Shown: piece after piece, positions 1-64,000 of the stretch | How positions within the stretch are numbered: the first letter of the stretch is position 1 | Layout of the letters: every line of letters begins with the position of its first letter | DNA from: Icerya purchasi | Taxonomy: Eukaryota; Arthropoda; Insecta; Hemiptera; Monophlebidae | Direction: 5' to 3' | Length of the DNA stretch: 64,000 nucleotides | NCBI GenBank assembly: GCA_039619475.1 | Contig: CM077115.1 | Coordinates: 27,851,083-27,915,082 of the forward strand | Notes under the pieces: generated by a model | The model's database searches: none | What the model was told of the DNA's origin: nothing | Seen by the model: only the letters and a program-made list of their open reading frames with translations | Position numbers and translations under genes: made by a program

Positions 1-1
1 T

Positions 2-634
2 GATACTATCACCAATATTGACGGTTATCCATCTTACCGGCGCAGAGACGTAGACAATGGCGGTCAATCGTATGAATTGCGACTGTCAAACGGTGTAAAA
101 GTAGATATTGATAATCGGTGGGTGGTTCCATATTCGCCATTACTATGCAAAACCTATAAAGCGCACATAAACGTTGAACTGTGCAGTTCAGTGAAATCTA
201 TCAAATACATTTGTAAGTACGTTCACAAGGGCAGTGATAAAGCTATATTTGCTGTTCAAAATGTAAATGACAATGACGAAATAACACGTTATCAAATGGG
301 TCGATACATAAGTAGCAATGAAGCTGTCTGGCGCATTTTTATGTTTCCTATACATGAAAGGGATCCTGCAGTTATACATTTGGCTGTGCATCTTGAAAAC
401 GGACAGCATGTTTATTTTACAGAACAGACTGCACTACAACAAGCATTAACGGCTCCAAAAACAACTCTTACTGAATTTTTCAATCTTTGTAATCGACAAG
501 ATGTTGTTGGTCAATTCGCAAAAACATTAATGTATACTGATGTTCCTAAATTTTTTACATGGATAAGCAATCGAAAAATTGGGAACCACGAAAACGAGGG
601 ATTCCAGTCCCAGGATTCGCCGACATATTTATGA
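2..634 (+). pseudogene. Helitron RepHel fragment, post-Rep linker
   Basis: Partial coding sequence of a Helitron RepHel protein, open from the window's first complete codon, so the true start is upstream. Visible family landmarks are the stretch after the HUH nuclease domain that reads VPYSP then AHINVELCSSVKSIKYICKY, and the YISSNEAVWRIF motif followed by HLAVHLENGQ. The frame runs out at 634, but family-like sequence switches to another frame around 560-575, so the last 20 or so residues are out-of-frame translation. The HUH Rep motifs themselves lie outside the window. Identification as Helitron is firm; function is lost through the frameshifts. Confidence 0.85.
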
Positions 635-1305
635 CAAATAGTTTAGGTCGATTATATACAGTTCATCCTAAGCAACGCGAATGTTTTTTTTTGCGTCTGT
701 TATTGGTTAATGTTCTTGGACCGACATCCTTCCAATATTTGCGAAAAGTCAATGGTATTTTATACGACACTTTCTTCGATGCGTGTCGTGAGTTACATTT
801 ATTGGAGGATGATAACCATTGGGATCTCACACTTGCAGATGCAGCACTGAGCTCATCTCCACAACAAATTCGTCAATTATTTTCAATAATATTAACAACG
901 TGTTTTCCGTCTGAAGCATCTGCTCTCTGGAACAAATATAAAGACTCAATGAGTGAAGATATTTTGCATCGGATTAGAATTACTAATCAAAATCTTGATA
1001 TTCAATTCTCCGCAGAAATATACAACGAGGCTTTAATAATGATTGAGGATATTTGTATTCTTATTTCAAACATGCCACTCATCCATTTTGGCATGCCGGC
1101 GCTGAACCGCCCAGCAGTAGATATCATCAACAGTGATGTTCAACGTGAACACCAGTTTGATAAGACTTCGTTGGCTACTTTTGTTGCTAATAATGAACAA
1201 TTGCTTACAGCTGAGCAACGAAATGTATATGATCAAATTAACGTATCAATTGCAGCACAACAAGGTGGATTCTTTTTTTTTGGACGCACCAGGTGGCACT
1301 GGTAA
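559..1305 (+). pseudogene. Helitron RepHel fragment, pre-helicase region
   Basis: Second frame segment of the same broken RepHel gene. It begins with a family-typical WEPRKRG / PGFADI / LGRLYTVHPK run and continues through FFLRLLLVNVLGPTSF and a region of alpha-helical composition leading to the helicase entry (LTAEQRNVYDQI). It ends by frameshift at about 1270-1280, where a run of eight T residues pushes Walker A into another frame. The segment links the Rep and Pif1-like helicase parts. No independent product is expected. Confidence 0.85.
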
Positions 1306-2572
1306 AACATTTCTCATCTCACTGATACTTGCGCGCATTCGATCACAAAATCATATTGCATTGGCCATTGCTTCATCAAGCATTGCAGCGACGTTACTTG
1401 GTGGTGGACGGACTGCGCATTCAGCACTTAAGTTACCTTTGAATGTTCATACAAATCCCGAAGCAATGTGTAACATAAAGAAGCATTCAGGCATGGCTGA
1501 AGTTTTGAGAAAATGCAAAATTATTATTTGGGATGAATGTACAATGGCCCACAAGCATTCGCTTGAAGCTCTCGACAGGTCCCTGAAGGATATCAAAGAT
1601 AATACTAGGCTTTTCGGTGGTGCTCTACTGCTGCTGTCTGGTGATTTCAGGCAAACATTGCCAGTCATTCCATGTGCGACATATGCAGACGAAGTAAACG
1701 CATGTTTGAAGGAATCTTATCTATGGCGGAGTGTCAGTAAATCATGCCTTACTATCAATATGCGCGTTCAACTTCAAAATGATCCATCAGCGTCAGGATT
1801 CTCTGAACAATTGTTAGACATTGGCAACGGTAAAATTCAACTGTATGAAGATACCCAATTTATTAAATTTCCAGAGAACTTTTGCAACATGGTGGCTACC
1901 AAAGATGAATTAATAAATAGTATCTCTCCAGATTTGAGACATAATTATACTAATCATGAATGGCTACGAGAGCGAGCTATTTTAGCTGCAAAAAATTTAG
2001 ATGTTGACGCCATCAATTTTAAAATACAACAGTCATTGCCTGGTAATGAAATTACATTTAAATCGATTGACACCGTTGTTGATCCTGACGAAGTGGTCAA
2101 CTATCCAGTAGAATTTTTGAATTCTTTAGATTTACCTGGAATGCCACCACATAATTTGCGACTGAAGATTGGCTCACCTATAATTTTGCTTCGAAATTTA
2201 AATGCCCCGAGATTGTGTAATGGCACGCGATTAGTTATAAAAAAAATCATGGGCAACATTATTGAAGCAACTATTTTAAATGGAAAATTCCAAGGTGAAA
2301 TTGTACTTTTACCACGGATCCCAATGATTCCTTCAGATTCACCTATACCATTCAAACGTTTACAATTTCCAATCCATTTGGCATATGCTATGACTATAAA
2401 TAAGTCACAAGGTCAAACGATGACATTTTGTGGCTTAGATTTAGAAAATCCGTGTTTTTCTCACGGCCAATTGTATGTTGTGTGTTCCAGAGTTGGAAAA
2501 CCATCGAATTTGTTTGTTTATACTCCTCATGGATTAACTAAAAATATTGTACATCCAATGGCATTACGATAA
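1271..2572 (+). pseudogene. Helitron Pif1-like helicase domain
   Basis: C-terminal SF1B helicase of the Helitron RepHel protein; an open frame extends upstream to 1133, but only the part from about 1271 is family-like. Motifs in order: Walker A GGTGKTF, an AIASSSIAATLL segment, Walker B IIIWDECTMAH, motif III LLSGDFRQTLPV, a C-terminal NGTRLVIKK segment, then AYAMTINKSQGQT and LYVVCSRVGKP near the end. In intact elements this domain unwinds donor DNA for rolling-circle transposition. The helicase frame is uninterrupted to its stop at 2572, but it is separated from the upstream Rep part by frameshifts. The stop lies 33 bp before the Polinton-like insertion. Confidence 0.9.
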
Positions 2573-2599
2573 ATTAAGTTTTTGTAAATTAAAAAAAAT

Positions 2600-2605
2600 A
2601 AATAT
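2600..2605. repeat. 6-bp target site duplication, left copy
   Basis: AAATAT directly abuts the left terminus of the palindromic PolB element. The same six bases follow the right terminus at 21541-21546. Both copies lie in the Helitron 3' region. Confidence 0.85.
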
Positions 2606-2989
2606 AGTAGATAGGAAACCTGCGTTCTGGGAGATTAGCCAATCAGGAGCCAGTATTTAGTCACGTGACCACGCCCCTTTTTACTCAACTAATCAAGAGT
2701 CAATACTTAATCATATGATCACACTCTTTCCACATCATTCATCACTGCACCACTATGTTCTACTCCAATTACACTCTTCTGCTCGCCACATCTTCACTGT
2801 TACAAACCTAAATCCGTATATCTCAATGTCTATCACACCCCAAATCAACCACATGCTTTCTCTGGAAGTACCTGCATATGGTCTCCCTCACTTAGTAACA
2901 CCACTCGACCAAAACATGGATTAGGGGAAAGGCTTTAACCAGCCACCTTTAAATTTTTTTTTTCTAACCCTTACTAAGTTGCTTTATGT

Positions 2990-3360
2990 AATCATTCTAG
3001 TTTTTATGTATGTTGATGATATATTTATGATCGTCTAACTGTTGCAATAATTTATGCTAACGGATACTAGTTATTTATGATTATGTATGCTTTGAGAAAA
3101 TGTTTTACTATTGACTACCCACCATTAACTCTTTAAGCCCAATACCAATTCTACCATTTTGTGTGTGTTTATATGTTTGTTGATGATGCATTTACTACTG
3201 CCAAACCAATATAATAATTTGCTAAGATGCTTGTGTGTTTCTATGTACGTTGATGATATATTTATGATTGCCTAACTAATGTAATAATTTGTGCTAACCG
3301 ATACTAGCTGCTCATGTTTGTGTATGCTTTGAAAGTGCTTTATTATAAACTACCCAATGC
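2990..3360. repeat. Subterminal direct repeats, left arm
   Basis: Three diverged copies of a block built on GTTGATGAT, a CTAACTAATGCAATAATTTG-like stretch, and in two copies a GATACTAG...TGTATGCTTTGA segment. They start near 3001, 3170 and 3240. There is no coding content. The mirror copy lies at about 20786-21156. Sequence-specific binding by a replication or integration factor is possible but not shown. Confidence 0.6.
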
Positions 3361-3959
3361 TAATACAACTTGCTAACCCAATATTATTACACCTACCACA
3401 CTTGTTCCAACAAATATGTCTCCAAGAATAATTTAATATGTTGATTAATTGAAATTGGGATAATCTTTGCTATCAATGCTTGTTTGCATGTATATAATTT
3501 GATATATGTCCAACCGAAATAATTGTAATAACAACATATATGTGGGGATATATCTCAGCTCAGAGATTTTTTTCTCGGGTGACCATGTACATGTATGTGT
3601 ACAGTTTCTAATGCAATGAAGCAATATCTATACCCCCAAAATTATTAATCATAACAGATACAACCCGGCTAATATACACCAGTATAGTATAGATTAAAAT
3701 TAGAAAATCAAACTGTCTGCATGAATCAAATATGATGAAGCACACATTCTACCTCTCACCCCCAAATTTTATTATTTGATAGATATAATCGCACTCGCAA
3801 GAATTCCATAATGCACATATTCCCAACCAAATAACACCACCATCTCAATAACTCACCTAAGCTGCTGCACTACCACTTGCTATACAAACACCAGATTAAA
3901 AACCTAATAATTTTTCTGTAACATGACTCCAAACATCACAAACAGGGATTAAGATAAAT

Positions 3960-4260
3960 ATTGTATCATAGAAAGAAGCGCTCAATTTAAACTAAAAGCA
4001 CTCTTTTCACACAAATTACACCATCTAGGGCTAAAATACTCACATTTTAGCACAAAACATCAAATTTTAAAGGAAAAAGACCATTTTACACAAAATATCC
4101 TCATTTTAGACACAAAAACAACAATTTTATAGTAAAATATAACAATTTAGTATAAATGGTACTATTTTAGGCAGAAAGCTCCAAATTTTAATGAAAAATG
4201 CACCATCCTAAGGAAAAGTATTAAATTTTTACTACATACACACTATTTAATTAGAAATAA
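3960..4260. repeat. Degenerate ~30-bp AT repeats, left arm
   Basis: About ten loosely periodic units of roughly 28-32 bp, each with an ATTTTA core and an A-rich spacer, between the PolB stop side and the subterminal zone. Non-coding. The mirror is at about 19886-20186. Confidence 0.5.
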
Positions 4261-4361
4261 CATCACCTCTATACACTATGACTAAATACAAAATATTTTA
4301 AGCTCCCACACATTCTTAGATCTAACAAATTAAAGAAATAAATACAATTGCTAATACAAAA

Positions 4362-4367
4362 TTTATT
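4362..4367 (-). terminator. Candidate poly(A) signal after left PolB
   Basis: AATAAA on the minus strand 67 bp beyond the PolB stop, mirrored exactly at 19779-19784. The surroundings are very AT-rich, so chance occurrence is possible. Confidence 0.4.
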
Positions 4368-4433
4368 ACACAATAAAAACAAAATATACACTGGCTAATA
4401 TTACACTTAATAATAATACATAGCTCCATATAA

Positions 4434-7400
4434 TCATGCAATATACATATTCTTATCTAATATAAATGCTCTTAGTTCAGCTAAAACAACATTAAACTTT
4501 CTATGGAATTTATTATACATTGAATTTCCATAAGCTATTGTATCTACATTATTACTACATATTATTCTTTTATCATCACTACCACTTAATACTACTTTAT
4601 TCTGCTCCAGGGTATACAGTATATGTTTATGACTTTGAATATTGTAATATGTCTTATAATTATCACTTAATTTACCACACACACCATTCACACAATTATA
4701 ATAATCAATAAAATTAAGCTCTTTCTTAATTATAGAAGACTGTACACCTTTACATTTTTTAATTTCTCTATTATCTACAATACTTATAGAATACATTTTT
4801 GGACGCAATCCAACAAATTCACTAATTGGAATACTATTTAATTCATCCTTAAATACACCAAGTTTCTTTTTATTTTCTAGTGAATAGCATGGATGACTTT
4901 CAGGATAATCACTTGTATCAAAATATTGAGCATTATCTTTAATATCTTTATAAAAATCAAGTGATTTAAGTTCATAAATAAGTGAATCAGTATCACAATA
5001 TAAAAGATTAATATTCTTATACATTTTACACATTACATTATAATGAAAATCAAACATTTTTACTTTGCTAATATCTAAAATAGACATCCCAATATAAATG
5101 GGTTTATTAAATTTAATTGTTGAAGGATTTAAATGTACTGCAGCCAGAAATGGCCGTTCACTGAATATTGTTCGATCTTTAAAATTACTTTTACCAACTA
5201 GTTTTGTAAATTTTACTTTATTTGTAATAAGTTGTATATTAATTCTATGTCTAACGTTTTCCATCATTTTACCAAAAACACTATTATTCATAAGCTTCCA
5301 AAAGTTCTTCTCAAACTCATTAGTAGCATGTTTCCGCTGTAGAGTGTTCAAATCAATGTATGGCTTCAACCATGCAGACTGATTGAAACAAATGACTCGA
5401 TGCACACACAGAAGTTTTAACCCTAATGCAATTGCTTGTTTTAAATTTCTATAGTGAATAATATAATTGTACTTATTTTCTAATGTATTAACTAATTTCA
5501 CACATTTTCCAACTGATTTAGCCTCAGGACATAGAGGTAAATCATTATGCACCAAATGTAAACTTGTAGGATACTCCAAATCCACCTCGAGCACATAGCC
5601 AATGGACCCATCATCAGCTATCTCCATAATATTTAATTCTCTTATTTCTTTTTGGCTAAGCCATCTGAAACCATTCATAGGAAGAAATTCACTCATAGCC
5701 CAACCATAAAGGTTATTTGCATCTAAATATGTTATGAAAGTGTTATCTACACCACTGCTACTACCACAATCATCATTACTACTGGAATTATTATTATAAC
5801 TATTGATGTATGGATTTTCTGCCCTGGCATAACGCTTCACACACTGACACATCCCACCACGTATCCCAGCTTCAAAGAATAAAACCATATCATAATCAGT
5901 TAAGAGCTCCAATTCAACCTTTGTTAACTTTAACATTGCCTGGAAGGCTAATCCAGGGGCTGTAAAACTCCATGCAGGATCCAATTTGTATATGTTATAA
6001 CAGACACTTCTAAAGTTTTCAAATACATCTGCTAATAGAAGCACATCTGTCTTTAGATATATATCACTATACTCCCCAAGTGTTTGAACATTTAATGTAT
6101 TCCACACATTCACTGCATGTAAGTAATCTTCGTCACTAATATCTGATTTTGTAAGGGAATTATAGAAATACTCCTCTGCAGGCAAACTTGTTTCATCCAA
6201 TTTTTCCCATGATGACACATATGAATAAGGGAAAACACCCTTTCTACGAAATAAAGGAAGCAAATCAGGCGACGCAATGTTCCTGATGGTATGATGAAGT
6301 GAACTATCAGGCAAATAACTGGATAATTTCTCAAGACTTGACGCCATAAAACGGAATGTATCTATGAATCGTATTTTCATTTTTTCTGAAATACACTTTG
6401 AGAATGATATGTAGCGTTCTTCACTATTTGGTATTACTTCGATGTCCTGATCATTGCACGCTAAATCCCTGATGAATAAATGAGCATCATATCCACTCAG
6501 ATTATGTATGAATACTGGCACAAAATTCGGGAGTTGATACTCTAGGTTACATTTTGAGTGCGCTGCACCTCGAAATTTTCCAGTCAAATGATTATGGTCT
6601 GCAACTTTATCATCATGTAGCACTCCTTCACAAATGTGGCACACCAATGAAGCATCATATTTTTCCAAATCCTCAGGCGTCCACTGTAACGGAGTGTTTT
6701 TCTGATAAATCTTTTCTATTTTTTTAATATCTTTTACCAACCATTCATAGAATTTTTTAGTCGCATTAGGACCTTGATACATTTTAGGTTCCGATGTAAA
6801 ATTAAACCCAACACCTTCTTCACATCTTGATACAATATAATAGCAAAAGCTAAATGCTTCATGCCTCTGTATGGGAATAGTACTAGATGATTTTTGGGGC
6901 CTGTTTTGATTACCACTGTATGAACCATCTTCCATACATTGCCGCTTACAATTTTTCATATTTTCACCATGTCGCTGACTATTTTGATGCTTGCCACCAA
7001 TTTCTATACTTTCATCATCATTATCACTAATAATTTCTCCATCATTGACATCACTATCATATGATTCATCATTTACAGGCTTCAGGATACACTCGAAATC
7101 AGCAAATATGACAAATGGTATAAATTCTTGCTGTTTATACTGTTGGAATTTTAATATTTTATTCTCCTCCGTTGGCATAATGACTGTTGCAGGAGCATTA
7201 TCAGAGCAGCGTTGTGTATGAGCCAGGTACTTAGAATGATCCTGGACATACCATAAACAGCGACGGCATATAAACATCCGATAGTGATCCTTAGTGATCT
7301 GACTTCTTACAAGACGCTCCAAATTTTTTATCCAACAATAGTGTGATTTATCACCTTCAGTTATAAGGAGCAAATCTGTATGATCCACTCGTTCTTCTTT

Positions 7401-8141
7401 ACATATACGAACTGGATAGACAATATTTTTCTCATCCAAACCATAAACATTCACAGATGATTGTAGGTTATTCTTTTCAAATGTACTTATGTCATCCAAT
7501 GATGTGGGGAAAGATACACCACTCCAGTTGTATTTCTTTAACAATGATGTATTCTGCACATAATTGCTTGCATATTCTGGATGATTCACTTTAATATATT
7601 TCGTCAACATTGAATATTTGAAACACATCTGATCAATATTTTTCACATTAATAACAGCCTTTTTCGATGCAATACAGGATGGTAGTGGAATATATGATGA
7701 TGCACGGCTTAGAACATTCCGATGGTTGACACGAATTTCCAGATATTCGATTTTCTTTAATCTCCAACCAGATCCTGTTGCACGCTCAAACTTATCAGCA
7801 AGACTAATAATTTTTCCACATTCTGCCTTGTACCATGCAGAAATATTCTCACCACGAGTGAGTAAATGCACATTAGTTGGGAAGTAAAACTGGCTAGTGA
7901 CCCAGTCTACAAGCCCAACACCTTTAACAAATAGACAGCATAATGACAAATTAACTTTTATTCCAGTACTAAGTCTTCTCTTAATTATCCTGATCACTGT
8001 AGGAGTAATATCAACCAAATACTTTGCAATGTCCATCTGGCATTTATTATTGTTTATAATACGATATGTTGCCAAACGCTTATGATAATGCTTGCTAACG
8101 TTTTTAATAGAAATATTACGTTGAACACCCACTGACGACAT
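4434..8141 (-). CDS. polB: Family-B DNA polymerase (protein-primed type), left copy
   Basis: Intact 1235-aa DNA_pol_B_2-type polymerase with proofreading and polymerase motifs in order: Exo I FADFEC near residue 348, Exo II FIHNLSGYDAHLF near 545-557, Exo III YLKTD near 694, motif A YLDANNLYG near 804, motif B NNSVFGK near 951, motif C YCDTDSL near 1047. Between Exo I and Exo II, at about 500-535, lies a CHIC...DHNHLTGKFRG...CNLEY zinc cluster like endonuclease VII/HNH modules. An upstream C2H2-like CRRC...H...C cluster sits near 295-312. This type replicates linear DNA from a terminal protein in Polintons, adenoviruses and linear plasmids. The start ATG follows a TATAAAG context. It differs from the right copy at residue 102 (Ala here) and 311 (Arg here). 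An AATAAA lies 67 bp past the stop. Confidence 0.95.
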   Translation of the reverse strand: MSSVGVQRNISIKNVSKHYHKRLATYRIINNNKCQMDIAKYLVDITPTVIRIIKRRLSTGIKVNLSLCCLFVKGVGLVDWVTSQFYFPTNVHLLTRGENISAWYKAECGKIISLADKFERATGSGWRLKKIEYLEIRVNHRNVLSRASSYIPLPSCIASKKAVINVKNIDQMCFKYSMLTKYIKVNHPEYASNYVQNTSLLKKYNWSGVSFPTSLDDISTFEKNNLQSSVNVYGLDEKNIVYPVRICKEERVDHTDLLLITEGDKSHYCWIKNLERLVRSQITKDHYRMFICRRCLWYVQDHSKYLAHTQRCSDNAPATVIMPTEENKILKFQQYKQQEFIPFVIFADFECILKPVNDESYDSDVNDGEIISDNDDESIEIGGKHQNSQRHGENMKNCKRQCMEDGSYSGNQNRPQKSSSTIPIQRHEAFSFCYYIVSRCEEGVGFNFTSEPKMYQGPNATKKFYEWLVKDIKKIEKIYQKNTPLQWTPEDLEKYDASLVCHICEGVLHDDKVADHNHLTGKFRGAAHSKCNLEYQLPNFVPVFIHNLSGYDAHLFIRDLACNDQDIEVIPNSEERYISFSKCISEKMKIRFIDTFRFMASSLEKLSSYLPDSSLHHTIRNIASPDLLPLFRRKGVFPYSYVSSWEKLDETSLPAEEYFYNSLTKSDISDEDYLHAVNVWNTLNVQTLGEYSDIYLKTDVLLLADVFENFRSVCYNIYKLDPAWSFTAPGLAFQAMLKLTKVELELLTDYDMVLFFEAGIRGGMCQCVKRYARAENPYINSYNNNSSSNDDCGSSSGVDNTFITYLDANNLYGWAMSEFLPMNGFRWLSQKEIRELNIMEIADDGSIGYVLEVDLEYPTSLHLVHNDLPLCPEAKSVGKCVKLVNTLENKYNYIIHYRNLKQAIALGLKLLCVHRVICFNQSAWLKPYIDLNTLQRKHATNEFEKNFWKLMNNSVFGKMMENVRHRINIQLITNKVKFTKLVGKSNFKDRTIFSERPFLAAVHLNPSTIKFNKPIYIGMSILDISKVKMFDFHYNVMCKMYKNINLLYCDTDSLIYELKSLDFYKDIKDNAQYFDTSDYPESHPCYSLENKKKLGVFKDELNSIPISEFVGLRPKMYSISIVDNREIKKCKGVQSSIIKKELNFIDYYNCVNGVCGKLSDNYKTYYNIQSHKHILYTLEQNKVVLSGSDDKRIICSNNVDTIAYGNSMYNKFHRKFNVVLAELRAFILDKNMYIA

Positions 8142-8670
8142 CTTTATAAATATTGATACAATTACAAATTAAAAGCAACAAAAACTTGAACGCAGGAAAA
8201 CACGTCTAACAACTTATAACACATAGACAAATCAAATAAAAGCCCATCAGACCTCATACTTATAATAAAATGCATACAAAGTTCATAACGCGAAGTAATT
8301 TTAACTATTTCAAAAAAATTATTTAAAAATAAATAATATAAAAAATTTAAGTTTTAAAAATAAAACTGGCAGAATTACTTTAGTTAAAAGCCAAGAATAC
8401 TAAAAAAAAAAAAAATTGATGTGTTGCTTATGTGCAGCAATGTGTACATACACAGCACAATCTAAATATTCCATATTTGATGACAACAGGAGGTGATGAT
8501 GGCTGAACTAACAAAAGATTTTCTGTGAATTAACATATAACATAACAATTGCTAGCAGACTAACATTAAAAATTTCATCAAAACTCACATGTAAATCTTC
8601 TCTATATATACATTTCACAATCTATTTTGATCACAGAGAGTTAATGCTTATTCATCAGCAGTAATATATA
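8142..8670. other. PolB upstream non-coding region, left arm
   Basis: AT-rich stretch upstream of the left PolB start, mirrored at about 15476-16004. It should contain the promoter, but I see no convincing core element. It includes a 13-A run at about 8402 and no ORF. Confidence 0.4.
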
Positions 8671-8717
8671 ATGACACTCATATATCTAAATATCTACATA
8701 TCTACATATATATCTGC

Positions 8718-8757
<40 letters not shown>

Positions 8758-8892
8758 ACATATATACATATATATCTACATATATACATATATATGTACA
8801 TATATACATATATATCTACATATATATATATCTACATATATACATATATATCTACATATATACATATATATGTACATATATACATATATATC

Positions 8893-8937
<45 letters not shown>

Positions 8938-8940
8938 ATT
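8671..8940. repeat. TA/TACATATATA microsatellite, left arm
   Basis: Nested repeats of TATATA, ATCTACAT and GTACATATATACATAT units. The corresponding block in the right arm is 6 bp shorter and arranged differently, one of the few arm-to-arm differences. Confidence 0.9.
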
Positions 8941-10420
8941 AAAAATATGTCATAAGGATAGACAGGAAAATATAAAAACATTATCATTTAAACAATTATT
9001 TAAAAATGTACAAAATTAGTACATCTAAAAGACAAATATTAAACTAATTTATCAAAATTTACTAGAGAAAAGAAAAAAGTACCACAAACTTCAAAGGAAT
9101 AATCAAAAGAGATATATGATTCAATTCAAAACACAATTTTACAACAAACCAGTAATGAATTAACCACAACATTATATCTACAACCACCAATGAACAATAA
9201 AAAATAAATGCATAAGATTTAAAATATCTCCCTCCAAAAATAATGACTACAACACACAAAAAAAAAATAAAATGAAAACATGTAAAGTAATGGAACAAAA
9301 ATGAACTGGAAAATAAGAACAAAGCAGGGGTACAATCAAAATTAAATAATAGAATATAGCAATACAAAAATTAAAGAGTCAATAAAAGACGGGCAAATAC
9401 ACAATAGATGTAAAGAAACTATGATTTGTAAAGTAAAATATAATCAATTACAGATTATTTAATGTATCCAAAGTAAAAATCAACAAATGGAAAATAAAAA
9501 ATTAACAATAACACAATAATAAAATCAGATACAAAACTGACAAACCATAATAAGAGAAGAAAACCATACTCTAAAAACTGGATTTATCAATGGAAACAGT
9601 AAGTAGAGTGATTATACAAATAAATAAATAAAAGAAGTGGAAAAGTAATAAGAACTTGAAAATGCAATCAATTCAAACATTCTAACAAAATAATTAAAAA
9701 AACAATAAAAAGCAATGAACCATGGAGAGAGCACTTTGAATTAAATTAAAAAAATTAATAGGCAAAGTTCACAAGCTCCAAAGATTATAGATTAATATGA
9801 TTAAAGAATAATTAAATATATGTCATAGAAATCCTCAGAAAAATATAAAAACACAGTCTCTTAAACAGTTATTTAAAAACACACAAAATGAATACACCTA
9901 GAAGGCAAATATTAAACTAATTAAACAAAATCTACCACAGAAAAGGAAAAAGTAACATAAAATTCAATGGAATAATCAAAAAAAATATATGATTTGATTC
10001 AAAACACGATTTTGCAACTAACCAGCATTGAAAATAACTGCAGAATTAAATACACGACCATCAATGAGCAATAAAAAGAAATACTTAAGATTTAAAATAC
10101 CTCCTTCAACAAATAATAACCGCAACACACACAAACCTAAAATTGACACATCTAATGTAACGAAACAGAAACAAAGTAGAAAATAAAAAAACAAAAACAA
10201 AGGCATAATTACAATTAAATAAAAGAACATAACACAATACAAAAATTAAAGGATGATACAGATCGCTCAAATATATAATAAACACAAAAGAAACCCCTAT
10301 TTGAAAAGTAAAATATAATAAACTACAGATTATTTAACACACTAGAAAATAAAAAGCAACAAGCGGGGAAATGTAATATAACATAACTACATTGGAAGAA
10401 AAAAGATAAAAGTGTAATGA
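8941..10420. repeat. Two diverged ~0.85-kb direct repeats, left arm
   Basis: The block beginning ATGTCATAAGGATAGACAGG near 8947 recurs, diverged, as ATGTCATAGAAATCCTCAG near 9819. Each block continues through TATTAAACTAATT and a CTCC(C/T)TCAA...AATAATGAC-like segment. Short open frames at 9062-9367 and 10018-10242 are the same part of the two repeats read on the minus strand and are AT-bias hydrophobic translations, so I do not call genes. The mirror is at about 13732-15209. Confidence 0.6.
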
Positions 10421-11402
10421 ATTAGTAATAAAAAATCACTGGATTAGAGAAAATAATTTAAAACCATTAAAATCTCTATTAAACAGACGAAAATAACACA
10501 TATATTAAATTTATAACAACTAAAGATCACGTCCCTAAACACTTCAACTACATACAAAAAAAAAAAAAAGATCGAAAAAGAGTGATATAAAACGGCCAAA
10601 TCGGAAAAAAGCATAAAATTGTAATGAATTATCAATAAAAATAACTGGATCAAAGAAATTGATTTAAAACCATTAAAATCTCTATTAAACAGACGAAAAT
10701 AACAAATATATTAAATTTATAGCAACTTATAAAGATCGCGTCTGTAAACACTTCAACTATATGCAAAAAGATCGAAAAAGAGTGATATAAAACGGCCAAA
10801 TCGAAAGAAAAAAGCATAAAATTGTAGTGAATTAGTAATAAAAATCACTGGATCAAAGAAAATGATTTAAAACTATTAAAATCTCTATAAAACAGACGAA
10901 AATAACAAAATATATTATTTAAAACTGATCATAATTTACTTAATAACAAATATATTAAATTTATCACAACGTTATAAAGATCGCATCTGTAAACACTTCA
11001 ACTACATGCAAAAAAAAAAAAAAAAAAAAGATCGAAAAAAGTAATACAAGACGGCCATATTGGAAGAAAAAAATTATAAATTGTAATGAGTTAGTAATAA
11101 AAAAACACTGGATCAGAGAAAATGTTTTAAAACCATTAAAATCTCTATTAAACAGATGAAAATAACAAATATATTAAATTTATAACAACGTTATGGCATC
11201 TGTAAACACTTCAACTACATTCCAAAAAAAAAAAAAAAAAGATCGAAAAAAGTAATACAAGACGGCCATATTGGGAGAAAAGAACATAAAATTGTAATGG
11301 ATTAGTAATAAAAAATCACTGAATCATAGAAAATGATTTAAAACCATTAAAATCTTTATAAAACAGACGAAAATAACAAAATACATTATTTAAAACTGAT
11401 TA
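10421..11402. repeat. ~207-bp minisatellite, left arm (about 5 units)
   Basis: Tandem units each containing ATTAGTAATAAAAATCACTGG, TAAAACCATTAAAATCTCTA, a CAGACGAAAATAACAAATAT segment, an A-run followed by GATCGAAAAA, and a GGCCAAATCG or GGCCATATTG segment. Unit starts are near 10422, 10628, 10830, 11090 and 11304. The right arm holds about seven, 414 bp more. Confidence 0.8.
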
Positions 11403-11661
11403 TTATTTACTTAATAACAAATAATTTAAATTTATCATAATATTATAAAGATTGTACAAAATAGAAAAAAGATTGCAAAAAAAAAAAGATCGTAAAAACA
11501 TTGCGCTTAGATAAAATACACTGTTGCATAGAAAAGAGAAGAAAAACAGCGCCGGAAGACAAAAATAACAGACCAAACCGGCGGAAGCAACCTGTTTTAT
11601 GTATTTACACACCTGCTCACTAACACAAACACACTAAAAAAAGTAGTCGATAAATGCGGGG

Positions 11662-12076
11662 GAATTGGGTTACTTTCAGACATTAATTATTATACTTATG
11701 TTAATTAATGATCAGTTCGGTTTATCGGAAACGAGCGGGGCGTGTACAGGGCAATTTTGAGGAATTTTGAGGAAATTTTGAGGGAACGGGGTGAATTTTC
11801 AACGTCGGAGTATAAAATTGGGTTACTTAGGTTAGTTTCAGCCCTCTGCACACGTTTAGGGGTTCGGATTACCGGTTTGGAGTGCCTTTTGCTGTTCGGT
11901 TTAGTGGATATGCACAGGAACCGTCCAGGGGAAACTCGGAGGAATCGGAGGAAAATTGGGTGAATTTTGACCACCTGGACATGAATTGGGGTGAATTTAG
12001 TGTTCGGATTACCGGTCTGGGGTGACTTTTCGACTCCGGGACAGGAATTGGGGTTCGGATTAGCGGACGCCCCAGT
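11662..12076. other. 415-bp unique loop at palindrome centre
   Basis: The only non-mirrored sequence of the element, clearly GC-richer than the arms. It contains repeated short motifs: AATTGGGTTACTT at about 11662 and 11816, TTCGGATTACCGG twice plus a TTCGGATTAGCGG variant, and GAATTTTGAGG repeats. There is an AATTAT/TTAATTAAT-rich patch near 11685-11710. Open frames here (11705-11974 minus, 11742-11963 plus) have no recognisable features. It may be a remnant of unrelated sequence captured when the palindrome formed. Confidence 0.75.
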
Positions 12077-12335
12077 CCCCGCTTTTATCGACTACTTTTT
12101 TTAGTGTGTTTGTGTTAGTGAGCAGGTGTGTAAATACATAAAACAGGTTGCTTCCGCCGGTTTGGTCTGTTATTTTTGTCTTCCGGCGCTGTTTTTCTTC
12201 TCTTTTCTATGCAACAGTGTATTTTATCTAAGCGCAATGTTTTTACGATCTTTTTTTTTTTGCGATCTTTTTTCTATTTTGTACAATCTTTATAATATTA
12301 TGATAAATTTAAATTATTTGTTATTAAGTAAATAA

Positions 12336-13731
12336 TAATCAGTTTTAAATAATGTATTTTGTTATTTTCGTCTGTTTTATAAAGATTTTAATGGTTTTAA
12401 ATCATTTTCTATGATTCAGTGATTTTTTATTACTAATCCATTACAATTTTATGTTCTTTTCTCCCAATATGGCCGTCTTGTATTACTTTTTTCGATCTTT
12501 TTTTTTTTTTTTTTTGGAATGTAGTTGAAGTGTTTACAGATGCCATAACGTTGTTATAAATTTAATATATTTGTTATTTTCATCTGTTTAATAGAGATTT
12601 TAATGGTTTTAAAACATTTTCTCTGATCCAGTGTTTTTTTATTACTAACTCATTACAATTTATAATTTTTTTCTTCCAATATGGCCGTCTTGTATTACTT
12701 TTTTCGATCTTTTTTTTTTTTTTTTTTTTGCATGTAGTTGAAGTGTTTACAGATGCGATCTTTATAACGTTGTGATAAATTTAATATATTTGTTATTAAG
12801 TAAATTATGATCAGTTTTAAATAATATATTTTGTTATTTTCGTCTGTTTTATAGAGATTTTAATAGTTTTAAATCATTTTCTTTGATCCAGTGATTTTTA
12901 TTACTAATTCACTACAATTTTATGCTTTTTTCTTTCGATTTGGCCGTTTTATATCACTCTTTTTCGATCTTTTTGCATATAGTTGAAGTGTTTACAGACG
13001 CGATCTTTATAAGTTGCTATAAATTTAATATATTTGTTATTTTCGTCTGTTTAATAGAGATTTTAATGGTTTTAAATCAATTTCTTTGATCCAGTTATTT
13101 TTATTGATAATTCATTACAATTTTATGCTTTTTTCCGATTTGGCCGTTTTATATCACTCTTTTTCGATCTTTTTTTTTTTTTTTTTTGTATGTAGTTGAA
13201 GTGTTTAGGGACGCGATCTTTAGTTGTTATAAATTTAATATATGTGTTATTTTCGTCTGTTTAATAGAGATTTTAATAGTTTTAAATCATTTTCTTTGAT
13301 CCAGTGATTTTTATTACTAATTCACTACAATTTTATGCTTTTTTCTTTCGATTTGGCCGTTTTATATCACTCTTTTTCGATCTTTTTGCATATAGTTGAA
13401 GTGTTTACAGACGCGATCTTTATAAGTTGCTATCAATTTAATATATTTGTTATTTTCGTCTGTTTAATAGAGATTTTAATGGTTTTAAATCAATTTCTTT
13501 GATCCAGTTATTTTTATTGATAATTCATTACAATTTTATGCTTTTTTCCGATTTGGCCGTTTTATATCACTCTTTTTCGATCTTTTTTTTTTTTTTGTAT
13601 GTAGTTGAAGTGTTTAGGGACGTGATCTTTAGTTGTTATAAATTTAATATATGTGTTATTTTCGTCTGTTTAATAGAGATTTTAATGGTTTTAAATTATT
13701 TTCTCTAATCCAGTGATTTTTTATTACTAAT
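12336..13731. repeat. ~207-bp minisatellite, right arm (about 7 units)
   Basis: Mirror of the left minisatellite with two additional units. Two pairs of adjacent units (around 13080-13300 and 13290-13510) are nearly identical, consistent with a recent two-unit expansion or a contraction in the other arm. Confidence 0.8.
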
Positions 13732-15209
13732 TCATTACACTTTTATCTTTTTTCTTCCAATGTAGTTATGTTATATTACATTTCCCCGCTTGTTGCTTTT
13801 TATTTTCTAGTGTGTTAAATAATCTGTAGTTTATTATATTTTACTTTTCAAATAGGGGTTTCTTTTGTGTTTATTATATATTTGAGCGATCTGTATCATC
13901 CTTTAATTTTTGTATTGTGTTATGTTCTTTTATTTAATTGTAATTATGCCTTTGTTTTTGTTTTTTTATTTTCTACTTTGTTTCTGTTTCGTTACATTAG
14001 ATGTGTCAATTTTAGGTTTGTGTGTGTTGCGGTTATTATTTGTTGAAGGAGGTATTTTAAATCTTAAGTATTTCTTTTTATTGCTCATTGATGGTCGTGT
14101 ATTTAATTCTGCAGTTATTTTCAATGCTGGTTAGTTGCAAAATCGTGTTTTGAATCAAATCATATATTTTTTTTGATTATTCCATTGAATTTTATGTTAC
14201 TTTTTCCTTTTCTGTGGTAGATTTTGTTTAATTAGTTTAATATTTGCCTTCTAGGTGTATTCATTTTGTGTGTTTTTAAATAACTGTTTAAGAGACTGTG
14301 TTTTTATATTTTTCTGAGGATTTCTATGACATATATTTAATTATTCTTTAATCATATTAATCTATAATCTTTGGAGCTTGTGAACTTTGCCTATTAATTT
14401 TTTTAATTTAATTCAAAGTGCTCTCTCCATGGTTCATTGCTTTTTATTGTTTTTTTAATTATTTTGTTAGAATGTTTGAATTGATTGCATTTTCAAGTTC
14501 TTATTACTTTTCCACTTCTTTTATTTATTTATTTGTATAATCACTCTACTTACTGTTTCCATTGATAAATCCAGTTTTTAGAGTATGGTTTTCTTCTCTT
14601 ATTATGGTTTGTCAGTTTTGTATCTGATTTTATTATTGTGTTATTGTTAATTTTTTATTTTCCATTTGTTGATTTTTACTTTGGATACATTAAATAATCT
14701 GTAATTGATTATATTTTACTTTACAAATCATAGTTTCTTTACATCTATTGTGTATTTGCCCGTCTTTTATTGACTCTTTAATTTTTGTATTGCTATATTC
14801 TATTATTTAATTTTGATTGTACCCCTGCTTTGTTCTTATTTTCCAGTTCATTTTTGTTCCATTACTTTACATGTTTTCATTTTATTTTTTTTTTGTGTGT
14901 TGTAGTCATTATTTTTGGAGGGAGATATTTTAAATCTTATGCATTTATTTTTTATTGTTCATTGGTGGTTGTAGATATAATGTTGTGGTTAATTCATTAC
15001 TGGTTTGTTGTAAAATTGTGTTTTGAATTGAATCATATATCTCTTTTGATTATTCCTTTGAAGTTTGTGGTACTTTTTTCTTTTCTCTAGTAAATTTTGA
15101 TAAATTAGTTTAATATTTGTCTTTTAGATGTACTAATTTTGTACATTTTTAAATAATTGTTTAAATGATAATGTTTTTATATTTTCCTGTCTATCCTTAT
15201 GACATATTT
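13732..15209. repeat. Two diverged ~0.85-kb direct repeats, right arm
   Basis: Mirror of the left-arm repeated AT-rich blocks. The same short hydrophobic frames are present on the opposite strand (13910-14134, 14785-15090) and are likewise not called. Confidence 0.6.
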
Positions 15210-15214
15210 TTAAT

Positions 15215-15246
<32 letters not shown>

Positions 15247-15384
15247 AGATATATATGTATATATGTACATATATATGTATATATGTAGATATATATGTAT
15301 ATATGTAGATATATATATATATGTAGATATATATGTATATATGTACATATATATGTATATATGTAGATATATATGTATATATGT

Positions 15385-15428
<44 letters not shown>

Positions 15429-15475
15429 GCAGATATATATGTAGATATGTAGATATTTAGATATATGAGTGTCAT
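15210..15475. repeat. TA/TACATATATA microsatellite, right arm
   Basis: Mirror of the left microsatellite, with a different arrangement of TA runs and ATGTAGATATAT units and a net 6-bp shortening. Confidence 0.9.
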
Positions 15476-16004
15476 TATATATTACTGCTGATGAATAAGC
15501 ATTAACTCTCTGTGATCAAAATAGATTGTGAAATGTATATATAGAGAAGATTTACATGTGAGTTTTGATGAAATTTTTAATGTTAGTCTGCTAGCAATTG
15601 TTATGTTATATGTTAATTCACAGAAAATCTTTTGTTAGTTCAGCCATCATCACCTCCTGTTGTCATCAAATATGGAATATTTAGATTGTGCTGTGTATGT
15701 ACACATTGCTGCACATAAGCAACACATCAATTTTTTTTTTTTTTAGTATTCTTGGCTTTTAACTAAAGTAATTCTGCCAGTTTTATTTTTAAAACTTAAA
15801 TTTTTTATATTATTTATTTTTAAATAATTTTTTTGAAATAGTTAAAATTACTTCGCGTTATGAACTTTGTATGCATTTTATTATAAGTATGAGGTCTGAT
15901 GGGCTTTTATTTGATTTGTCTATGTGTTATAAGTTGTTAGACGTGTTTTCCTGCGTTCAAGTTTTTGTTGCTTTTAATTTGTAATTGTATCAATATTTAT
16001 AAAG

Positions 16005-19000
16005 ATGTCGTCAGTGGGTGTTCAACGTAATATTTCTATTAAAAACGTTAGCAAGCATTATCATAAGCGTTTGGCAACATATCGTATTATAAACAATAAT
16101 AAATGCCAGATGGACATTGCAAAGTATTTGGTTGATATTACTCCTACAGTGATCAGGATAATTAAGAGAAGACTTAGTACTGGAATAAAAGTTAATTTGT
16201 CATTATGCTGTCTATTTGTTAAAGGTGTTGGGCTTGTAGACTGGGTCACTAGCCAGTTTTACTTCCCAACTAATGTGCATTTACTCACTCGTGGTGAGAA
16301 TATTTCTGTATGGTACAAGGCAGAATGTGGAAAAATTATTAGTCTTGCTGATAAGTTTGAGCGTGCAACAGGATCTGGTTGGAGATTAAAGAAAATCGAA
16401 TATCTGGAAATTCGTGTCAACCATCGGAATGTTCTAAGCCGTGCATCATCATATATTCCACTACCATCCTGTATTGCATCGAAAAAGGCTGTTATTAATG
16501 TGAAAAATATTGATCAGATGTGTTTCAAATATTCAATGTTGACGAAATATATTAAAGTGAATCATCCAGAATATGCAAGCAATTATGTGCAGAATACATC
16601 ATTGTTAAAGAAATACAACTGGAGTGGTGTATCTTTCCCCACATCATTGGATGACATAAGTACATTTGAAAAGAATAACCTACAATCATCTGTGAATGTT
16701 TATGGTTTGGATGAGAAAAATATTGTCTATCCAGTTCGTATATGTAAAGAAGAACGAGTGGATCATACAGATTTGCTCCTTATAACTGAAGGTGATAAAT
16801 CACACTATTGTTGGATAAAAAATTTGGAGCGTCTTGTAAGAAGTCAGATCACTAAGGATCACTATCGGATGTTTATATGCCGTCGCTGTTTATGGTATGT
16901 CCAGGATCATTCTAAGTACCTGGCTCATACACAACACTGCTCTGATAATGCTCCTGCAACAGTCATTATGCCAACGGAGGAGAATAAAATATTAAAATTC
17001 CAACAGTATAAACAGCAAGAATTTATACCATTTGTCATATTTGCTGATTTCGAGTGTATCCTGAAGCCTGTAAATGATGAATCATATGATAGTGATGTCA
17101 ATGATGGAGAAATTATTAGTGATAATGATGATGAAAGTATAGAAATTGGTGGCAAGCATCAAAATAGTCAGCGACATGGTGAAAATATGAAAAATTGTAA
17201 GCGGCAATGTATGGAAGATGGTTCATACAGTGGTAATCAAAACAGGCCCCAAAAATCATCTAGTACTATTCCCATACAGAGGCATGAAGCATTTAGCTTT
17301 TGCTATTATATTGTATCAAGATGTGAAGAAGGTGTTGGGTTTAATTTTACATCGGAACCTAAAATGTATCAAGGTCCTAATGCGACTAAAAAATTCTATG
17401 AATGGTTGGTAAAAGATATTAAAAAAATAGAAAAGATTTATCAGAAAAACACTCCGTTACAGTGGACGCCTGAGGATTTGGAAAAATATGATGCTTCATT
17501 GGTGTGCCACATTTGTGAAGGAGTGCTACATGATGATAAAGTTGCAGACCATAATCATTTGACTGGAAAATTTCGAGGTGCAGCGCACTCAAAATGTAAC
17601 CTAGAGTATCAACTCCCGAATTTTGTGCCAGTATTCATACATAATCTGAGTGGATATGATGCTCATTTATTCATCAGGGATTTAGCGTGCAATGATCAGG
17701 ACATCGAAGTAATACCAAATAGTGAAGAACGCTACATATCATTCTCAAAGTGTATTTCAGAAAAAATGAAAATACGATTCATAGATACATTCCGTTTTAT
17801 GGCGTCAAGTCTTGAGAAATTATCCAGTTATTTGCCTGATAGTTCACTTCATCATACCATCAGGAACATTGCGTCGCCTGATTTGCTTCCTTTATTTCGT
17901 AGAAAGGGTGTTTTCCCTTATTCATATGTGTCATCATGGGAAAAATTGGATGAAACAAGTTTGCCTGCAGAGGAGTATTTCTATAATTCCCTTACAAAAT
18001 CAGATATTAGTGACGAAGATTACTTACATGCAGTGAATGTGTGGAATACATTAAATGTTCAAACACTTGGGGAGTATAGTGATATATATCTAAAGACAGA
18101 TGTGCTTCTATTAGCAGATGTATTTGAAAACTTTAGAAGTGTCTGTTATAACATATACAAATTGGATCCTGCATGGAGTTTTACAGCCCCTGGATTAGCC
18201 TTCCAGGCAATGTTAAAGTTAACAAAGGTTGAATTGGAGCTCTTAACTGATTATGATATGGTTTTATTCTTTGAAGCTGGGATACGTGGTGGGATGTGTC
18301 AGTGTGTGAAGCGTTATGCCAGGGCAGAAAATCCATACATCAATAGTTATAATAATAATTCCAGTAGTAATGATGATTGTGGTAGTAGCAGTGGTGTAGA
18401 TAACACTTTCATAACATATTTAGATGCAAATAACCTTTATGGTTGGGCTATGAGTGAATTTCTTCCTATGAATGGTTTCAGATGGCTTAGCCAAAAAGAA
18501 ATAAGAGAATTAAATATTATGGAGATAGCTGATGATGGGTCCATTGGCTATGTGCTCGAGGTGGATTTGGAGTATCCTACAAGTTTACATTTGGTGCATA
18601 ATGATTTACCTCTATGTCCTGAGGCTAAATCAGTTGGAAAATGTGTGAAATTAGTTAATACATTAGAAAATAAGTACAATTATATTATTCACTATAGAAA
18701 TTTAAAACAAGCAATTGCATTAGGGTTAAAACTTCTGTGTGTGCATCGAGTCATTTGTTTCAATCAGTCTGCATGGTTGAAGCCATACATTGATTTGAAC
18801 ACTCTACAGCGGAAACATGCTACTAATGAGTTTGAGAAGAACTTTTGGAAGCTTATGAATAATAGTGTTTTTGGTAAAATGATGGAAAACGTTAGACATA
18901 GAATTAATATACAACTTATTACAAATAAAGTAAAATTTACAAAACTAGTTGGTAAAAGTAATTTTAAAGATCGAACAATATTCAGTGAACGGCCATTTCT

Positions 19001-19712
19001 GGCTGCAGTACATTTAAATCCTTCAACAATTAAATTTAATAAACCCATTTATATTGGGATGTCTATTTTAGATATTAGCAAAGTAAAAATGTTTGATTTT
19101 CATTATAATGTAATGTGTAAAATGTATAAGAATATTAATCTTTTATATTGTGATACTGATTCACTTATTTATGAACTTAAATCACTTGATTTTTATAAAG
19201 ATATTAAAGATAATGCTCAATATTTTGATACAAGTGATTATCCTGAAAGTCATCCATGCTATTCACTAGAAAATAAAAAGAAACTTGGTGTATTTAAGGA
19301 TGAATTAAATAGTATTCCAATTAGTGAATTTGTTGGATTGCGTCCAAAAATGTATTCTATAAGTATTGTAGATAATAGAGAAATTAAAAAATGTAAAGGT
19401 GTACAGTCTTCTATAATTAAGAAAGAGCTTAATTTTATTGATTATTATAATTGTGTGAATGGTGTGTGTGGTAAATTAAGTGATAATTATAAGACATATT
19501 ACAATATTCAAAGTCATAAACATATACTGTATACCCTGGAGCAGAATAAAGTAGTATTAAGTGGTAGTGATGATAAAAGAATAATATGTAGTAATAATGT
19601 AGATACAATAGCTTATGGAAATTCAATGTATAATAAATTCCATAGAAAGTTTAATGTTGTTTTAGCTGAACTAAGAGCATTTATATTAGATAAGAATATG
19701 TATATTGCATGA
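16005..19712 (+). CDS. polB: Family-B DNA polymerase (protein-primed type), right copy
   Basis: Mirror duplicate of the left PolB, 1235 aa and intact, with the same exonuclease, endonuclease VII-like zinc and DTDS polymerase motifs at the same residues. The two protein differences, Val at 102 and His at 311, are single transitions and neither touches a catalytic motif. An acidic Asp/Ser/Asn-rich linker at about 355-385 and an Asn/Ser-rich insert near 782-797 just before motif A look like low-complexity loops. The gene reads outward to the right tip. Both copies being open suggests recent activity, or recent duplication or arm homogenisation. No terminal-protein gene is separately visible; in relatives the priming domain is thought to be part of or near the N-terminus of the polymerase, which I cannot confirm here. 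Confidence 0.95.
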   Translation: MSSVGVQRNISIKNVSKHYHKRLATYRIINNNKCQMDIAKYLVDITPTVIRIIKRRLSTGIKVNLSLCCLFVKGVGLVDWVTSQFYFPTNVHLLTRGENISVWYKAECGKIISLADKFERATGSGWRLKKIEYLEIRVNHRNVLSRASSYIPLPSCIASKKAVINVKNIDQMCFKYSMLTKYIKVNHPEYASNYVQNTSLLKKYNWSGVSFPTSLDDISTFEKNNLQSSVNVYGLDEKNIVYPVRICKEERVDHTDLLLITEGDKSHYCWIKNLERLVRSQITKDHYRMFICRRCLWYVQDHSKYLAHTQHCSDNAPATVIMPTEENKILKFQQYKQQEFIPFVIFADFECILKPVNDESYDSDVNDGEIISDNDDESIEIGGKHQNSQRHGENMKNCKRQCMEDGSYSGNQNRPQKSSSTIPIQRHEAFSFCYYIVSRCEEGVGFNFTSEPKMYQGPNATKKFYEWLVKDIKKIEKIYQKNTPLQWTPEDLEKYDASLVCHICEGVLHDDKVADHNHLTGKFRGAAHSKCNLEYQLPNFVPVFIHNLSGYDAHLFIRDLACNDQDIEVIPNSEERYISFSKCISEKMKIRFIDTFRFMASSLEKLSSYLPDSSLHHTIRNIASPDLLPLFRRKGVFPYSYVSSWEKLDETSLPAEEYFYNSLTKSDISDEDYLHAVNVWNTLNVQTLGEYSDIYLKTDVLLLADVFENFRSVCYNIYKLDPAWSFTAPGLAFQAMLKLTKVELELLTDYDMVLFFEAGIRGGMCQCVKRYARAENPYINSYNNNSSSNDDCGSSSGVDNTFITYLDANNLYGWAMSEFLPMNGFRWLSQKEIRELNIMEIADDGSIGYVLEVDLEYPTSLHLVHNDLPLCPEAKSVGKCVKLVNTLENKYNYIIHYRNLKQAIALGLKLLCVHRVICFNQSAWLKPYIDLNTLQRKHATNEFEKNFWKLMNNSVFGKMMENVRHRINIQLITNKVKFTKLVGKSNFKDRTIFSERPFLAAVHLNPSTIKFNKPIYIGMSILDISKVKMFDFHYNVMCKMYKNINLLYCDTDSLIYELKSLDFYKDIKDNAQYFDTSDYPESHPCYSLENKKKLGVFKDELNSIPISEFVGLRPKMYSISIVDNREIKKCKGVQSSIIKKELNFIDYYNCVNGVCGKLSDNYKTYYNIQSHKHILYTLEQNKVVLSGSDDKRIICSNNVDTIAYGNSMYNKFHRKFNVVLAELRAFILDKNMYIA

Positions 19713-19778
19713 TTATATGGAGCTATGTATTATTATTAAGTGTAATATTAGCCAGTGTATATTTTGTTTTTATTGTGT

Positions 19779-19784
19779 AATAAA
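19779..19784 (+). terminator. Candidate poly(A) signal after right PolB
   Basis: AATAAA followed by a T/G-rich stretch 67 bp after the right PolB stop. Placement is good for 3'-end formation, though AT-rich context lowers specificity. Confidence 0.4.
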
Positions 19785-19885
19785 TTTTGTATTAGCAATT
19801 GTATTTATTTCTTTAATTTGTTAGATCTAAGAATGTGTGGGAGCTTAAAATATTTTGTATTTAGTCATAGTGTATAGAGGTGATG

Positions 19886-20186
19886 TTATTTCTAATTAAA
19901 TAGTGTGTATGTAGTAAAAATTTAATACTTTTCCTTAGGATGGTGCATTTTTCATTAAAATTTGGAGCTTTCTGCCTAAAATAGTACCATTTATACTAAA
20001 TTGTTATATTTTACTATAAAATTGTTGTTTTTGTGTCTAAAATGAGGATATTTTGTGTAAAATGGTCTTTTTCCTTTAAAATTTGATGTTTTGTGCTAAA
20101 ATGTGAGTATTTTAGCCCTAGATGGTGTAATTTGTGTGAAAAGAGTGCTTTTAGTTTAAATTGAGCGCTTCTTTCTATGATACAAT
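19886..20186. repeat. Degenerate ~30-bp AT repeats, right arm
   Basis: Mirror of the ATTTTA-cored repeats of the left arm, downstream of the right PolB gene. Spacing is about 30 bp with many substitutions between units. Confidence 0.5.
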
Positions 20187-20785
20187 ATTTATCTTAATCC
20201 CTGTTTGTGATGTTTGGAGTCATGTTACAGAAAAATTATTAGGTTTTTAATCTGGTGTTTGTATAGCAAGTGGTAGTGCAGCAGCTTAGGTGAGTTATTG
20301 AGATGGTGGTGTTATTTGGTTGGGAATATGTGCATTATGGAATTCTTGCGAGTGCGATTATATCTATCAAATAATAAAATTTGGGGGTGAGAGGTAGAAT
20401 GTGTGCTTCATCATATTTGATTCATGCAGACAGTTTGATTTTCTAATTTTAATCTATACTATACTGGTGTATATTAGCCGGGTTGTATCTGTTATGATTA
20501 ATAATTTTGGGGGTATAGATATTGCTTCATTGCATTAGAAACTGTACACATACATGTACATGGTCACCCGAGAAAAAAATCTCTGAGCTGAGATATATCC
20601 CCACATATATGTTGTTATTACAATTATTTCGGTTGGACATATATCAAATTATATACATGCAAACAAGCATTGATAGCAAAGATTATCCCAATTTCAATTA
20701 ATCAACATATTAAATTATTCTTGGAGACATATTTGTTGGAACAAGTGTGGTAGGTGTAATAATATTGGGTTAGCAAGTTGTATTA

Positions 20786-21156
20786 GCATTGGGTAGTTTA
20801 TAATAAAGCACTTTCAAAGCATACACAAACATGAGCAGCTAGTATCGGTTAGCACAAATTATTACATTAGTTAGGCAATCATAAATATATCATCAACGTA
20901 CATAGAAACACACAAGCATCTTAGCAAATTATTATATTGGTTTGGCAGTAGTAAATGCATCATCAACAAACATATAAACACACACAAAATGGTAGAATTG
21001 GTATTGGGCTTAAAGAGTTAATGGTGGGTAGTCAATAGTAAAACATTTTCTCAAAGCATACATAATCATAAATAACTAGTATCCGTTAGCATAAATTATT
21101 GCAACAGTTAGACGATCATAAATATATCATCAACATACATAAAAACTAGAATGATT
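20786..21156. repeat. Subterminal direct repeats, right arm
   Basis: Mirror image of the repeated GTTGATGAT/GATACTAG blocks in the left arm, at the expected mirrored position. Confidence 0.6.
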
Positions 21157-21540
21157 ACATAAAGCAACTTAGTAAGGGTTAGAAAAAAAAAATTTAAAGG
21201 TGGCTGGTTAAAGCCTTTCCCCTAATCCATGTTTTGGTCGAGTGGTGTTACTAAGTGAGGGAGACCATATGCAGGTACTTCCAGAGAAAGCATGTGGTTG
21301 ATTTGGGGTGTGATAGACATTGAGATATACGGATTTAGGTTTGTAACAGTGAAGATGTGGCGAGCAGAAGAGTGTAATTGGAGTAGAACATAGTGGTGCA
21401 GTGATGAATGATGTGGAAAGAGTGTGATCATATGATTAAGTATTGACTCTTGATTAGTTGAGTAAAAAGGGGCGTGGTCACGTGACTAAATACTGGCTCC
21501 TGATTGGCTAATCTCCCAGAACGCAGGTTTCCTATCTACT

Positions 21541-21546
21541 AAATAT
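21541..21546. repeat. 6-bp target site duplication, right copy
   Basis: AAATAT immediately after the right terminus, matching 2600-2605. Helitron 3' sequence continues from here to the CTAG end at 21761. Confidence 0.85.
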
Positions 21547-21720
21547 ATATGTTATAAAATGTTTTGAGTGCAAGCTTTTTCACCTTTCATTAAAGTGAGT
21601 TAAAGTTTTCATTTACGATGCTGCTATTTATTTAACAAAGTAATAACTTTTTAATAATAATTTTCATCAAAACGGTCCAGATTGTTTCAACTCATTAAAA
21701 AAAGTATGAAATTTTCGAAT

Positions 21721-21762
21721 TAAAGACGTCTGTACAGGACAACGTCTGTCGGGTCCGCTAGT
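21721..21762 (+). other. Helitron 1 3' terminal hairpin and CTAG end
   Basis: Short complementary stretches (GGAC with GTCC, GACA with TGTC) precede CTAG at 21758-21761, followed by T. This is the classical Helitron 3' end signal that stops rolling-circle transfer. Confidence 0.75.
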
Positions 21763-21818
21763 ATACATATATATGTATTCATATTGATACAAATTCGGTA
21801 TTTGTAGCGCGATCTTTT

Positions 21819-21874
21819 GATGATGTTCGAGGTAGAAATTAATTATATTATTTTTCGGTTTCTCGAACATCATC
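21819..21874. repeat. 13-bp perfect inverted repeat
   Basis: GATGATGTTCGAG at 21819-21831 and its reverse complement at 21862-21874, separated by 30 bp, in non-coding flank just after the Helitron end. Function unknown. Confidence 0.6.
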
Positions 21875-21939
21875 GATTATCATTTTCATCCGCCGAAATA
21901 TCTTAGTGTATATGAGTATAGTAAAATCGTAATAATATA

Positions 21940-22680
21940 CATAGGCTGTCACAAAGAAGGTGAGGCTAAATTCAGTACAGACAGCCAGGCGCAACGTATT
22001 AGAAACATGCTAGAATAAATGTTTTGTTCATTATCTATCGATCAAGTGCTTGACGAGATTATTTAATTGAAAACGAGCTGCTGTACGACTGTGTAAAAAT
22101 AAGTACTTATACGGGCCCTAACAAGAGTTTTAATAGCGGACAACAAAGTAAATGAAATATACCTATTCAGAATCATTACCGATAAGTAAACAAACATCTT
22201 CTTCAAAATTTGCCCCTTCTTTCACAGTTAAACAAGCGTCCATTTTGCCATTTAGTGAATCTTTTTTAATAATTTACCTTCAGCTATTGCAACGAGAGAC
22301 ACCTGCATCATTATGACAACTTCTTCGTCCGTTGTGAAGTTGCGACCGCATAGGACGGCCTTAAACTGCGGGAAAAGCCAAAAGTCGCATGACGCTAGGT
22401 CTGGACTATTTGGCGAATGAGGGAGAATACGTTTAATTACCTGCTGCCGCTAATGATTCTGAATAGGTATATTTCATTTACTTTGTTGTCCGTTATTAAA
22501 ACTCTTGGTAGGGCCCGTATAAGTACTTATTTTTACACAGTCGTACAGCAGCTCGTTTTCAACGAAATAATCTCGTCGTCAGGCGCTTGTTCGATAAATA
22601 ATGAACAAAACATTTATCCTGTCATGTTTCTAATAGGTTCTGCCTGGCTATCTGTATTGAATTCTTTGCGACAGCTTATG
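21940..22680. mobile_element. Inverted-repeat composite with mariner core
   Basis: Imperfect inverted repeats of about 235 bp (21940-22178 and 22451-22680), both beginning from the outside with CATA(G/A)GCTGTC(A/G)CAAAG, enclose about 270 bp. The core contains a mariner transposase fragment on the minus strand. The arms share long runs such as AAGTACTTATACGGGCCCTA and its complement. It looks like a foldback or non-autonomous element. I see no convincing target duplication, so exact boundaries are uncertain. Confidence 0.6.
22200..22440 (-). pseudogene. mariner transposase C-terminal fragment
   Basis: On the minus strand the sequence reads SPNSPDLASCDFWLFPQF, then a (V/M)xxGRNFTTDEEVV stretch, the third-catalytic-Asp neighbourhood of mariner transposases (YSPDLAP-type motif). 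Only about 60 codons survive before a stop, so it is a relic within the inverted-repeat composite. A second, unrelated mariner with an intact homologous motif occurs at about 61800. Confidence 0.7.
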
Positions 22681-22690
22681 TATAAATGTA

Positions 22691-23555
22691 TGCAAAAACA
22701 AGTTTCTGAAAGTATAAAACTCTTGAACAAAAAATGATACAAGAATTGTATCCCTTTCTGCACATGATGAACATTGAATTGACCATGGCGCGAAAGATTT
22801 TTGTGTATGTGGTGAGGTTAATTCTTTCACTTGTGGTGTATTACAGCTAACTACTTCCTGTGGTGTTGATTGTTCTAGAGATGATAAAAACACTAGCTAT
22901 CTTATCTCCAACTGCAATTTAATTAAATTAAATTTTAAAGTTTAATGCAGACTAATAACAACTTAATAATAAATTAGAAAAATATAAGTTGAGCAAAAAT
23001 AACTTTATAGTGATTTGAAAATAATTTTCTTATTCTTCAGGCTTTAAAAAATTTTTAAATAAATTTTAAATATTTATATAATTTTAAACGATAACGTTAT
23101 AATTTAATTATATTTCTTACCATTTTTTTTAAAAAATTGATTGATTTTTGGCGGAGAACGTAGCTTACTAATTACCAAGTCTTCATTATTTGACAAATCG
23201 GTATCATCGGAACTGGATATAATTTTTGGAATCTTTTTTTCTTTTTCCTAAAAAGGGTTGGTCAACATCTGTTCCGAGATCACTTGTTATCTCTGCCAAT
23301 TTGCATTTTTATAGACAATTTATTTTAAAATTTTAGTGTATAACATTGAAATAATATAATAAAACGTTTTCTTCAAATATCGTAATAGGAGCCAATGAAA
23401 ATTAAAACAAAATAAATAAATAAGGTTTTACACAATTCAGTGCAAGTGATTCATTGTATAATTGAAGAATAATTTACGTACTGTATGTACCGTTTCGAAA
23501 TATTTTCACCGGGTGAGTTGGCCAGCATGTATCGAGAAAAGTAAAATGGAAGGAA
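22691..23555. other. AT-rich spacer, no gene identified
   Basis: No intact gene. On the minus strand at about 23150-23290 a short acidic, Ser/Asp-rich peptide-coding look (ISSSDDTDLSNNEDL) ends without context; I do not assign it. Confidence 0.4.
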
Positions 23556-24104
23556 GCATGCGTCCTATTTGTGTGATTTGCTTGAAAAAAGTAGCCGAAG
23601 TGAAATTGTTTGAGGGCAAGACCTTTATCACGTGCAACAATGTTCTAAAAAGTTGTCCAAAAAAAAACAACTTAAATTGCAGCAGTGTCAGTTTTCCATC
23701 CAACAAAAATGTTCAACAAGGGTACCACGCTTTATTTACCAACATATAAAAGCGCCATTATTGTGGATGTTCCATACCACACCTTCGGACCATTTAAAGT
23801 TTTGTGTATCCATTGTGGTGCTTTGCATTTTCCTGAGGAACGTGTTTCTAATCGGATAAATAGAAATTATTTTGGTGACTGCTGTTTGCATGGGCGTTTT
23901 GTAATGAATTTACCAAAATTTTCAAATGAATTAGTACATCTTTTTTTGAACCGTCACCCACATTCGGAAGAATTTCACAGAAAAATAAGAAACATAAACG
24001 CATCTTTTGCGCTAGCTTCTTTCAACGTGGAAGATGACAGAACAATAAATAGCCACGGTATATATATAGTTTTATTGTTTGTGGACAAGTATATCATAAA
24101 ATGA
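23556..24104 (+). pseudogene. Helitron 2 N-terminal zinc-rich region
   Basis: Family-like N-terminus of a RepHel protein split over at least two frames (23462-23749 and 23685-24104). Visible pieces are a CVICLKK Cys pair, then CIHCGALHFPEER and CCLHGR zinc-ligand pairs followed by NLPKFSNELVHLFLN and RNINASFALASF, a standard Helitron order. The frame ends after about 140 codons. Likely zinc-binding DNA-recognition part in intact relatives. Confidence 0.75.
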
Positions 24105-24816
24105 ATATAATGGCTCATTCAACACAGAATGATGAAGTTGTTTTTGAGCAGCCACTGTACGGCCAATTATTCTTTTTAAATTCTGATGATGCTATCAATA
24201 AAAGAGTCAATCATCTTCTTAATTATGGAATTAGTACCTCAGTAATGAAGTTATTGGAATTCATTATTCGAGCGCACAAGGGTTATGTACAGGGATACAC
24301 AATGATGCGAAAAATAGAAAAGGAAATGAATTGGTTAACTTCTGCTCGAGGAATACCTTCACCATACGTTAAGCTTTTATTTAGATTGCCAGAGCAAGCT
24401 GATTACAGAAGATTTAATATACCCGCTGTAATGAGGTTTGTGCAGTGTTTACACTTAATGCTGATCAAAACTTTCCACATAACGAAATGATTGTTCACCA
24501 GCGTAATAAAAACATTGTCCATTTAAAAAATATTGATAAGCGAATCGAACCATTTACTTACCCAGTATTCTACCCGGCTGGGACGGATGGTTATAGTACA
24601 GATTTGCAGCTCCAGACGCCATATGCTAGCCGAAGTCATTTAACTCGTCTTGGGCTGGCACAATATAGACTTTTATTCCGAGCCGAGTTTTTTAAATTCC
24701 TAATGAAAGTACCATTTTCAGAAGAGCCGGATCTACGGCAAATACCATTTAGCACACTTCATTTCGGTGGCAGGTTATTTCAACAATATTTGGTAGACAC
24801 ATTATTCAATGGATAA
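24101..24816 (+). pseudogene. Helitron 2 pre-Rep region
   Basis: Two overlapping frames (24101-24490 and 24445-24816) continue the RepHel protein: ADQNFPHNEMIVHQRN, then TYPVFYPAGTDGY and LHFGGRLFQQYLVDT, landmarks that precede the Rep domain in Helitrons. A frameshift near 24445-24460 separates them, and the reading frame is lost again around 24816-25060, where out-of-frame remnants of the DAMAIV...ITMTSNPNWPEI segment are legible. Confidence 0.8.
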
Positions 24817-25060
24817 ATTATAATCAAAACAAGATTCTCGCAGAACAATATACAGGAGTAACCAGTTTCATTAATAAATTAGCCGAAAAAAAAATAGCGC
24901 AATTAGTGAAAAGATTATTTTATCTTCCTCGTTTCCTGGTTTAACAAGATTTTACACCAAGAGTTTTGAAGATGCAATGGCTATTGTTCGACGGCTTGAA
25001 TCGCCTGGTTTCTTTATTACTATGACATCCAATCCGAATTGGCCAGAAATAAAATAGGCA

Positions 25061-25672
25061 TTGCAAATAAAATTAGAGGACGGAACAACCTTGGAGAAGC
25101 TTCCACAGAATCGTCCTTACATCGTGACTCGAGTTGCTAAGTTGCAATTTGACCAAATAATAGAAGATTTGGATAGAAAACAAATCTTTGGAAAGATATT
25201 GGCTTTTGTATATACTATAGAATTTCAGAAAAGAGGATTACCACATATGCATTTGCTTATCATCATGACATTTGATGACAAGATTCATCAACCGGAAGAG
25301 CTTGATGACTTGATTTCAGCAGAAATACCCAGAGATCATGGCTTAGAGTTAAGAGAACTTGTACTCAAATGGATGATTCACAATCCCTGTGGAAAATTAA
25401 ACCCTAATGCAACGTGTATGATTCAAAAAAATGGAAGAACAAAATTTCAATTCGACTTTCCTAAATCATTCCAGGGAGTAACATCGTTGACGGATGACAG
25501 AAAACCAAATTACCGACGGCGCTACAACTCACAGTTAGACCCTCAAAGTTCTCAATTTTCATACGAAAAAGCAGTCTATCGCAAAGAAATAACTGGACGT
25601 CATATAACAGGAGACAGTCGTCATGTAGTCTCTTACAATGCATATTTATTGAAAAAATTCAACTATCATATT
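25061..25672 (+). pseudogene. Helitron 2 Rep HUH nuclease segment
   Basis: Contains the HUH-type motif EFQKRGLPHMHLLI near residues 55-70 of this frame. In Helitrons the two His ligands coordinate the metal for strand nicking; the second His of the canonical HxH is present as HMH. Downstream are WMIHNPCGKLNP and CMIQKNGRTKFQFDFPK, then SRHVVSYNAYLLKKFNYHI. The frame stops because the BEL left LTR begins at 25673. The conserved continuation NVE... resumes at 32171-32175 after the duplicated ATATT, proving the split is by insertion. Confidence 0.88.
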
Positions 25673-26035
25673 TGTTGAACGATTGTTTACACGGCTTGCA
25701 TGCAAGTGCGGTCGTGTAATTAAATCTAATCGTCGGTGTTCTTTCCCCCATGCGCTTTCTCGATTCGTTATTATTATCGATGTTTTTGTAAGTGTTAGTT
25801 TTCGGTTGTTTTCATTCTCGTTTTGATGGTTGTTCTCGCGTTTTGGTTTTCCTTTTGTTACTTTGATAATTTATCGCGTATTGTTATTTTAGTCGAATTT
25901 CTTTCGCTCGTTTCTTTTTCGTATTTATTTGAAATAGCCCTTTTCAGGGCTACGCGCGCATTAAAGTAATAAAAATCGGCTTGTTTCCAACCACTTCGTA
26001 TTCCTTATTCAACTTACGCCAAAGACAGCAAAACA
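25673..26035 (+). repeat. BEL 5' LTR
   Basis: 363 bp, TGTTGAAC...AAAACA, nearly identical to 31808-32170. An ATTAAAGTAAT-type stretch near 25960 may hold the poly(A) region. Confidence 0.95.
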
Positions 26036-26060
26036 TTTTGGTCCTCCGGGCCGGATTGAA
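26036..26060 (+). promoter_or_regulatory. Candidate primer-binding region of BEL
   Basis: Directly after the 5' LTR the sequence reads TTTTGGTCCTCCGGGCCGG. A TGG a few bases after the LTR is the usual primer-site start; I cannot name the tRNA. Confidence 0.5.
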
Positions 26061-26660
26061 AGAAAGGTATCCGGCGAAGATTTGGTGTTTTTTCCATGGG
26101 TTGAAAATTGTTGTTGGAAAAATTGTTGAACCGTAAGTTTTTTAATTTGTTTAAATATCGGGGTAATATTTGCGTTCAACAGTCAGTTGGTATTTGGTAG
26201 TTGTCGTACAACTTTCGTCATAAAATCGGTAGTGCACTAAGTGCATGCAAAAAGCATTCGTTAAAATATCGCGCATATCCGGTGTTCGAAATTCAGTATA
26301 AATTCGGTGTTCAAAATTCGGTATAAATTCGGTGTTCAAAATTCGGTACAAATTCGGTGTTTCGAAATTCGGTGCATATTCGGTGCTTCGAAATTCGGTG
26401 CATATTCGGTGCTTTAGAAGTCTGCATACGAAAAGTTAAATTAAAAAGTTCGCTTTAAATGTATGAAGCAGTGATTTTCGTTATAATCGCATTCGGCAAT
26501 TTATTTATTTATTTATTTTGCGGCACGTATAATAATTAATCGGTGACAAACAAATTCGTGATTTGTTAAAACTATCGCTAAACTTGATCGAATTAGTGCG
26601 GCCGTTTTCAAGGTTTGGCAGCGGTACTAATTGTCGACTATTATTAATTAATTGTGCGTG

Positions 26661-27677
26661 ATGGCTGAAAAAAACCAAACGCTAGAGGCATTAAACCGCC
26701 GCAAACGCGCTGCATTTCGAACAGCCAACTCAACCAAATGTCTCGTACATACTGCTCTACTTGAGGACCCGTCCCGTGAGCGATCTAGCGAAATTACTGT
26801 CCGACTCGACACCTGGAATTCTTGTTTAGAGGAGATCAGGGGAATCATTGTGTCTATTCTAGACAACACCAATCTAAAAGGAAAAACAGTGGACCAAGTG
26901 GAGGAAATAGAAAGTAAAATATACGAGCAATGGCAACAGAGTAAGGAAGAATACGATTTGGCTAAGGCCAAATTGAACACAATGAATATTTCTTTAAACT
27001 CGAAAGACGCGGATCGTAGATCGCTCGATTCTTCTCTCGTTACCGACACAGCACCAGCAAATCCGTTGGTAAAGCTACCGGATCTGCCGGTCCCGAGGTT
27101 CAGCGGTAAAACAAAAGATTTCACCGAGTGGTATTCTCTGTTCAAAGCGATGATCCATTTAAATGATAACATTAAGCCAATTCAAAAACTGTATTTTTTA
27201 AAACAGGCTATGGTAGGTGCCGCAGAGAACATCCTGAAGGATTATACCCTCCAGGAAGGATTGTATGAAGAGGCATGGACTGCTGTAAAAAACCGATATT
27301 ACAATCGGCGGGCGATCATCGCTGACCACTTTCGGGATCTAATGACTTTACAACCAATGTCGCAGGCATCTTTACGAGAATCTCTCGACCAGATTAGTGC
27401 CATAGTTCGAGGGTTGAAGGTATGCGGCCTAGACACCGAGGCAATGTCACCACTTTTCGCTTACATAGTTGTGGGTAAGTTGCCGAAGAGATTGCGGATT
27501 AATTGGGAAAACTCGGTGGTGGATAATTCGACCTACCCTTCACTAGCGCCACGTTTTTACAGAATCGATGTTTTGCGTATGAAAGTGTACATGCGCAGCA
27601 GCCGACAAGGGCGAGAGAAAGTCGGCCTGAAGCGGCAGAGGCGAAGACTAATAGAAAATTCGTTGCAGCGACTATAG
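26661..27677 (+). pseudogene. gag: BEL gag, frameshifted at 3' end
   Basis: Start ATG at 26661 follows a long leader and gives a MAEKNQTLEALNRRKRA N-terminus with a coiled-coil-like helical region (about residues 60-110), then PVPRFSGKTKDFTEWYSLFKAMI (residues ~150-170), the hallmark matrix/capsid segment of insect BEL/Pao gag. The frame is correct to about 27540; thereafter the family-like continuation (zinc knuckles) is in the pol frame, so the last 40 or so residues here are out-of-frame translation. A one-base change near 27545-27555 explains it. Gag would assemble cytoplasmic particles. Confidence 0.85.
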
Positions 27678-27892
27678 ACAACAGTAAATCTAAGCCAGCC
27701 GCTCCACGGTGCGTCCTGTGCGGTAAAGGACACTACCTATCGCAGTGCTCCCAATTTATTGAGAAAAATGTAGCCGATCGTTGGGTTTTTGCAAAAGAGA
27801 GACGGCTGTGTATAAATTGTTTAAGGCGATCCCATTTCGCCATTGATTGTAACTCGTCTAGGTGGAAGAAGTGCAACAAGTCGCATCACACC
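27546..27892 (+). pseudogene. gag: BEL gag zinc-knuckle region
   Basis: In the same frame as pol but upstream of its first Met. It encodes CVLCGKGHYLSQC (from about 27710) and CINCLRRSHFAIDC, two CCHC-like zinc knuckles that bind RNA in the particle. The frame is open from at least 27542 into pol, so the ancestral element had one continuous gag-pol frame, the BEL norm. Confidence 0.8.
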
Positions 27893-30800
27893 ATGCTACA
27901 CCAAGAGAGCTCGCAGTCAGCACCGGACCATCGCGGCGAGCAATGCCCATCAACATCCAGGGCAACTCTGGCTTGCACGTCTCACGAGAGATCTGTTGTT
28001 CTGTTGCCAAGTGCGGTTGTGAATGTGCTAGTGGGAAAGAGAATTATCAAAGCTCGCGTCTTACTCGATCCTTGTTCGCAAGTCAACCTTGTCGCTGAAT
28101 CATTCGTGAGGAGAAATCGAATTGTTTCTAGAGCTGCCCAAACGACAATAGCTTGCGTCTCTCCAGAAGAAGCCCAAGTGAGCTCGTCGGTTTCTCTGGA
28201 TCTACGATCGCAATACAACGCCTATCAGCTCGATCTTCAGGCGGACATAGTGGGTCGAATCCCTTATGAAGTGTCCTCGGACGTGATCAGACGGGTAAAA
28301 GATGTTAACAGGAATCTGGATTTAGCGGATTGTCTATTGCCGACAGCAGCAGTCGACATTCTTATTGGTGGCGAGCATGCCAATAGGATACTACTGGGCC
28401 GAAAGTTGTTCATAGGAGATCTGTGCTTTGAGGAAACCTTATTCGGCTGGGTGGCAAAAGGTCCGCTCTCGAAATTTCCTGCAGCAGATCAGCGCTGTTG
28501 CCACCTCACCGCGCAGGTGGAAGACCTGATATCCAAGTTCTGGCAAGTTGAGGAAGCGCAGGCAACCAAGTTGTCTCAGACCGAGCAGGAGCTATGTGAG
28601 GCGCATTTTGAAGCCACATACACTCGGCAACCTAACGGGCAGTTTCAGGTGCGTTTGCCTTTAAAAAAGAGTATCGATTTGCTTGCCAATACGTATGCTC
28701 AGGCTCACAAATCGCTTCTTCGCGCGGAATCACGGTACGACCAAACCCTTCGTTCATTGTACGTGAAATTTATGTCTGAGTACCGCGATCTTGGACATAT
28801 GGAAGTAGCGCCAAAGAAGGAAAGTCTGCACTACTTCATACCACACTTGCCGGTGCTGCGACTAGATAGTAGCACTACTAAATTGAGAGTGGTGTTCAAT
28901 GCGTCGGCGAAAAATTCTACTGGCATTTCCTTGAACGAAGCTCTGATGAACGGACCCGTGATTCAACCGGAATTATTCGATACTCTGGTCCGTTTCCGAG
29001 CGCATATTATAGCATTTTCAGCAGATGTGAGCAAAATGTATCGTTGCATTTCGCTCCATCCAGACGACCGATTTTTACAGGCCATACTATGGCGAGACAA
29101 TCGCTCTGAACCAATTGAAACGTACCAGCTCACTACGCTTACTTATGGCACGACCTCAGCCTCTTTTATTGCAACTAAATGCCTACAGATCTTGGCCCAA
29201 GAGTTAGCGCCAGAGCTTCCGGAGATCGCGTATACTCTCTCTTCAGAATTCTATATGGATGACTTGCTAACTGGTGCCCAATCGACAGCTGAGGCCATTC
29301 AAAAAAGAAAACAGATTCAGGCGGCACTTGATAAGGCTAAGTTGCCGCTTCGGAAGTACGTGTCAAACTCCAAAGAGTTTCTCTCTTCTTTAGACAAAAC
29401 TATGATAGAGGAACTCCGCTCTGTTGCATTCGATGGATCTGATGCTGCCAAGATATTAGGTTTACAATGGCATCCGAGCGAAGATTGTTTCTCTGTGAAT
29501 GTAAAACTGGCACCTATTGAAAACCTAACCCTCACTAAGCGAGTGGTGTCCTCCTTAATCGCGCGCATTTTCGATCCGCTCGGTTTCCTAGCGCCTGTTT
29601 CAGTTCGCGCGAAGTTATTGCTACAGGAATTATGGCGGGAAGGCAGAGAATGGGATGAGCCTGTCTCGGAAGAAATAAGAGCTCGATTTCAAGACTACTA
29701 TGCTGAATTAAAGGCGTTACCTCAGTTTAAGATCAAACGTTGCTACTTCCAGGAGGCTAAAGACGAATTTAGTATAGTAGGGTTTTGTGATACCAGCAGC
29801 AGAGCATACGGGGCGGCAGTTTATGTTCGCGTAAGAAAGAGAAGTAAAACTTACACGACGCTCGTGTGCGCGAAGACACGGCTCGCACCACTGAAGGAGA
29901 TTACGATACCACGGCTCGAATTGCTCGGTGCAGTACTGCTAGCACAACTGTTAGCTCGCGTTGCAAGAAATCTAAAATATGACATTCGTAATGCCGCGGC
30001 TTTCTGTGATTCGACTATTGTGCTAACCTGGCTCAAGGGGCCCGGTACAAAGTATCACAGTTTTGTCAAAAATCGTGTCGACCTGGTTACATCTATACTG
30101 CCGTCACGCCAATGGCAGTATGTTAAATCAACGGAAAATCCTGCCGATTTGGTGACTCGCGGTATTTCAGTTCGAGCGCTCCTTGATACTGTCTGCTGGC
30201 TCAACGGACCGAGTTGGTTAAACGCGGACACCTTTAGCGCGGAGGACATGCCTGCGCCCGAACTCATGCTAGAAGTCCGCACCATAGGAGTCTGTCATGC
30301 GGTGGTTTCAAGTACAGGCGACGATGAAGCGCTGATAGAACGATTCTCAGATTTTGAGAAGCTGTTACGGGTCATAAGAAAAGTATACGAGTTTGCTCTC
30401 GCTGCTCAGTCATCAACGAGTAGGTGGGGCTCGGAAAAGGATTGCGTACATCCTCTATACGCGGTGTGCCGCCTATCTCAGCGCGCTTGGTTCAGTGCCG
30501 AGTTAGCGGCCTTTCATAGAGAGGCACCACTCACAGCGCGCAGCAAGTTAGTTGCGTTGGCTCCGTTTGTTGACGACTGTGGGCTTTTACGGGTTGGAGG
30601 ACGGCTACGTAACAGTTATTTGTCATACGCGGCCAAGCACCCGATCGTTCTTCACCGACGTTCCAAGTTAACGGAATTGCTTGTGCGGAGCATTCACGAG
30701 AGGCATTATCACGCCACTCCTTCGTTTACATTGGCCTTCTTACAGTCCAGGTTTTGGATACATGGTGGAGCGCCAAGAGTGGTGAAAAAAGTCATTGGCG

Positions 30801-31777
30801 CCTGCGTATGGTGCGCCAGATTAAAAGGAGAAACAATTTCCCAAATAATGGGCGAGCTCCCGAAGGAGCGTACAGCGATCGCTCGCCCATTTACATACAC
30901 TGGCGTTGATTTTGCAGGCCCCTTTACAATTAAATGCACAAATCATCGCACAGCAAAATATCTAAAAAGCTATGCAGCCTTCTTCGTGTGCCTTAGCACC
31001 CGGGCGGTGCATATCGAAATGGTAGTTGACCTCTCAACAGAGGCATTCTTAGCTGCTCTGCAGCGGTTTGCGGCTCGTCGAGGTGTGCCAAGGACAGTAT
31101 GGTCAGACAACGCTACTAATTTCATTGGAGCAAGGAGCCTGTTGGAGCGCCATTGCCAGCAGGCGGGAATTAATTGGAAGTTAATTCCGGCTCGATCACC
31201 CCACCACGGAGGTGTTTGGGAAGCCGCGATAAAAGCAGGAAAGAAATTGCTGTTATCGGCGTCACAGGGATCGATATTAACAGCAGAACAGCTTAATACG
31301 GTTTTCGCGCGCATCGAGGCGATTCTAAACTCGAGACCATTATACCGCAGACGGGTCACCTCGGACCCAGAAGTGATTGACATTGTTACTCCGGGGCATT
31401 TTTTAGTCGGCTCACATTTACTAGAAACGGACCATCCGGAACAGGGCGATTTGACGCTGGACGTTCGACTGGACGCGCAGCGCCGTATTGTGAGTTCCTT
31501 CTGGCAGCAATGGAGTCGGAATTATCTAGCTCAGATTCAGACTCGCTCGAAATGGCAATCCAAGCATCCAAATGTAACACCGGGCGATATAGTGTTGCTA
31601 AAAGATGCAGCTAGCCCGCTCCAGTGGCCCATAGGGCGCGTGGTAGATGTTTTCCCAGATTCTCAAGGCCGGGTGCGTATCGCGGAAATTGCAGCAAAGG
31701 GTGGCACCTTTCGCCGCGCGATTCAAAAGTTGGTTCGTTTGCCGGTTAACTCCGATGGATCAGAGACATTGGCTTGA
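27893..31777 (+). CDS. pol: BEL/Pao pol polyprotein
   Basis: A 1294-residue open frame with domains in order. Aspartic protease ARVLLDPCSQVNLVAE (~55-70). Reverse transcriptase with LRVVFNASAK and catalytic YMDDLL (~452). RNase H with GFCDTSSRAYGAAVY (~630), LELLGAVLLA and CDSTIVLTWL. Integrase zinc finger H...H...CVWC (~935-980). Integrase core with GVDFAGPF (~1002), VWSDNATNF (~1071) and WEAAIKAGK (~1110), a complete D,D,E triad. C-terminal domain GDIVLLKD...WPIGRV typical of Pao/BEL. It ends just before the polypurine tract. The upstream in-frame extension reaches about 27545. The whole pol looks functional apart from its disconnection from gag. Confidence 0.95.
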   Translation: MLHQESSQSAPDHRGEQCPSTSRATLACTSHERSVVLLPSAVVNVLVGKRIIKARVLLDPCSQVNLVAESFVRRNRIVSRAAQTTIACVSPEEAQVSSSVSLDLRSQYNAYQLDLQADIVGRIPYEVSSDVIRRVKDVNRNLDLADCLLPTAAVDILIGGEHANRILLGRKLFIGDLCFEETLFGWVAKGPLSKFPAADQRCCHLTAQVEDLISKFWQVEEAQATKLSQTEQELCEAHFEATYTRQPNGQFQVRLPLKKSIDLLANTYAQAHKSLLRAESRYDQTLRSLYVKFMSEYRDLGHMEVAPKKESLHYFIPHLPVLRLDSSTTKLRVVFNASAKNSTGISLNEALMNGPVIQPELFDTLVRFRAHIIAFSADVSKMYRCISLHPDDRFLQAILWRDNRSEPIETYQLTTLTYGTTSASFIATKCLQILAQELAPELPEIAYTLSSEFYMDDLLTGAQSTAEAIQKRKQIQAALDKAKLPLRKYVSNSKEFLSSLDKTMIEELRSVAFDGSDAAKILGLQWHPSEDCFSVNVKLAPIENLTLTKRVVSSLIARIFDPLGFLAPVSVRAKLLLQELWREGREWDEPVSEEIRARFQDYYAELKALPQFKIKRCYFQEAKDEFSIVGFCDTSSRAYGAAVYVRVRKRSKTYTTLVCAKTRLAPLKEITIPRLELLGAVLLAQLLARVARNLKYDIRNAAAFCDSTIVLTWLKGPGTKYHSFVKNRVDLVTSILPSRQWQYVKSTENPADLVTRGISVRALLDTVCWLNGPSWLNADTFSAEDMPAPELMLEVRTIGVCHAVVSSTGDDEALIERFSDFEKLLRVIRKVYEFALAAQSSTSRWGSEKDCVHPLYAVCRLSQRAWFSAELAAFHREAPLTARSKLVALAPFVDDCGLLRVGGRLRNSYLSYAAKHPIVLHRRSKLTELLVRSIHERHYHATPSFTLAFLQSRFWIHGGAPRVVKKVIGACVWCARLKGETISQIMGELPKERTAIARPFTYTGVDFAGPFTIKCTNHRTAKYLKSYAAFFVCLSTRAVHIEMVVDLSTEAFLAALQRFAARRGVPRTVWSDNATNFIGARSLLERHCQQAGINWKLIPARSPHHGGVWEAAIKAGKKLLLSASQGSILTAEQLNTVFARIEAILNSRPLYRRRVTSDPEVIDIVTPGHFLVGSHLLETDHPEQGDLTLDVRLDAQRRIVSSFWQQWSRNYLAQIQTRSKWQSKHPNVTPGDIVLLKDAASPLQWPIGRVVDVFPDSQGRVRIAEIAAKGGTFRRAIQKLVRLPVNSDGSETLA

Positions 31778-31789
31778 GACCCTCAAGGT

Positions 31790-31807
31790 CTCAGGGGGGG
31801 GGGAGAA
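31790..31807 (+). promoter_or_regulatory. Polypurine tract of BEL
   Basis: A run of G residues followed by AGAA immediately upstream of the 3' LTR, the expected plus-strand primer. Confidence 0.8.
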
Positions 31808-32170
31808 TGTTGAACGATTGTTTACACGGCTCGCATGCAAGTGCGGTCGTGTAATTAAATCTAATCGTCGGTGTTCTTTCCCCCATGCGCTTTCTCGATT
31901 CGTTATTATTATCGATGTTTTTGTAAGTGTTAGTTTTCGGTTGTTTTCACTCTCGTTTTGATGGTTGTTCTCGCGTTTTGGTTTTCCTTTTGTTACTTTG
32001 ATAATTTATCGCGTATTGTTATTTTAGTCGAATTTCTTTCGCTCGTTTCTTTTTCGTATTTATTTGAAATAGCCCTTTTCAGGGCTACGCGCGCATTAAA
32101 GTAATCAAAATCGACTTGTTTCCAACCACTTCGTATTCCTTATTCAACTTACGCCAAAGACAGCAAAACA
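31808..32170 (+). repeat. BEL 3' LTR
   Basis: 363 bp. Four substitutions relative to the 5' LTR were seen by eye, including TTGCATG versus TCGCATG near the start and AATAAAAATCGG versus AATCAAAATCGA near the end. Confidence 0.95.
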
Positions 32171-32306
32171 ATATTAATGTTGAGTATGTAGGGATTATTT
32201 TGGCTGCGAAATATCTTTATAAATATATCTATAAAGGACACGACTGTGCATCGATTAAAGTTGTAGAAGAACAAAGAACGGTGATTTATAATGATGTGAA
32301 TACATA
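32171..32306 (+). pseudogene. Helitron 2 segment after BEL insertion
   Basis: Resumes the RepHel sequence (NINVEY...AAKYLYKYIYKGHD) that in Helitron 1 appears as NVELCSSVKSIKYICKYVHKG. It continues to NDVNTY where the mariner inserts at TA. About 45 codons. Confidence 0.8.
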
Positions 32307-32339
32307 CGAGGGGCGTTTCAAAAGTTTCCACCACAACTC

Positions 32340-32890
32340 TGTGAAGTCCCTAATTGAGCCACAAAAAAAAAATGAACTCAGCATTCGATTTGTCATGAAA
32401 TTCTTTGTTTGTCGATATAATCGTCGTTATTATTTAAACAATTGTCGTAACGATAAACGAGTATTTCTATGCCGAGCTGGTATTGCTGCGCGTCCAACTT
32501 TTGTAACCAGGTTGTCACGTTGTTCTTGAGTTTGTCATCATTGTTGTATATCCAAAAATCGTTTCAACAAGAAAAAAATATGAAAATCAGACGGAGCAAG
32601 GTCCGGGGAGTATGCTGAGTGTTTGAAGACCATCCATTTCCATTTTTTGATGTGCTGGAGCGTTGAGCGAGAGATCAAAATTGTTTTTTTCGTCAAAAGG
32701 CCCGGTCACTTGTTTTTTATAATTTTTTTAAAATTATCCAATGTTTGGCAGTAACTAGCGAAGTTTATAGTGGTACCTTCAGGTATAAATTTGATCAAAA
32801 GAGGTCGCCTTGCATTTTTTCGGCCGCATTGAATTTACCCGTTTCCACAACATAGTATTGAATACACCTTCAGTAACCATAATGGAAGAA
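32340..32890 (-). pseudogene. mariner M1 transposase, C-terminal part
   Basis: Minus-strand remnants include HDNA-like and TPYSPDLAPSDFH-type motifs: the DNA reads AYSPDLAPSDFH near 32590-32625, with NNGDYIDKQ-like residues near the end. Many stops and frameshifts. Mariner transposases cut at the TIRs with a DD34D triad; here only the third Asp region is legible. Confidence 0.7.
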
Positions 32891-32892
32891 GC

Positions 32893-34100
32893 TTGATCGA
32901 TTTAATTATTGTGGGAGATGTTTCGGCTTCAACCATCCAGCATACCATCTCTTCTGTAGAACTTTCCGATCACTGTAGAATTAAGATTGTAATCCGTGGA
33001 GCAAAACACACAACAACTCCTTCACAGTGGTATACTAACTATAAACTATTAGACTCCAAAATTAATTTCAATTCATTAAATAAATTTAAGAGTAATTTTT
33101 GCTTAGCTAAAACTAAGATAGAATTAAATAATTATGTTATTAAATTTCACGACTATTTAAGAGTTTCAATCGATCAGTGTAAATACAAAAATATCACTAC
33201 TTTTAACGATTGGTGGACACCCATCCTGGATAACTTAAAACAAATTACTAATAAAATAAAGAAAAAATATAATAGATCAATTCAGGCTAGTAAAAAATTA
33301 ATTTATAAATTTTTGTTAAGAGAATTAAATAGGAATTATAAAATCTTAATTGAAAAAACCAAATTCGAAAATTGGAAAAATTTCATCAATAATTCTAAAT
33401 GCTGGGGAAAACCGTACAAAACTGTAATGGAAAAACTTAAGCTATTTCAATTTCTAGCTATTAAAGTAAATGATGTAATATTAACTAAACAAAAAGAGAA
33501 ATGTGCAGCTCTCCTTGATTTCTTCTTTCCCAGGAAGAAGGATAAATTAGATTATTTGACAGATTATACACCTAACGTAAATGATAAATATGATTCTGCT
33601 ATTGGTTCTGATGACCTAAATTTAATTATTAATTCGATTAATACACGCAAGGCTTCCGCATCAGATAACATTTCTAACGTAGTGGTTAAAATGATTCATG
33701 CAAAATACCCAACAATTTTTGGAAAACACTTTTTGCAAAAATTCCTTCTGTTACAAATGTGTTTCCTGATTTATGGAAAATGGGAAAAATTAAATTAATT
33801 AATAAACCCAAAAAAAGGGATCTTTCTCTGTTTAACGGCTATCGACCTATAGCACTATTAAACTGTATTGGTAAAGTATTTGAAAAAGTAATTAACGTAA
33901 AATTACATAACGTAATTAAAACTAAACAAATCTTAAGTAATAACCAGTTCGGGTTTAGACGCGCGCGTTCATCAGAAATGGCTGTTAGAAAACTTCATGA
34001 TATTATTCAATTAGCGCAAACCAAAAATTTATTTACTGTTGTAATTACTTTTGATGTAAAAGGCGCATTTAATAATCGTAAACATTCAACAATAATCGAA
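32893..34100 (+). pseudogene. R1-like LINE: endonuclease end and RT start
   Basis: Two frames, 32893-33798 and 33759-34100. The first carries the last endonuclease motif (SDHCR) and the linker rich in Lys/Asn to LINSINTRKASASDNIS, the RT entry. The second has NGYRPIALLNCIGKVFEK, NNQFGFRR and VITFDVKGAFNN, RT motifs 1-4 with the first catalytic Asp. A frameshift lies at about 33760-33790. The frame is cut at 34100 by the poly(T) of the antisense LINE; the apparent Phe-run is that tract. Confidence 0.85.
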
Positions 34101-34410
34101 TTTTTTTTTTTTTTTTTTTTTTTTTTTCATTGTACCGACAGCAGTCTGCCATAAACAATGGTGATATAAGAATATAAGGAAAGGGGGGAAAATTGGGAAA
34201 AAGTGGAATGAATAGAAAAGGAAAAGGAAACGAATATTAACCTGACAGTTCCAACGAAATGCCCGATTCAGGTCTTAAGAAGAAAATGGTTTATTTATCC
34301 TTTTTTTATTTTTTTATTTTTTTATTTATTTTTTTTAATTTTATTAATTTATTTATTTTCACACTACATAACGATTATGCGTAGTGTCTCCGAGAGCAAT
34401 ATAATAGCGC

Positions 34411-35931
34411 TTAAGTTATCGGAAGTGCATCCCGGCACCACTTTTTCCTTTTCAGTCGCCGGCTGGATCTAGCTGGAACATCAATAGTGAACATTCGGTA
34501 TATAAGTGAATTCGAGCTAAACTGAAGTTTCTCAAAGAACTTTTTGTACTGTTCCGCATAAACATCCTTCACGTATGGAACATTCAAGTCCGCATGCAAT
34601 GTGTCGTTGGATACGAAATAAGGCGCAGATACCATTGTATGGAGAATCTTGGACTGCGGTTGCTGTATCCTAAGGAGGTTGCTTCGACATGTCGTTCCAT
34701 ATAGCTCTAATCCATATCTCCATATTGGAGCGATAACCGATAAATATACATTCCGCTTTACGGCCAGGTTTAGAACTGATTTTCGTCCTAGCAGCGGCCA
34801 TAGCAACCTAGCCCTAATTATTATAGATTTTCTTGTATTTTCCACGTGATCACGCCACGTTAATCGTCTATCCATATGCATTCCAAGATAGCGCACGGAG
34901 TCTACTTTTGGAATTTGCGAGTTCTCAAATTTCAAGTGTGAACATCTTACTCGTCTGTTTGTGAATAAAATGTGACGACATTTAGTTGGGTTGAACGATA
35001 TGCGCGAGAGGCATGCCCATTTCTCTAGCCTATTCAGATGATTTTGAACAGCAGCGTTTGCATACGTAACATTCGTATTAGATGCGAGTATCGCAATGTC
35101 ATCAGCGAATGTAGCTAGTAACGTTAGATTAGAATCTGGTACGTCCGCGGTATAGATGGAATACAATAAAGGCCTTAGCAAACTGCCTTGAGGTACTGAC
35201 GATCTGATTGAATGTATTTCCGAGAGTGAATCCTTTATTTTAACCACAAACGAGCGTTCGGACAAGTACGATTTGAGTAATAGATAAATATCCTCATTAA
35301 GAATTTGCCGCAATTTATACAGCAATCCTGGATGCCAGACCTTATCGAATGCCTGCGTGACATCTAGAAACACCGCGGAACATACCTCGTGTTTCTCCAA
35401 CGTTAACGAAATTGCGTCAACTAATCGGTGACACTGACGAATCGTAGAGTGATCCGTGCGAAAACCAAATTGATGATTCGGTAGCACATCTCGGTTACTT
35501 ATAACCGGATCAATACGATTTAAAATTAGCTTCTCCAAAACCTTTGATAAGGCGGAGAGCAAGCTAATCGGTCGATATGATGAAAGCTCTGTCCGCGGTT
35601 TCCCCACTTTATGAACCATCATTATAACCGACTTCTTCCATATTTTAGGGAAGTACCGCATTCTTAGAACCGCATTAAAGATGTAACAAAGAAGAATAGC
35701 TGCTCTCCGCGGTAGTCGCGAGATTATTTCCCCGGTAATTCTATCGAAGCCAGGAGCCTTACGTAGTGGTATATTCCGAAGGCATATGAGAACTTCTCTT
35801 GGCGAGAAGACCTTAGTAGCTTGTTTTGCACCGACGAGGTTTTTCCAATGCTCTTTGTATATAGTCAGAATGCTCCTTGTTGCGATCAGAGTGTGGTGTA
35901 AAGACCGTGTCAAGATGGTCCGCAAAAGCAT
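34411..35931 (-). pseudogene. Jockey ORF2 reverse transcriptase
   Basis: Long open RT segment: LRKAPGFDRITGEI, YRPISLLSALSKVLEKL, NHQFGFRTDHST, VFLDVTQAFDKVWH, SVPQGSLLRPLLY, TFADDIAIL (catalytic), FNPTKCRHILF and VRYLGMHMDRRLTW, then the thumb and C-terminal Cys-poor tail with a RLKRKKWCRD end. No RNase H domain, as in Jockey. The enzyme would prime reverse transcription at the nicked target. Out of frame with the endonuclease, hence called a pseudogene. Confidence 0.88.
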
Positions 35932-36745
35932 TTACCTTTTCCTTGTCTGTTTTAACCCAAGTGTTGTTCGATCTAATATTATATGGTTCTTCTGATTGAC
36001 TTAACAGTTTTTTAACTGACGTCCATACAGGCTTTTCCCCATCGTTAATGGACTGCGTGTAATGATTAAAAGTTTTATTTTTGTACTCCTTGATACTGAT
36101 CTTTAGTTTGTTTTGCAACTCTTTGTATCTGTTGTATAAGGATGGGTAACGACCACGCTGCCATCTCCTTCTTGCTGACCTGGTTTCTTTTATTAATTTT
36201 CTTATTTCTACGGGTATATACAGGTTTTGAAAAGATTTTTTTGATCCGTAATTGGTAGAATTATTACACGCATATTCTATGAAATTAGAAAAGTTCTTGA
36301 CGGCTATGTCAATGTCATTTGTGTTCTTTAGTTTGATCTTCAAGTCAATATTATTTTCAATTATACTTGAAAAGATATTCCAGTTAGTGGTATGATTTGT
36401 AAGTCTCTGCTGATTGAGTACAGTTTTAGGACTTATACCTAAGGTGACAACCACTGGAACATGATCGGATGACAGATCGATGATTGTTCTGCATTCCCTG
36501 CCGTATCTTTGAATGCCACGAATAATAAAGAAATCTAAGACGTCCGGAAGCCTATTGAGATTCCGCGGCCAATATGTAGGAGTCATTGGAGATAAAACGG
36601 CAAGTGCGTTGTTCTGTATTGATTTGTACAGTATCTTTCCGGCTGGGTTTGTTATTCTTGATCCCCACATACTGTTTTTGGAATTATAATCTCCACCGCA
36701 TATGAATACATTTCCTAATTTGTTGAAAATTGTATTGTAGTCCAT
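35813..36745 (-). pseudogene. Jockey ORF2 endonuclease C-part and linker
   Basis: Carries FICGGDYNSKN, MWGSRITNPAG, DVLDFFI and LSSDHVPVV, the remaining endonuclease motifs, followed by the basic linker (SARRRWQRGRYPSLY) leading to the RT. Frame breaks near 35860, where the RT frame takes over. Confidence 0.85.
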
Positions 36746-36885
36746 TTGTGGTATACAGAAACCTGGGTGACAGTAAATTGCGGCTACTGCTATATCCTTT
36801 CCAAGTGTTTCGACGTTTACCGCTACAATCTGGTATGCGAATGTGCTGTATGCAAAGTTTTTATATTGTTTGTATATTTCTCTGA

Positions 36886-37125
36886 CTAAAATACCATTGA
36901 ACCCCCATGAGCTGTTCCATCCGGGTAGTGAGCCGAGTATGCTACATAACCACGAACTTTGAAACTCTTTTCATACGTGAGATGGGTTTCTGTGATTAGT
37001 GCAACATCAATTACATTTTGTTGAAGGAAAAGTTCAAATTCATTTCTTTTTTGAGTAATGCCATTCGCATTCCATAGTACTATCACAAGTGAGTGTTGTG
37101 TGATTATATTAGTGTTGTTTAACAT
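36886..37125 (-). pseudogene. Jockey ORF2 endonuclease, N-terminal part
   Basis: Start of the apurinic-type endonuclease: VIVLWNANGITQKRNEF and DVALITETHLT, the Asn and Glu active-site motifs. Frameshifted near 36890, after which the natural continuation (ILVREIYK-like) is in another frame. Confidence 0.8.
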
Positions 37126-37316
37126 TATGGAAGTAATTTTTCAATAACTTTCGTCAAGAGTGATATTAATGGATTTATTGTAGATTTGAATTCGTTGAGG
37201 AACGTTGTCAACATTATTGAAATTTCATTAGGGTTATTGCTGTAGTTGTTATTGGTATGCCCAGTGTACGTCTGACCTGTATCCGTTTGGTTCCCGGCGT
37301 AGTTTATACTTCCTGC

Positions 37317-38050
37317 TCAAACGGCGTTAGCATATGATCCTCGATTCGCTGTGCTTAGCATTCCATTAGAATAACTATCTCTAGGAACATCAGGAACGTT
37401 GATATTTTCATGAGCCCGGGCATGAGACGAACGTATTTTATTGTAGAATTCAGTTTGCTGTTTGTATACAGCGCATCCCCTATAGCTTGACGGGTGGTTA
37501 CCATCGCGTAAGGCGCATTTTGCGGGTTCGGATGGGCTTCTATTACAAAGTTTAGTATCATACATCCAGCACATTTAACACAACGTATGGGTAGGTTACA
37601 GTAGTTAGCCGTGTGGCCGAATAATTGACATCTTTTGCATTGTTTAAGCCGTGAATCTTTTTTAGGTTCTTCAACCACTACCACTGTATTTAAGATGCGG
37701 TTGATTTCAAATATTTCAACATTTTTTTTCGATGGTTTCAAGTCTAAAAAGAACATGGGGAGAGGTTGTTTGGTTTTGTAACGTAGAATATTAGTGATAG
37801 TTTTAACCTGAAATCCTCTGGACTCAATTTCTTTTGTAATGTCAGCTGTATCTGTAGAGTGGTGTAAATTCTTAATTACTACTCTGAACGGTTTGTCTTC
37901 CAGTAAAGAGTACGTATAAAAGAGATATTTATTTTCTCTTAAGGTTTTAATAATACAACGATAACAGGTCGGGTTCTTAGGCTTAATAGTAACCCCGGAT
38001 AAGGTTGTTTTTAGTTCGAATTCTACCTCAGGTAATTCTAAAAGGACGAA
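37317..38050 (-). pseudogene. Jockey ORF1 (gag-like), broken
   Basis: 5'-truncated nucleic-acid-binding ORF1. The upstream part (to 37756) includes RVVIKNLHHSTDTADI, typical of Jockey gag. It is followed by TKQPLPMFFLDL and zinc knuckles CKRCQLFGHTANYC, CVKCAG and, after a frameshift at about 37565, KCALRDGNHPSSYRGC. A stop at 37317 lies before a remnant tail that runs toward ORF2. The Jockey assignment rests on the knuckle order and flanking motifs. Confidence 0.8.
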
Positions 38051-38692
38051 ATTTTAAAATCTCATAAAGTCAGTCCTGATTTAATTAAAGTAATTTACGA
38101 TTATCTAACGAACAGAACTGAGGTGATCAAAACCGAAAGTTTTACTATCGAACGCAGTATATCATGCGGAGTGCCTCAGGGTTCGGTCCTCAGACCAACA
38201 CTCTGGAATGTATTATACTCATATATTCATAAACAGATGGAAATCTTTTGTTCGCGATATAACTACGATGCAGAATTTATCAGCTTTGCTGACGATTTAT
38301 GCTCCGTCGTTAAACTAAAAAACGCAACGGAAGCTGACAACGTTAGAGTTATCTGTAAAACCTTGGAAAAGCTTTTTATTCACTGTGGTCTCGAATTTTC
38401 AATTGAAAAGACAAAAATGATGGTTACTGGTAACAAGAAAACCACAGAGGTGATTAACAAACTTAGCATACTTAACTTGTTATATGAGAAACCTATTCCA
38501 ATTGTAAAAAATTTTAAATACCTCGGAGTAATAATAGATCATAGATTTAAATTTAATAAACATGTAAACTACGTAACAGATAAGGCAAACAAAATCTTTT
38601 ATATGCTATTAAAAATTCAGCCTAACTTAGCTGGTGTTAACTATAATAACAAAGTGATAATGTATAATGGTGTTATTCGTGCGATTTTTTAA
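38051..38692 (+). pseudogene. R1-like LINE: RT palm to thumb
   Basis: Continues the RT in phase with the frame broken at 34100. Shows CGVPQGSVLRPTLWN, the catalytic SFADDLC motif near 38285, FSIEKTKMMV and KYLGVIIDHRF. The open frame ends at 38692; beyond it YRTVSIAAAPVV is legible around 38790 in another frame, so more lesions follow. Confidence 0.85.
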
Positions 38693-38739
38693 ATTACTGC
38701 TCAAGTATTTATATGATTAAATAACTCTGTTTCTGATAT

Positions 38740-39410
38740 GAATAAAATTTTAAAAATTGAGAGTAAGCTTCTTCTGAGTGTAGGCTCGTTATATAGAACG
38801 GTGTCGATTGCTGCGGCTCCCGTTGTCACTGGAATCCTTCCGGCTGACTTAAGCATGCACCATGCTGCCTTATTAGCAGAATACAAAATGTTCTGAATAT
38901 CACTCTTACCACTTCTTATAGATCGCTACAACTTTTTAACAACAATTTTAACGTAAACTTACAATATGATAATTTTCCAAACATTAATAATTTTAATAAA
39001 TACATGAAAGTAATTATTTTAAATATTTGGCAAGAAAGGTGTGGAATAATCAAAATAATGGCAGACTAACGTACAAATTTTTATATGATATAAATGTAAG
39101 ATTTAGGCTAAAGAAATTACTAAGAATTAATTTTTTTATAAGTCAAGCGTTGACGAGACATGGCAGTTTCGATACTTACTTGGAACGATTTAAAATTACA
39201 CCTTCTGACATTTGTCATTTCTGTCAACTTGGTGTTCCCAATACAGTTAGTCATTTTCTATTTGAATGCCTCTTCACTAAGGAAGAACGTTTGAAATATA
39301 ATTTAAATGGTTACTATATCGATAATCGAATTATTATAAATAATGTTAACGGATTAAACGTATCGAACTGTTGTGCAAATCTCGCTTGGAGGAAACGCAT
39401 TACTATATAA
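38740..39410 (+). pseudogene. R1-like LINE: C-terminal region
   Basis: Residual frames after the RT. A YRTVS...PADL signature near 38795-38850 and an open piece 39027-39410 carrying QALTRHGSFDTYLERF and CHFCQLGVPNTVSHFLFEC, the CCHC-like C-terminal zinc finger of R1-group LINEs. Frames are interrupted between 38690 and 39027. Confidence 0.75.
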
Positions 39411-39500
39411 AATATACCTAACGTTAAGTCGACTATATATTACAAATACCGTGACTAAGCCAATAGGCATCACGGTCGTATATATAAAAAAAAAAAAAAA

Positions 39501-39720
39501 GTATCGATTTTCATGTTTAATGTGCTGAATCCATTCACGAACGGATCAGTTTGACATTCTATTATTATCATACATATTTTTTAACTCGTCGTGTATTTTT
39601 TTACCCGAAACATTTTTCGCAACAAGCTAAGGAATAGCTGCATGTTGTTCACAAAAACTGGACGCACACTGTAGTGGTAGCTCTCTGGTTAAACGAACAT
39701 TGACGGCGTGCTATTAGGAG
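39501..39720 (-). pseudogene. mariner M1 transposase, N-terminal part
   Basis: The minus strand shows CEQHAAI..., GKKIHDELKNMYDNN-like and VREWIQHIK-like residues in interrupted frames, matching the helix-turn-helix start of mariner transposases. Broken by stops. Confidence 0.5.
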
Positions 39721-39844
39721 CTTGACATTTTTACCAGTTATTCTCATAATTGTCTCGAATATAATCTTATATTGTTTATCTTGCCAGTGTTACCACAAGC
39801 TGAGTTCTGAAAGCGTGGCGGAGACTTTTGAAACGCCCCTCGTA

Positions 39845-40204
39845 TTAATGATTTTCTCACTAGTAAGCATTTTAATCGGTGCAAGCGGCTTCATCCTATT
39901 ATCAGTTTAACATTTTCTATTTTACATTTTCGGCAATTTTTAAAGCAGAATAATATTGAAATCACTACAGAAATGAAAAGTTACATTATAAATTTTAATA
40001 ATACAAAATCAGCAACTGCCATTATTGAAAATAAACCGCTTTTAGATGTTTTTGAAAAATATACGAGAAATGTTTACTGCAGACAATGAACGGTGAACAC
40101 GGCAAAACGGTTCAATATTACATGATTTATGTAAATCTTGTTAAATATTACTTATTGTTAAATTCGAGTATTAGGACTGCAAATTTCAGTCTTTAAAGTA
40201 CATT
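39845..40204. other. Unassigned AT-rich stretch
   Basis: Follows the mariner M1 right end. A continuation of Helitron 2 would be expected on the simplest model but I could not recognise one; weak peptide-like remnants exist in shifting frames. Confidence 0.4.
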
Positions 40205-40529
40205 TTGTCAAAAATCGGCAATTTATTTTTTGCTGTTAATCAACCGAATTATATGCCCGATGGCTTGTTCGGTACCACAATAATTTGTGCAAAGTTGACG
40301 AGACGCATCCAGGTCTCCGAGATTCATTCGAAAAAGGTTCGCTTGGGATCAAAAGGATCGACAAGGATTTCTCTAGACAACCTATCGATTTAACTTTGGA
40401 ACAAACGATAAACTCAGACGCAGCAAATAGGCTTACAAGCGTCTTAACTCCAATGCAGCTCGTCAAAAGTGGTGCAAAGGCCACAGCGTAAGATACACAG
40501 TTATTTCATTACAACAAGCTGGTTTATCA
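40205..40529 (+). pseudogene. PIN/FEN-like family gene, N-side fragment
   Basis: Broken frames read FFAVNQPNYARW-like (with an early frame change), then VDETHPGLRDSFEKGSLGIKR, SRQPIDLTLEQTINSDAANR. From memory this matches an uncharacterised invertebrate protein family whose members show an NYAR / D(L/M)xxEQT(I/L) block followed later by a nuclease-like C-terminus. The remainder of the same gene resumes at 46811 after the I-group LINE insertion. A decayed copy with no intact start. Family recall is from general knowledge, not a search. Confidence 0.55.
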
Positions 40530-40584
40530 AGAAATCAAGATAACTTCGCAAAAAAACACAGTAGATGGCCCCGATGAAGAAAAG

Positions 40585-41022
40585 ATGGACTGTTTACAAT
40601 ATACCGATAATAGTGGATCTGAATCTGAGACCGATATCAATACCTTTAAGCCACCCACATGCACTCTAACATTACAAGCTCGGGCAAAAACCCCAATAAA
40701 AGACTCACAAATAAAACGTCAACAATTATCTAACCTACAAAAATACTTCGCTACAGACTCAAATAGCACAAGTGATTTAACATATAACAAATTTATTCAA
40801 TTCCTAGATGGAACAAAACAATCATTAAACCCTGGCCAGGTCGCAAATATGTTAGACATAAACACAGCCGAGCTGATAACCATTATGCAATTAATAAAAC
40901 CGTCGCTAGAACAAAAATATATAAAAAGTAGATTCACAAAAATCATAAACAAACTCCAGAGGCTTAACAATAATGATAACGAAATCTCGGATTACCCCTC
41001 CTCGCAACAAGAAGACGTATAG
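40585..41022 (+). CDS. I-group LINE ORF1 (short)
   Basis: 145-aa protein starting 42 bp inside the element, ending 17 bp before ORF2. Acidic Ser/Glu-rich N-terminus, then a helical C-terminal half (NLQKYFATDS..., VANMLDINTAELITIMQLIKP, IKSRFTKIINKLQRL). No CCHC knuckles are visible. This helical half resembles the C-terminal end of longer ORF1 proteins of I-group LINEs, so the copy may be 5' truncated within ORF1, with this Met an internal one. Alternatively the short protein is genuine. Confidence 0.6.
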   Translation: MDCLQYTDNSGSESETDINTFKPPTCTLTLQARAKTPIKDSQIKRQQLSNLQKYFATDSNSTSDLTYNKFIQFLDGTKQSLNPGQVANMLDINTAELITIMQLIKPSLEQKYIKSRFTKIINKLQRLNNNDNEISDYPSSQQEDV

Positions 41023-41039
41023 AAGTAAAAAATCTTGAA

Positions 41040-43379
41040 ATGGGTACCGCAAATCAAAATATTACAATCATAAACTGGAACTGCAATGGAATTTTGCTAC
41101 ATTTTGAAGACTTTAAACTGCTTTTGTCCACGTACAATCCAATGATCGTGTGCATTCAAGAATCGCATTTGAGGCCAAACCAAATAATAAATCTAACCTC
41201 CTATAATATGATATATAAAAGTGTTAATCCAGCAACGAAGGCGCATGCTGGAATCTTCCTAGCCATAAGGAAAGACGTCAGTTATACAGAATTAGATCTT
41301 AAATTAGAACACATACAAACTCTGGCTGTGCGTATAAATACTGACACTCCGTTTTCGGTATGCTCAATTTACCTTCCACAATACACAAAAATTGAAGCGT
41401 GCGACTACAATACCATAATATCCCGTCTTCCACAACCGTTTATATTTACTGGAGACTTTAATTCTCACAGTGAGTATTGTGGAAGCGCTACTACTGACGC
41501 AAGAGGTAGACTACTAAACGATATAATAGATAAATACGATCTTACGATACACAACACACTGGAGCCAACTCACTATAGCGCGACGCATAGAATGTGGAGT
41601 ACAATAGATTACGTACTTAGTTCAGCCCAGATGTCCCACCTAATAGATGTACACCATCACGATGACATGGGTAATAGTGACCACTTCCCACTAATAATCA
41701 CAGTGAAAACAAAGGCTAAAAGGCCCGTAGAAAAACCTAAGCTAAACTTTAATAAAGCAAACTGGAATCTTTATAAGCAATTATGTCAATCCGAAATAAA
41801 AATAGACTTTGGTCAAGAAGTAAATACGATCGTGTCTTCCTTCACCAATCAAATAAAGCAATGTGCCGAGAAAGCCATACCCAGAACGAAGCCTCTCCCA
41901 AAATTTCGAACTCCAGTACCATGGTGGTCAGATAAGTGTTCTGAAGCTATAAAAAACAGGAGAAAAGCCCTCAAGCTACTTAAACAAAATCCAACCCTAA
42001 AAAATCACATTTCCTTTCAGCACGCACGTGCAAAAACCAGGTGGATACTCAAACAAGAAAAAAGGAAATCTTGGGCGGACTACATATCAACGATAACGTG
42101 CAAAACACCAGTTACACAGCTATGGGGCAAAATCAGATCAATCAATAAAATACATTATCCTGGTGTACCTAGTTCTATATTAGCAAACGACCAACTGCAC
42201 ACAGAAGCCGCGCAAATAGCAGAGGTTTTTGCGGAACTTTTCGAAAATATATCCAGTGACAAGGAGCAGCCGCCGTCTTCAATAGAAATCAAAAACAAGA
42301 TCGAGAATGTCCAATTCAACTTTTCCTCTCCAAATAATGAGGTTTATAATAGGAATATTAACAAAACGGAATTATACAATGCGATTAGTCTAATGAAAAT
42401 ATCTGCGCCCGGACCCGACGAATTTAACATTCTTTTCCTAAAGCACGCTCCAGACTGTGTCTACGACAAGTTACTTTTAATCTTCAACCGTATCTGGCAC
42501 ACCCATACCTTCCCTCAACAATGGCGAGAATCCATAATTGTCCCGATTCAAAAACCTAATAAAAATCCAACACATCCGGATAACTATCGCCCAATATCAT
42601 TAACATCAGTACTCTGCAAATTATTTGAGAAAATTATCAACCATCGCTTAATATGGGAACTGGAGAACAGAAACCTGCTATCACCAACACAATACGGATT
42701 TAGACCATCTTGCTCGACACTAGATCAGTTGAACCTTCTTCAGACTAAAATACAAGAGAGCTTTACCCGACGTATGCACTTGTTGGCAGTATTTTTCGAT
42801 ATCACGAAGGCCTTTGACCGTATATGGAGATGCAAAGTCCTGGTCAGCTTAAACAAATGGGGATTCAAAGGAAGAATCATGCACTTCATCCAAAATTTCT
42901 TATCGTCCCGTTATTTTCGAGTTCGTATAGGCTCATCACTATCATCATCCAAAAAGCTGACAAATGGCGTCCCTCAAGGATCCGTGATTAGTCCGACACT
43001 GTTTATCGTTGCAATTAACGAACTAATCTCAAGTATACCATCGCCTGTGAGCGCTACACTATTCGCGGATGACTTTTCGATATCCATCAGCTGTGATAAC
43101 CTAGAAGCTGGAAAGCGAATACTACAAACCTCAGTGAACCGAGCGCAACAGTGGGCCTCCCAAAATGGCCTGGAGTTCTCACCTTCAAAAACTGAATGCA
43201 TCCACTTTTGTCGGCTACGAACATGCAATAAAGAATTATGCCTTACACTTGACAACAATGCTATACCGCAATCTCGCACGGTGACTCACCTAGGAATAAT
43301 CTTCGACGATACTCTCTCGTGGAAACAACACATCCAGCACCTAAAACGGACATGTCAAAGGAAAATGAATATACAGTAG
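41040..43379 (+). CDS. I-group LINE ORF2, endonuclease and RT
   Basis: 779 residues before a pogo-derived stop. Endonuclease: IINWNCNGI, IVCIQESHL, FTGDFNSHSEYCG, TIDYVLS and GNSDHFPLI (residues ~5-225). RT: APGPDEFNILF, YRPISLTSVLCKLFEK, QYGFRPSCST, AVFFDITKAFDRIW, GVPQGSVISPTLF, LFADDFSIS with catalytic Asp pair (~674), SPSKTECIHF and HLGIIFDDTLSW. The last residues IQ-stop are the first codons of the pogo TIR. Removing the 2,000-bp pogo element plus one TA joins this frame to 45376 onward without shift. Confidence 0.92.
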   Translation: MGTANQNITIINWNCNGILLHFEDFKLLLSTYNPMIVCIQESHLRPNQIINLTSYNMIYKSVNPATKAHAGIFLAIRKDVSYTELDLKLEHIQTLAVRINTDTPFSVCSIYLPQYTKIEACDYNTIISRLPQPFIFTGDFNSHSEYCGSATTDARGRLLNDIIDKYDLTIHNTLEPTHYSATHRMWSTIDYVLSSAQMSHLIDVHHHDDMGNSDHFPLIITVKTKAKRPVEKPKLNFNKANWNLYKQLCQSEIKIDFGQEVNTIVSSFTNQIKQCAEKAIPRTKPLPKFRTPVPWWSDKCSEAIKNRRKALKLLKQNPTLKNHISFQHARAKTRWILKQEKRKSWADYISTITCKTPVTQLWGKIRSINKIHYPGVPSSILANDQLHTEAAQIAEVFAELFENISSDKEQPPSSIEIKNKIENVQFNFSSPNNEVYNRNINKTELYNAISLMKISAPGPDEFNILFLKHAPDCVYDKLLLIFNRIWHTHTFPQQWRESIIVPIQKPNKNPTHPDNYRPISLTSVLCKLFEKIINHRLIWELENRNLLSPTQYGFRPSCSTLDQLNLLQTKIQESFTRRMHLLAVFFDITKAFDRIWRCKVLVSLNKWGFKGRIMHFIQNFLSSRYFRVRIGSSLSSSKKLTNGVPQGSVISPTLFIVAINELISSIPSPVSATLFADDFSISISCDNLEAGKRILQTSVNRAQQWASQNGLEFSPSKTECIHFCRLRTCNKELCLTLDNNAIPQSRTVTHLGIIFDDTLSWKQHIQHLKRTCQRKMNIQ

Positions 43380-45373
43380 AATCCGCTTAATGTGAAGCCG
43401 GATATTGTTATCAATCGGTTAATGTTATCAAAATGCTTCGGTCCCGATTTCTTGTCCTTTTTACACACAAATTTCCCCCTTTTATGTGATCAAGACGTCG
43501 TTTATTGTTATCGCAATCAGAGCACGTAATGTAGTAGGTTTTTCAATAAATCTCGTTTCTTATCTTCTTTCATTGAATGTGTACCTACAATTATGCATAT
43601 AACGAAGTTGATAACAAATCGTCTTCGTATACAGTTGTTTCATCGCTTTCCTTATGATAATGTCGTCGAAACCAAAACGTCGCGATTGCAGTGTTTCGGA
43701 AAAAGTAAACATTTTACGAAAGTATGACGCGCTTGTACCCATATCCCAACGTGAAGCAGCATCAAAATTAGGAATTTCGCAACCGCTATTATGTAAAATT
43801 TTGAAGTCGAGAGAAGAATTGGAAACTGCGACGATATGCAACGGGAACACTTCGCGTAAAAGAAAACGATTCGGTAAAGATGAACAAGTTGAAACAGCTT
43901 TGGTTGGATGGTTCGATCAGGTACGTGACAAGAACGCGTCAGTTAACGGTCCGATTTTACGTGCAAAAGCGGAAAGTTTAGCGAAACAGTTAGGCAAAGA
44001 AGATTTCGTTGCTACAGAAGGCTGGTTTCGTAGATTTACGAATCGGCACAACTTAGTTTATAGAAAGCCGTGCGGCGAACAAGCTGACGCTGATGTTTCT
44101 GCGGCTGAGTCGTGGATCAAAGATGTTTGGCCTACCTTAATTGATCAGTATTCTCCTGATGACATATTTAACGCTGATGAAACCGGGATTTACTACCGAG
44201 CACTGCCTGAAACCACGTACGTGTTCAAAAGTGAAGCGTTGAAGGGGTTTAAAGTAGCCAAAGATAGAATTACGGTGCTATGCTGCTGCAGTATGTCCGG
44301 TGAAAAAGAAGAACTGCTGGTTATCGGTAAGAGTAAAAATCCAAGATGCTTCAAGAACGTAAAAAACCTACCAGTTTCATATTCGGCTAATAAGAATGCC
44401 TGGATGACGTTGGAAATTTTTAAAGAATGGTTGGTGCAATGGGACCGACGCTTAAATCGAAACATTCTTTTGCTGGTGGACAACTGTACAGCTCATAATG
44501 TCGATCTAACTTTCCGCCACATTAAAATTGTTTTTATGCCGCCGAATACCACCTCATTAATTCAACCGTTAGATCAAGGCGTAATTAGGACCCTAAAGGC
44601 GTACTATCGCAACGAAATGAGACAACGAGTTTTGGAACAGATCGAAGGCAACATGCAAGGCTTATCGGCGGCCGAATTAAGTACGAAAACTGATCTTCTA
44701 TCAGCTCTCCATCTCTTGAAGCATGGCTGGGATTCAGTTACTAAATTAACAATTTCTAACTGCTTCAAAAAAGGAGGATTCTTTCCAAAATCAGAACTGG
44801 TCGAAGTGCTTTGTGAACTCCCTTGTCCCGATGACTTGTTACAAGTCGAATTTGAAGAATGGCTCGATATTGATTCCAATTTGACTACTGCTGCTCCTGT
44901 GACTAAAAAAGATGTATGCGACAACATTTTAAATCACGACGACGAAGAGCTTTCATCATCAGAGGAGGAAATGGAATATGAAAATAGTGTACCCTCTCAC
45001 AAAGAAGTTATAGATGCCCTCGCAACCATTCGACGATTTGTGCAGTGCAGAGGCACTGTTGATAATTTCAATGATACTTATGCGTCAGAAAAACTTGTTA
45101 AAAATTTACTCGTTCAGAATTTGAAACAAAGTTCTTTGACACGTTACCTTCCGAAGGGTAAGTAATGCCTAATGATATTAACCGACGTATCTATTTTATC
45201 AAACGCACTTTGTGGTATGTACTTCAAAGCTAGAATCAAGTATGTGATATACATATGTACGTGCAATAAAAAAAAATTTTTCAACTCGATTTTTTTTCGC
45301 TTAATGTTATCAGCCGCTTAATGTTATCGATATTCCCTCGGACATTTGCGATCACATTAAGCGGATTTTACTG
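43374..45373 (+). mobile_element. pogo/Tigger DNA transposon, intact
   Basis: Exactly 2,000 bp between TA dinucleotides (43372-43373 and 45374-45375). Ends are CAGTAGAATCCGCTTAATGT at left and the complement with one mismatch (CAGTAAAATCCGCTTAATGT) at right. Subterminal GTTATC/TTAATGTTATC motifs occur near both ends. It contains one intact transposase ORF. The precise insertion into an otherwise open LINE frame makes it younger than the LINE. Confidence 0.95.
43654..45165 (+). CDS. pogo/Tigger transposase
   Basis: 503-aa intact transposase, start ATG 280 bp from the left end (a second Met lies at residue 3). N-terminus: Psq-type helix-turn-helix (KVNILRKYDALVPISQREAASKLGI), then a CENP-B-type HTH (AESLAKQLG...GWFRRFTNRHNL). 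Catalytic core (DDE_1) with IFNADETGIYY (~175), LLLVDNCTAHN (~277) and TTSLIQPLDQGVI (~308), a DDD triad of the pogo type. C-terminal acidic DDEELSSSEEEMEYE tail (~430-445). No frameshift, so it could have been functional on insertion. It cuts at TIRs and inserts at TA. Confidence 0.93.
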   Translation: MIMSSKPKRRDCSVSEKVNILRKYDALVPISQREAASKLGISQPLLCKILKSREELETATICNGNTSRKRKRFGKDEQVETALVGWFDQVRDKNASVNGPILRAKAESLAKQLGKEDFVATEGWFRRFTNRHNLVYRKPCGEQADADVSAAESWIKDVWPTLIDQYSPDDIFNADETGIYYRALPETTYVFKSEALKGFKVAKDRITVLCCCSMSGEKEELLVIGKSKNPRCFKNVKNLPVSYSANKNAWMTLEIFKEWLVQWDRRLNRNILLLVDNCTAHNVDLTFRHIKIVFMPPNTTSLIQPLDQGVIRTLKAYYRNEMRQRVLEQIEGNMQGLSAAELSTKTDLLSALHLLKHGWDSVTKLTISNCFKKGGFFPKSELVEVLCELPCPDDLLQVEFEEWLDIDSNLTTAAPVTKKDVCDNILNHDDEELSSSEEEMEYENSVPSHKEVIDALATIRRFVQCRGTVDNFNDTYASEKLVKNLLVQNLKQSSLTRYLPKGK

Positions 45374-45375
45374 TA

Positions 45376-46740
45376 ATAAGAAAACTCTCGCATACATCCT
45401 ATGGAGCGGACAGAACAACATTGCTGAAAATTTATCGAACCCTTATACGGTCGTCGCTAGATTACGGAGTCCCCATATATGGCACAGCGAACCCCTCCAT
45501 CTTAGCCACACTGGACCCAGTGCATCACACCGCACTTAGGATAGCGTTGGGAGCTTTTTACACGAGTCCGACCATGAGTATCCTCTGTGAAGCTAATGAA
45601 TGGCCGTTGAATCTCCGTCGGGAATTTCTTATGTTAAAATTTTCCGTCCATCTCCAGTGCAGACATAATTCATTCCGGTCATGCGAAACTAATTCAACGC
45701 GAAACCGTCCCCACGCAACGGGACTCCTCCATCAAATAATCTACTCGATTAGATCGAAACGTCAAATTGATGTTCCAGGAAATATTGTACAATACAAAGT
45801 ACATCTTTTGCCACCGGCGGTCCTGGCAAATATCTTCACGGATGTCTCTCTTACAAAACATAACAAAGACTCCGCACAAATAATCTCCAAAGCATATGCA
45901 CAACTGTTACTATCCTATGCATCCTTTAAAAAATTCTACACAGATGCGTCCAAAACGAAAGAAGGAACAGGATGCTCGGTAGTACACGAAGGCAACGCTA
46001 TCAGATATACTGTACCGCATGTCTTTTCCGTTCTGTCAGCGGAACTAATGGCATTAAAGTTAGCTGTGCAGCAAGCGACAGATCTGCAATACACCAAGAC
46101 CGTCATCTTCACAGACTCACTCGCAGCGATACAAAGTATCAACGCCCAGCAGCCAACAAAAACAAAACACCATCCCATAAGTCAAGATATCCACGCTGCC
46201 GTCTACGGATCCAATTTGAGTGTAACCTTCTGCTGGATACCAAGTCATACTGATATCATGTACAACGACTTAGCTGACCAGGCAGCAAAGCAGGCAACAA
46301 CCATGTTTCCAATTCCAGCCGTCCCTATTCCAGCAAAGGATGCCATCCATTATCTAAGACATCAGTTCCGAGACACGTGGAAGCAGATCTGGATCGATAC
46401 ACCGACCACAAATAAGCTACGAAGCATAAAGGCAGACATACTTCCTTGGAAAACGTCGATTCAACCATCGCGTCGTGAAGAAGTAGTTTTGGCCCGGCTC
46501 CGCATCGGACATACAACTCTCACTCACAAGCATATTCTAGATCGGAAAGATGCTCCGCTATGCTGCTATTGCGGCCAGCAACCAATAACGGTTGTCCATG
46601 TCCTCCATGAATGTTCCGTCTTTCAGTCCTATCGTATGAATTGGCCCTCTACGTTCTCATCCACCATCTCTGATAATCCTAAAATGATCGATCAAACTTT
46701 CCAATTCCTCAAACGTACTAAACTTTTTCCCCTAATATAA
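45376..46740 (+). CDS. I-group LINE ORF2, RNase H and C-terminal zinc region
   Basis: Second exon-like half after the pogo insertion, same phase as 41040-43379. Thumb (YRTLIRSSLDYGVPIYG), RNase H with KKFYTDASKTKEGTG, SAELMALKLAVQQA, VIFTDSLAAIQSI and CWIPSHTDIMYNDLADQAA (the D, E, D, D residues all visible), then the CCHC-type CYCGQQPITVVHVLHEC finger. Ends 50 bp before the A-run. RNase H removes the RNA template during insertion in this group. Intact. Confidence 0.92.
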   Translation: MRKLSHTSYGADRTTLLKIYRTLIRSSLDYGVPIYGTANPSILATLDPVHHTALRIALGAFYTSPTMSILCEANEWPLNLRREFLMLKFSVHLQCRHNSFRSCETNSTRNRPHATGLLHQIIYSIRSKRQIDVPGNIVQYKVHLLPPAVLANIFTDVSLTKHNKDSAQIISKAYAQLLLSYASFKKFYTDASKTKEGTGCSVVHEGNAIRYTVPHVFSVLSAELMALKLAVQQATDLQYTKTVIFTDSLAAIQSINAQQPTKTKHHPISQDIHAAVYGSNLSVTFCWIPSHTDIMYNDLADQAAKQATTMFPIPAVPIPAKDAIHYLRHQFRDTWKQIWIDTPTTNKLRSIKADILPWKTSIQPSRREEVVLARLRIGHTTLTHKHILDRKDAPLCCYCGQQPITVVHVLHECSVFQSYRMNWPSTFSSTISDNPKMIDQTFQFLKRTKLFPLI

Positions 46741-46810
46741 AATTTTACAACCGGTGTCTCTGGCCATAGTAGCAGTACATGGCACCGTAAAAAAAAAAAA
46801 AAAAAAAAAA

Positions 46811-48490
46811 AAGAAATCAAGATATTACAGCTAACTTAGAAAAGAGTAAAATCGATAAAAGCGTTAAACAGCTTAACAATTTTGTAGATGGGATTTTGCA
46901 GAATATGAATGTGATCAATAAAGATATTGATAAACAAAAGCTTTTCAACATGTCAAACGGCCAAGCTGCAAGCACTGATATAGAGAACTTTTTACTGAAC
47001 ATAGAATTTAGTGGTAATAAGTTACGAGAAACTTAAAAGAGTGCGAGGAAGATCCAAATAGATATGAAAAAGTAATTAAAAAAAATCAAATATCAACATT
47101 CGCAGATAAACTCAAAAAGAAAAAATCTGATTTGAATGGCAAAGAGCAACGAGATCTTTTTGGACGGCTGCTTGTTGCTTCTTTGGATAAAAAAAAAAAA
47201 AAAAAATAGATCTTGAAAAGATATTATCTTTTCCGCTAATGCCCGTGCCCTCGTCACTGTGCCATTTGGATGGTACTATGTGCAAGACCGACAAATCGGC
47301 TTTGCTGAAGTGCTTAAAAACTGAAGTGATGGTCGCTAATAACGAACTTCATTTTCATATCGATCTTACTGTAATTGATGGGTTCTATTTCCTGTATTTA
47401 TTAAAAGATATATACCATTAACGTTTGGTAATATTTCCAAACAAATTTTGCAAACCGTAGTAAGGAAACGCGGTAGAAATGTTTCTATTGTTTTTAATGA
47501 ATACCAATCGTACTCTATTAAAGATAACGAGCATGCTTTTCGAAACACAAGTGAGAAAAGTGACTATTTCTCTGTGGATTACACAAAAGAAAATAGTTCA
47601 AGGAAGCTCTAGTTCGGTTTTTAATGTAGGATTCGGAAAAAGCAAAGTTGACTCCCTTTTTTTGTAATAAAACGGTGTATTTAAATTTCGACTATTGCTA
47701 TAAATACAAAGTTGAAAACGATTTAGTCATCAAGAACATTGAGGATAGTTTTTTATGCTCCTCGCATGAAAAAGCCGATACACAAAAATTATCCAGCAGA
47801 TTTGCAATATTAATTATGATGCTAACGTATCCGTCAAGTGCTCCGATACCGATATTCTCATAATTATGCTCGATAATATGGGTAATTTCAAAAGCGACGT
47901 GAAGATTCGGACGGAAGTTGGCGTTGGCAACCGCCTACGATACGTCAACGTCAGTGAAATATATGAACACTTAGGACACAATCAGTTTGCGCTGTTCTTC
48001 CGACTCTACATGCCTTCACTGGTTGCGATCAGAATCCTGCCGAAAAGGAAAAAAACATCCGACAATTTGTTAATGCAGTCAGAGGACTTTCAAACAGCAT
48101 TTGCAAATTTAAGTACGTTTAATGACGATAATCAATCAGAAATGATGGAAAGAATGGAGGCATTTGTCTGTCAGTTATATGGTCAAAAAAAAAAAAAAAA
48201 TCAAAAATCATAAACGAAGCTCGTCTTGCAATATTTTCAAAAAGTTACAAATTCAAAGATAACGGGGACACTTTCAAAGTTCTTACTAAAAAGTACGATG
48301 CGTCAAATCTTCCGCTATGTAGAGCTGAGCTTTCAGATATTTGGATCTATTGTAATGTTATTACTGTTTTTTCTATGCCCTCAGGGATGTCTTTGCAGAA
48401 TCAACTTCCACGGATATATTTTATATTTGATTTATACATTTTCTTTTTTCTTATTTTTTTTTTTTTGTTCTAATTTTACGAATAAATTGT
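46811..48490 (+). pseudogene. PIN/FEN-like family gene, C-side fragment
   Basis: Continues the gene cut by the LINE. Successive frames hold EKSKIDKSVKQLNNFVDGIL, GKEQRDLFGRLLVASLD, LCHLDGTMCKTDKSALLKCL, a TVIDGFYFLYLL block, SIVFNEYQSYSIKD, SSHEKADTQ, SDTDILIIMLDNMG, VGVGNRLRYVNVSEIYEHLG, LMQSEDFQTAFANL and MEAFVCQLYG. The Asp-centred blocks (VIDG, EKADTQ, SDTDILI) resemble the acidic metal-binding motifs of PIN/FEN nucleases; that functional reading is inference. At least five frameshifts and A-runs break it, so it is inactive. Confidence 0.6.
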
Positions 48491-49319
48491 TCAAATTGTG
48501 AATGTGAATATATTAAAAATGACCTACACTGATATTTCTTTGATGGTTGACCGCTAAAAAAGATACAATTATAATATATACGAATATGACGCAGAATAAT
48601 AACGAAATTAATAATAATATAAATTGTACGTATCCTATTTGTCGGCGATAATCCAGGATGCTGTAATGAATTCCAGGTATACGCTTGGTCATGGGTTACA
48701 GAGCTACCGAATAATTGACGGACGACTTAATTTGTTAATTTAATACCGAAACAAACCGGACTACCGAATAACTTTTTATTTCGATTTCGATTGCGAAAAT
48801 GGTCTTAATACTAATGACCTTTTCGCGTGGCAGGTTTGTGGAAAATTATCAACTTCTCTTCTCGAGGAAACGGTTTACGACCTTTGTAAGATAGACACTT
48901 TCTAACGGAGCGATTACCACTGATCTTTTCTTTTTCGGTTTCAATGTCCTAGCCGTTTCGTTACTTTCTCTTGTTCTCCCCGTGAGCAATCACCATCACT
49001 TATCGGAGTGGGCCTTTCTCCAGATGAATGGCGTGATCACGTATCCTCCCAGTGACCGACAAACAGGATTTCAAGCACTCTCGCATTCCCTCTCGCACCA
49101 CGTCTCTCAAATTTCTATTATATATATATATATATAACTCGGCCATTTTGACCTCGCAAGGGGCTGTGCCCCTTGTCCCCTCTTGCTTTCATTTCTGTCT
49201 CTTTCTCTTCTATACTTTGTATAAAATGATCAAAATTTACAACGTAATTCTTACTGGCATCAACACACACAAAAAATAACATAACCACAAAAATCCTATT
49301 CTAACATTTACCTTCCGTT

Positions 49320-49535
49320 ATATAAAATTAAGACATTTTTTCATTACATTTTTCATTACATATTTCATTACATAAAATTGTGACATTTTTTAAATAACAA
49401 TAACAAAAATCCTACAAAATATAACAAACGTTACATAAAATTGGGACATTTTTCTGGGACATTTTTTTGGGACATTTAGCGTTACATAAAATTGGGACAT
49501 TTTTCTGAGACATTTTTTTGGGACATTTTTTCGAA
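49320..49535. repeat. GGGACATTTTT repeat cluster
   Basis: TACATAAAATTGGGACATTT and shorter GGGACATTTTT units recur about eight times, including two near-identical blocks of about 52 bp. Could be a decayed element end or a local expansion. Confidence 0.6.
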
Positions 49536-49734
49536 CGGGGGGTAGCCTAAGAATTACGTTGTAATTAATATATATATATAATATATATTTTTACAAATTT
49601 ATTTATGATTTTATTATACACATGTAATGTACACATTACATCATGTACACCAAAAAATACCAACAACAAAGTTAGTTGTTAAAATGGTTGGCTGGAATTG
49701 GGAGAACGATACGAATTGAACTAGTTTGAAGGAC

Positions 49735-49957
49735 AGCAAATTCCTACGTTTGTTAAAGATGTCGTGAGTCAACCAAATGATGAATCAGGTAATACATAAT
49801 TGTAAGAAAATTTGTTATCCTCCTCTGTATTAATAAACTGATCAGCTACATTATACATTTACTAATTTTCAGGTACTGGGTCCGAGCTTAAAGATATTGA
49901 AGAAAATTATGACGAGTCTGATCAACCATGCAAATGTAGTAGTGATTCTGATTAGAA
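49735..49957 (+). pseudogene. Possible two-exon gene tail with ~93-bp intron
   Basis: Reading FVKDVVSQPNDES runs into CAG/GTAATA at about 49788; after a T-rich stretch ending TTTTCAG the frame continues GSELKDIEENYDESDQPCKCSSDSD then a stop at 49955. Donor, acceptor and acidic coding look fit an intron of about 90 bp, but the gene has no recognisable identity or upstream exon here. Low confidence. Confidence 0.3.
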
Positions 49958-50520
49958 AAGTTATTTTTATATTTTTTATAATATAAATACGTTAAACAAA
50001 AATTAATGATTGCGTTTTTTTCTTATTTTAAATCTCAAAAACCATCTATTTTATTATTAATATATAATATATAATCAACCTAATAAGTTTAAACGACGCT
50101 ATCAATCAAGGCTACCTATAGTGTTCTTCATCGAGCCTATCTATACTGCTCTCAAACGATGCTCTTTACAAACACCTGCTATCTCCAATTCAATATATTT
50201 ATTATATTACAAAATATATTTCAAAATTACATACAAGCATCATACGGTTGAGCGTGCTATATAAATTAAGCGCGAGGCGCGCCTCTCTATTGACCGCTGG
50301 AGGTGTTTGTTGCATAAAAATAGTGACTGACTAAGTTTTTCGTCTTTTTTAAAATGATATTTGCTAATTGTATACGAAATTTCAGATTTTATAAAACAGT
50401 TGCAACGTGCATGTATTATTTACAAGTTTGGAAGCGCCCTCACGCCAGGTGTTAGTGAAACTGATCGACTAACTGCAGGCTATGGATATACAACCGCTAC
50501 ATAACCTAATGTCAAAATAT

Positions 50521-50995
50521 CAGCCTTTCTAAAACTCAGCTTTCGGACTATTAAATCAACGTGATAAATTTCATGCCAAATCGGTCAAGGAAAGATTCGA
50601 TGTCGGTAAAAAAGATTCGGTTATGTCTGAAATCGGTTTTAACAGCGAACACGGAGTAATCAAATGTATTCGTCCGACCTGTTCAAAATGTGGGGAGGTA
50701 GGCATCATCAGATCGGGACAATGATTTCCACAAGCCTAGTTCAGTTGAGGGATCGTTATCGGTAAATGGCGCTCAATCGCCATCGAGTACAAATGCTAAC
50801 GTCACAAAAACTTCGTTCACCGGCATATCAACATCAAACGTAAATAAATTTCTAGTACTCCGAACCGCGGTCGTATTAGTGATACAGCCAACTGAAAATC
50901 GATTTTCAAAAGTCATCAAGAATCGGCTTCTTCTTGACAATTGTTAACAAGGAAATTTAGTTATCGAAAAATTCGTTAATAATAATAGATGGGTT
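50521..50995 (+). pseudogene. BEL/Pao gag-protease remnant
   Basis: Broken frames show CSKCG followed by HH residues (gag knuckle end), a Ser/Asn-rich linker, then FLVLRTAVVLVIQ and RLLLDNC-stop-QGNLVIEKF. This mirrors the LLxTAxVLV...LLDxxSQxxxV pattern at the start of BEL proteases. Stops interrupt it. It is unrelated in sequence to the BEL at 25673. Confidence 0.5.
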
Positions 50996-51325
50996 ACATC
51001 AAACCCTCCGGGGGATCACACCTTATCACGGTGGAGGGGTTTGCGTGTTCCGACGAAGTTCAGAGCTATACTGGCAGTAGTGTATTCTACCTGAAGGGCC
51101 TCCCTAGCCAGGAAGGTCTGAACTGAGGAACCAGACCAAGATGATCCCATGATCGTCGGCAGCAGGACGATCATTACTGGATACAGGCGCGATGCATATA
51201 GCTAAAAACGGCTGTACTCCAGACATATCTAGGCGTGATGTACTTATTGCAGAAATGGCTAGATAACTGCGCTGAAGAAAGCAACAGAAAACTACTTCAG
51301 TATACGTTCCTAGAAAATAATCACT

Positions 51326-51729
51326 ATGCAGGACAAAACCAAACCATTGGCCCCGAGTTTCTGGCACTACACAGTAGCAGGGGTGCAAAGAATACCCGGA
51401 AGTAAAACTAGTGCTGCAGATGTGATTAACATAGGTACTTGGAATATACGAACCTTATATGAACCTGGGATTCTTGAGATACGCAGATTAAAGATTCATG
51501 TACTTGGCCTAAGTGAAGTAAGATGGACTGGAACCGGGAAGATCATATCTAATGATGTGGCTGTCTATTTTTCAGGCAATAGAAGTGGAAAACACCAACG
51601 TGGGGTTGCAATAATGATAAACAGAGTGTGGTGCAACAGCGTTACTGCGTTCGTGCCATACTCTGATCGAGTATTATTGCTACGGCTTAAAGCACACCCA
51701 GTAGATATCAACATCATACAAGTATACAC
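51326..51729 (+). pseudogene. RTE endonuclease, N-terminal part
   Basis: Encodes the first half of an RTE-type endonuclease: DVINIGTWNIRTLYE (Asn motif), VLGLSEVRWTG (Glu motif), GVAIMINR and INIIQVY, where mariner M2 begins. The residues after Tyr in this frame (TVCLKSKGT...) are mariner TIR translation. The start is uncertain. Confidence 0.85.
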
Positions 51730-52100
51730 CGTTTGTCTGAAAAGTAAGGGGACTGATTTTTTTCTGAAGAAACGAGTGGCACTATCTGTGGGAACCTATT
51801 GCAGTGACGTAGTACTATGTTTTGACATAGTGTATGATTTTTTGTTGGCCAGTAGTACGATTATTTCTTGATGAGATACGGTCTTGTAATTTGTGTGTTC
51901 TTTCAACGTGTCACTTTTTTGTAATGGAACAACGATCGGTAATAGTTTCTGCGTTAATATTTCTGATAGCAGCTTATCAGCGTTACTCAGATAACAGCTT
52001 ATCATCGGTATTCATCGTGTTACGCCGCTTTCTATTAAAGTAAGAATATTCTAATTTTATATCTATCGCTCATTTTTAAAATAAATCCACTCGTGGTAAA

Positions 52101-52844
52101 ATGCCTAGAGAAAAAAAAGCAAAGCGGCAACTTAGTAGTACTAGTATCGAAGTTGCAAATGAGGAGCAATTGTCGCAAGGAATTAAATCGTTAAAAAATG
52201 ACATGGAAGAGTTTAAAAAATTTTTCAATTTTTTGTCTGAGAAGTACGACGAGATATTACAAAGTAATAATTCGTTTAAAAATGAAATCAAGGCGCTTCG
52301 AGACCAGGTGTCCGTACTTACGGATGAAGTCTGTAAAAAAGACAAGGAAATCATTGAATTAAAAGTCACGATTCACGAACTAGAGCAGTATAATAGGAGA
52401 GAAAATATCGAGCTTCATGGAGTCTCCGAGATGGAAAATGAAAATCTGCCCAACATACTGATACAGATTGGAAAAAAACTAGATGTAAATATACAACCAG
52501 AAGACATTGAAGCAATACACCGAGTGCCGTCGAGGAACACGAAATTACCACGTCCCATTATTGCGAAACCAGGTAGGAGAATCGCTGATTTGTTATTGCA
52601 AAACAGGAAAAAAGGCTCAATACTAGATAAGGACATAACATGCGAGAATACTCAGTTGAAAATATTCATAAACGAAAATTTGACGCCGTATTATAAACAG
52701 TTATTCTGGAAAACAAAACAACAGGCCAGACTCCTACACTACAATTTTGCGTGGACTAAACGTGGCAAAATTTTCGTAAAGAAGAATGCGGAGGATCGAG
52801 TGATCAGAATAAGGAACGACGAAGAGCTGAATAAATTACTATAA
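52101..52844 (+). CDS. L2-like LINE ORF1, coiled-coil RNA-binding protein
   Basis: 247-aa intact basic protein. Residues ~20-100 have strong heptad character (coiled coil, LKVTIHELEQ...), then YNRRENIELHGVSE and EAIHRVPSRNTKLPRPII, the RRM-like and C-terminal domain pattern of L1-type ORF1p (Transposase_22-like). It ends AEDRVIRIRNDEELNKLL. Such proteins trimerise and bind the LINE RNA. Start ATG has a GTAAAATGCC context about 155 bp from the element's 5' end. A spacer of ~295 bp precedes ORF2. Confidence 0.8.
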   Translation: MPREKKAKRQLSSTSIEVANEEQLSQGIKSLKNDMEEFKKFFNFLSEKYDEILQSNNSFKNEIKALRDQVSVLTDEVCKKDKEIIELKVTIHELEQYNRRENIELHGVSEMENENLPNILIQIGKKLDVNIQPEDIEAIHRVPSRNTKLPRPIIAKPGRRIADLLLQNRKKGSILDKDITCENTQLKIFINENLTPYYKQLFWKTKQQARLLHYNFAWTKRGKIFVKKNAEDRVIRIRNDEELNKLL

Positions 52845-53138
52845 GTTTTAAACAAAAAATATCGCGCATGTATAGCTTTTTAAGCTCCGTTACTATTTTC
52901 GTTAATGTTATAGCACTAAATAATAACCTTAACGATGTTGGAATTAGCTATCTATACGCTCAAAGAAGGTACGCATCCTACTCCGTCTTTCATGTGTTCT
53001 TATTAAACGTCCTTTTCTTAAGCTTCATGTATCCATTACCTCACTCGCAATCGGGTACGTACGGTTCTTTTATTACGAGGCCCACTTCACCCAGGTTCAG
53101 TTTATTCCAGACATCAACAAACTTTTATTCTCGTCATC

Positions 53139-54767
53139 ATGTGCACTCCACTAGTAAAATGTGCTAATTACAGAGATTTAGCCGACTGGCATAAAACGGT
53201 TACTGAGCTTTTCCAGGTAAATAAAGTAATGTACGAAAAAAGTGTTCTGCACCTACTACATTTAAATATAAGAAGTGTGAGGCTTCATTGGGACGAATTT
53301 ATCACTTATATCGACAACATACCAATTAGTATAATCGTGTTAACTGAAATAAATGCAAGTAGTGAAGAGACGAATTTATATAATATACCTGGGTTTACCA
53401 AATTTGTCACTGCTAAACCCCCTAAATATAATGGGGGGATTATAATATTCGTTTCAAATAATTTTAAATCCAAACTGATCACAGCGGATAGGAAGACGTG
53501 TGATTCTCTGACAGTGGAAATAGAGATAAATCTAAATAAGCTAATCTATCTAGTAGCGATTTACAGGTCACCTAGTAAAAATGCTTCTGAATTTTTAGGT
53601 AACCTCAGGCAGTTACTTGCGGTAGCCGGGTCGAAAAAAGACTTCATAATATGTGGTGACCTCAACATTGATCTACTTACACGGCATAGTCTCAGGGAGA
53701 ATCTACTAAACGTTATAAGCGGTAGTGGAGCAATGCAGTTAATAAATGGCATTACTCGGGAAGAATTGCGTGCAGGGCGTCTTTCTCAGACATGTATTGA
53801 CCATATTTTTATACGGTCTGCTTACAAAGAGATAGCCTCTGGGATTATAGAAACGCAAATTTCAGACCACTACATTACATGTTGTGCTATTAAAATTCAG
53901 AACAAGTACAGCGATGGCCTAATACGTTCAAAAACCAAGTGTTTAGACGAGTCATTAGTACTTAGGAACATTCGTAGTTACGATTGGTCAAAAATAATGC
54001 AGTTAAATGACTCGGAGAGCATATACACTCATATTTGGTCAGCTTTTAGAGATATATACAATAACAGCAGTATACTCTTAAAATGCAGAGAAAATAAATA
54101 TAGGCCGAAGAATGCATGGTTAAATAGGAAAATAATAAATTTCATGCGTATAAGAGACATCTATTTCAGGCGCTCTAAAAATAATCCAACCAATGTTAGG
54201 TACAAAAACTTATATAAAAAATATCGCAACATGACTAAAAACGAAATAAGGACAGCTAAAAATTTATATTACAGGGGAAAACTGGAAAAAGCGAAAAACG
54301 ATATAGGAACTAGCTGGGAAATAATTAATAGCCTTATCAATAATAAGAACAGAACGCCGGTAGATAGAATTATAGAGAAAGCATTTAAAAGCTCAACAAA
54401 CATAGTAGAAGATTTTAGCAAATATTTCGCAAATTGTGTAAAGAATAAGATTCATGAGTGTGACACCCAAATGCTAAATCGCAGTTTAGGATACCATGAT
54501 AAAGTAAATTTCTACATCCCGATAGCAGCAATTAATAACGTCGAACAAATAATTCAAAACCTTAGAATCGATAAAGCCCCAGGGTGGGATGACATAAGAA
54601 GTAAGGATATTAAAAATAATAAACAAATTTTTTCACCCTTAATAACGAAATTAATAAATTGCTCCTTACGAGAAGGGAGGTTTCCTCAGGGGCTAAAAAC
54701 CGGAGTCATAAGACCTATATACACAAAAAAGGCAGTCACACATTACATGAGAATTACAGACCAATAA
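53139..54767 (+). pseudogene. L2-like LINE ORF2, endonuclease to RT start
   Basis: Endonuclease: LHLNIRSVRLHWDEF, IVLTEINAS, YRSPSKNASEF, ICGDLNIDLL, TCIDHIF and ISDHYITC. Basic linker, then RT entry IDKAPGWDDIRSKDI and GRFPQGLKTGVIRPIY. The frame ends after a frameshift in the A-run at about 54725-54731; the RT continues in the +1 frame. Intact otherwise. Confidence 0.88.
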
Positions 54768-55091
54768 CCATAGTATCCTCAATAGCTAAAATTGTGGAAC
54801 TCTATGTAGGAAAGCATTTAAGAGAATATATGGAAAACAATGATTATTTGTACAAAAACCAGTTCGGTTTTAGGAAAAATAAATCTACAATATCATTACT
54901 TAGAACAATGGTAAAACAGGTAAACGAAGGGTTAGCTAAGGGAGAACAGTTTTTAATAGCTTTTATCGACTTAACCAAAGCCTTCGATGTAGTAAATCAT
55001 AAGAAGTTAATCTCTGACCTAGACGGATTTGGCATAAAGCAAGCTCAAAAGAAATGGTTTATAGACTATATAACAAATAGAGCAAGTATGG
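54732..55091 (+). pseudogene. L2-like LINE RT, middle part
   Basis: After the frameshift: HENYRPITIVSSIAKIVE, NQFGFRKNKSTISLL, LIAFIDLTKAFDVVNH (first catalytic Asp) and FIDYITNRASMV, interrupted at 55092 by the Gypsy-type LTR. Residues after the Met-Val here are LTR translation. Confidence 0.88.
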
Positions 55092-56109
55092 TGAAACGGT
55101 ACTACGCTGTAAAGCGTAGTCTCGCGTCCAGGGATGCCACCACGGATTTAGTCCGCGGAATTATTAATTATTATTTTATTAATTATTATTATGATAGTTA
55201 TGATTATTATTAATTATTAGATTAGCCAAGAAATGGGTTTCGTTTTAACGGTTTGTATTTTAAAATTTATCTACAACTATTTTACTGGGACGGTATACCG
55301 CTAAAAACACACGTTAATTAAACTAGATACGAACATAATATTACGACGATTAATAAATATAAAATAATTCAATACGTATCTCTGTTGTCGGCCGGGTGGT
55401 GCAAGATCCTGAATGACGGTGTCTCGTTGGTCCTTTAAATCGGTTGGTATGCAGAGGAAATTCGGTCCGCGGTATTTTAAGAACAATTAACGAATGATAC
55501 TCCGTACACTTTTTTAATTATAACAATTGGAATTACGAGCGTTCGCGTTTTTAACAGTCGAATTACAGCCAGTGGCCAACTTGAGCGGATTCTTCACTTT
55601 TTTACTGGTCCGATGACCAAGACCGAAAACTATAACGTGCCAACTTCGACCGTGACAAAAATTAGAGTGCCTTCGACCTTTTTTAGACGGTTCTGCTTCT
55701 CCTCGACTCCGGCTCATTCCAGTCGTTATTTCTCGTCGGCATGTTTTTTACAACCTGACCGCCGGACTCGTCGGAATTGCGACAAACGAAGCCAATGGTC
55801 GCGGAGATCCTTTGACGCATTCAAAAAGGTCGTGCCTTCCCGGAATCTTTACAACCTGCGATGTTTTCGGGCTTTATTTTTTATGATTCGTAATTCTCAT
55901 TTTTTCCGAATAGTCCTCCGTGGGTGGCGATGCAAAATTCCTTTCTCCCTTGCCGACAACAGGATTACACACATACGCACACTTACGCTCACACCATTTG
56001 CCCGATATTCTATTAAATTACATTTTTAATATTTTATTTACTTGTTTAATAATTTTGGTTTTATTTTGTTAATTTTTATTTTTTCGAACCATGTAATGGT
56101 CACATTACA
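55092..56109 (-). repeat. LTR, 3' copy in element orientation
   Basis: 1,018 bp, TGAAACGG...CATTACA on the plus strand. Identity to the other LTR implies very recent insertion. Confidence 0.92.
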
Positions 56110-56124
56110 TATCCCCGCCGCTAC
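56110..56124 (-). promoter_or_regulatory. Polypurine-like tract
   Basis: GTAGCGGCGGGGATA on the minus strand ends exactly where the downstream LTR starts (TGTAATG), matching plus-strand priming. Confidence 0.55.
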
Positions 56125-56161
56125 GAAATAAAAATTTCCCTGAAATTTTTATTCAATTTGT

Positions 56162-56162
<1 letters not shown>

Positions 56163-56201
<39 letters not shown>
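56163..56201. repeat. Poly(T) tract
   Basis: A long T-run inside the LTR element between the LTR and the 70-bp array (poly(A) on the element's sense strand). Confidence 0.9.
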
Positions 56202-56203
<2 letters not shown>

Positions 56204-56477
56204 AATTTACAATTAATTTCTCATCTTCTGGTCAACCCTCAACCTACAGATTGTTATTTACACTAGAATATGCATGCGTTACCAATCATCGTGATATCCC
56301 TCTATCTTATACTTATATATTTACATATTTATAGAACTCGCTCTCACTTAGGTTACATCTGTCTTTAATTTTTATTTTGAAGAACTGAAAGTCTTCTCTT
56401 TTATTTAAAGTTCTGTTATCGAACCTTTTTACTTATTCTGCCGCGATTGACATAATCTAACGGCCATTTCCACATTC

Positions 56478-57092
56478 GGTTACCCTATCCCCGGGTACTG
56501 TTTTTTCCGAACCATATTACTACTTATTCCTTCGCTTCCTTTTTATACTCGGTTACCCGGTTCCCGGGTACTGCTTTTCCGAACACAATTAATTATTCTT
56601 GCGCTTTATTTCTTTATTCGGTTACCCTGTTCCCGGGTACTGTTTTTTCCGAACACAATTAATTATTCTTGCGCTTTATTTCTTTATTCGGTTACCCTGT
56701 TCCCGGGTACTGTTTTTTCCGAACACAATTAATTATTCTTGCGCTTTATTTCTTTATTCGGTTACCCTGTTCCCGGGTACTGTTTTTTCCGAACACAATT
56801 AATTATTCTTGCGCTTTATTTCTTTATTCGGTTACCCTGTTCCCGGGTACTGTTTTTTCCGAACACAATTAATTATTCTTGCGCTTTATTTCTTTATTCG
56901 GTTACCCTGTTCCCGGGTACTGTTTTTTCCGAACACAATTAATTATTCTTGCGCTTTATTTCTTTATTCGGTTACCCTGTTCCCGGGTACTGTTTTTTCC
57001 GAACACAATTAATTATTCTTGCGCTTTATTTCTTTATTCGGTTACCCTGTTCCCGGGTACTGCTTTTCCGAACACAATTAATTATTCTTCCG
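56478..57092. repeat. 70-bp tandem repeat array in LTR element
   Basis: About seven near-identical 70-bp units from 56599 onward, each with GGTTACCCTGTTCCCGGGTA, CTGTTTTTTCCGAACACAAT and TAATTATTCTTGCGC. Two diverged units precede (56478, 56550) and one variant closes the array. Small overlapping frames are repeat translations, not genes. Confidence 0.92.
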
Positions 57093-57334
57093 TAATTAGA
57101 CGCAGTCTAACGGTCTCTTACTTTCAATTTCCCCCTCTACAGGTACTATTTTCAAAACATACAATTATTTACGAAACCCTTTTTTTTTTTTTTTTTTTTT
57201 TTTTTATTATTTACAACCTTATTACCCAGAATGGCTGCGGTCATTATCCGCCGTACAAATTAACTATTTACATTATTTACACTTAAATTTAGCGCTAACG
57301 AATTTAACTATTCTTATTGCGGTATTTCAAGTTA

Positions 57335-58387
57335 TCATCTCATACAGCCTAGCTTCCCATGGCTTTCATTTTTTAATTTCTTCTTTTTGTTCCTCTTGGT
57401 ACTTAATACCTCTGTAATTTTTATACTGTCTGATTTTCTGTTCTCGGCCATTGGTTTCTCCTCCCATAACTCCTCTTCTATTCGCCCTTTCCTTAATATT
57501 TTTACGCCTCGAGTCATTTGACGTAGTGACATATTATAAAATTTACTTTCATTTAATTTCTTTTGCAACCTTTGTAACAGCATCATCCATTTGTCTCTTT
57601 GTTTCTCTTCTTTATAGGTAATGGTTTCTTTTCGGTTTTTCTTCGTACCGCTTTCTTCTCCCGTTTTTCTTACACCAACTTTTGTATTCGTAATTTTCTT
57701 TAATGTTCCTTTATGATTTAAGGTAGTTTTCACCTCGGCAATACTATTTTTAATTTTTAATATTATTTCTTCAGTGACTCTATTTATCACTTTGTTCACG
57801 TCCTTTTCCTTAATGCTTTTATCAGACGTCACGTAATTATGTACGTCGTCAACATTCACGATAAATTTTACATCGATTTCTAATTTGACGATGCTACTTT
57901 CCTTACTTCTTGTAGGACTTGTTCCTTTTACATTTTCGTATTTCTCGTTTTCATCCACTTTTTTCTTTCCATTCCTACATTCTTTCTCCCTAGCCGCGCT
58001 TTCCTTCTTTCTATCTTCTTTTTCTTTCTCTACCTCTTTCGCCAACTTCTTCATCTCCGCGCGGTCCGCTTTTCTCTCCTTCTCATTATTCTTCCGTAGG
58101 TCGGCCACCACACGCTCTTCTAATTCCGCTATCTTTTCTTCGACCATCTCCTCCACTTCTTTTTTAAAATTATTAAATTTTACATTTATATTATCATTAA
58201 TTTCTTCTACTTTTTTATTAACGTTATTTATGTCCGATTTTATTTCTGCTATTAATTCTTTATTTTTTGCATTAAATTCGGCTTTTTGTTCGTCAAATTT
58301 TGCATTAAATTCGGCTTTTTGTTCGTTAAATTTATTGTTTATATTTTCGAATTGTGATTTGAAGAACTCCATGATGCTCGGGTCCAT
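57335..58387 (-). CDS. Coiled-coil Gag-like protein of LTR element
   Basis: 350-aa Lys/Glu-rich protein on the element's sense strand, start ATG about 170 bp after the LTR, in a gag-like position. MDPSIMEFFKSQFENINNKF, an NEQKAEFNAK/DEQKAEFNAK pair, and heptads to about residue 120 (coiled coil), a charged hinge (residues 120-155), then LEIDVKFIVNVDDV and a basic C-terminus. No CCHC, protease or RT motif. It may be a reduced Gag acting in RNA packaging, or a captured gene; no family recognised. Intact. Confidence 0.7.
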   Translation of the reverse strand: MDPSIMEFFKSQFENINNKFNEQKAEFNAKFDEQKAEFNAKNKELIAEIKSDINNVNKKVEEINDNINVKFNNFKKEVEEMVEEKIAELEERVVADLRKNNEKERKADRAEMKKLAKEVEKEKEDRKKESAAREKECRNGKKKVDENEKYENVKGTSPTRSKESSIVKLEIDVKFIVNVDDVHNYVTSDKSIKEKDVNKVINRVTEEIILKIKNSIAEVKTTLNHKGTLKKITNTKVGVRKTGEESGTKKNRKETITYKEEKQRDKWMMLLQRLQKKLNESKFYNMSLRQMTRGVKILRKGRIEEELWEEKPMAENRKSDSIKITEVLSTKRNKKKKLKNESHGKLGCMR

Positions 58388-58489
58388 GGTGAATTTCCGA
58401 TATAATTTACTTATTTTAATTTAAATTTTAGTATAAATTTATTGTATTTAATGGTTCGTTCCACGAGAGAACAATTTTCTAAATTTGTT

Positions 58490-58558
58490 CCCCGCCAGGG
58501 ATGCCAAATGAAACGGTACTACGCTGTAAAGCGTAGTCTCCCCACCAGGGATGCCAAA
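58490..58558 (-). promoter_or_regulatory. Tandem primer-binding sites
   Basis: Two copies of TTTGGCATCCCTGG(T/C)GGGG on the minus strand, 50 bp apart, separated by a copy of the LTR-edge hairpin. A third, diverged copy (GGTGGCATCCCTGGAC) lies just inside the LTR itself. The first, adjacent to the LTR, is the expected tRNA primer site; the tRNA was not identified. Confidence 0.65.
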
Positions 58559-59576
58559 TGAAACGGTACTACGCTGTAAAGCGTAGTCTCGCGTCCAGGG
58601 ATGCCACCACGGATTTAGTCCGCGGAATTATTAATTATTATTTTATTAATTATTATTATGATAGTTATGATTATTATTAATTATTAGATTAGCCAAGAAA
58701 TGGGTTTCGTTTTAACGGTTTGTATTTTAAAATTTATCTACAACTATTTTACTGGGACGGTATACCGCTAAAAACACACGTTAATTAAACTAGATACGAA
58801 CATAATATTACGACGATTAATAAATATAAAATAATTCAATACGTATCTCTGTTGTCGGCCGGGTGGTGCAAGATCCTGAATGACGGTGTCTCGTTGGTCC
58901 TTTAAATCGGTTGGTATGCAGAGGAAATTCGGTCCGCGGTATTTTAAGAACAATTAACGAATGATACTCCGTACACTTTTTTAATTATAACAATTGGAAT
59001 TACGAGCGTTCGCGTTTTTAACAGTCGAATTACAGCCAGTGGCCAACTTGAGCGGATTCTTCACTTTTTTACTGGTCCGATGACCAAGACCGAAAACTAT
59101 AACGTGCCAACTTCGACCGTGACAAAAATTAGAGTGCCTTCGACCTTTTTTAGACGGTTCTGCTTCTCCTCGACTCCGGCTCATTCCAGTCGTTATTTCT
59201 CGTCGGCATGTTTTTTACAACCTGACCGCCGGACTCGTCGGAATTGCGACAAACGAAGCCAATGGTCGCGGAGATCCTTTGACGCATTCAAAAAGGTCGT
59301 GCCTTCCCGGAATCTTTACAACCTGCGATGTTTTCGGGCTTTATTTTTTATGATTCGTAATTCTCATTTTTTCCGAATAGTCCTCCGTGGGTGGCGATGC
59401 AAAATTCCTTTCTCCCTTGCCGACAACAGGATTACACACATACGCACACTTACGCTCACACCATTTGCCCGATATTCTATTAAATTACATTTTTAATATT
59501 TTATTTACTTGTTTAATAATTTTGGTTTTATTTTGTTAATTTTTATTTTTTCGAACCATGTAATGGTCACATTACA
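58559..59576 (-). repeat. LTR, 5' copy in element orientation
   Basis: 1,018 bp, apparently identical to 55092-56109 (no difference seen; translations inside match exactly). It contains a perfect ACTACGCT/AGCGTAGT hairpin with GTAA loop near its inner edge. Frames inside (59080-59496 plus) have no coding support. Confidence 0.92.
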
Positions 59577-60537
59577 ATGGTTAAGATTAATGGAAAATTA
59601 AGTTCCAAAGTAAATTTAAAATATGGGGTAGGTCAGGGGACAGTTTTATCTCCATTACTTTTTCTAATTTATATTCGCATATGCAGATGACATAGCTCTG
59701 GTTATAAGTCATAAGGATATTAAAATCGCTGAAAAACTTCTGCAAGAAGATGTTGATATTTTAGGAAAATGGGCTCACGATAGAGCTTTAATTATAAATG
59801 GTGTGAAGTCGAAAATCATGTATATAAGAACCCCAAGCAGGTATAGGAAATACGATCCAAAAATTATACTTCATTCAATTCAATGTTTACATATGAACGA
59901 TATAAATACGCAAAGCTGCTCTTGTGACCCTTTAGAAACTGTTAATAAATATAAATATCTTGGGCTGACATTAGATCAAACACTAAATTGGAAAAATCAT
60001 ATTGAAGAAATATCGAATAAAACAAGGCAAGCTATTCCGGCACTTTTCAGACTCAAACTAATGCTGCCTTATAAGACAGTACGAATGTTCTTTGAAGCGG
60101 TAATCATGGCCAGAATTAGGTATGGCATACAGGTGTGGGGAGAAGCAAAGGAAGGAGAAATGAAGAAAATAAGCAAATTACAGCGTAGGTGTTTGAAAAT
60201 AATTCTGCCTCGCTGTGTGGCAGGTAAAAATGGCGTTTCATGGTGGAAGGAAAACAAAGAGTTATCACCGAAAATGATGTACTATTATCATAGATTGTAT
60301 GAATACAAAACTCGAAGGACACTTTTACCTAGTATAAATAGAGAACGGGCAACGAGAAGCTCTAAAAGTACGTACTTTATGTGGCCGAAAGGCATAAACA
60401 GTAAAATCGATAATGTTGATGAGTTGGTACTGATGAAACTAGTAGACGCTATACCACGTGATATAATTGACGAATTGAAAATAGGGCTGTGGAAGAATAA
60501 AGTTAAACTGTGGTTGATAGAATGGTGCACGCAGTAG
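59577..60537 (+). pseudogene. L2-like LINE RT, C-terminal part
   Basis: Resumes right after the second ATGG: VKINGKLSSKV, GVGQGTVLSPLLFLIYI, then FAYADDIALVI in another frame near 59685, indicating a small deletion with frameshift just before the catalytic YADD. From about 59710 the frame is open to the stop at 60537 (the ATG at 59803 is internal): KSKIMYIRTPSRYR, YKYLGLTLDQTLNW, RYGIQVWGEAK and a tail ending LIEWCTQ. Nonfunctional because of the deletion. Confidence 0.85.
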
Positions 60538-60717
60538 GCGAATCAATTCCAAATGTTAAAAACACGTAATTTCCCACTTCAAATGCGGGATCCTTCCCGA
60601 TTAAAACCTTTTTATCCGTTATACTCCTTTATACTCCTTTATCCGTTATCATGTTAATAGTTAAGTTTCAAATTCTGAGGAAAACGGGATCTATGTACCA
60701 AATAACTTGCGTACAAG

Positions 60718-60831
60718 AAGCTTTTTCAATTCAAAATATACGTAAACCTAATAACCCATTATCAATGTATTCCCAAGCTTTTTCAATTCAAAATATACGT
60801 AAACCTAATAACCCATTATCAATGTATTCCC
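60718..60831 (+). repeat. 57-bp tandem duplication in LINE 3' region
   Basis: AAGCTTTTTCAATTCAAAAT... at 60718 repeated at 60775, nearly identical. It lies downstream of the ORF2 stop and before the poly(A). Confidence 0.85.
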
Positions 60832-60997
60832 CGTCGGAATAGACGTTATGTTAATACCGTTAGATGTAAATAATGTAACTTTATATCAATGTACTATAGA
60901 AACATTTGTATATTTTAAGTAACTTTGTTAATAAACGTTGATAGGCTGATTGGGCACTCGCACTACGGGCAGCATTGCTCAGCGAGACCCTCAACTT

Positions 60998-61028
<31 letters not shown>

Positions 61029-61930
61029 TTAAATTTTACTTTAAACTCGGTAAAACTGCTACTCAAACGTTTAACGATTTAAAAAAAGTGTATGGTGATG
61101 AATGTCTAGCCCGTTCGAAGGTATTCGAGTGGTATAAACAATTCAAGGAGGGGAGAGAGTCGGTGCAAGACGAGCCAAGAAGTGGGCGGCCGTCGACGAC
61201 GAGTACCGATGATAACGCCGACAAAATCCGAACCTTTCTCGCCGCAGACCGCCACCTATCATGCCGAATGCTTGAAGATGAGTCGGGAATACCCAAATCA
61301 ACCGTTCACGAGCTGATTCGAAACGTTTTACACAAGCGGAAGGTCTGTGCTAAATTCGTTCCTCATTCTTTAACGCTGGAGCAAAAAGAACAGCGCCTGA
61401 ACTCGTCGCAGAATTTCATTGATTTGATCGATGAAGACGCTTCGCTGCTCAATAAAATTATTACCGGTGATGAGTCATGGGTTTATCAGTATGACCCTAC
61501 TACCAAGAAGCAATCGAGTGAATGGGTGAGCAGTGGAGAGCCACGGCCGACGAAACCAAGACCATGTTCATCACATTTTTCGATTCTCAAGGTATCGTAC
61601 ATAAGGAATTCGTGCCTCCAGGCACCACCGTGACTGCCAACTACTATTTGGGAACCCTGGATCGCCTTTGCAAACGGATTCAACGTGTAGAACCAGAAAA
61701 ATGGGAGTCCCGAGATTTTTTCCTACTCCATGACAACGCGCCAGCTCATACCGCCAGATCAGTGATCCAGTTTTTGACCAAAAAGTGTATCCCAGTGTTG
61801 CACCACCCGCCCTACTCACCGGACCTGGCCTCATGTAACTTCTTCCTGTTCCCTAAATTGAAATCTGCCATGAAAGGAATCCGTTTTGACGACATTCCAT
61901 TGATTCCAGCAGCTGTGACACATGAATTGT
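61029..61930 (+). pseudogene. mariner M2 transposase
   Basis: Continues from MEQRSVI at 51924. KFYFKLGKTATQTFNDL, DECLARSKVFEWYKQFKEG and GRPSTTSTDDNADKI (paired HTH), then ITGDESWVYQYDP (first catalytic Asp), LLHDNAPAHTA (second) and PPYSPDLASCNFFLF (third, DD34D spacing plausible). A frameshift near 61530-61540 splits the catalytic domain over two frames. A premature end follows at 61932, with family-like FQKKRSPEASNGC beyond. A G-run at 62005-62015 lies in the 3' part. Inactive. Confidence 0.85.
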
Positions 61931-62109
61931 GAGGATTCCAAAAGAAGCGTTCTCCAGAAGCTTCCAATGGTTGTATGAACGATCTGAAAGGTGCATTGTG
62001 GTGGGGGGGGGGGGGGATTATGTAGAAACTAGCCGAGAATAAATTTTCCTATCTGAATTTGTCGATTTTTTATAGCACTAGTCCCCTTACTTTTTGGACA
62101 AACGGTGTA

Positions 62110-62325
62110 TGCACCTACGGCTGAAGCACCAGATGACGAATTAGAACAATTTTATACGGAAATAGAAACAGTACTTAAAAATTGTAAGAAGCACAAGGCT
62201 ATATATCTGATAGGTGATTTTAATGCCAAAGTAGGAAACACAATAACAAACAAAGTAACTGGATCATTTGGATTGGGTAGAAGAAATGACCGTGGAGATA
62301 TCTTAGTTCAATTTTGCCAGCAAAA
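62110..62325 (+). pseudogene. RTE endonuclease, C-terminal part
   Basis: After mariner M2: APTAEAPDDELEQFYTEIE, YLIGDFNAKVGN and FGLGRRNDRGDILVQFCQQKELT. Frame-compatible with the upstream part when M2 and one TA are removed. Broken at 62326-62339 by a 225-bp insertion. Confidence 0.85.
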
Positions 62326-62338
62326 GGAATTAACAATT

Positions 62339-62563
62339 ATACGTTTTTTATACGTTTTTTCTTTCTTCCGTAAACCGTAAATATATATATATATATATAT
62401 ATATGTTATAAATACAAATGAACTGTCTATTGAACGGATCGGACTATTATTGTAATTATTTTATTTATTTATTTTATTCAATGATTTAACTCGTTTAACA
62501 TAATTAATTAGTATATAAACAATGTTATATTTGTGAATTTGTGAATAATATGATGTTCGTGTA
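62339..62563. mobile_element. 225-bp insertion with 13-bp target duplication
   Basis: Flanked by GAATTAACAATTA at 62326-62338 and 62564-62576; the RTE reading frame resumes after it. Contains TACGTTTTTTATACGTTTTT at one end, a TA microsatellite (62383-62405) and AT-rich tail. No poly(A), no ORF, no known SINE head recognised. Confidence 0.7.
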
Positions 62564-62576
62564 GAATTAACAATTA

Positions 62577-63318
62577 CTAACACCTATTTCAAACTACCAC
62601 CTAGAAGACTGTATACATGGAAATCACCAAGTGATACGCCAACAAGAATAGTTCGAAATCAAATTAACTACATAATAGTGAACACACGCTTTAGGAATAG
62701 TATAATATCAGTAAAAACTATGCCCAGTGCTAATGCAAAAACAGATCACAACCTACTGAAAACTGCAATACGAATAAAAGTAAAACGAATTAGGAAGAGC
62801 CAAAAGTCAGGAATAAACCTACAGCTACTACAAAATCTAGAAATCCAGGAAAAAGTGAAACAAGAAGTTAACTGTAAAATACAAAAAATATGCAAGACAT
62901 GGATGATATAGAGAATCGATGGGAACAAATGAAATATGCAATTAATAATGTTACAAAGGAACATTTAATGAAAAAGGGAAACCGGAATCATAAACAATGG
63001 ATGACCTTGGAAATATTAAAACTAATGGAACTTAGAAGGAATAGAAAAAATGATCTATCCAGATATAAAGAAATTGACAGAATTATTCGGAAAAAGGTAG
63101 CACAGGCAAAGGAGGAATGGTTAAGCACAAAATGCAAGGAAATCGAGGAGTACCAAATCAAACATGATGAATTTAATGTACACAATAAAATAAGAGAAAT
63201 AACACATGTTTATAAGAAGAAACATGTAACCGTTCTTAAAACAGACAGTGGCGAAATCGTAACTGAAACAACTGCGAAGAAAAAAGGTCTGGGAAACATA
63301 TATAAAAAATCTCTTTAA
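62577..63318 (+). pseudogene. RTE endonuclease end and linker
   Basis: TNTYFKLPPRRLYTWKSPSD, then NYIIVNTRFRNSI, AKTDHNLL (last endonuclease motif), and a Lys-rich linker in two frames (to 62911 and from 62890). It ends with a frameshift in the A-run near 63305, after which NDEEGELVQEEES is in the next frame. Confidence 0.8.
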
Positions 63319-64000
63319 CGACGAGGAAGGAGAGTTAGTCCAAGAAGAAGAGTCGGATACATTGTTAATTCTAGAATCAGAGGTGGAAGCTGCAATTAAA
63401 CAAGCTAAAGTAAGAAAAGCAGCAGGACCCGATAACATACAAGTTGAACTCTTGAAAATGTTGAGACCTACAGCAGTCAAAAAGATGGCTAACTTCTTCA
63501 ATTTAATTTACAGTAGTGGAAAAATGCCCAAAGAATGGTTGGAGTCCAGGTCCATTGCCATACCAAAAACCTCAAATACGTCTAAGTATGATGACCATAG
63601 ATTGATAAGTCTTATGAGCCACGTCTTAAAAGTATTCTTGCGCATAATTCATCGACGAATATCAAAAAAATGCGAAGAAAATATAAGGTGGAATCAATTT
63701 GGATTCCGTAATGGTATAGGAACACGAGAAGCACTATTCTGCATGCAAACATTAATACAAATATCACTGGAATTTCTGAAACCAGTCTATATCTGTTTCA
63801 TTGATTTTAATAAGGCATTCGACAAAGTACAACATGCATAATTAATGAAAACTTTAAAAAGTATTGGTATCGATGATGCAGATTTAAGAATTTTACAGTC
63901 CCTCTACAAAAATCAACATGCAACAGTACTAATAGACGATCAGCTGACCGGAGTAATACCAATACGAAGAGGTGTTAGGCAAGGCTGTGTGCTTTCGCCA
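63314..64000 (+). pseudogene. RTE reverse transcriptase, start to window edge
   Basis: RT motifs: RKAAGPDNIQVELLK, the DHRLISLMSHVLKVFLR block, NQFGFRNGIGTREALF and YICFIDFNKAFDKVQH with the first catalytic Asp. An in-frame stop at 63839-63841 is followed, same frame, by LMKTLKSIGIDDADLR and RRGVRQGCVLSP, an RTE hallmark, to the window end. The catalytic YADD lies outside the window. Confidence 0.85.

Follow-up and report, generated by a model that had tools for sequence, protein, structure and literature searches.

A near-perfect palindromic, Polinton-like element carrying two protein-primed DNA polymerase genes in the genome of Icerya purchasi

Results and discussion

Two mirrored arms surround a short loop

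The window analyzed here, a stretch of 64,000 nt from the Icerya purchasi assembly GCA_039619475.1 (contig CM077115.1, positions 27,851,083 to 27,915,082 of the forward strand), is dense in transposable elements. By inverted-repeat detection and end-to-end arm alignment, an element of 18,935 bp at 2606–21540 was found to be a near-perfect palindrome. Its left arm (2606–11661, + strand, 9,056 bp), which starts with AGTAGATAGGAAACC, and its right arm (12077–21540, − strand, 9,464 bp), which ends with GGTTTCCTATCTACT, were delimited by inverted-pair search and arm alignment, and they enclose a central loop of 415 bp (11662–12076) having a GC content of 45.8%, compared with about 29% in the arms. 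Of the ungapped columns in the arm alignment, 9,040 of 9,044 (99.96%) were identical, which confirms the mirrored ~9-kb arms and the 415-bp loop reported in the preliminary description of this locus; that a 9-kb inverted repeat of such identity arose through chance is out of the question.

The outer termini of the element are identical and inverted (AGTAGATAGG...CCTATCTACT) and are of the AG...CT end type, their first six bases, AGTAGA, being one base off (AGT)2. Directly outside them, the sequence reads AAATAT on the + strand at both 2600–2605 and 21541–21546, a 6-bp target-site duplication for which the chance of a match at one fixed place is 4.2e-4 at the base composition of the flanks. The inverted match continues for 17 bp outside 2606/21540 in the inverted-pair search, and this extension was taken as AT-rich chance similarity; the border was set at 2606/21540 because of the duplication and the AG...CT ends. 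In the window outside the palindrome, similarity and end-sequence searches found neither the element nor its ends again, the two matches to the element end with three mismatches being at chance level.

On the left, a PIF1-type helicase gene (1136–2572, + strand), which we take to belong to a Helitron, stops 27 bp before the duplication. On the right, a presumably Helitron-like 3′ end, GGGTCCGCTAG, lies at 21751–21761 and is reached over 215 bp of flank. With a helicase gene on one side and a Helitron-like 3′ end on the other, the element appears to sit inside a Helitron, which is its likely insertion target.

Four substitutions distinguish the arms (left/right positions 7210/16936, 7837/16309, 11474/12264 and 11655/12083), together with five indels, namely three of 4, 2 and 12 bp in an AT microsatellite (8679–8934 in the left arm), a single-base indel in a homopolymer, and a 413-bp indel. 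The last spans roughly two units of a tandem repeat with a ~203-bp period, of which the left arm has 2.6 copies (10395–10917) and the right arm 4.6 copies (12822–13757). Palindromes are a known class of artefact in long-read data, and this one could in principle derive from a folded read with a missed adapter, or from neighbouring or allelic elements misjoined at the loop. However, a folded read would have mirrored the flanks as well, and these have no mutual similarity, with the helicase gene on the left and the Helitron-like 3′ end on the right; moreover, the 6-bp duplications match on both sides, and the arms differ by the 413-bp repeat block, the four substitutions and their microsatellite lengths, which indicates that they were resolved separately in the assembly. 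Given the unrelated flanks, the matching duplication and the different repeat lengths of the arms, we consider an artefact improbable; the palindromic structure is real and unusual.

As the mirrored unit has one end pair and one 6-bp duplication, it was probably mobilised as a whole. One end pair, one duplication and a mirrored interior would also result if an ordinary Polinton had inserted and one of its halves had later been lost and its place taken by the remaining half, copied in inverse orientation, by template switch, break-induced replication or gene conversion out of the terminal inverted repeat (TIR), and the TIRs would then probably have provided the starting homology. Such a rearrangement, however, needs a stop exactly inside the element and a span of 9 kb from TIR to internal repeat, and it must spare both ends and the duplication, so that we regard it as unlikely, if less so than an artefact.

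An imperfect inner repeat lies at the arm/loop junction

The boundary between arm and loop is marked by a 20-bp inverted repeat, AGTAGTCGATAAATGCGGGG (11642–11661, + strand), which starts with (AGT)2 and whose partner (12077–12096, − strand) ends with ACTACT. The repeat is imperfect, with the consensus AGTAGTCGATAAA[T/A]GCGGGG. Its single mismatch (11655/12083), at the seventh base from the loop, counts among the four substitutions that separate the 9-kb arms, a placement with a post hoc chance of about 0.003. The centre of the palindrome (11642–12096) thus forms a 455-bp unit with 20-bp TIRs, an exact AGTAGT start and an exact ACTACT end, which on sequence grounds looks like a mini-Maverick. 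AGTAGT//ACTACT is the commonest end motif among vertebrate Mavericks (PMC8097293); the AGTAGT hexamer itself is not rare, as the + strand of the element has it four times and the window 12 times.

On its two sides the 455-bp unit has AAAAAA and TTTTTT, an inverted pair without a direct duplication. We had considered that a mini-element inserted here after the palindrome was formed, an idea that was dropped because these flanks are not a direct duplication. The exact AGTAGT//ACTACT at the inner ends would also fit an origin of the mirror in two half-site integrations of a 455-bp mini-element into one site on two sister molecules, or in another fusion made by an integrase, instead of fold-back priming, but this requires that both molecules were hit separately at one position and is at odds with the inverted flanks of the unit; it is the least probable explanation that we weighed, and a very improbable one.

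Each arm carries an intact protein-primed DNA polymerase gene

In agreement with the preliminary description, one intact family-B DNA polymerase (PolB) gene pointing outward was found in each arm, at 4434–8141 on the − strand and at 16005–19712 on the + strand, both encoding 1,235 aa. The two copies differ at two codons (A102V and R311H), both changes being nonsynonymous. The residue changed in R311H adjoins Cys312, which is invariant in one of our PolB alignments (A1).

Both its fold and its sequence relatives identify the PolB as the protein-primed type (pPolB), and among the relatives is the PolB of a Ladona dragonfly adintovirus, which is 47% identical over the compared region. The Pfam family DNA_pol_B_2 gave no match to the PolB of the element, and matched one of the 16 members of alignment A1. 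The N-terminal part may hold terminal-protein and OTU-like-protease domains, for which the evidence is suggestive only: Cys173 and His267, the candidates for an OTU-like Cys/His pair ahead of the exonuclease domain, are invariant in 27 rows and lie in the expected helix and strand, and the structural match to OTU proteases was nonsignificant (OTUD3 at rank 27, E 0.2).

No further gene was recognized in the element

PolB, once per arm, is the sole ATG-started ORF of at least 120 aa in the whole element, the right arm having been listed for ORFs of this kind. In the left arm and loop (2606–12300), where stop-to-stop ORFs were listed, the longest non-PolB ORF has at most 128 aa. There, 10 of the 47 non-PolB ORFs of at least 50 aa were scanned against Pfam without a credible match, the 37 outside the scan including microsatellite frames and frames inside PolB. 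A Leptin domain in one short ORF (E 0.03, below the Pfam cut-off) was taken as chance.

For comparison, we used two loci retrieved from a viral contig collection, both of them related metagenomic contigs. In the first, L001, which has one PolB, Pfam recognized an rve integrase and also an A32-like ATPase; in the second, L002, which is adintovirus-like, neither an integrase nor a packaging ATPase was recognized among the 11 of 12 listed ORFs that were scanned, so that for lost genes the comparison relies mainly on L001. L002 further encodes a protein with a Phospholip_A2_4 domain (4319–4759) and a long protein (5414–8311) with a T4 tail-fibre-like domain and a Peptidase_S74 match below the cut-off. 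When 22 of the 24 listed ORFs of the two loci were queried by tblastn against the left arm and loop of the element, the two PolBs matched; a match of one further protein, at E 0.26, was taken as noise.

An rve integrase was not found in the element, and the integrase of L001 had no match in its left arm and loop. Nor were genes for a packaging ATPase, a protease or a capsid found in the ORF lists, the Pfam subset or the tblastn comparison, among which only the ATPase had been recognized by Pfam in a comparator (L001), the others being queried as unnamed L001 and L002 ORFs. As to a capsid gene, the element holds no ORF of capsid size and its left arm and loop no match to a non-PolB protein of L001 or L002. 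These searches have the sensitivity of the methods used, which short remnants, or spliced short-exon genes unlike those of L001 and L002, would escape.

Relatives with the same architecture

Through PolB, none of five candidate stretches in the viral contig collection had the same architecture; alignments A1 and A3 led to the same two loci, L001 and L002, from 38 and 42 stretches, respectively. The 20-base element end used as a query gave no match in the viral contigs, none of 15 stretches in a genome contig collection had the mirrored architecture, and an empty site searched through the Helitron helicase was absent from the three stretches found in the viral contigs; both collections contain few or no insect genomes. 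No inverted repeat of at least 40 bp was present in the examined parts of L001 and L002, which left one end of each contig outside, and as both contigs are possibly incomplete, their TIRs could have been missed.

An alternative is a stable lineage in which PolB transposons are palindromic, self-complementary and normally inherited in the mirrored form; they would replicate from two identical ends, and their arms would be homogenised by inter-arm copying through the hairpin. The two intact, outward-facing PolB copies, the near identity of the arms over 9 kb, and the single end pair with its single 6-bp duplication all speak for it. Against it, a single copy is known, the same architecture was not found in the scanned collections with their few or no insect genomes, the observations need no more than one event, and the unrepaired mismatch beside the loop speaks against continuing homogenisation there. 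We therefore regard a stable lineage as possible but doubtful. Such a lineage might, equally tentatively, consist of integrase- and capsid-free hairpin elements that are parasitic on complete Polintons or adintoviruses, and we would entertain, with similar reserve, that it corresponds, as an integrating form in eukaryotes, to symmetric genomes of the defective-interfering type. A derivative that arose once by snap-back accounts for the anatomy, with no need to invoke a new family.

Comparison with known systems

The protein-primed PolB, the AG...CT-type inverted ends and the 6-bp target duplication are shared with Polintons (Mavericks) and Adintoviridae, which supports the tie to Polinton-like DNA that had been proposed from the polymerase, the AAATAT duplication and the ends. 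Adintoviridae are defined by capsid genes and an adintovirus-type PolB in one genome; the PolB of the element is akin to that of the Ladona adintovirus, but a capsid gene was not found in the element, which thus lies outside this definition. Its size is inside the range of intact vertebrate Mavericks, 12.7–24.6 kb (PMC8097293). In contrast, its inverted repeats of about 9 kb compare with TIRs of 46–1,447 bp in the 134 intact vertebrate Mavericks of that study, and PolB is present twice, so that the architecture is unusual for Polintons, as had been suggested. In addition, no integrase, ATPase, protease or capsid gene was detected in the element. Held against the Polinton definition, the 6-bp duplication and the AG...CT ends agree, with (AGT)2 exact only at the inner repeat, and the rve integrase, the ATPase, protease and capsid genes and the TIR length disagree; since it departs in integrase, capsid/ATPase and TIR length, we call the element a derivative and not a full member. 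Its ends are nonetheless Polinton-like, and in replication it would behave as Polintons and protein-primed linear plasmids do. No palindromic Polinton was described among the matches listed from the open-access literature (titles and abstract openings), a body of text outside which most subscription journals lie.

Symmetric or palindromic defective genomes are known as adenovirus symmetric recombinants and as palindromic deletion derivatives of the linear plasmid pGKL1, for which a fold-back origin has been proposed. Like the element, these have a mirrored genome end and two identical origins; unlike it, they are extrachromosomal, whereas the element is integrated with a 6-bp duplication and has intact polymerase genes. 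More generally, the cytoplasmic and mitochondrial pPolB linear plasmids, such as pGKL1, are described in PMC11071308 as capsid-less protein-primed replicons with their own pPolB and a fused priming domain, but the element is chromosomally integrated with a target duplication. Invertrons, as protein-primed linear plasmids are called, are marked by free linear DNA with protein-capped ends, and the window contains the integrated form of the element. In Bidnaviridae, the same text describes insect viruses with a Polinton-derived pPolB, which are, however, ssDNA viruses descended from insect parvovirids, and a capsid gene was not found in the element. A looser parallel is Teratorn, whose long inverted repeats are bounded by outer and inner TIRs, and which differs in being a piggyBac-herpesvirus element of 41–182 kb.

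A possible origin by fold-back copying

The ends, the 6-bp duplication, the two intact pPolB copies and the lack of any other recognized gene in the element are the observed basis for the reading that we favour, somewhat more probable in our judgement than all others together, namely that a Polinton/Maverick- or adintovirus-like ancestor gave rise to the element as a symmetric derivative, which was produced by fold-back copying of one half and inserted by an integrase acting in trans. During protein-primed replication, a strand having copied one end and PolB would fold back on the 20-bp imperfect inverted repeat and copy itself back to its start, by which a mirrored PolB half would take the place of the half with the integrase, ATPase and capsid genes. 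Since the product would retain a polymerase of its own and, at its termini, two identical origins, it could multiply much like a linear plasmid. A complete relative would then have supplied the integrase that inserted it into the Helitron; insertion by an integrase of the Polinton type agrees with the 6-bp duplication and the AG...CT ends (PMC8097293), and as none was recognized in the element, this enzyme would have come from elsewhere.

Fold-back copying would also make sense of the junction. Beyond the primer seed, all sequence would be copied and the arms would be perfect for that reason, and mismatches of the old repeat may survive next to the loop. The exact AGTAGT/ACTACT at the inner repeat suggests that the parent may have held a 455-bp mini-element, whose TIRs possibly formed the fold-back stem, with a 3′ end possibly made by an integrase; stem and mini-element may be read in this way from the one copy. 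Neither the parental element nor a second copy was seen in the window or the scanned contig collections. It counts against fold-back copying that no signature is peculiar to the snap-back step, and that the arguments from the junction are post hoc.

If real, such an origin would suggest that fold-back products, of the kind known from adenovirus and the linear plasmids, arise in the protein-primed replication that has been proposed for Polintons, and that they can integrate. The element would then provide genomic evidence for two notions that rest largely on inference: that Polintons, ahead of integration, pass through a free linear form replicated by protein priming, and that ends alone suffice for their integrase to act in trans. 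Should palindromic copies prove numerous, they would point to a new parasitic life style among Polintons.

Other elements in the window

Right of the element, another palindrome is formed by an inverted repeat of ~245 bp, 86% identical, at 21936–22684. A BEL/Pao retrotransposon (25673–32170) with 363-bp direct repeats (25673–26035 and 31808–32170, 98.9% identical) begins at the end of a Helitron_like_N ORF (25058–25678) and was apparently inserted in a second Helitron. Two unnamed proteins match it best (59% and 56%), and the leading named matches are to scale-insect and mealybug proteins (Parthenolecanium corni, 52%; Planococcus citri, 48%), which by themselves make a scale insect or a relative the probable host. 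The window yielded no tRNA and no RNA family at gathering score.

A Tc5/pogo-type DDE transposase frame (43615–45165; HTH_Tnp_Tc5 and DDE_1 in Pfam) sits between an endonuclease/reverse transcriptase frame (40980–43379) and an open frame at 45361–46740. The latter may be the remainder of the LINE that holds 40980–43379, the transposase frame being apparently a nested insertion. Finally, a perfect direct repeat of 1,018 bp (55092–56109 and 58559–59576) has 2,449 bp between its copies, within which lie a 70-bp minisatellite (56474–57089) and a 361-codon frame (57335–58420) with Pfam matches below the cut-off only; the repeats are possibly the LTRs of a recent non-autonomous element.
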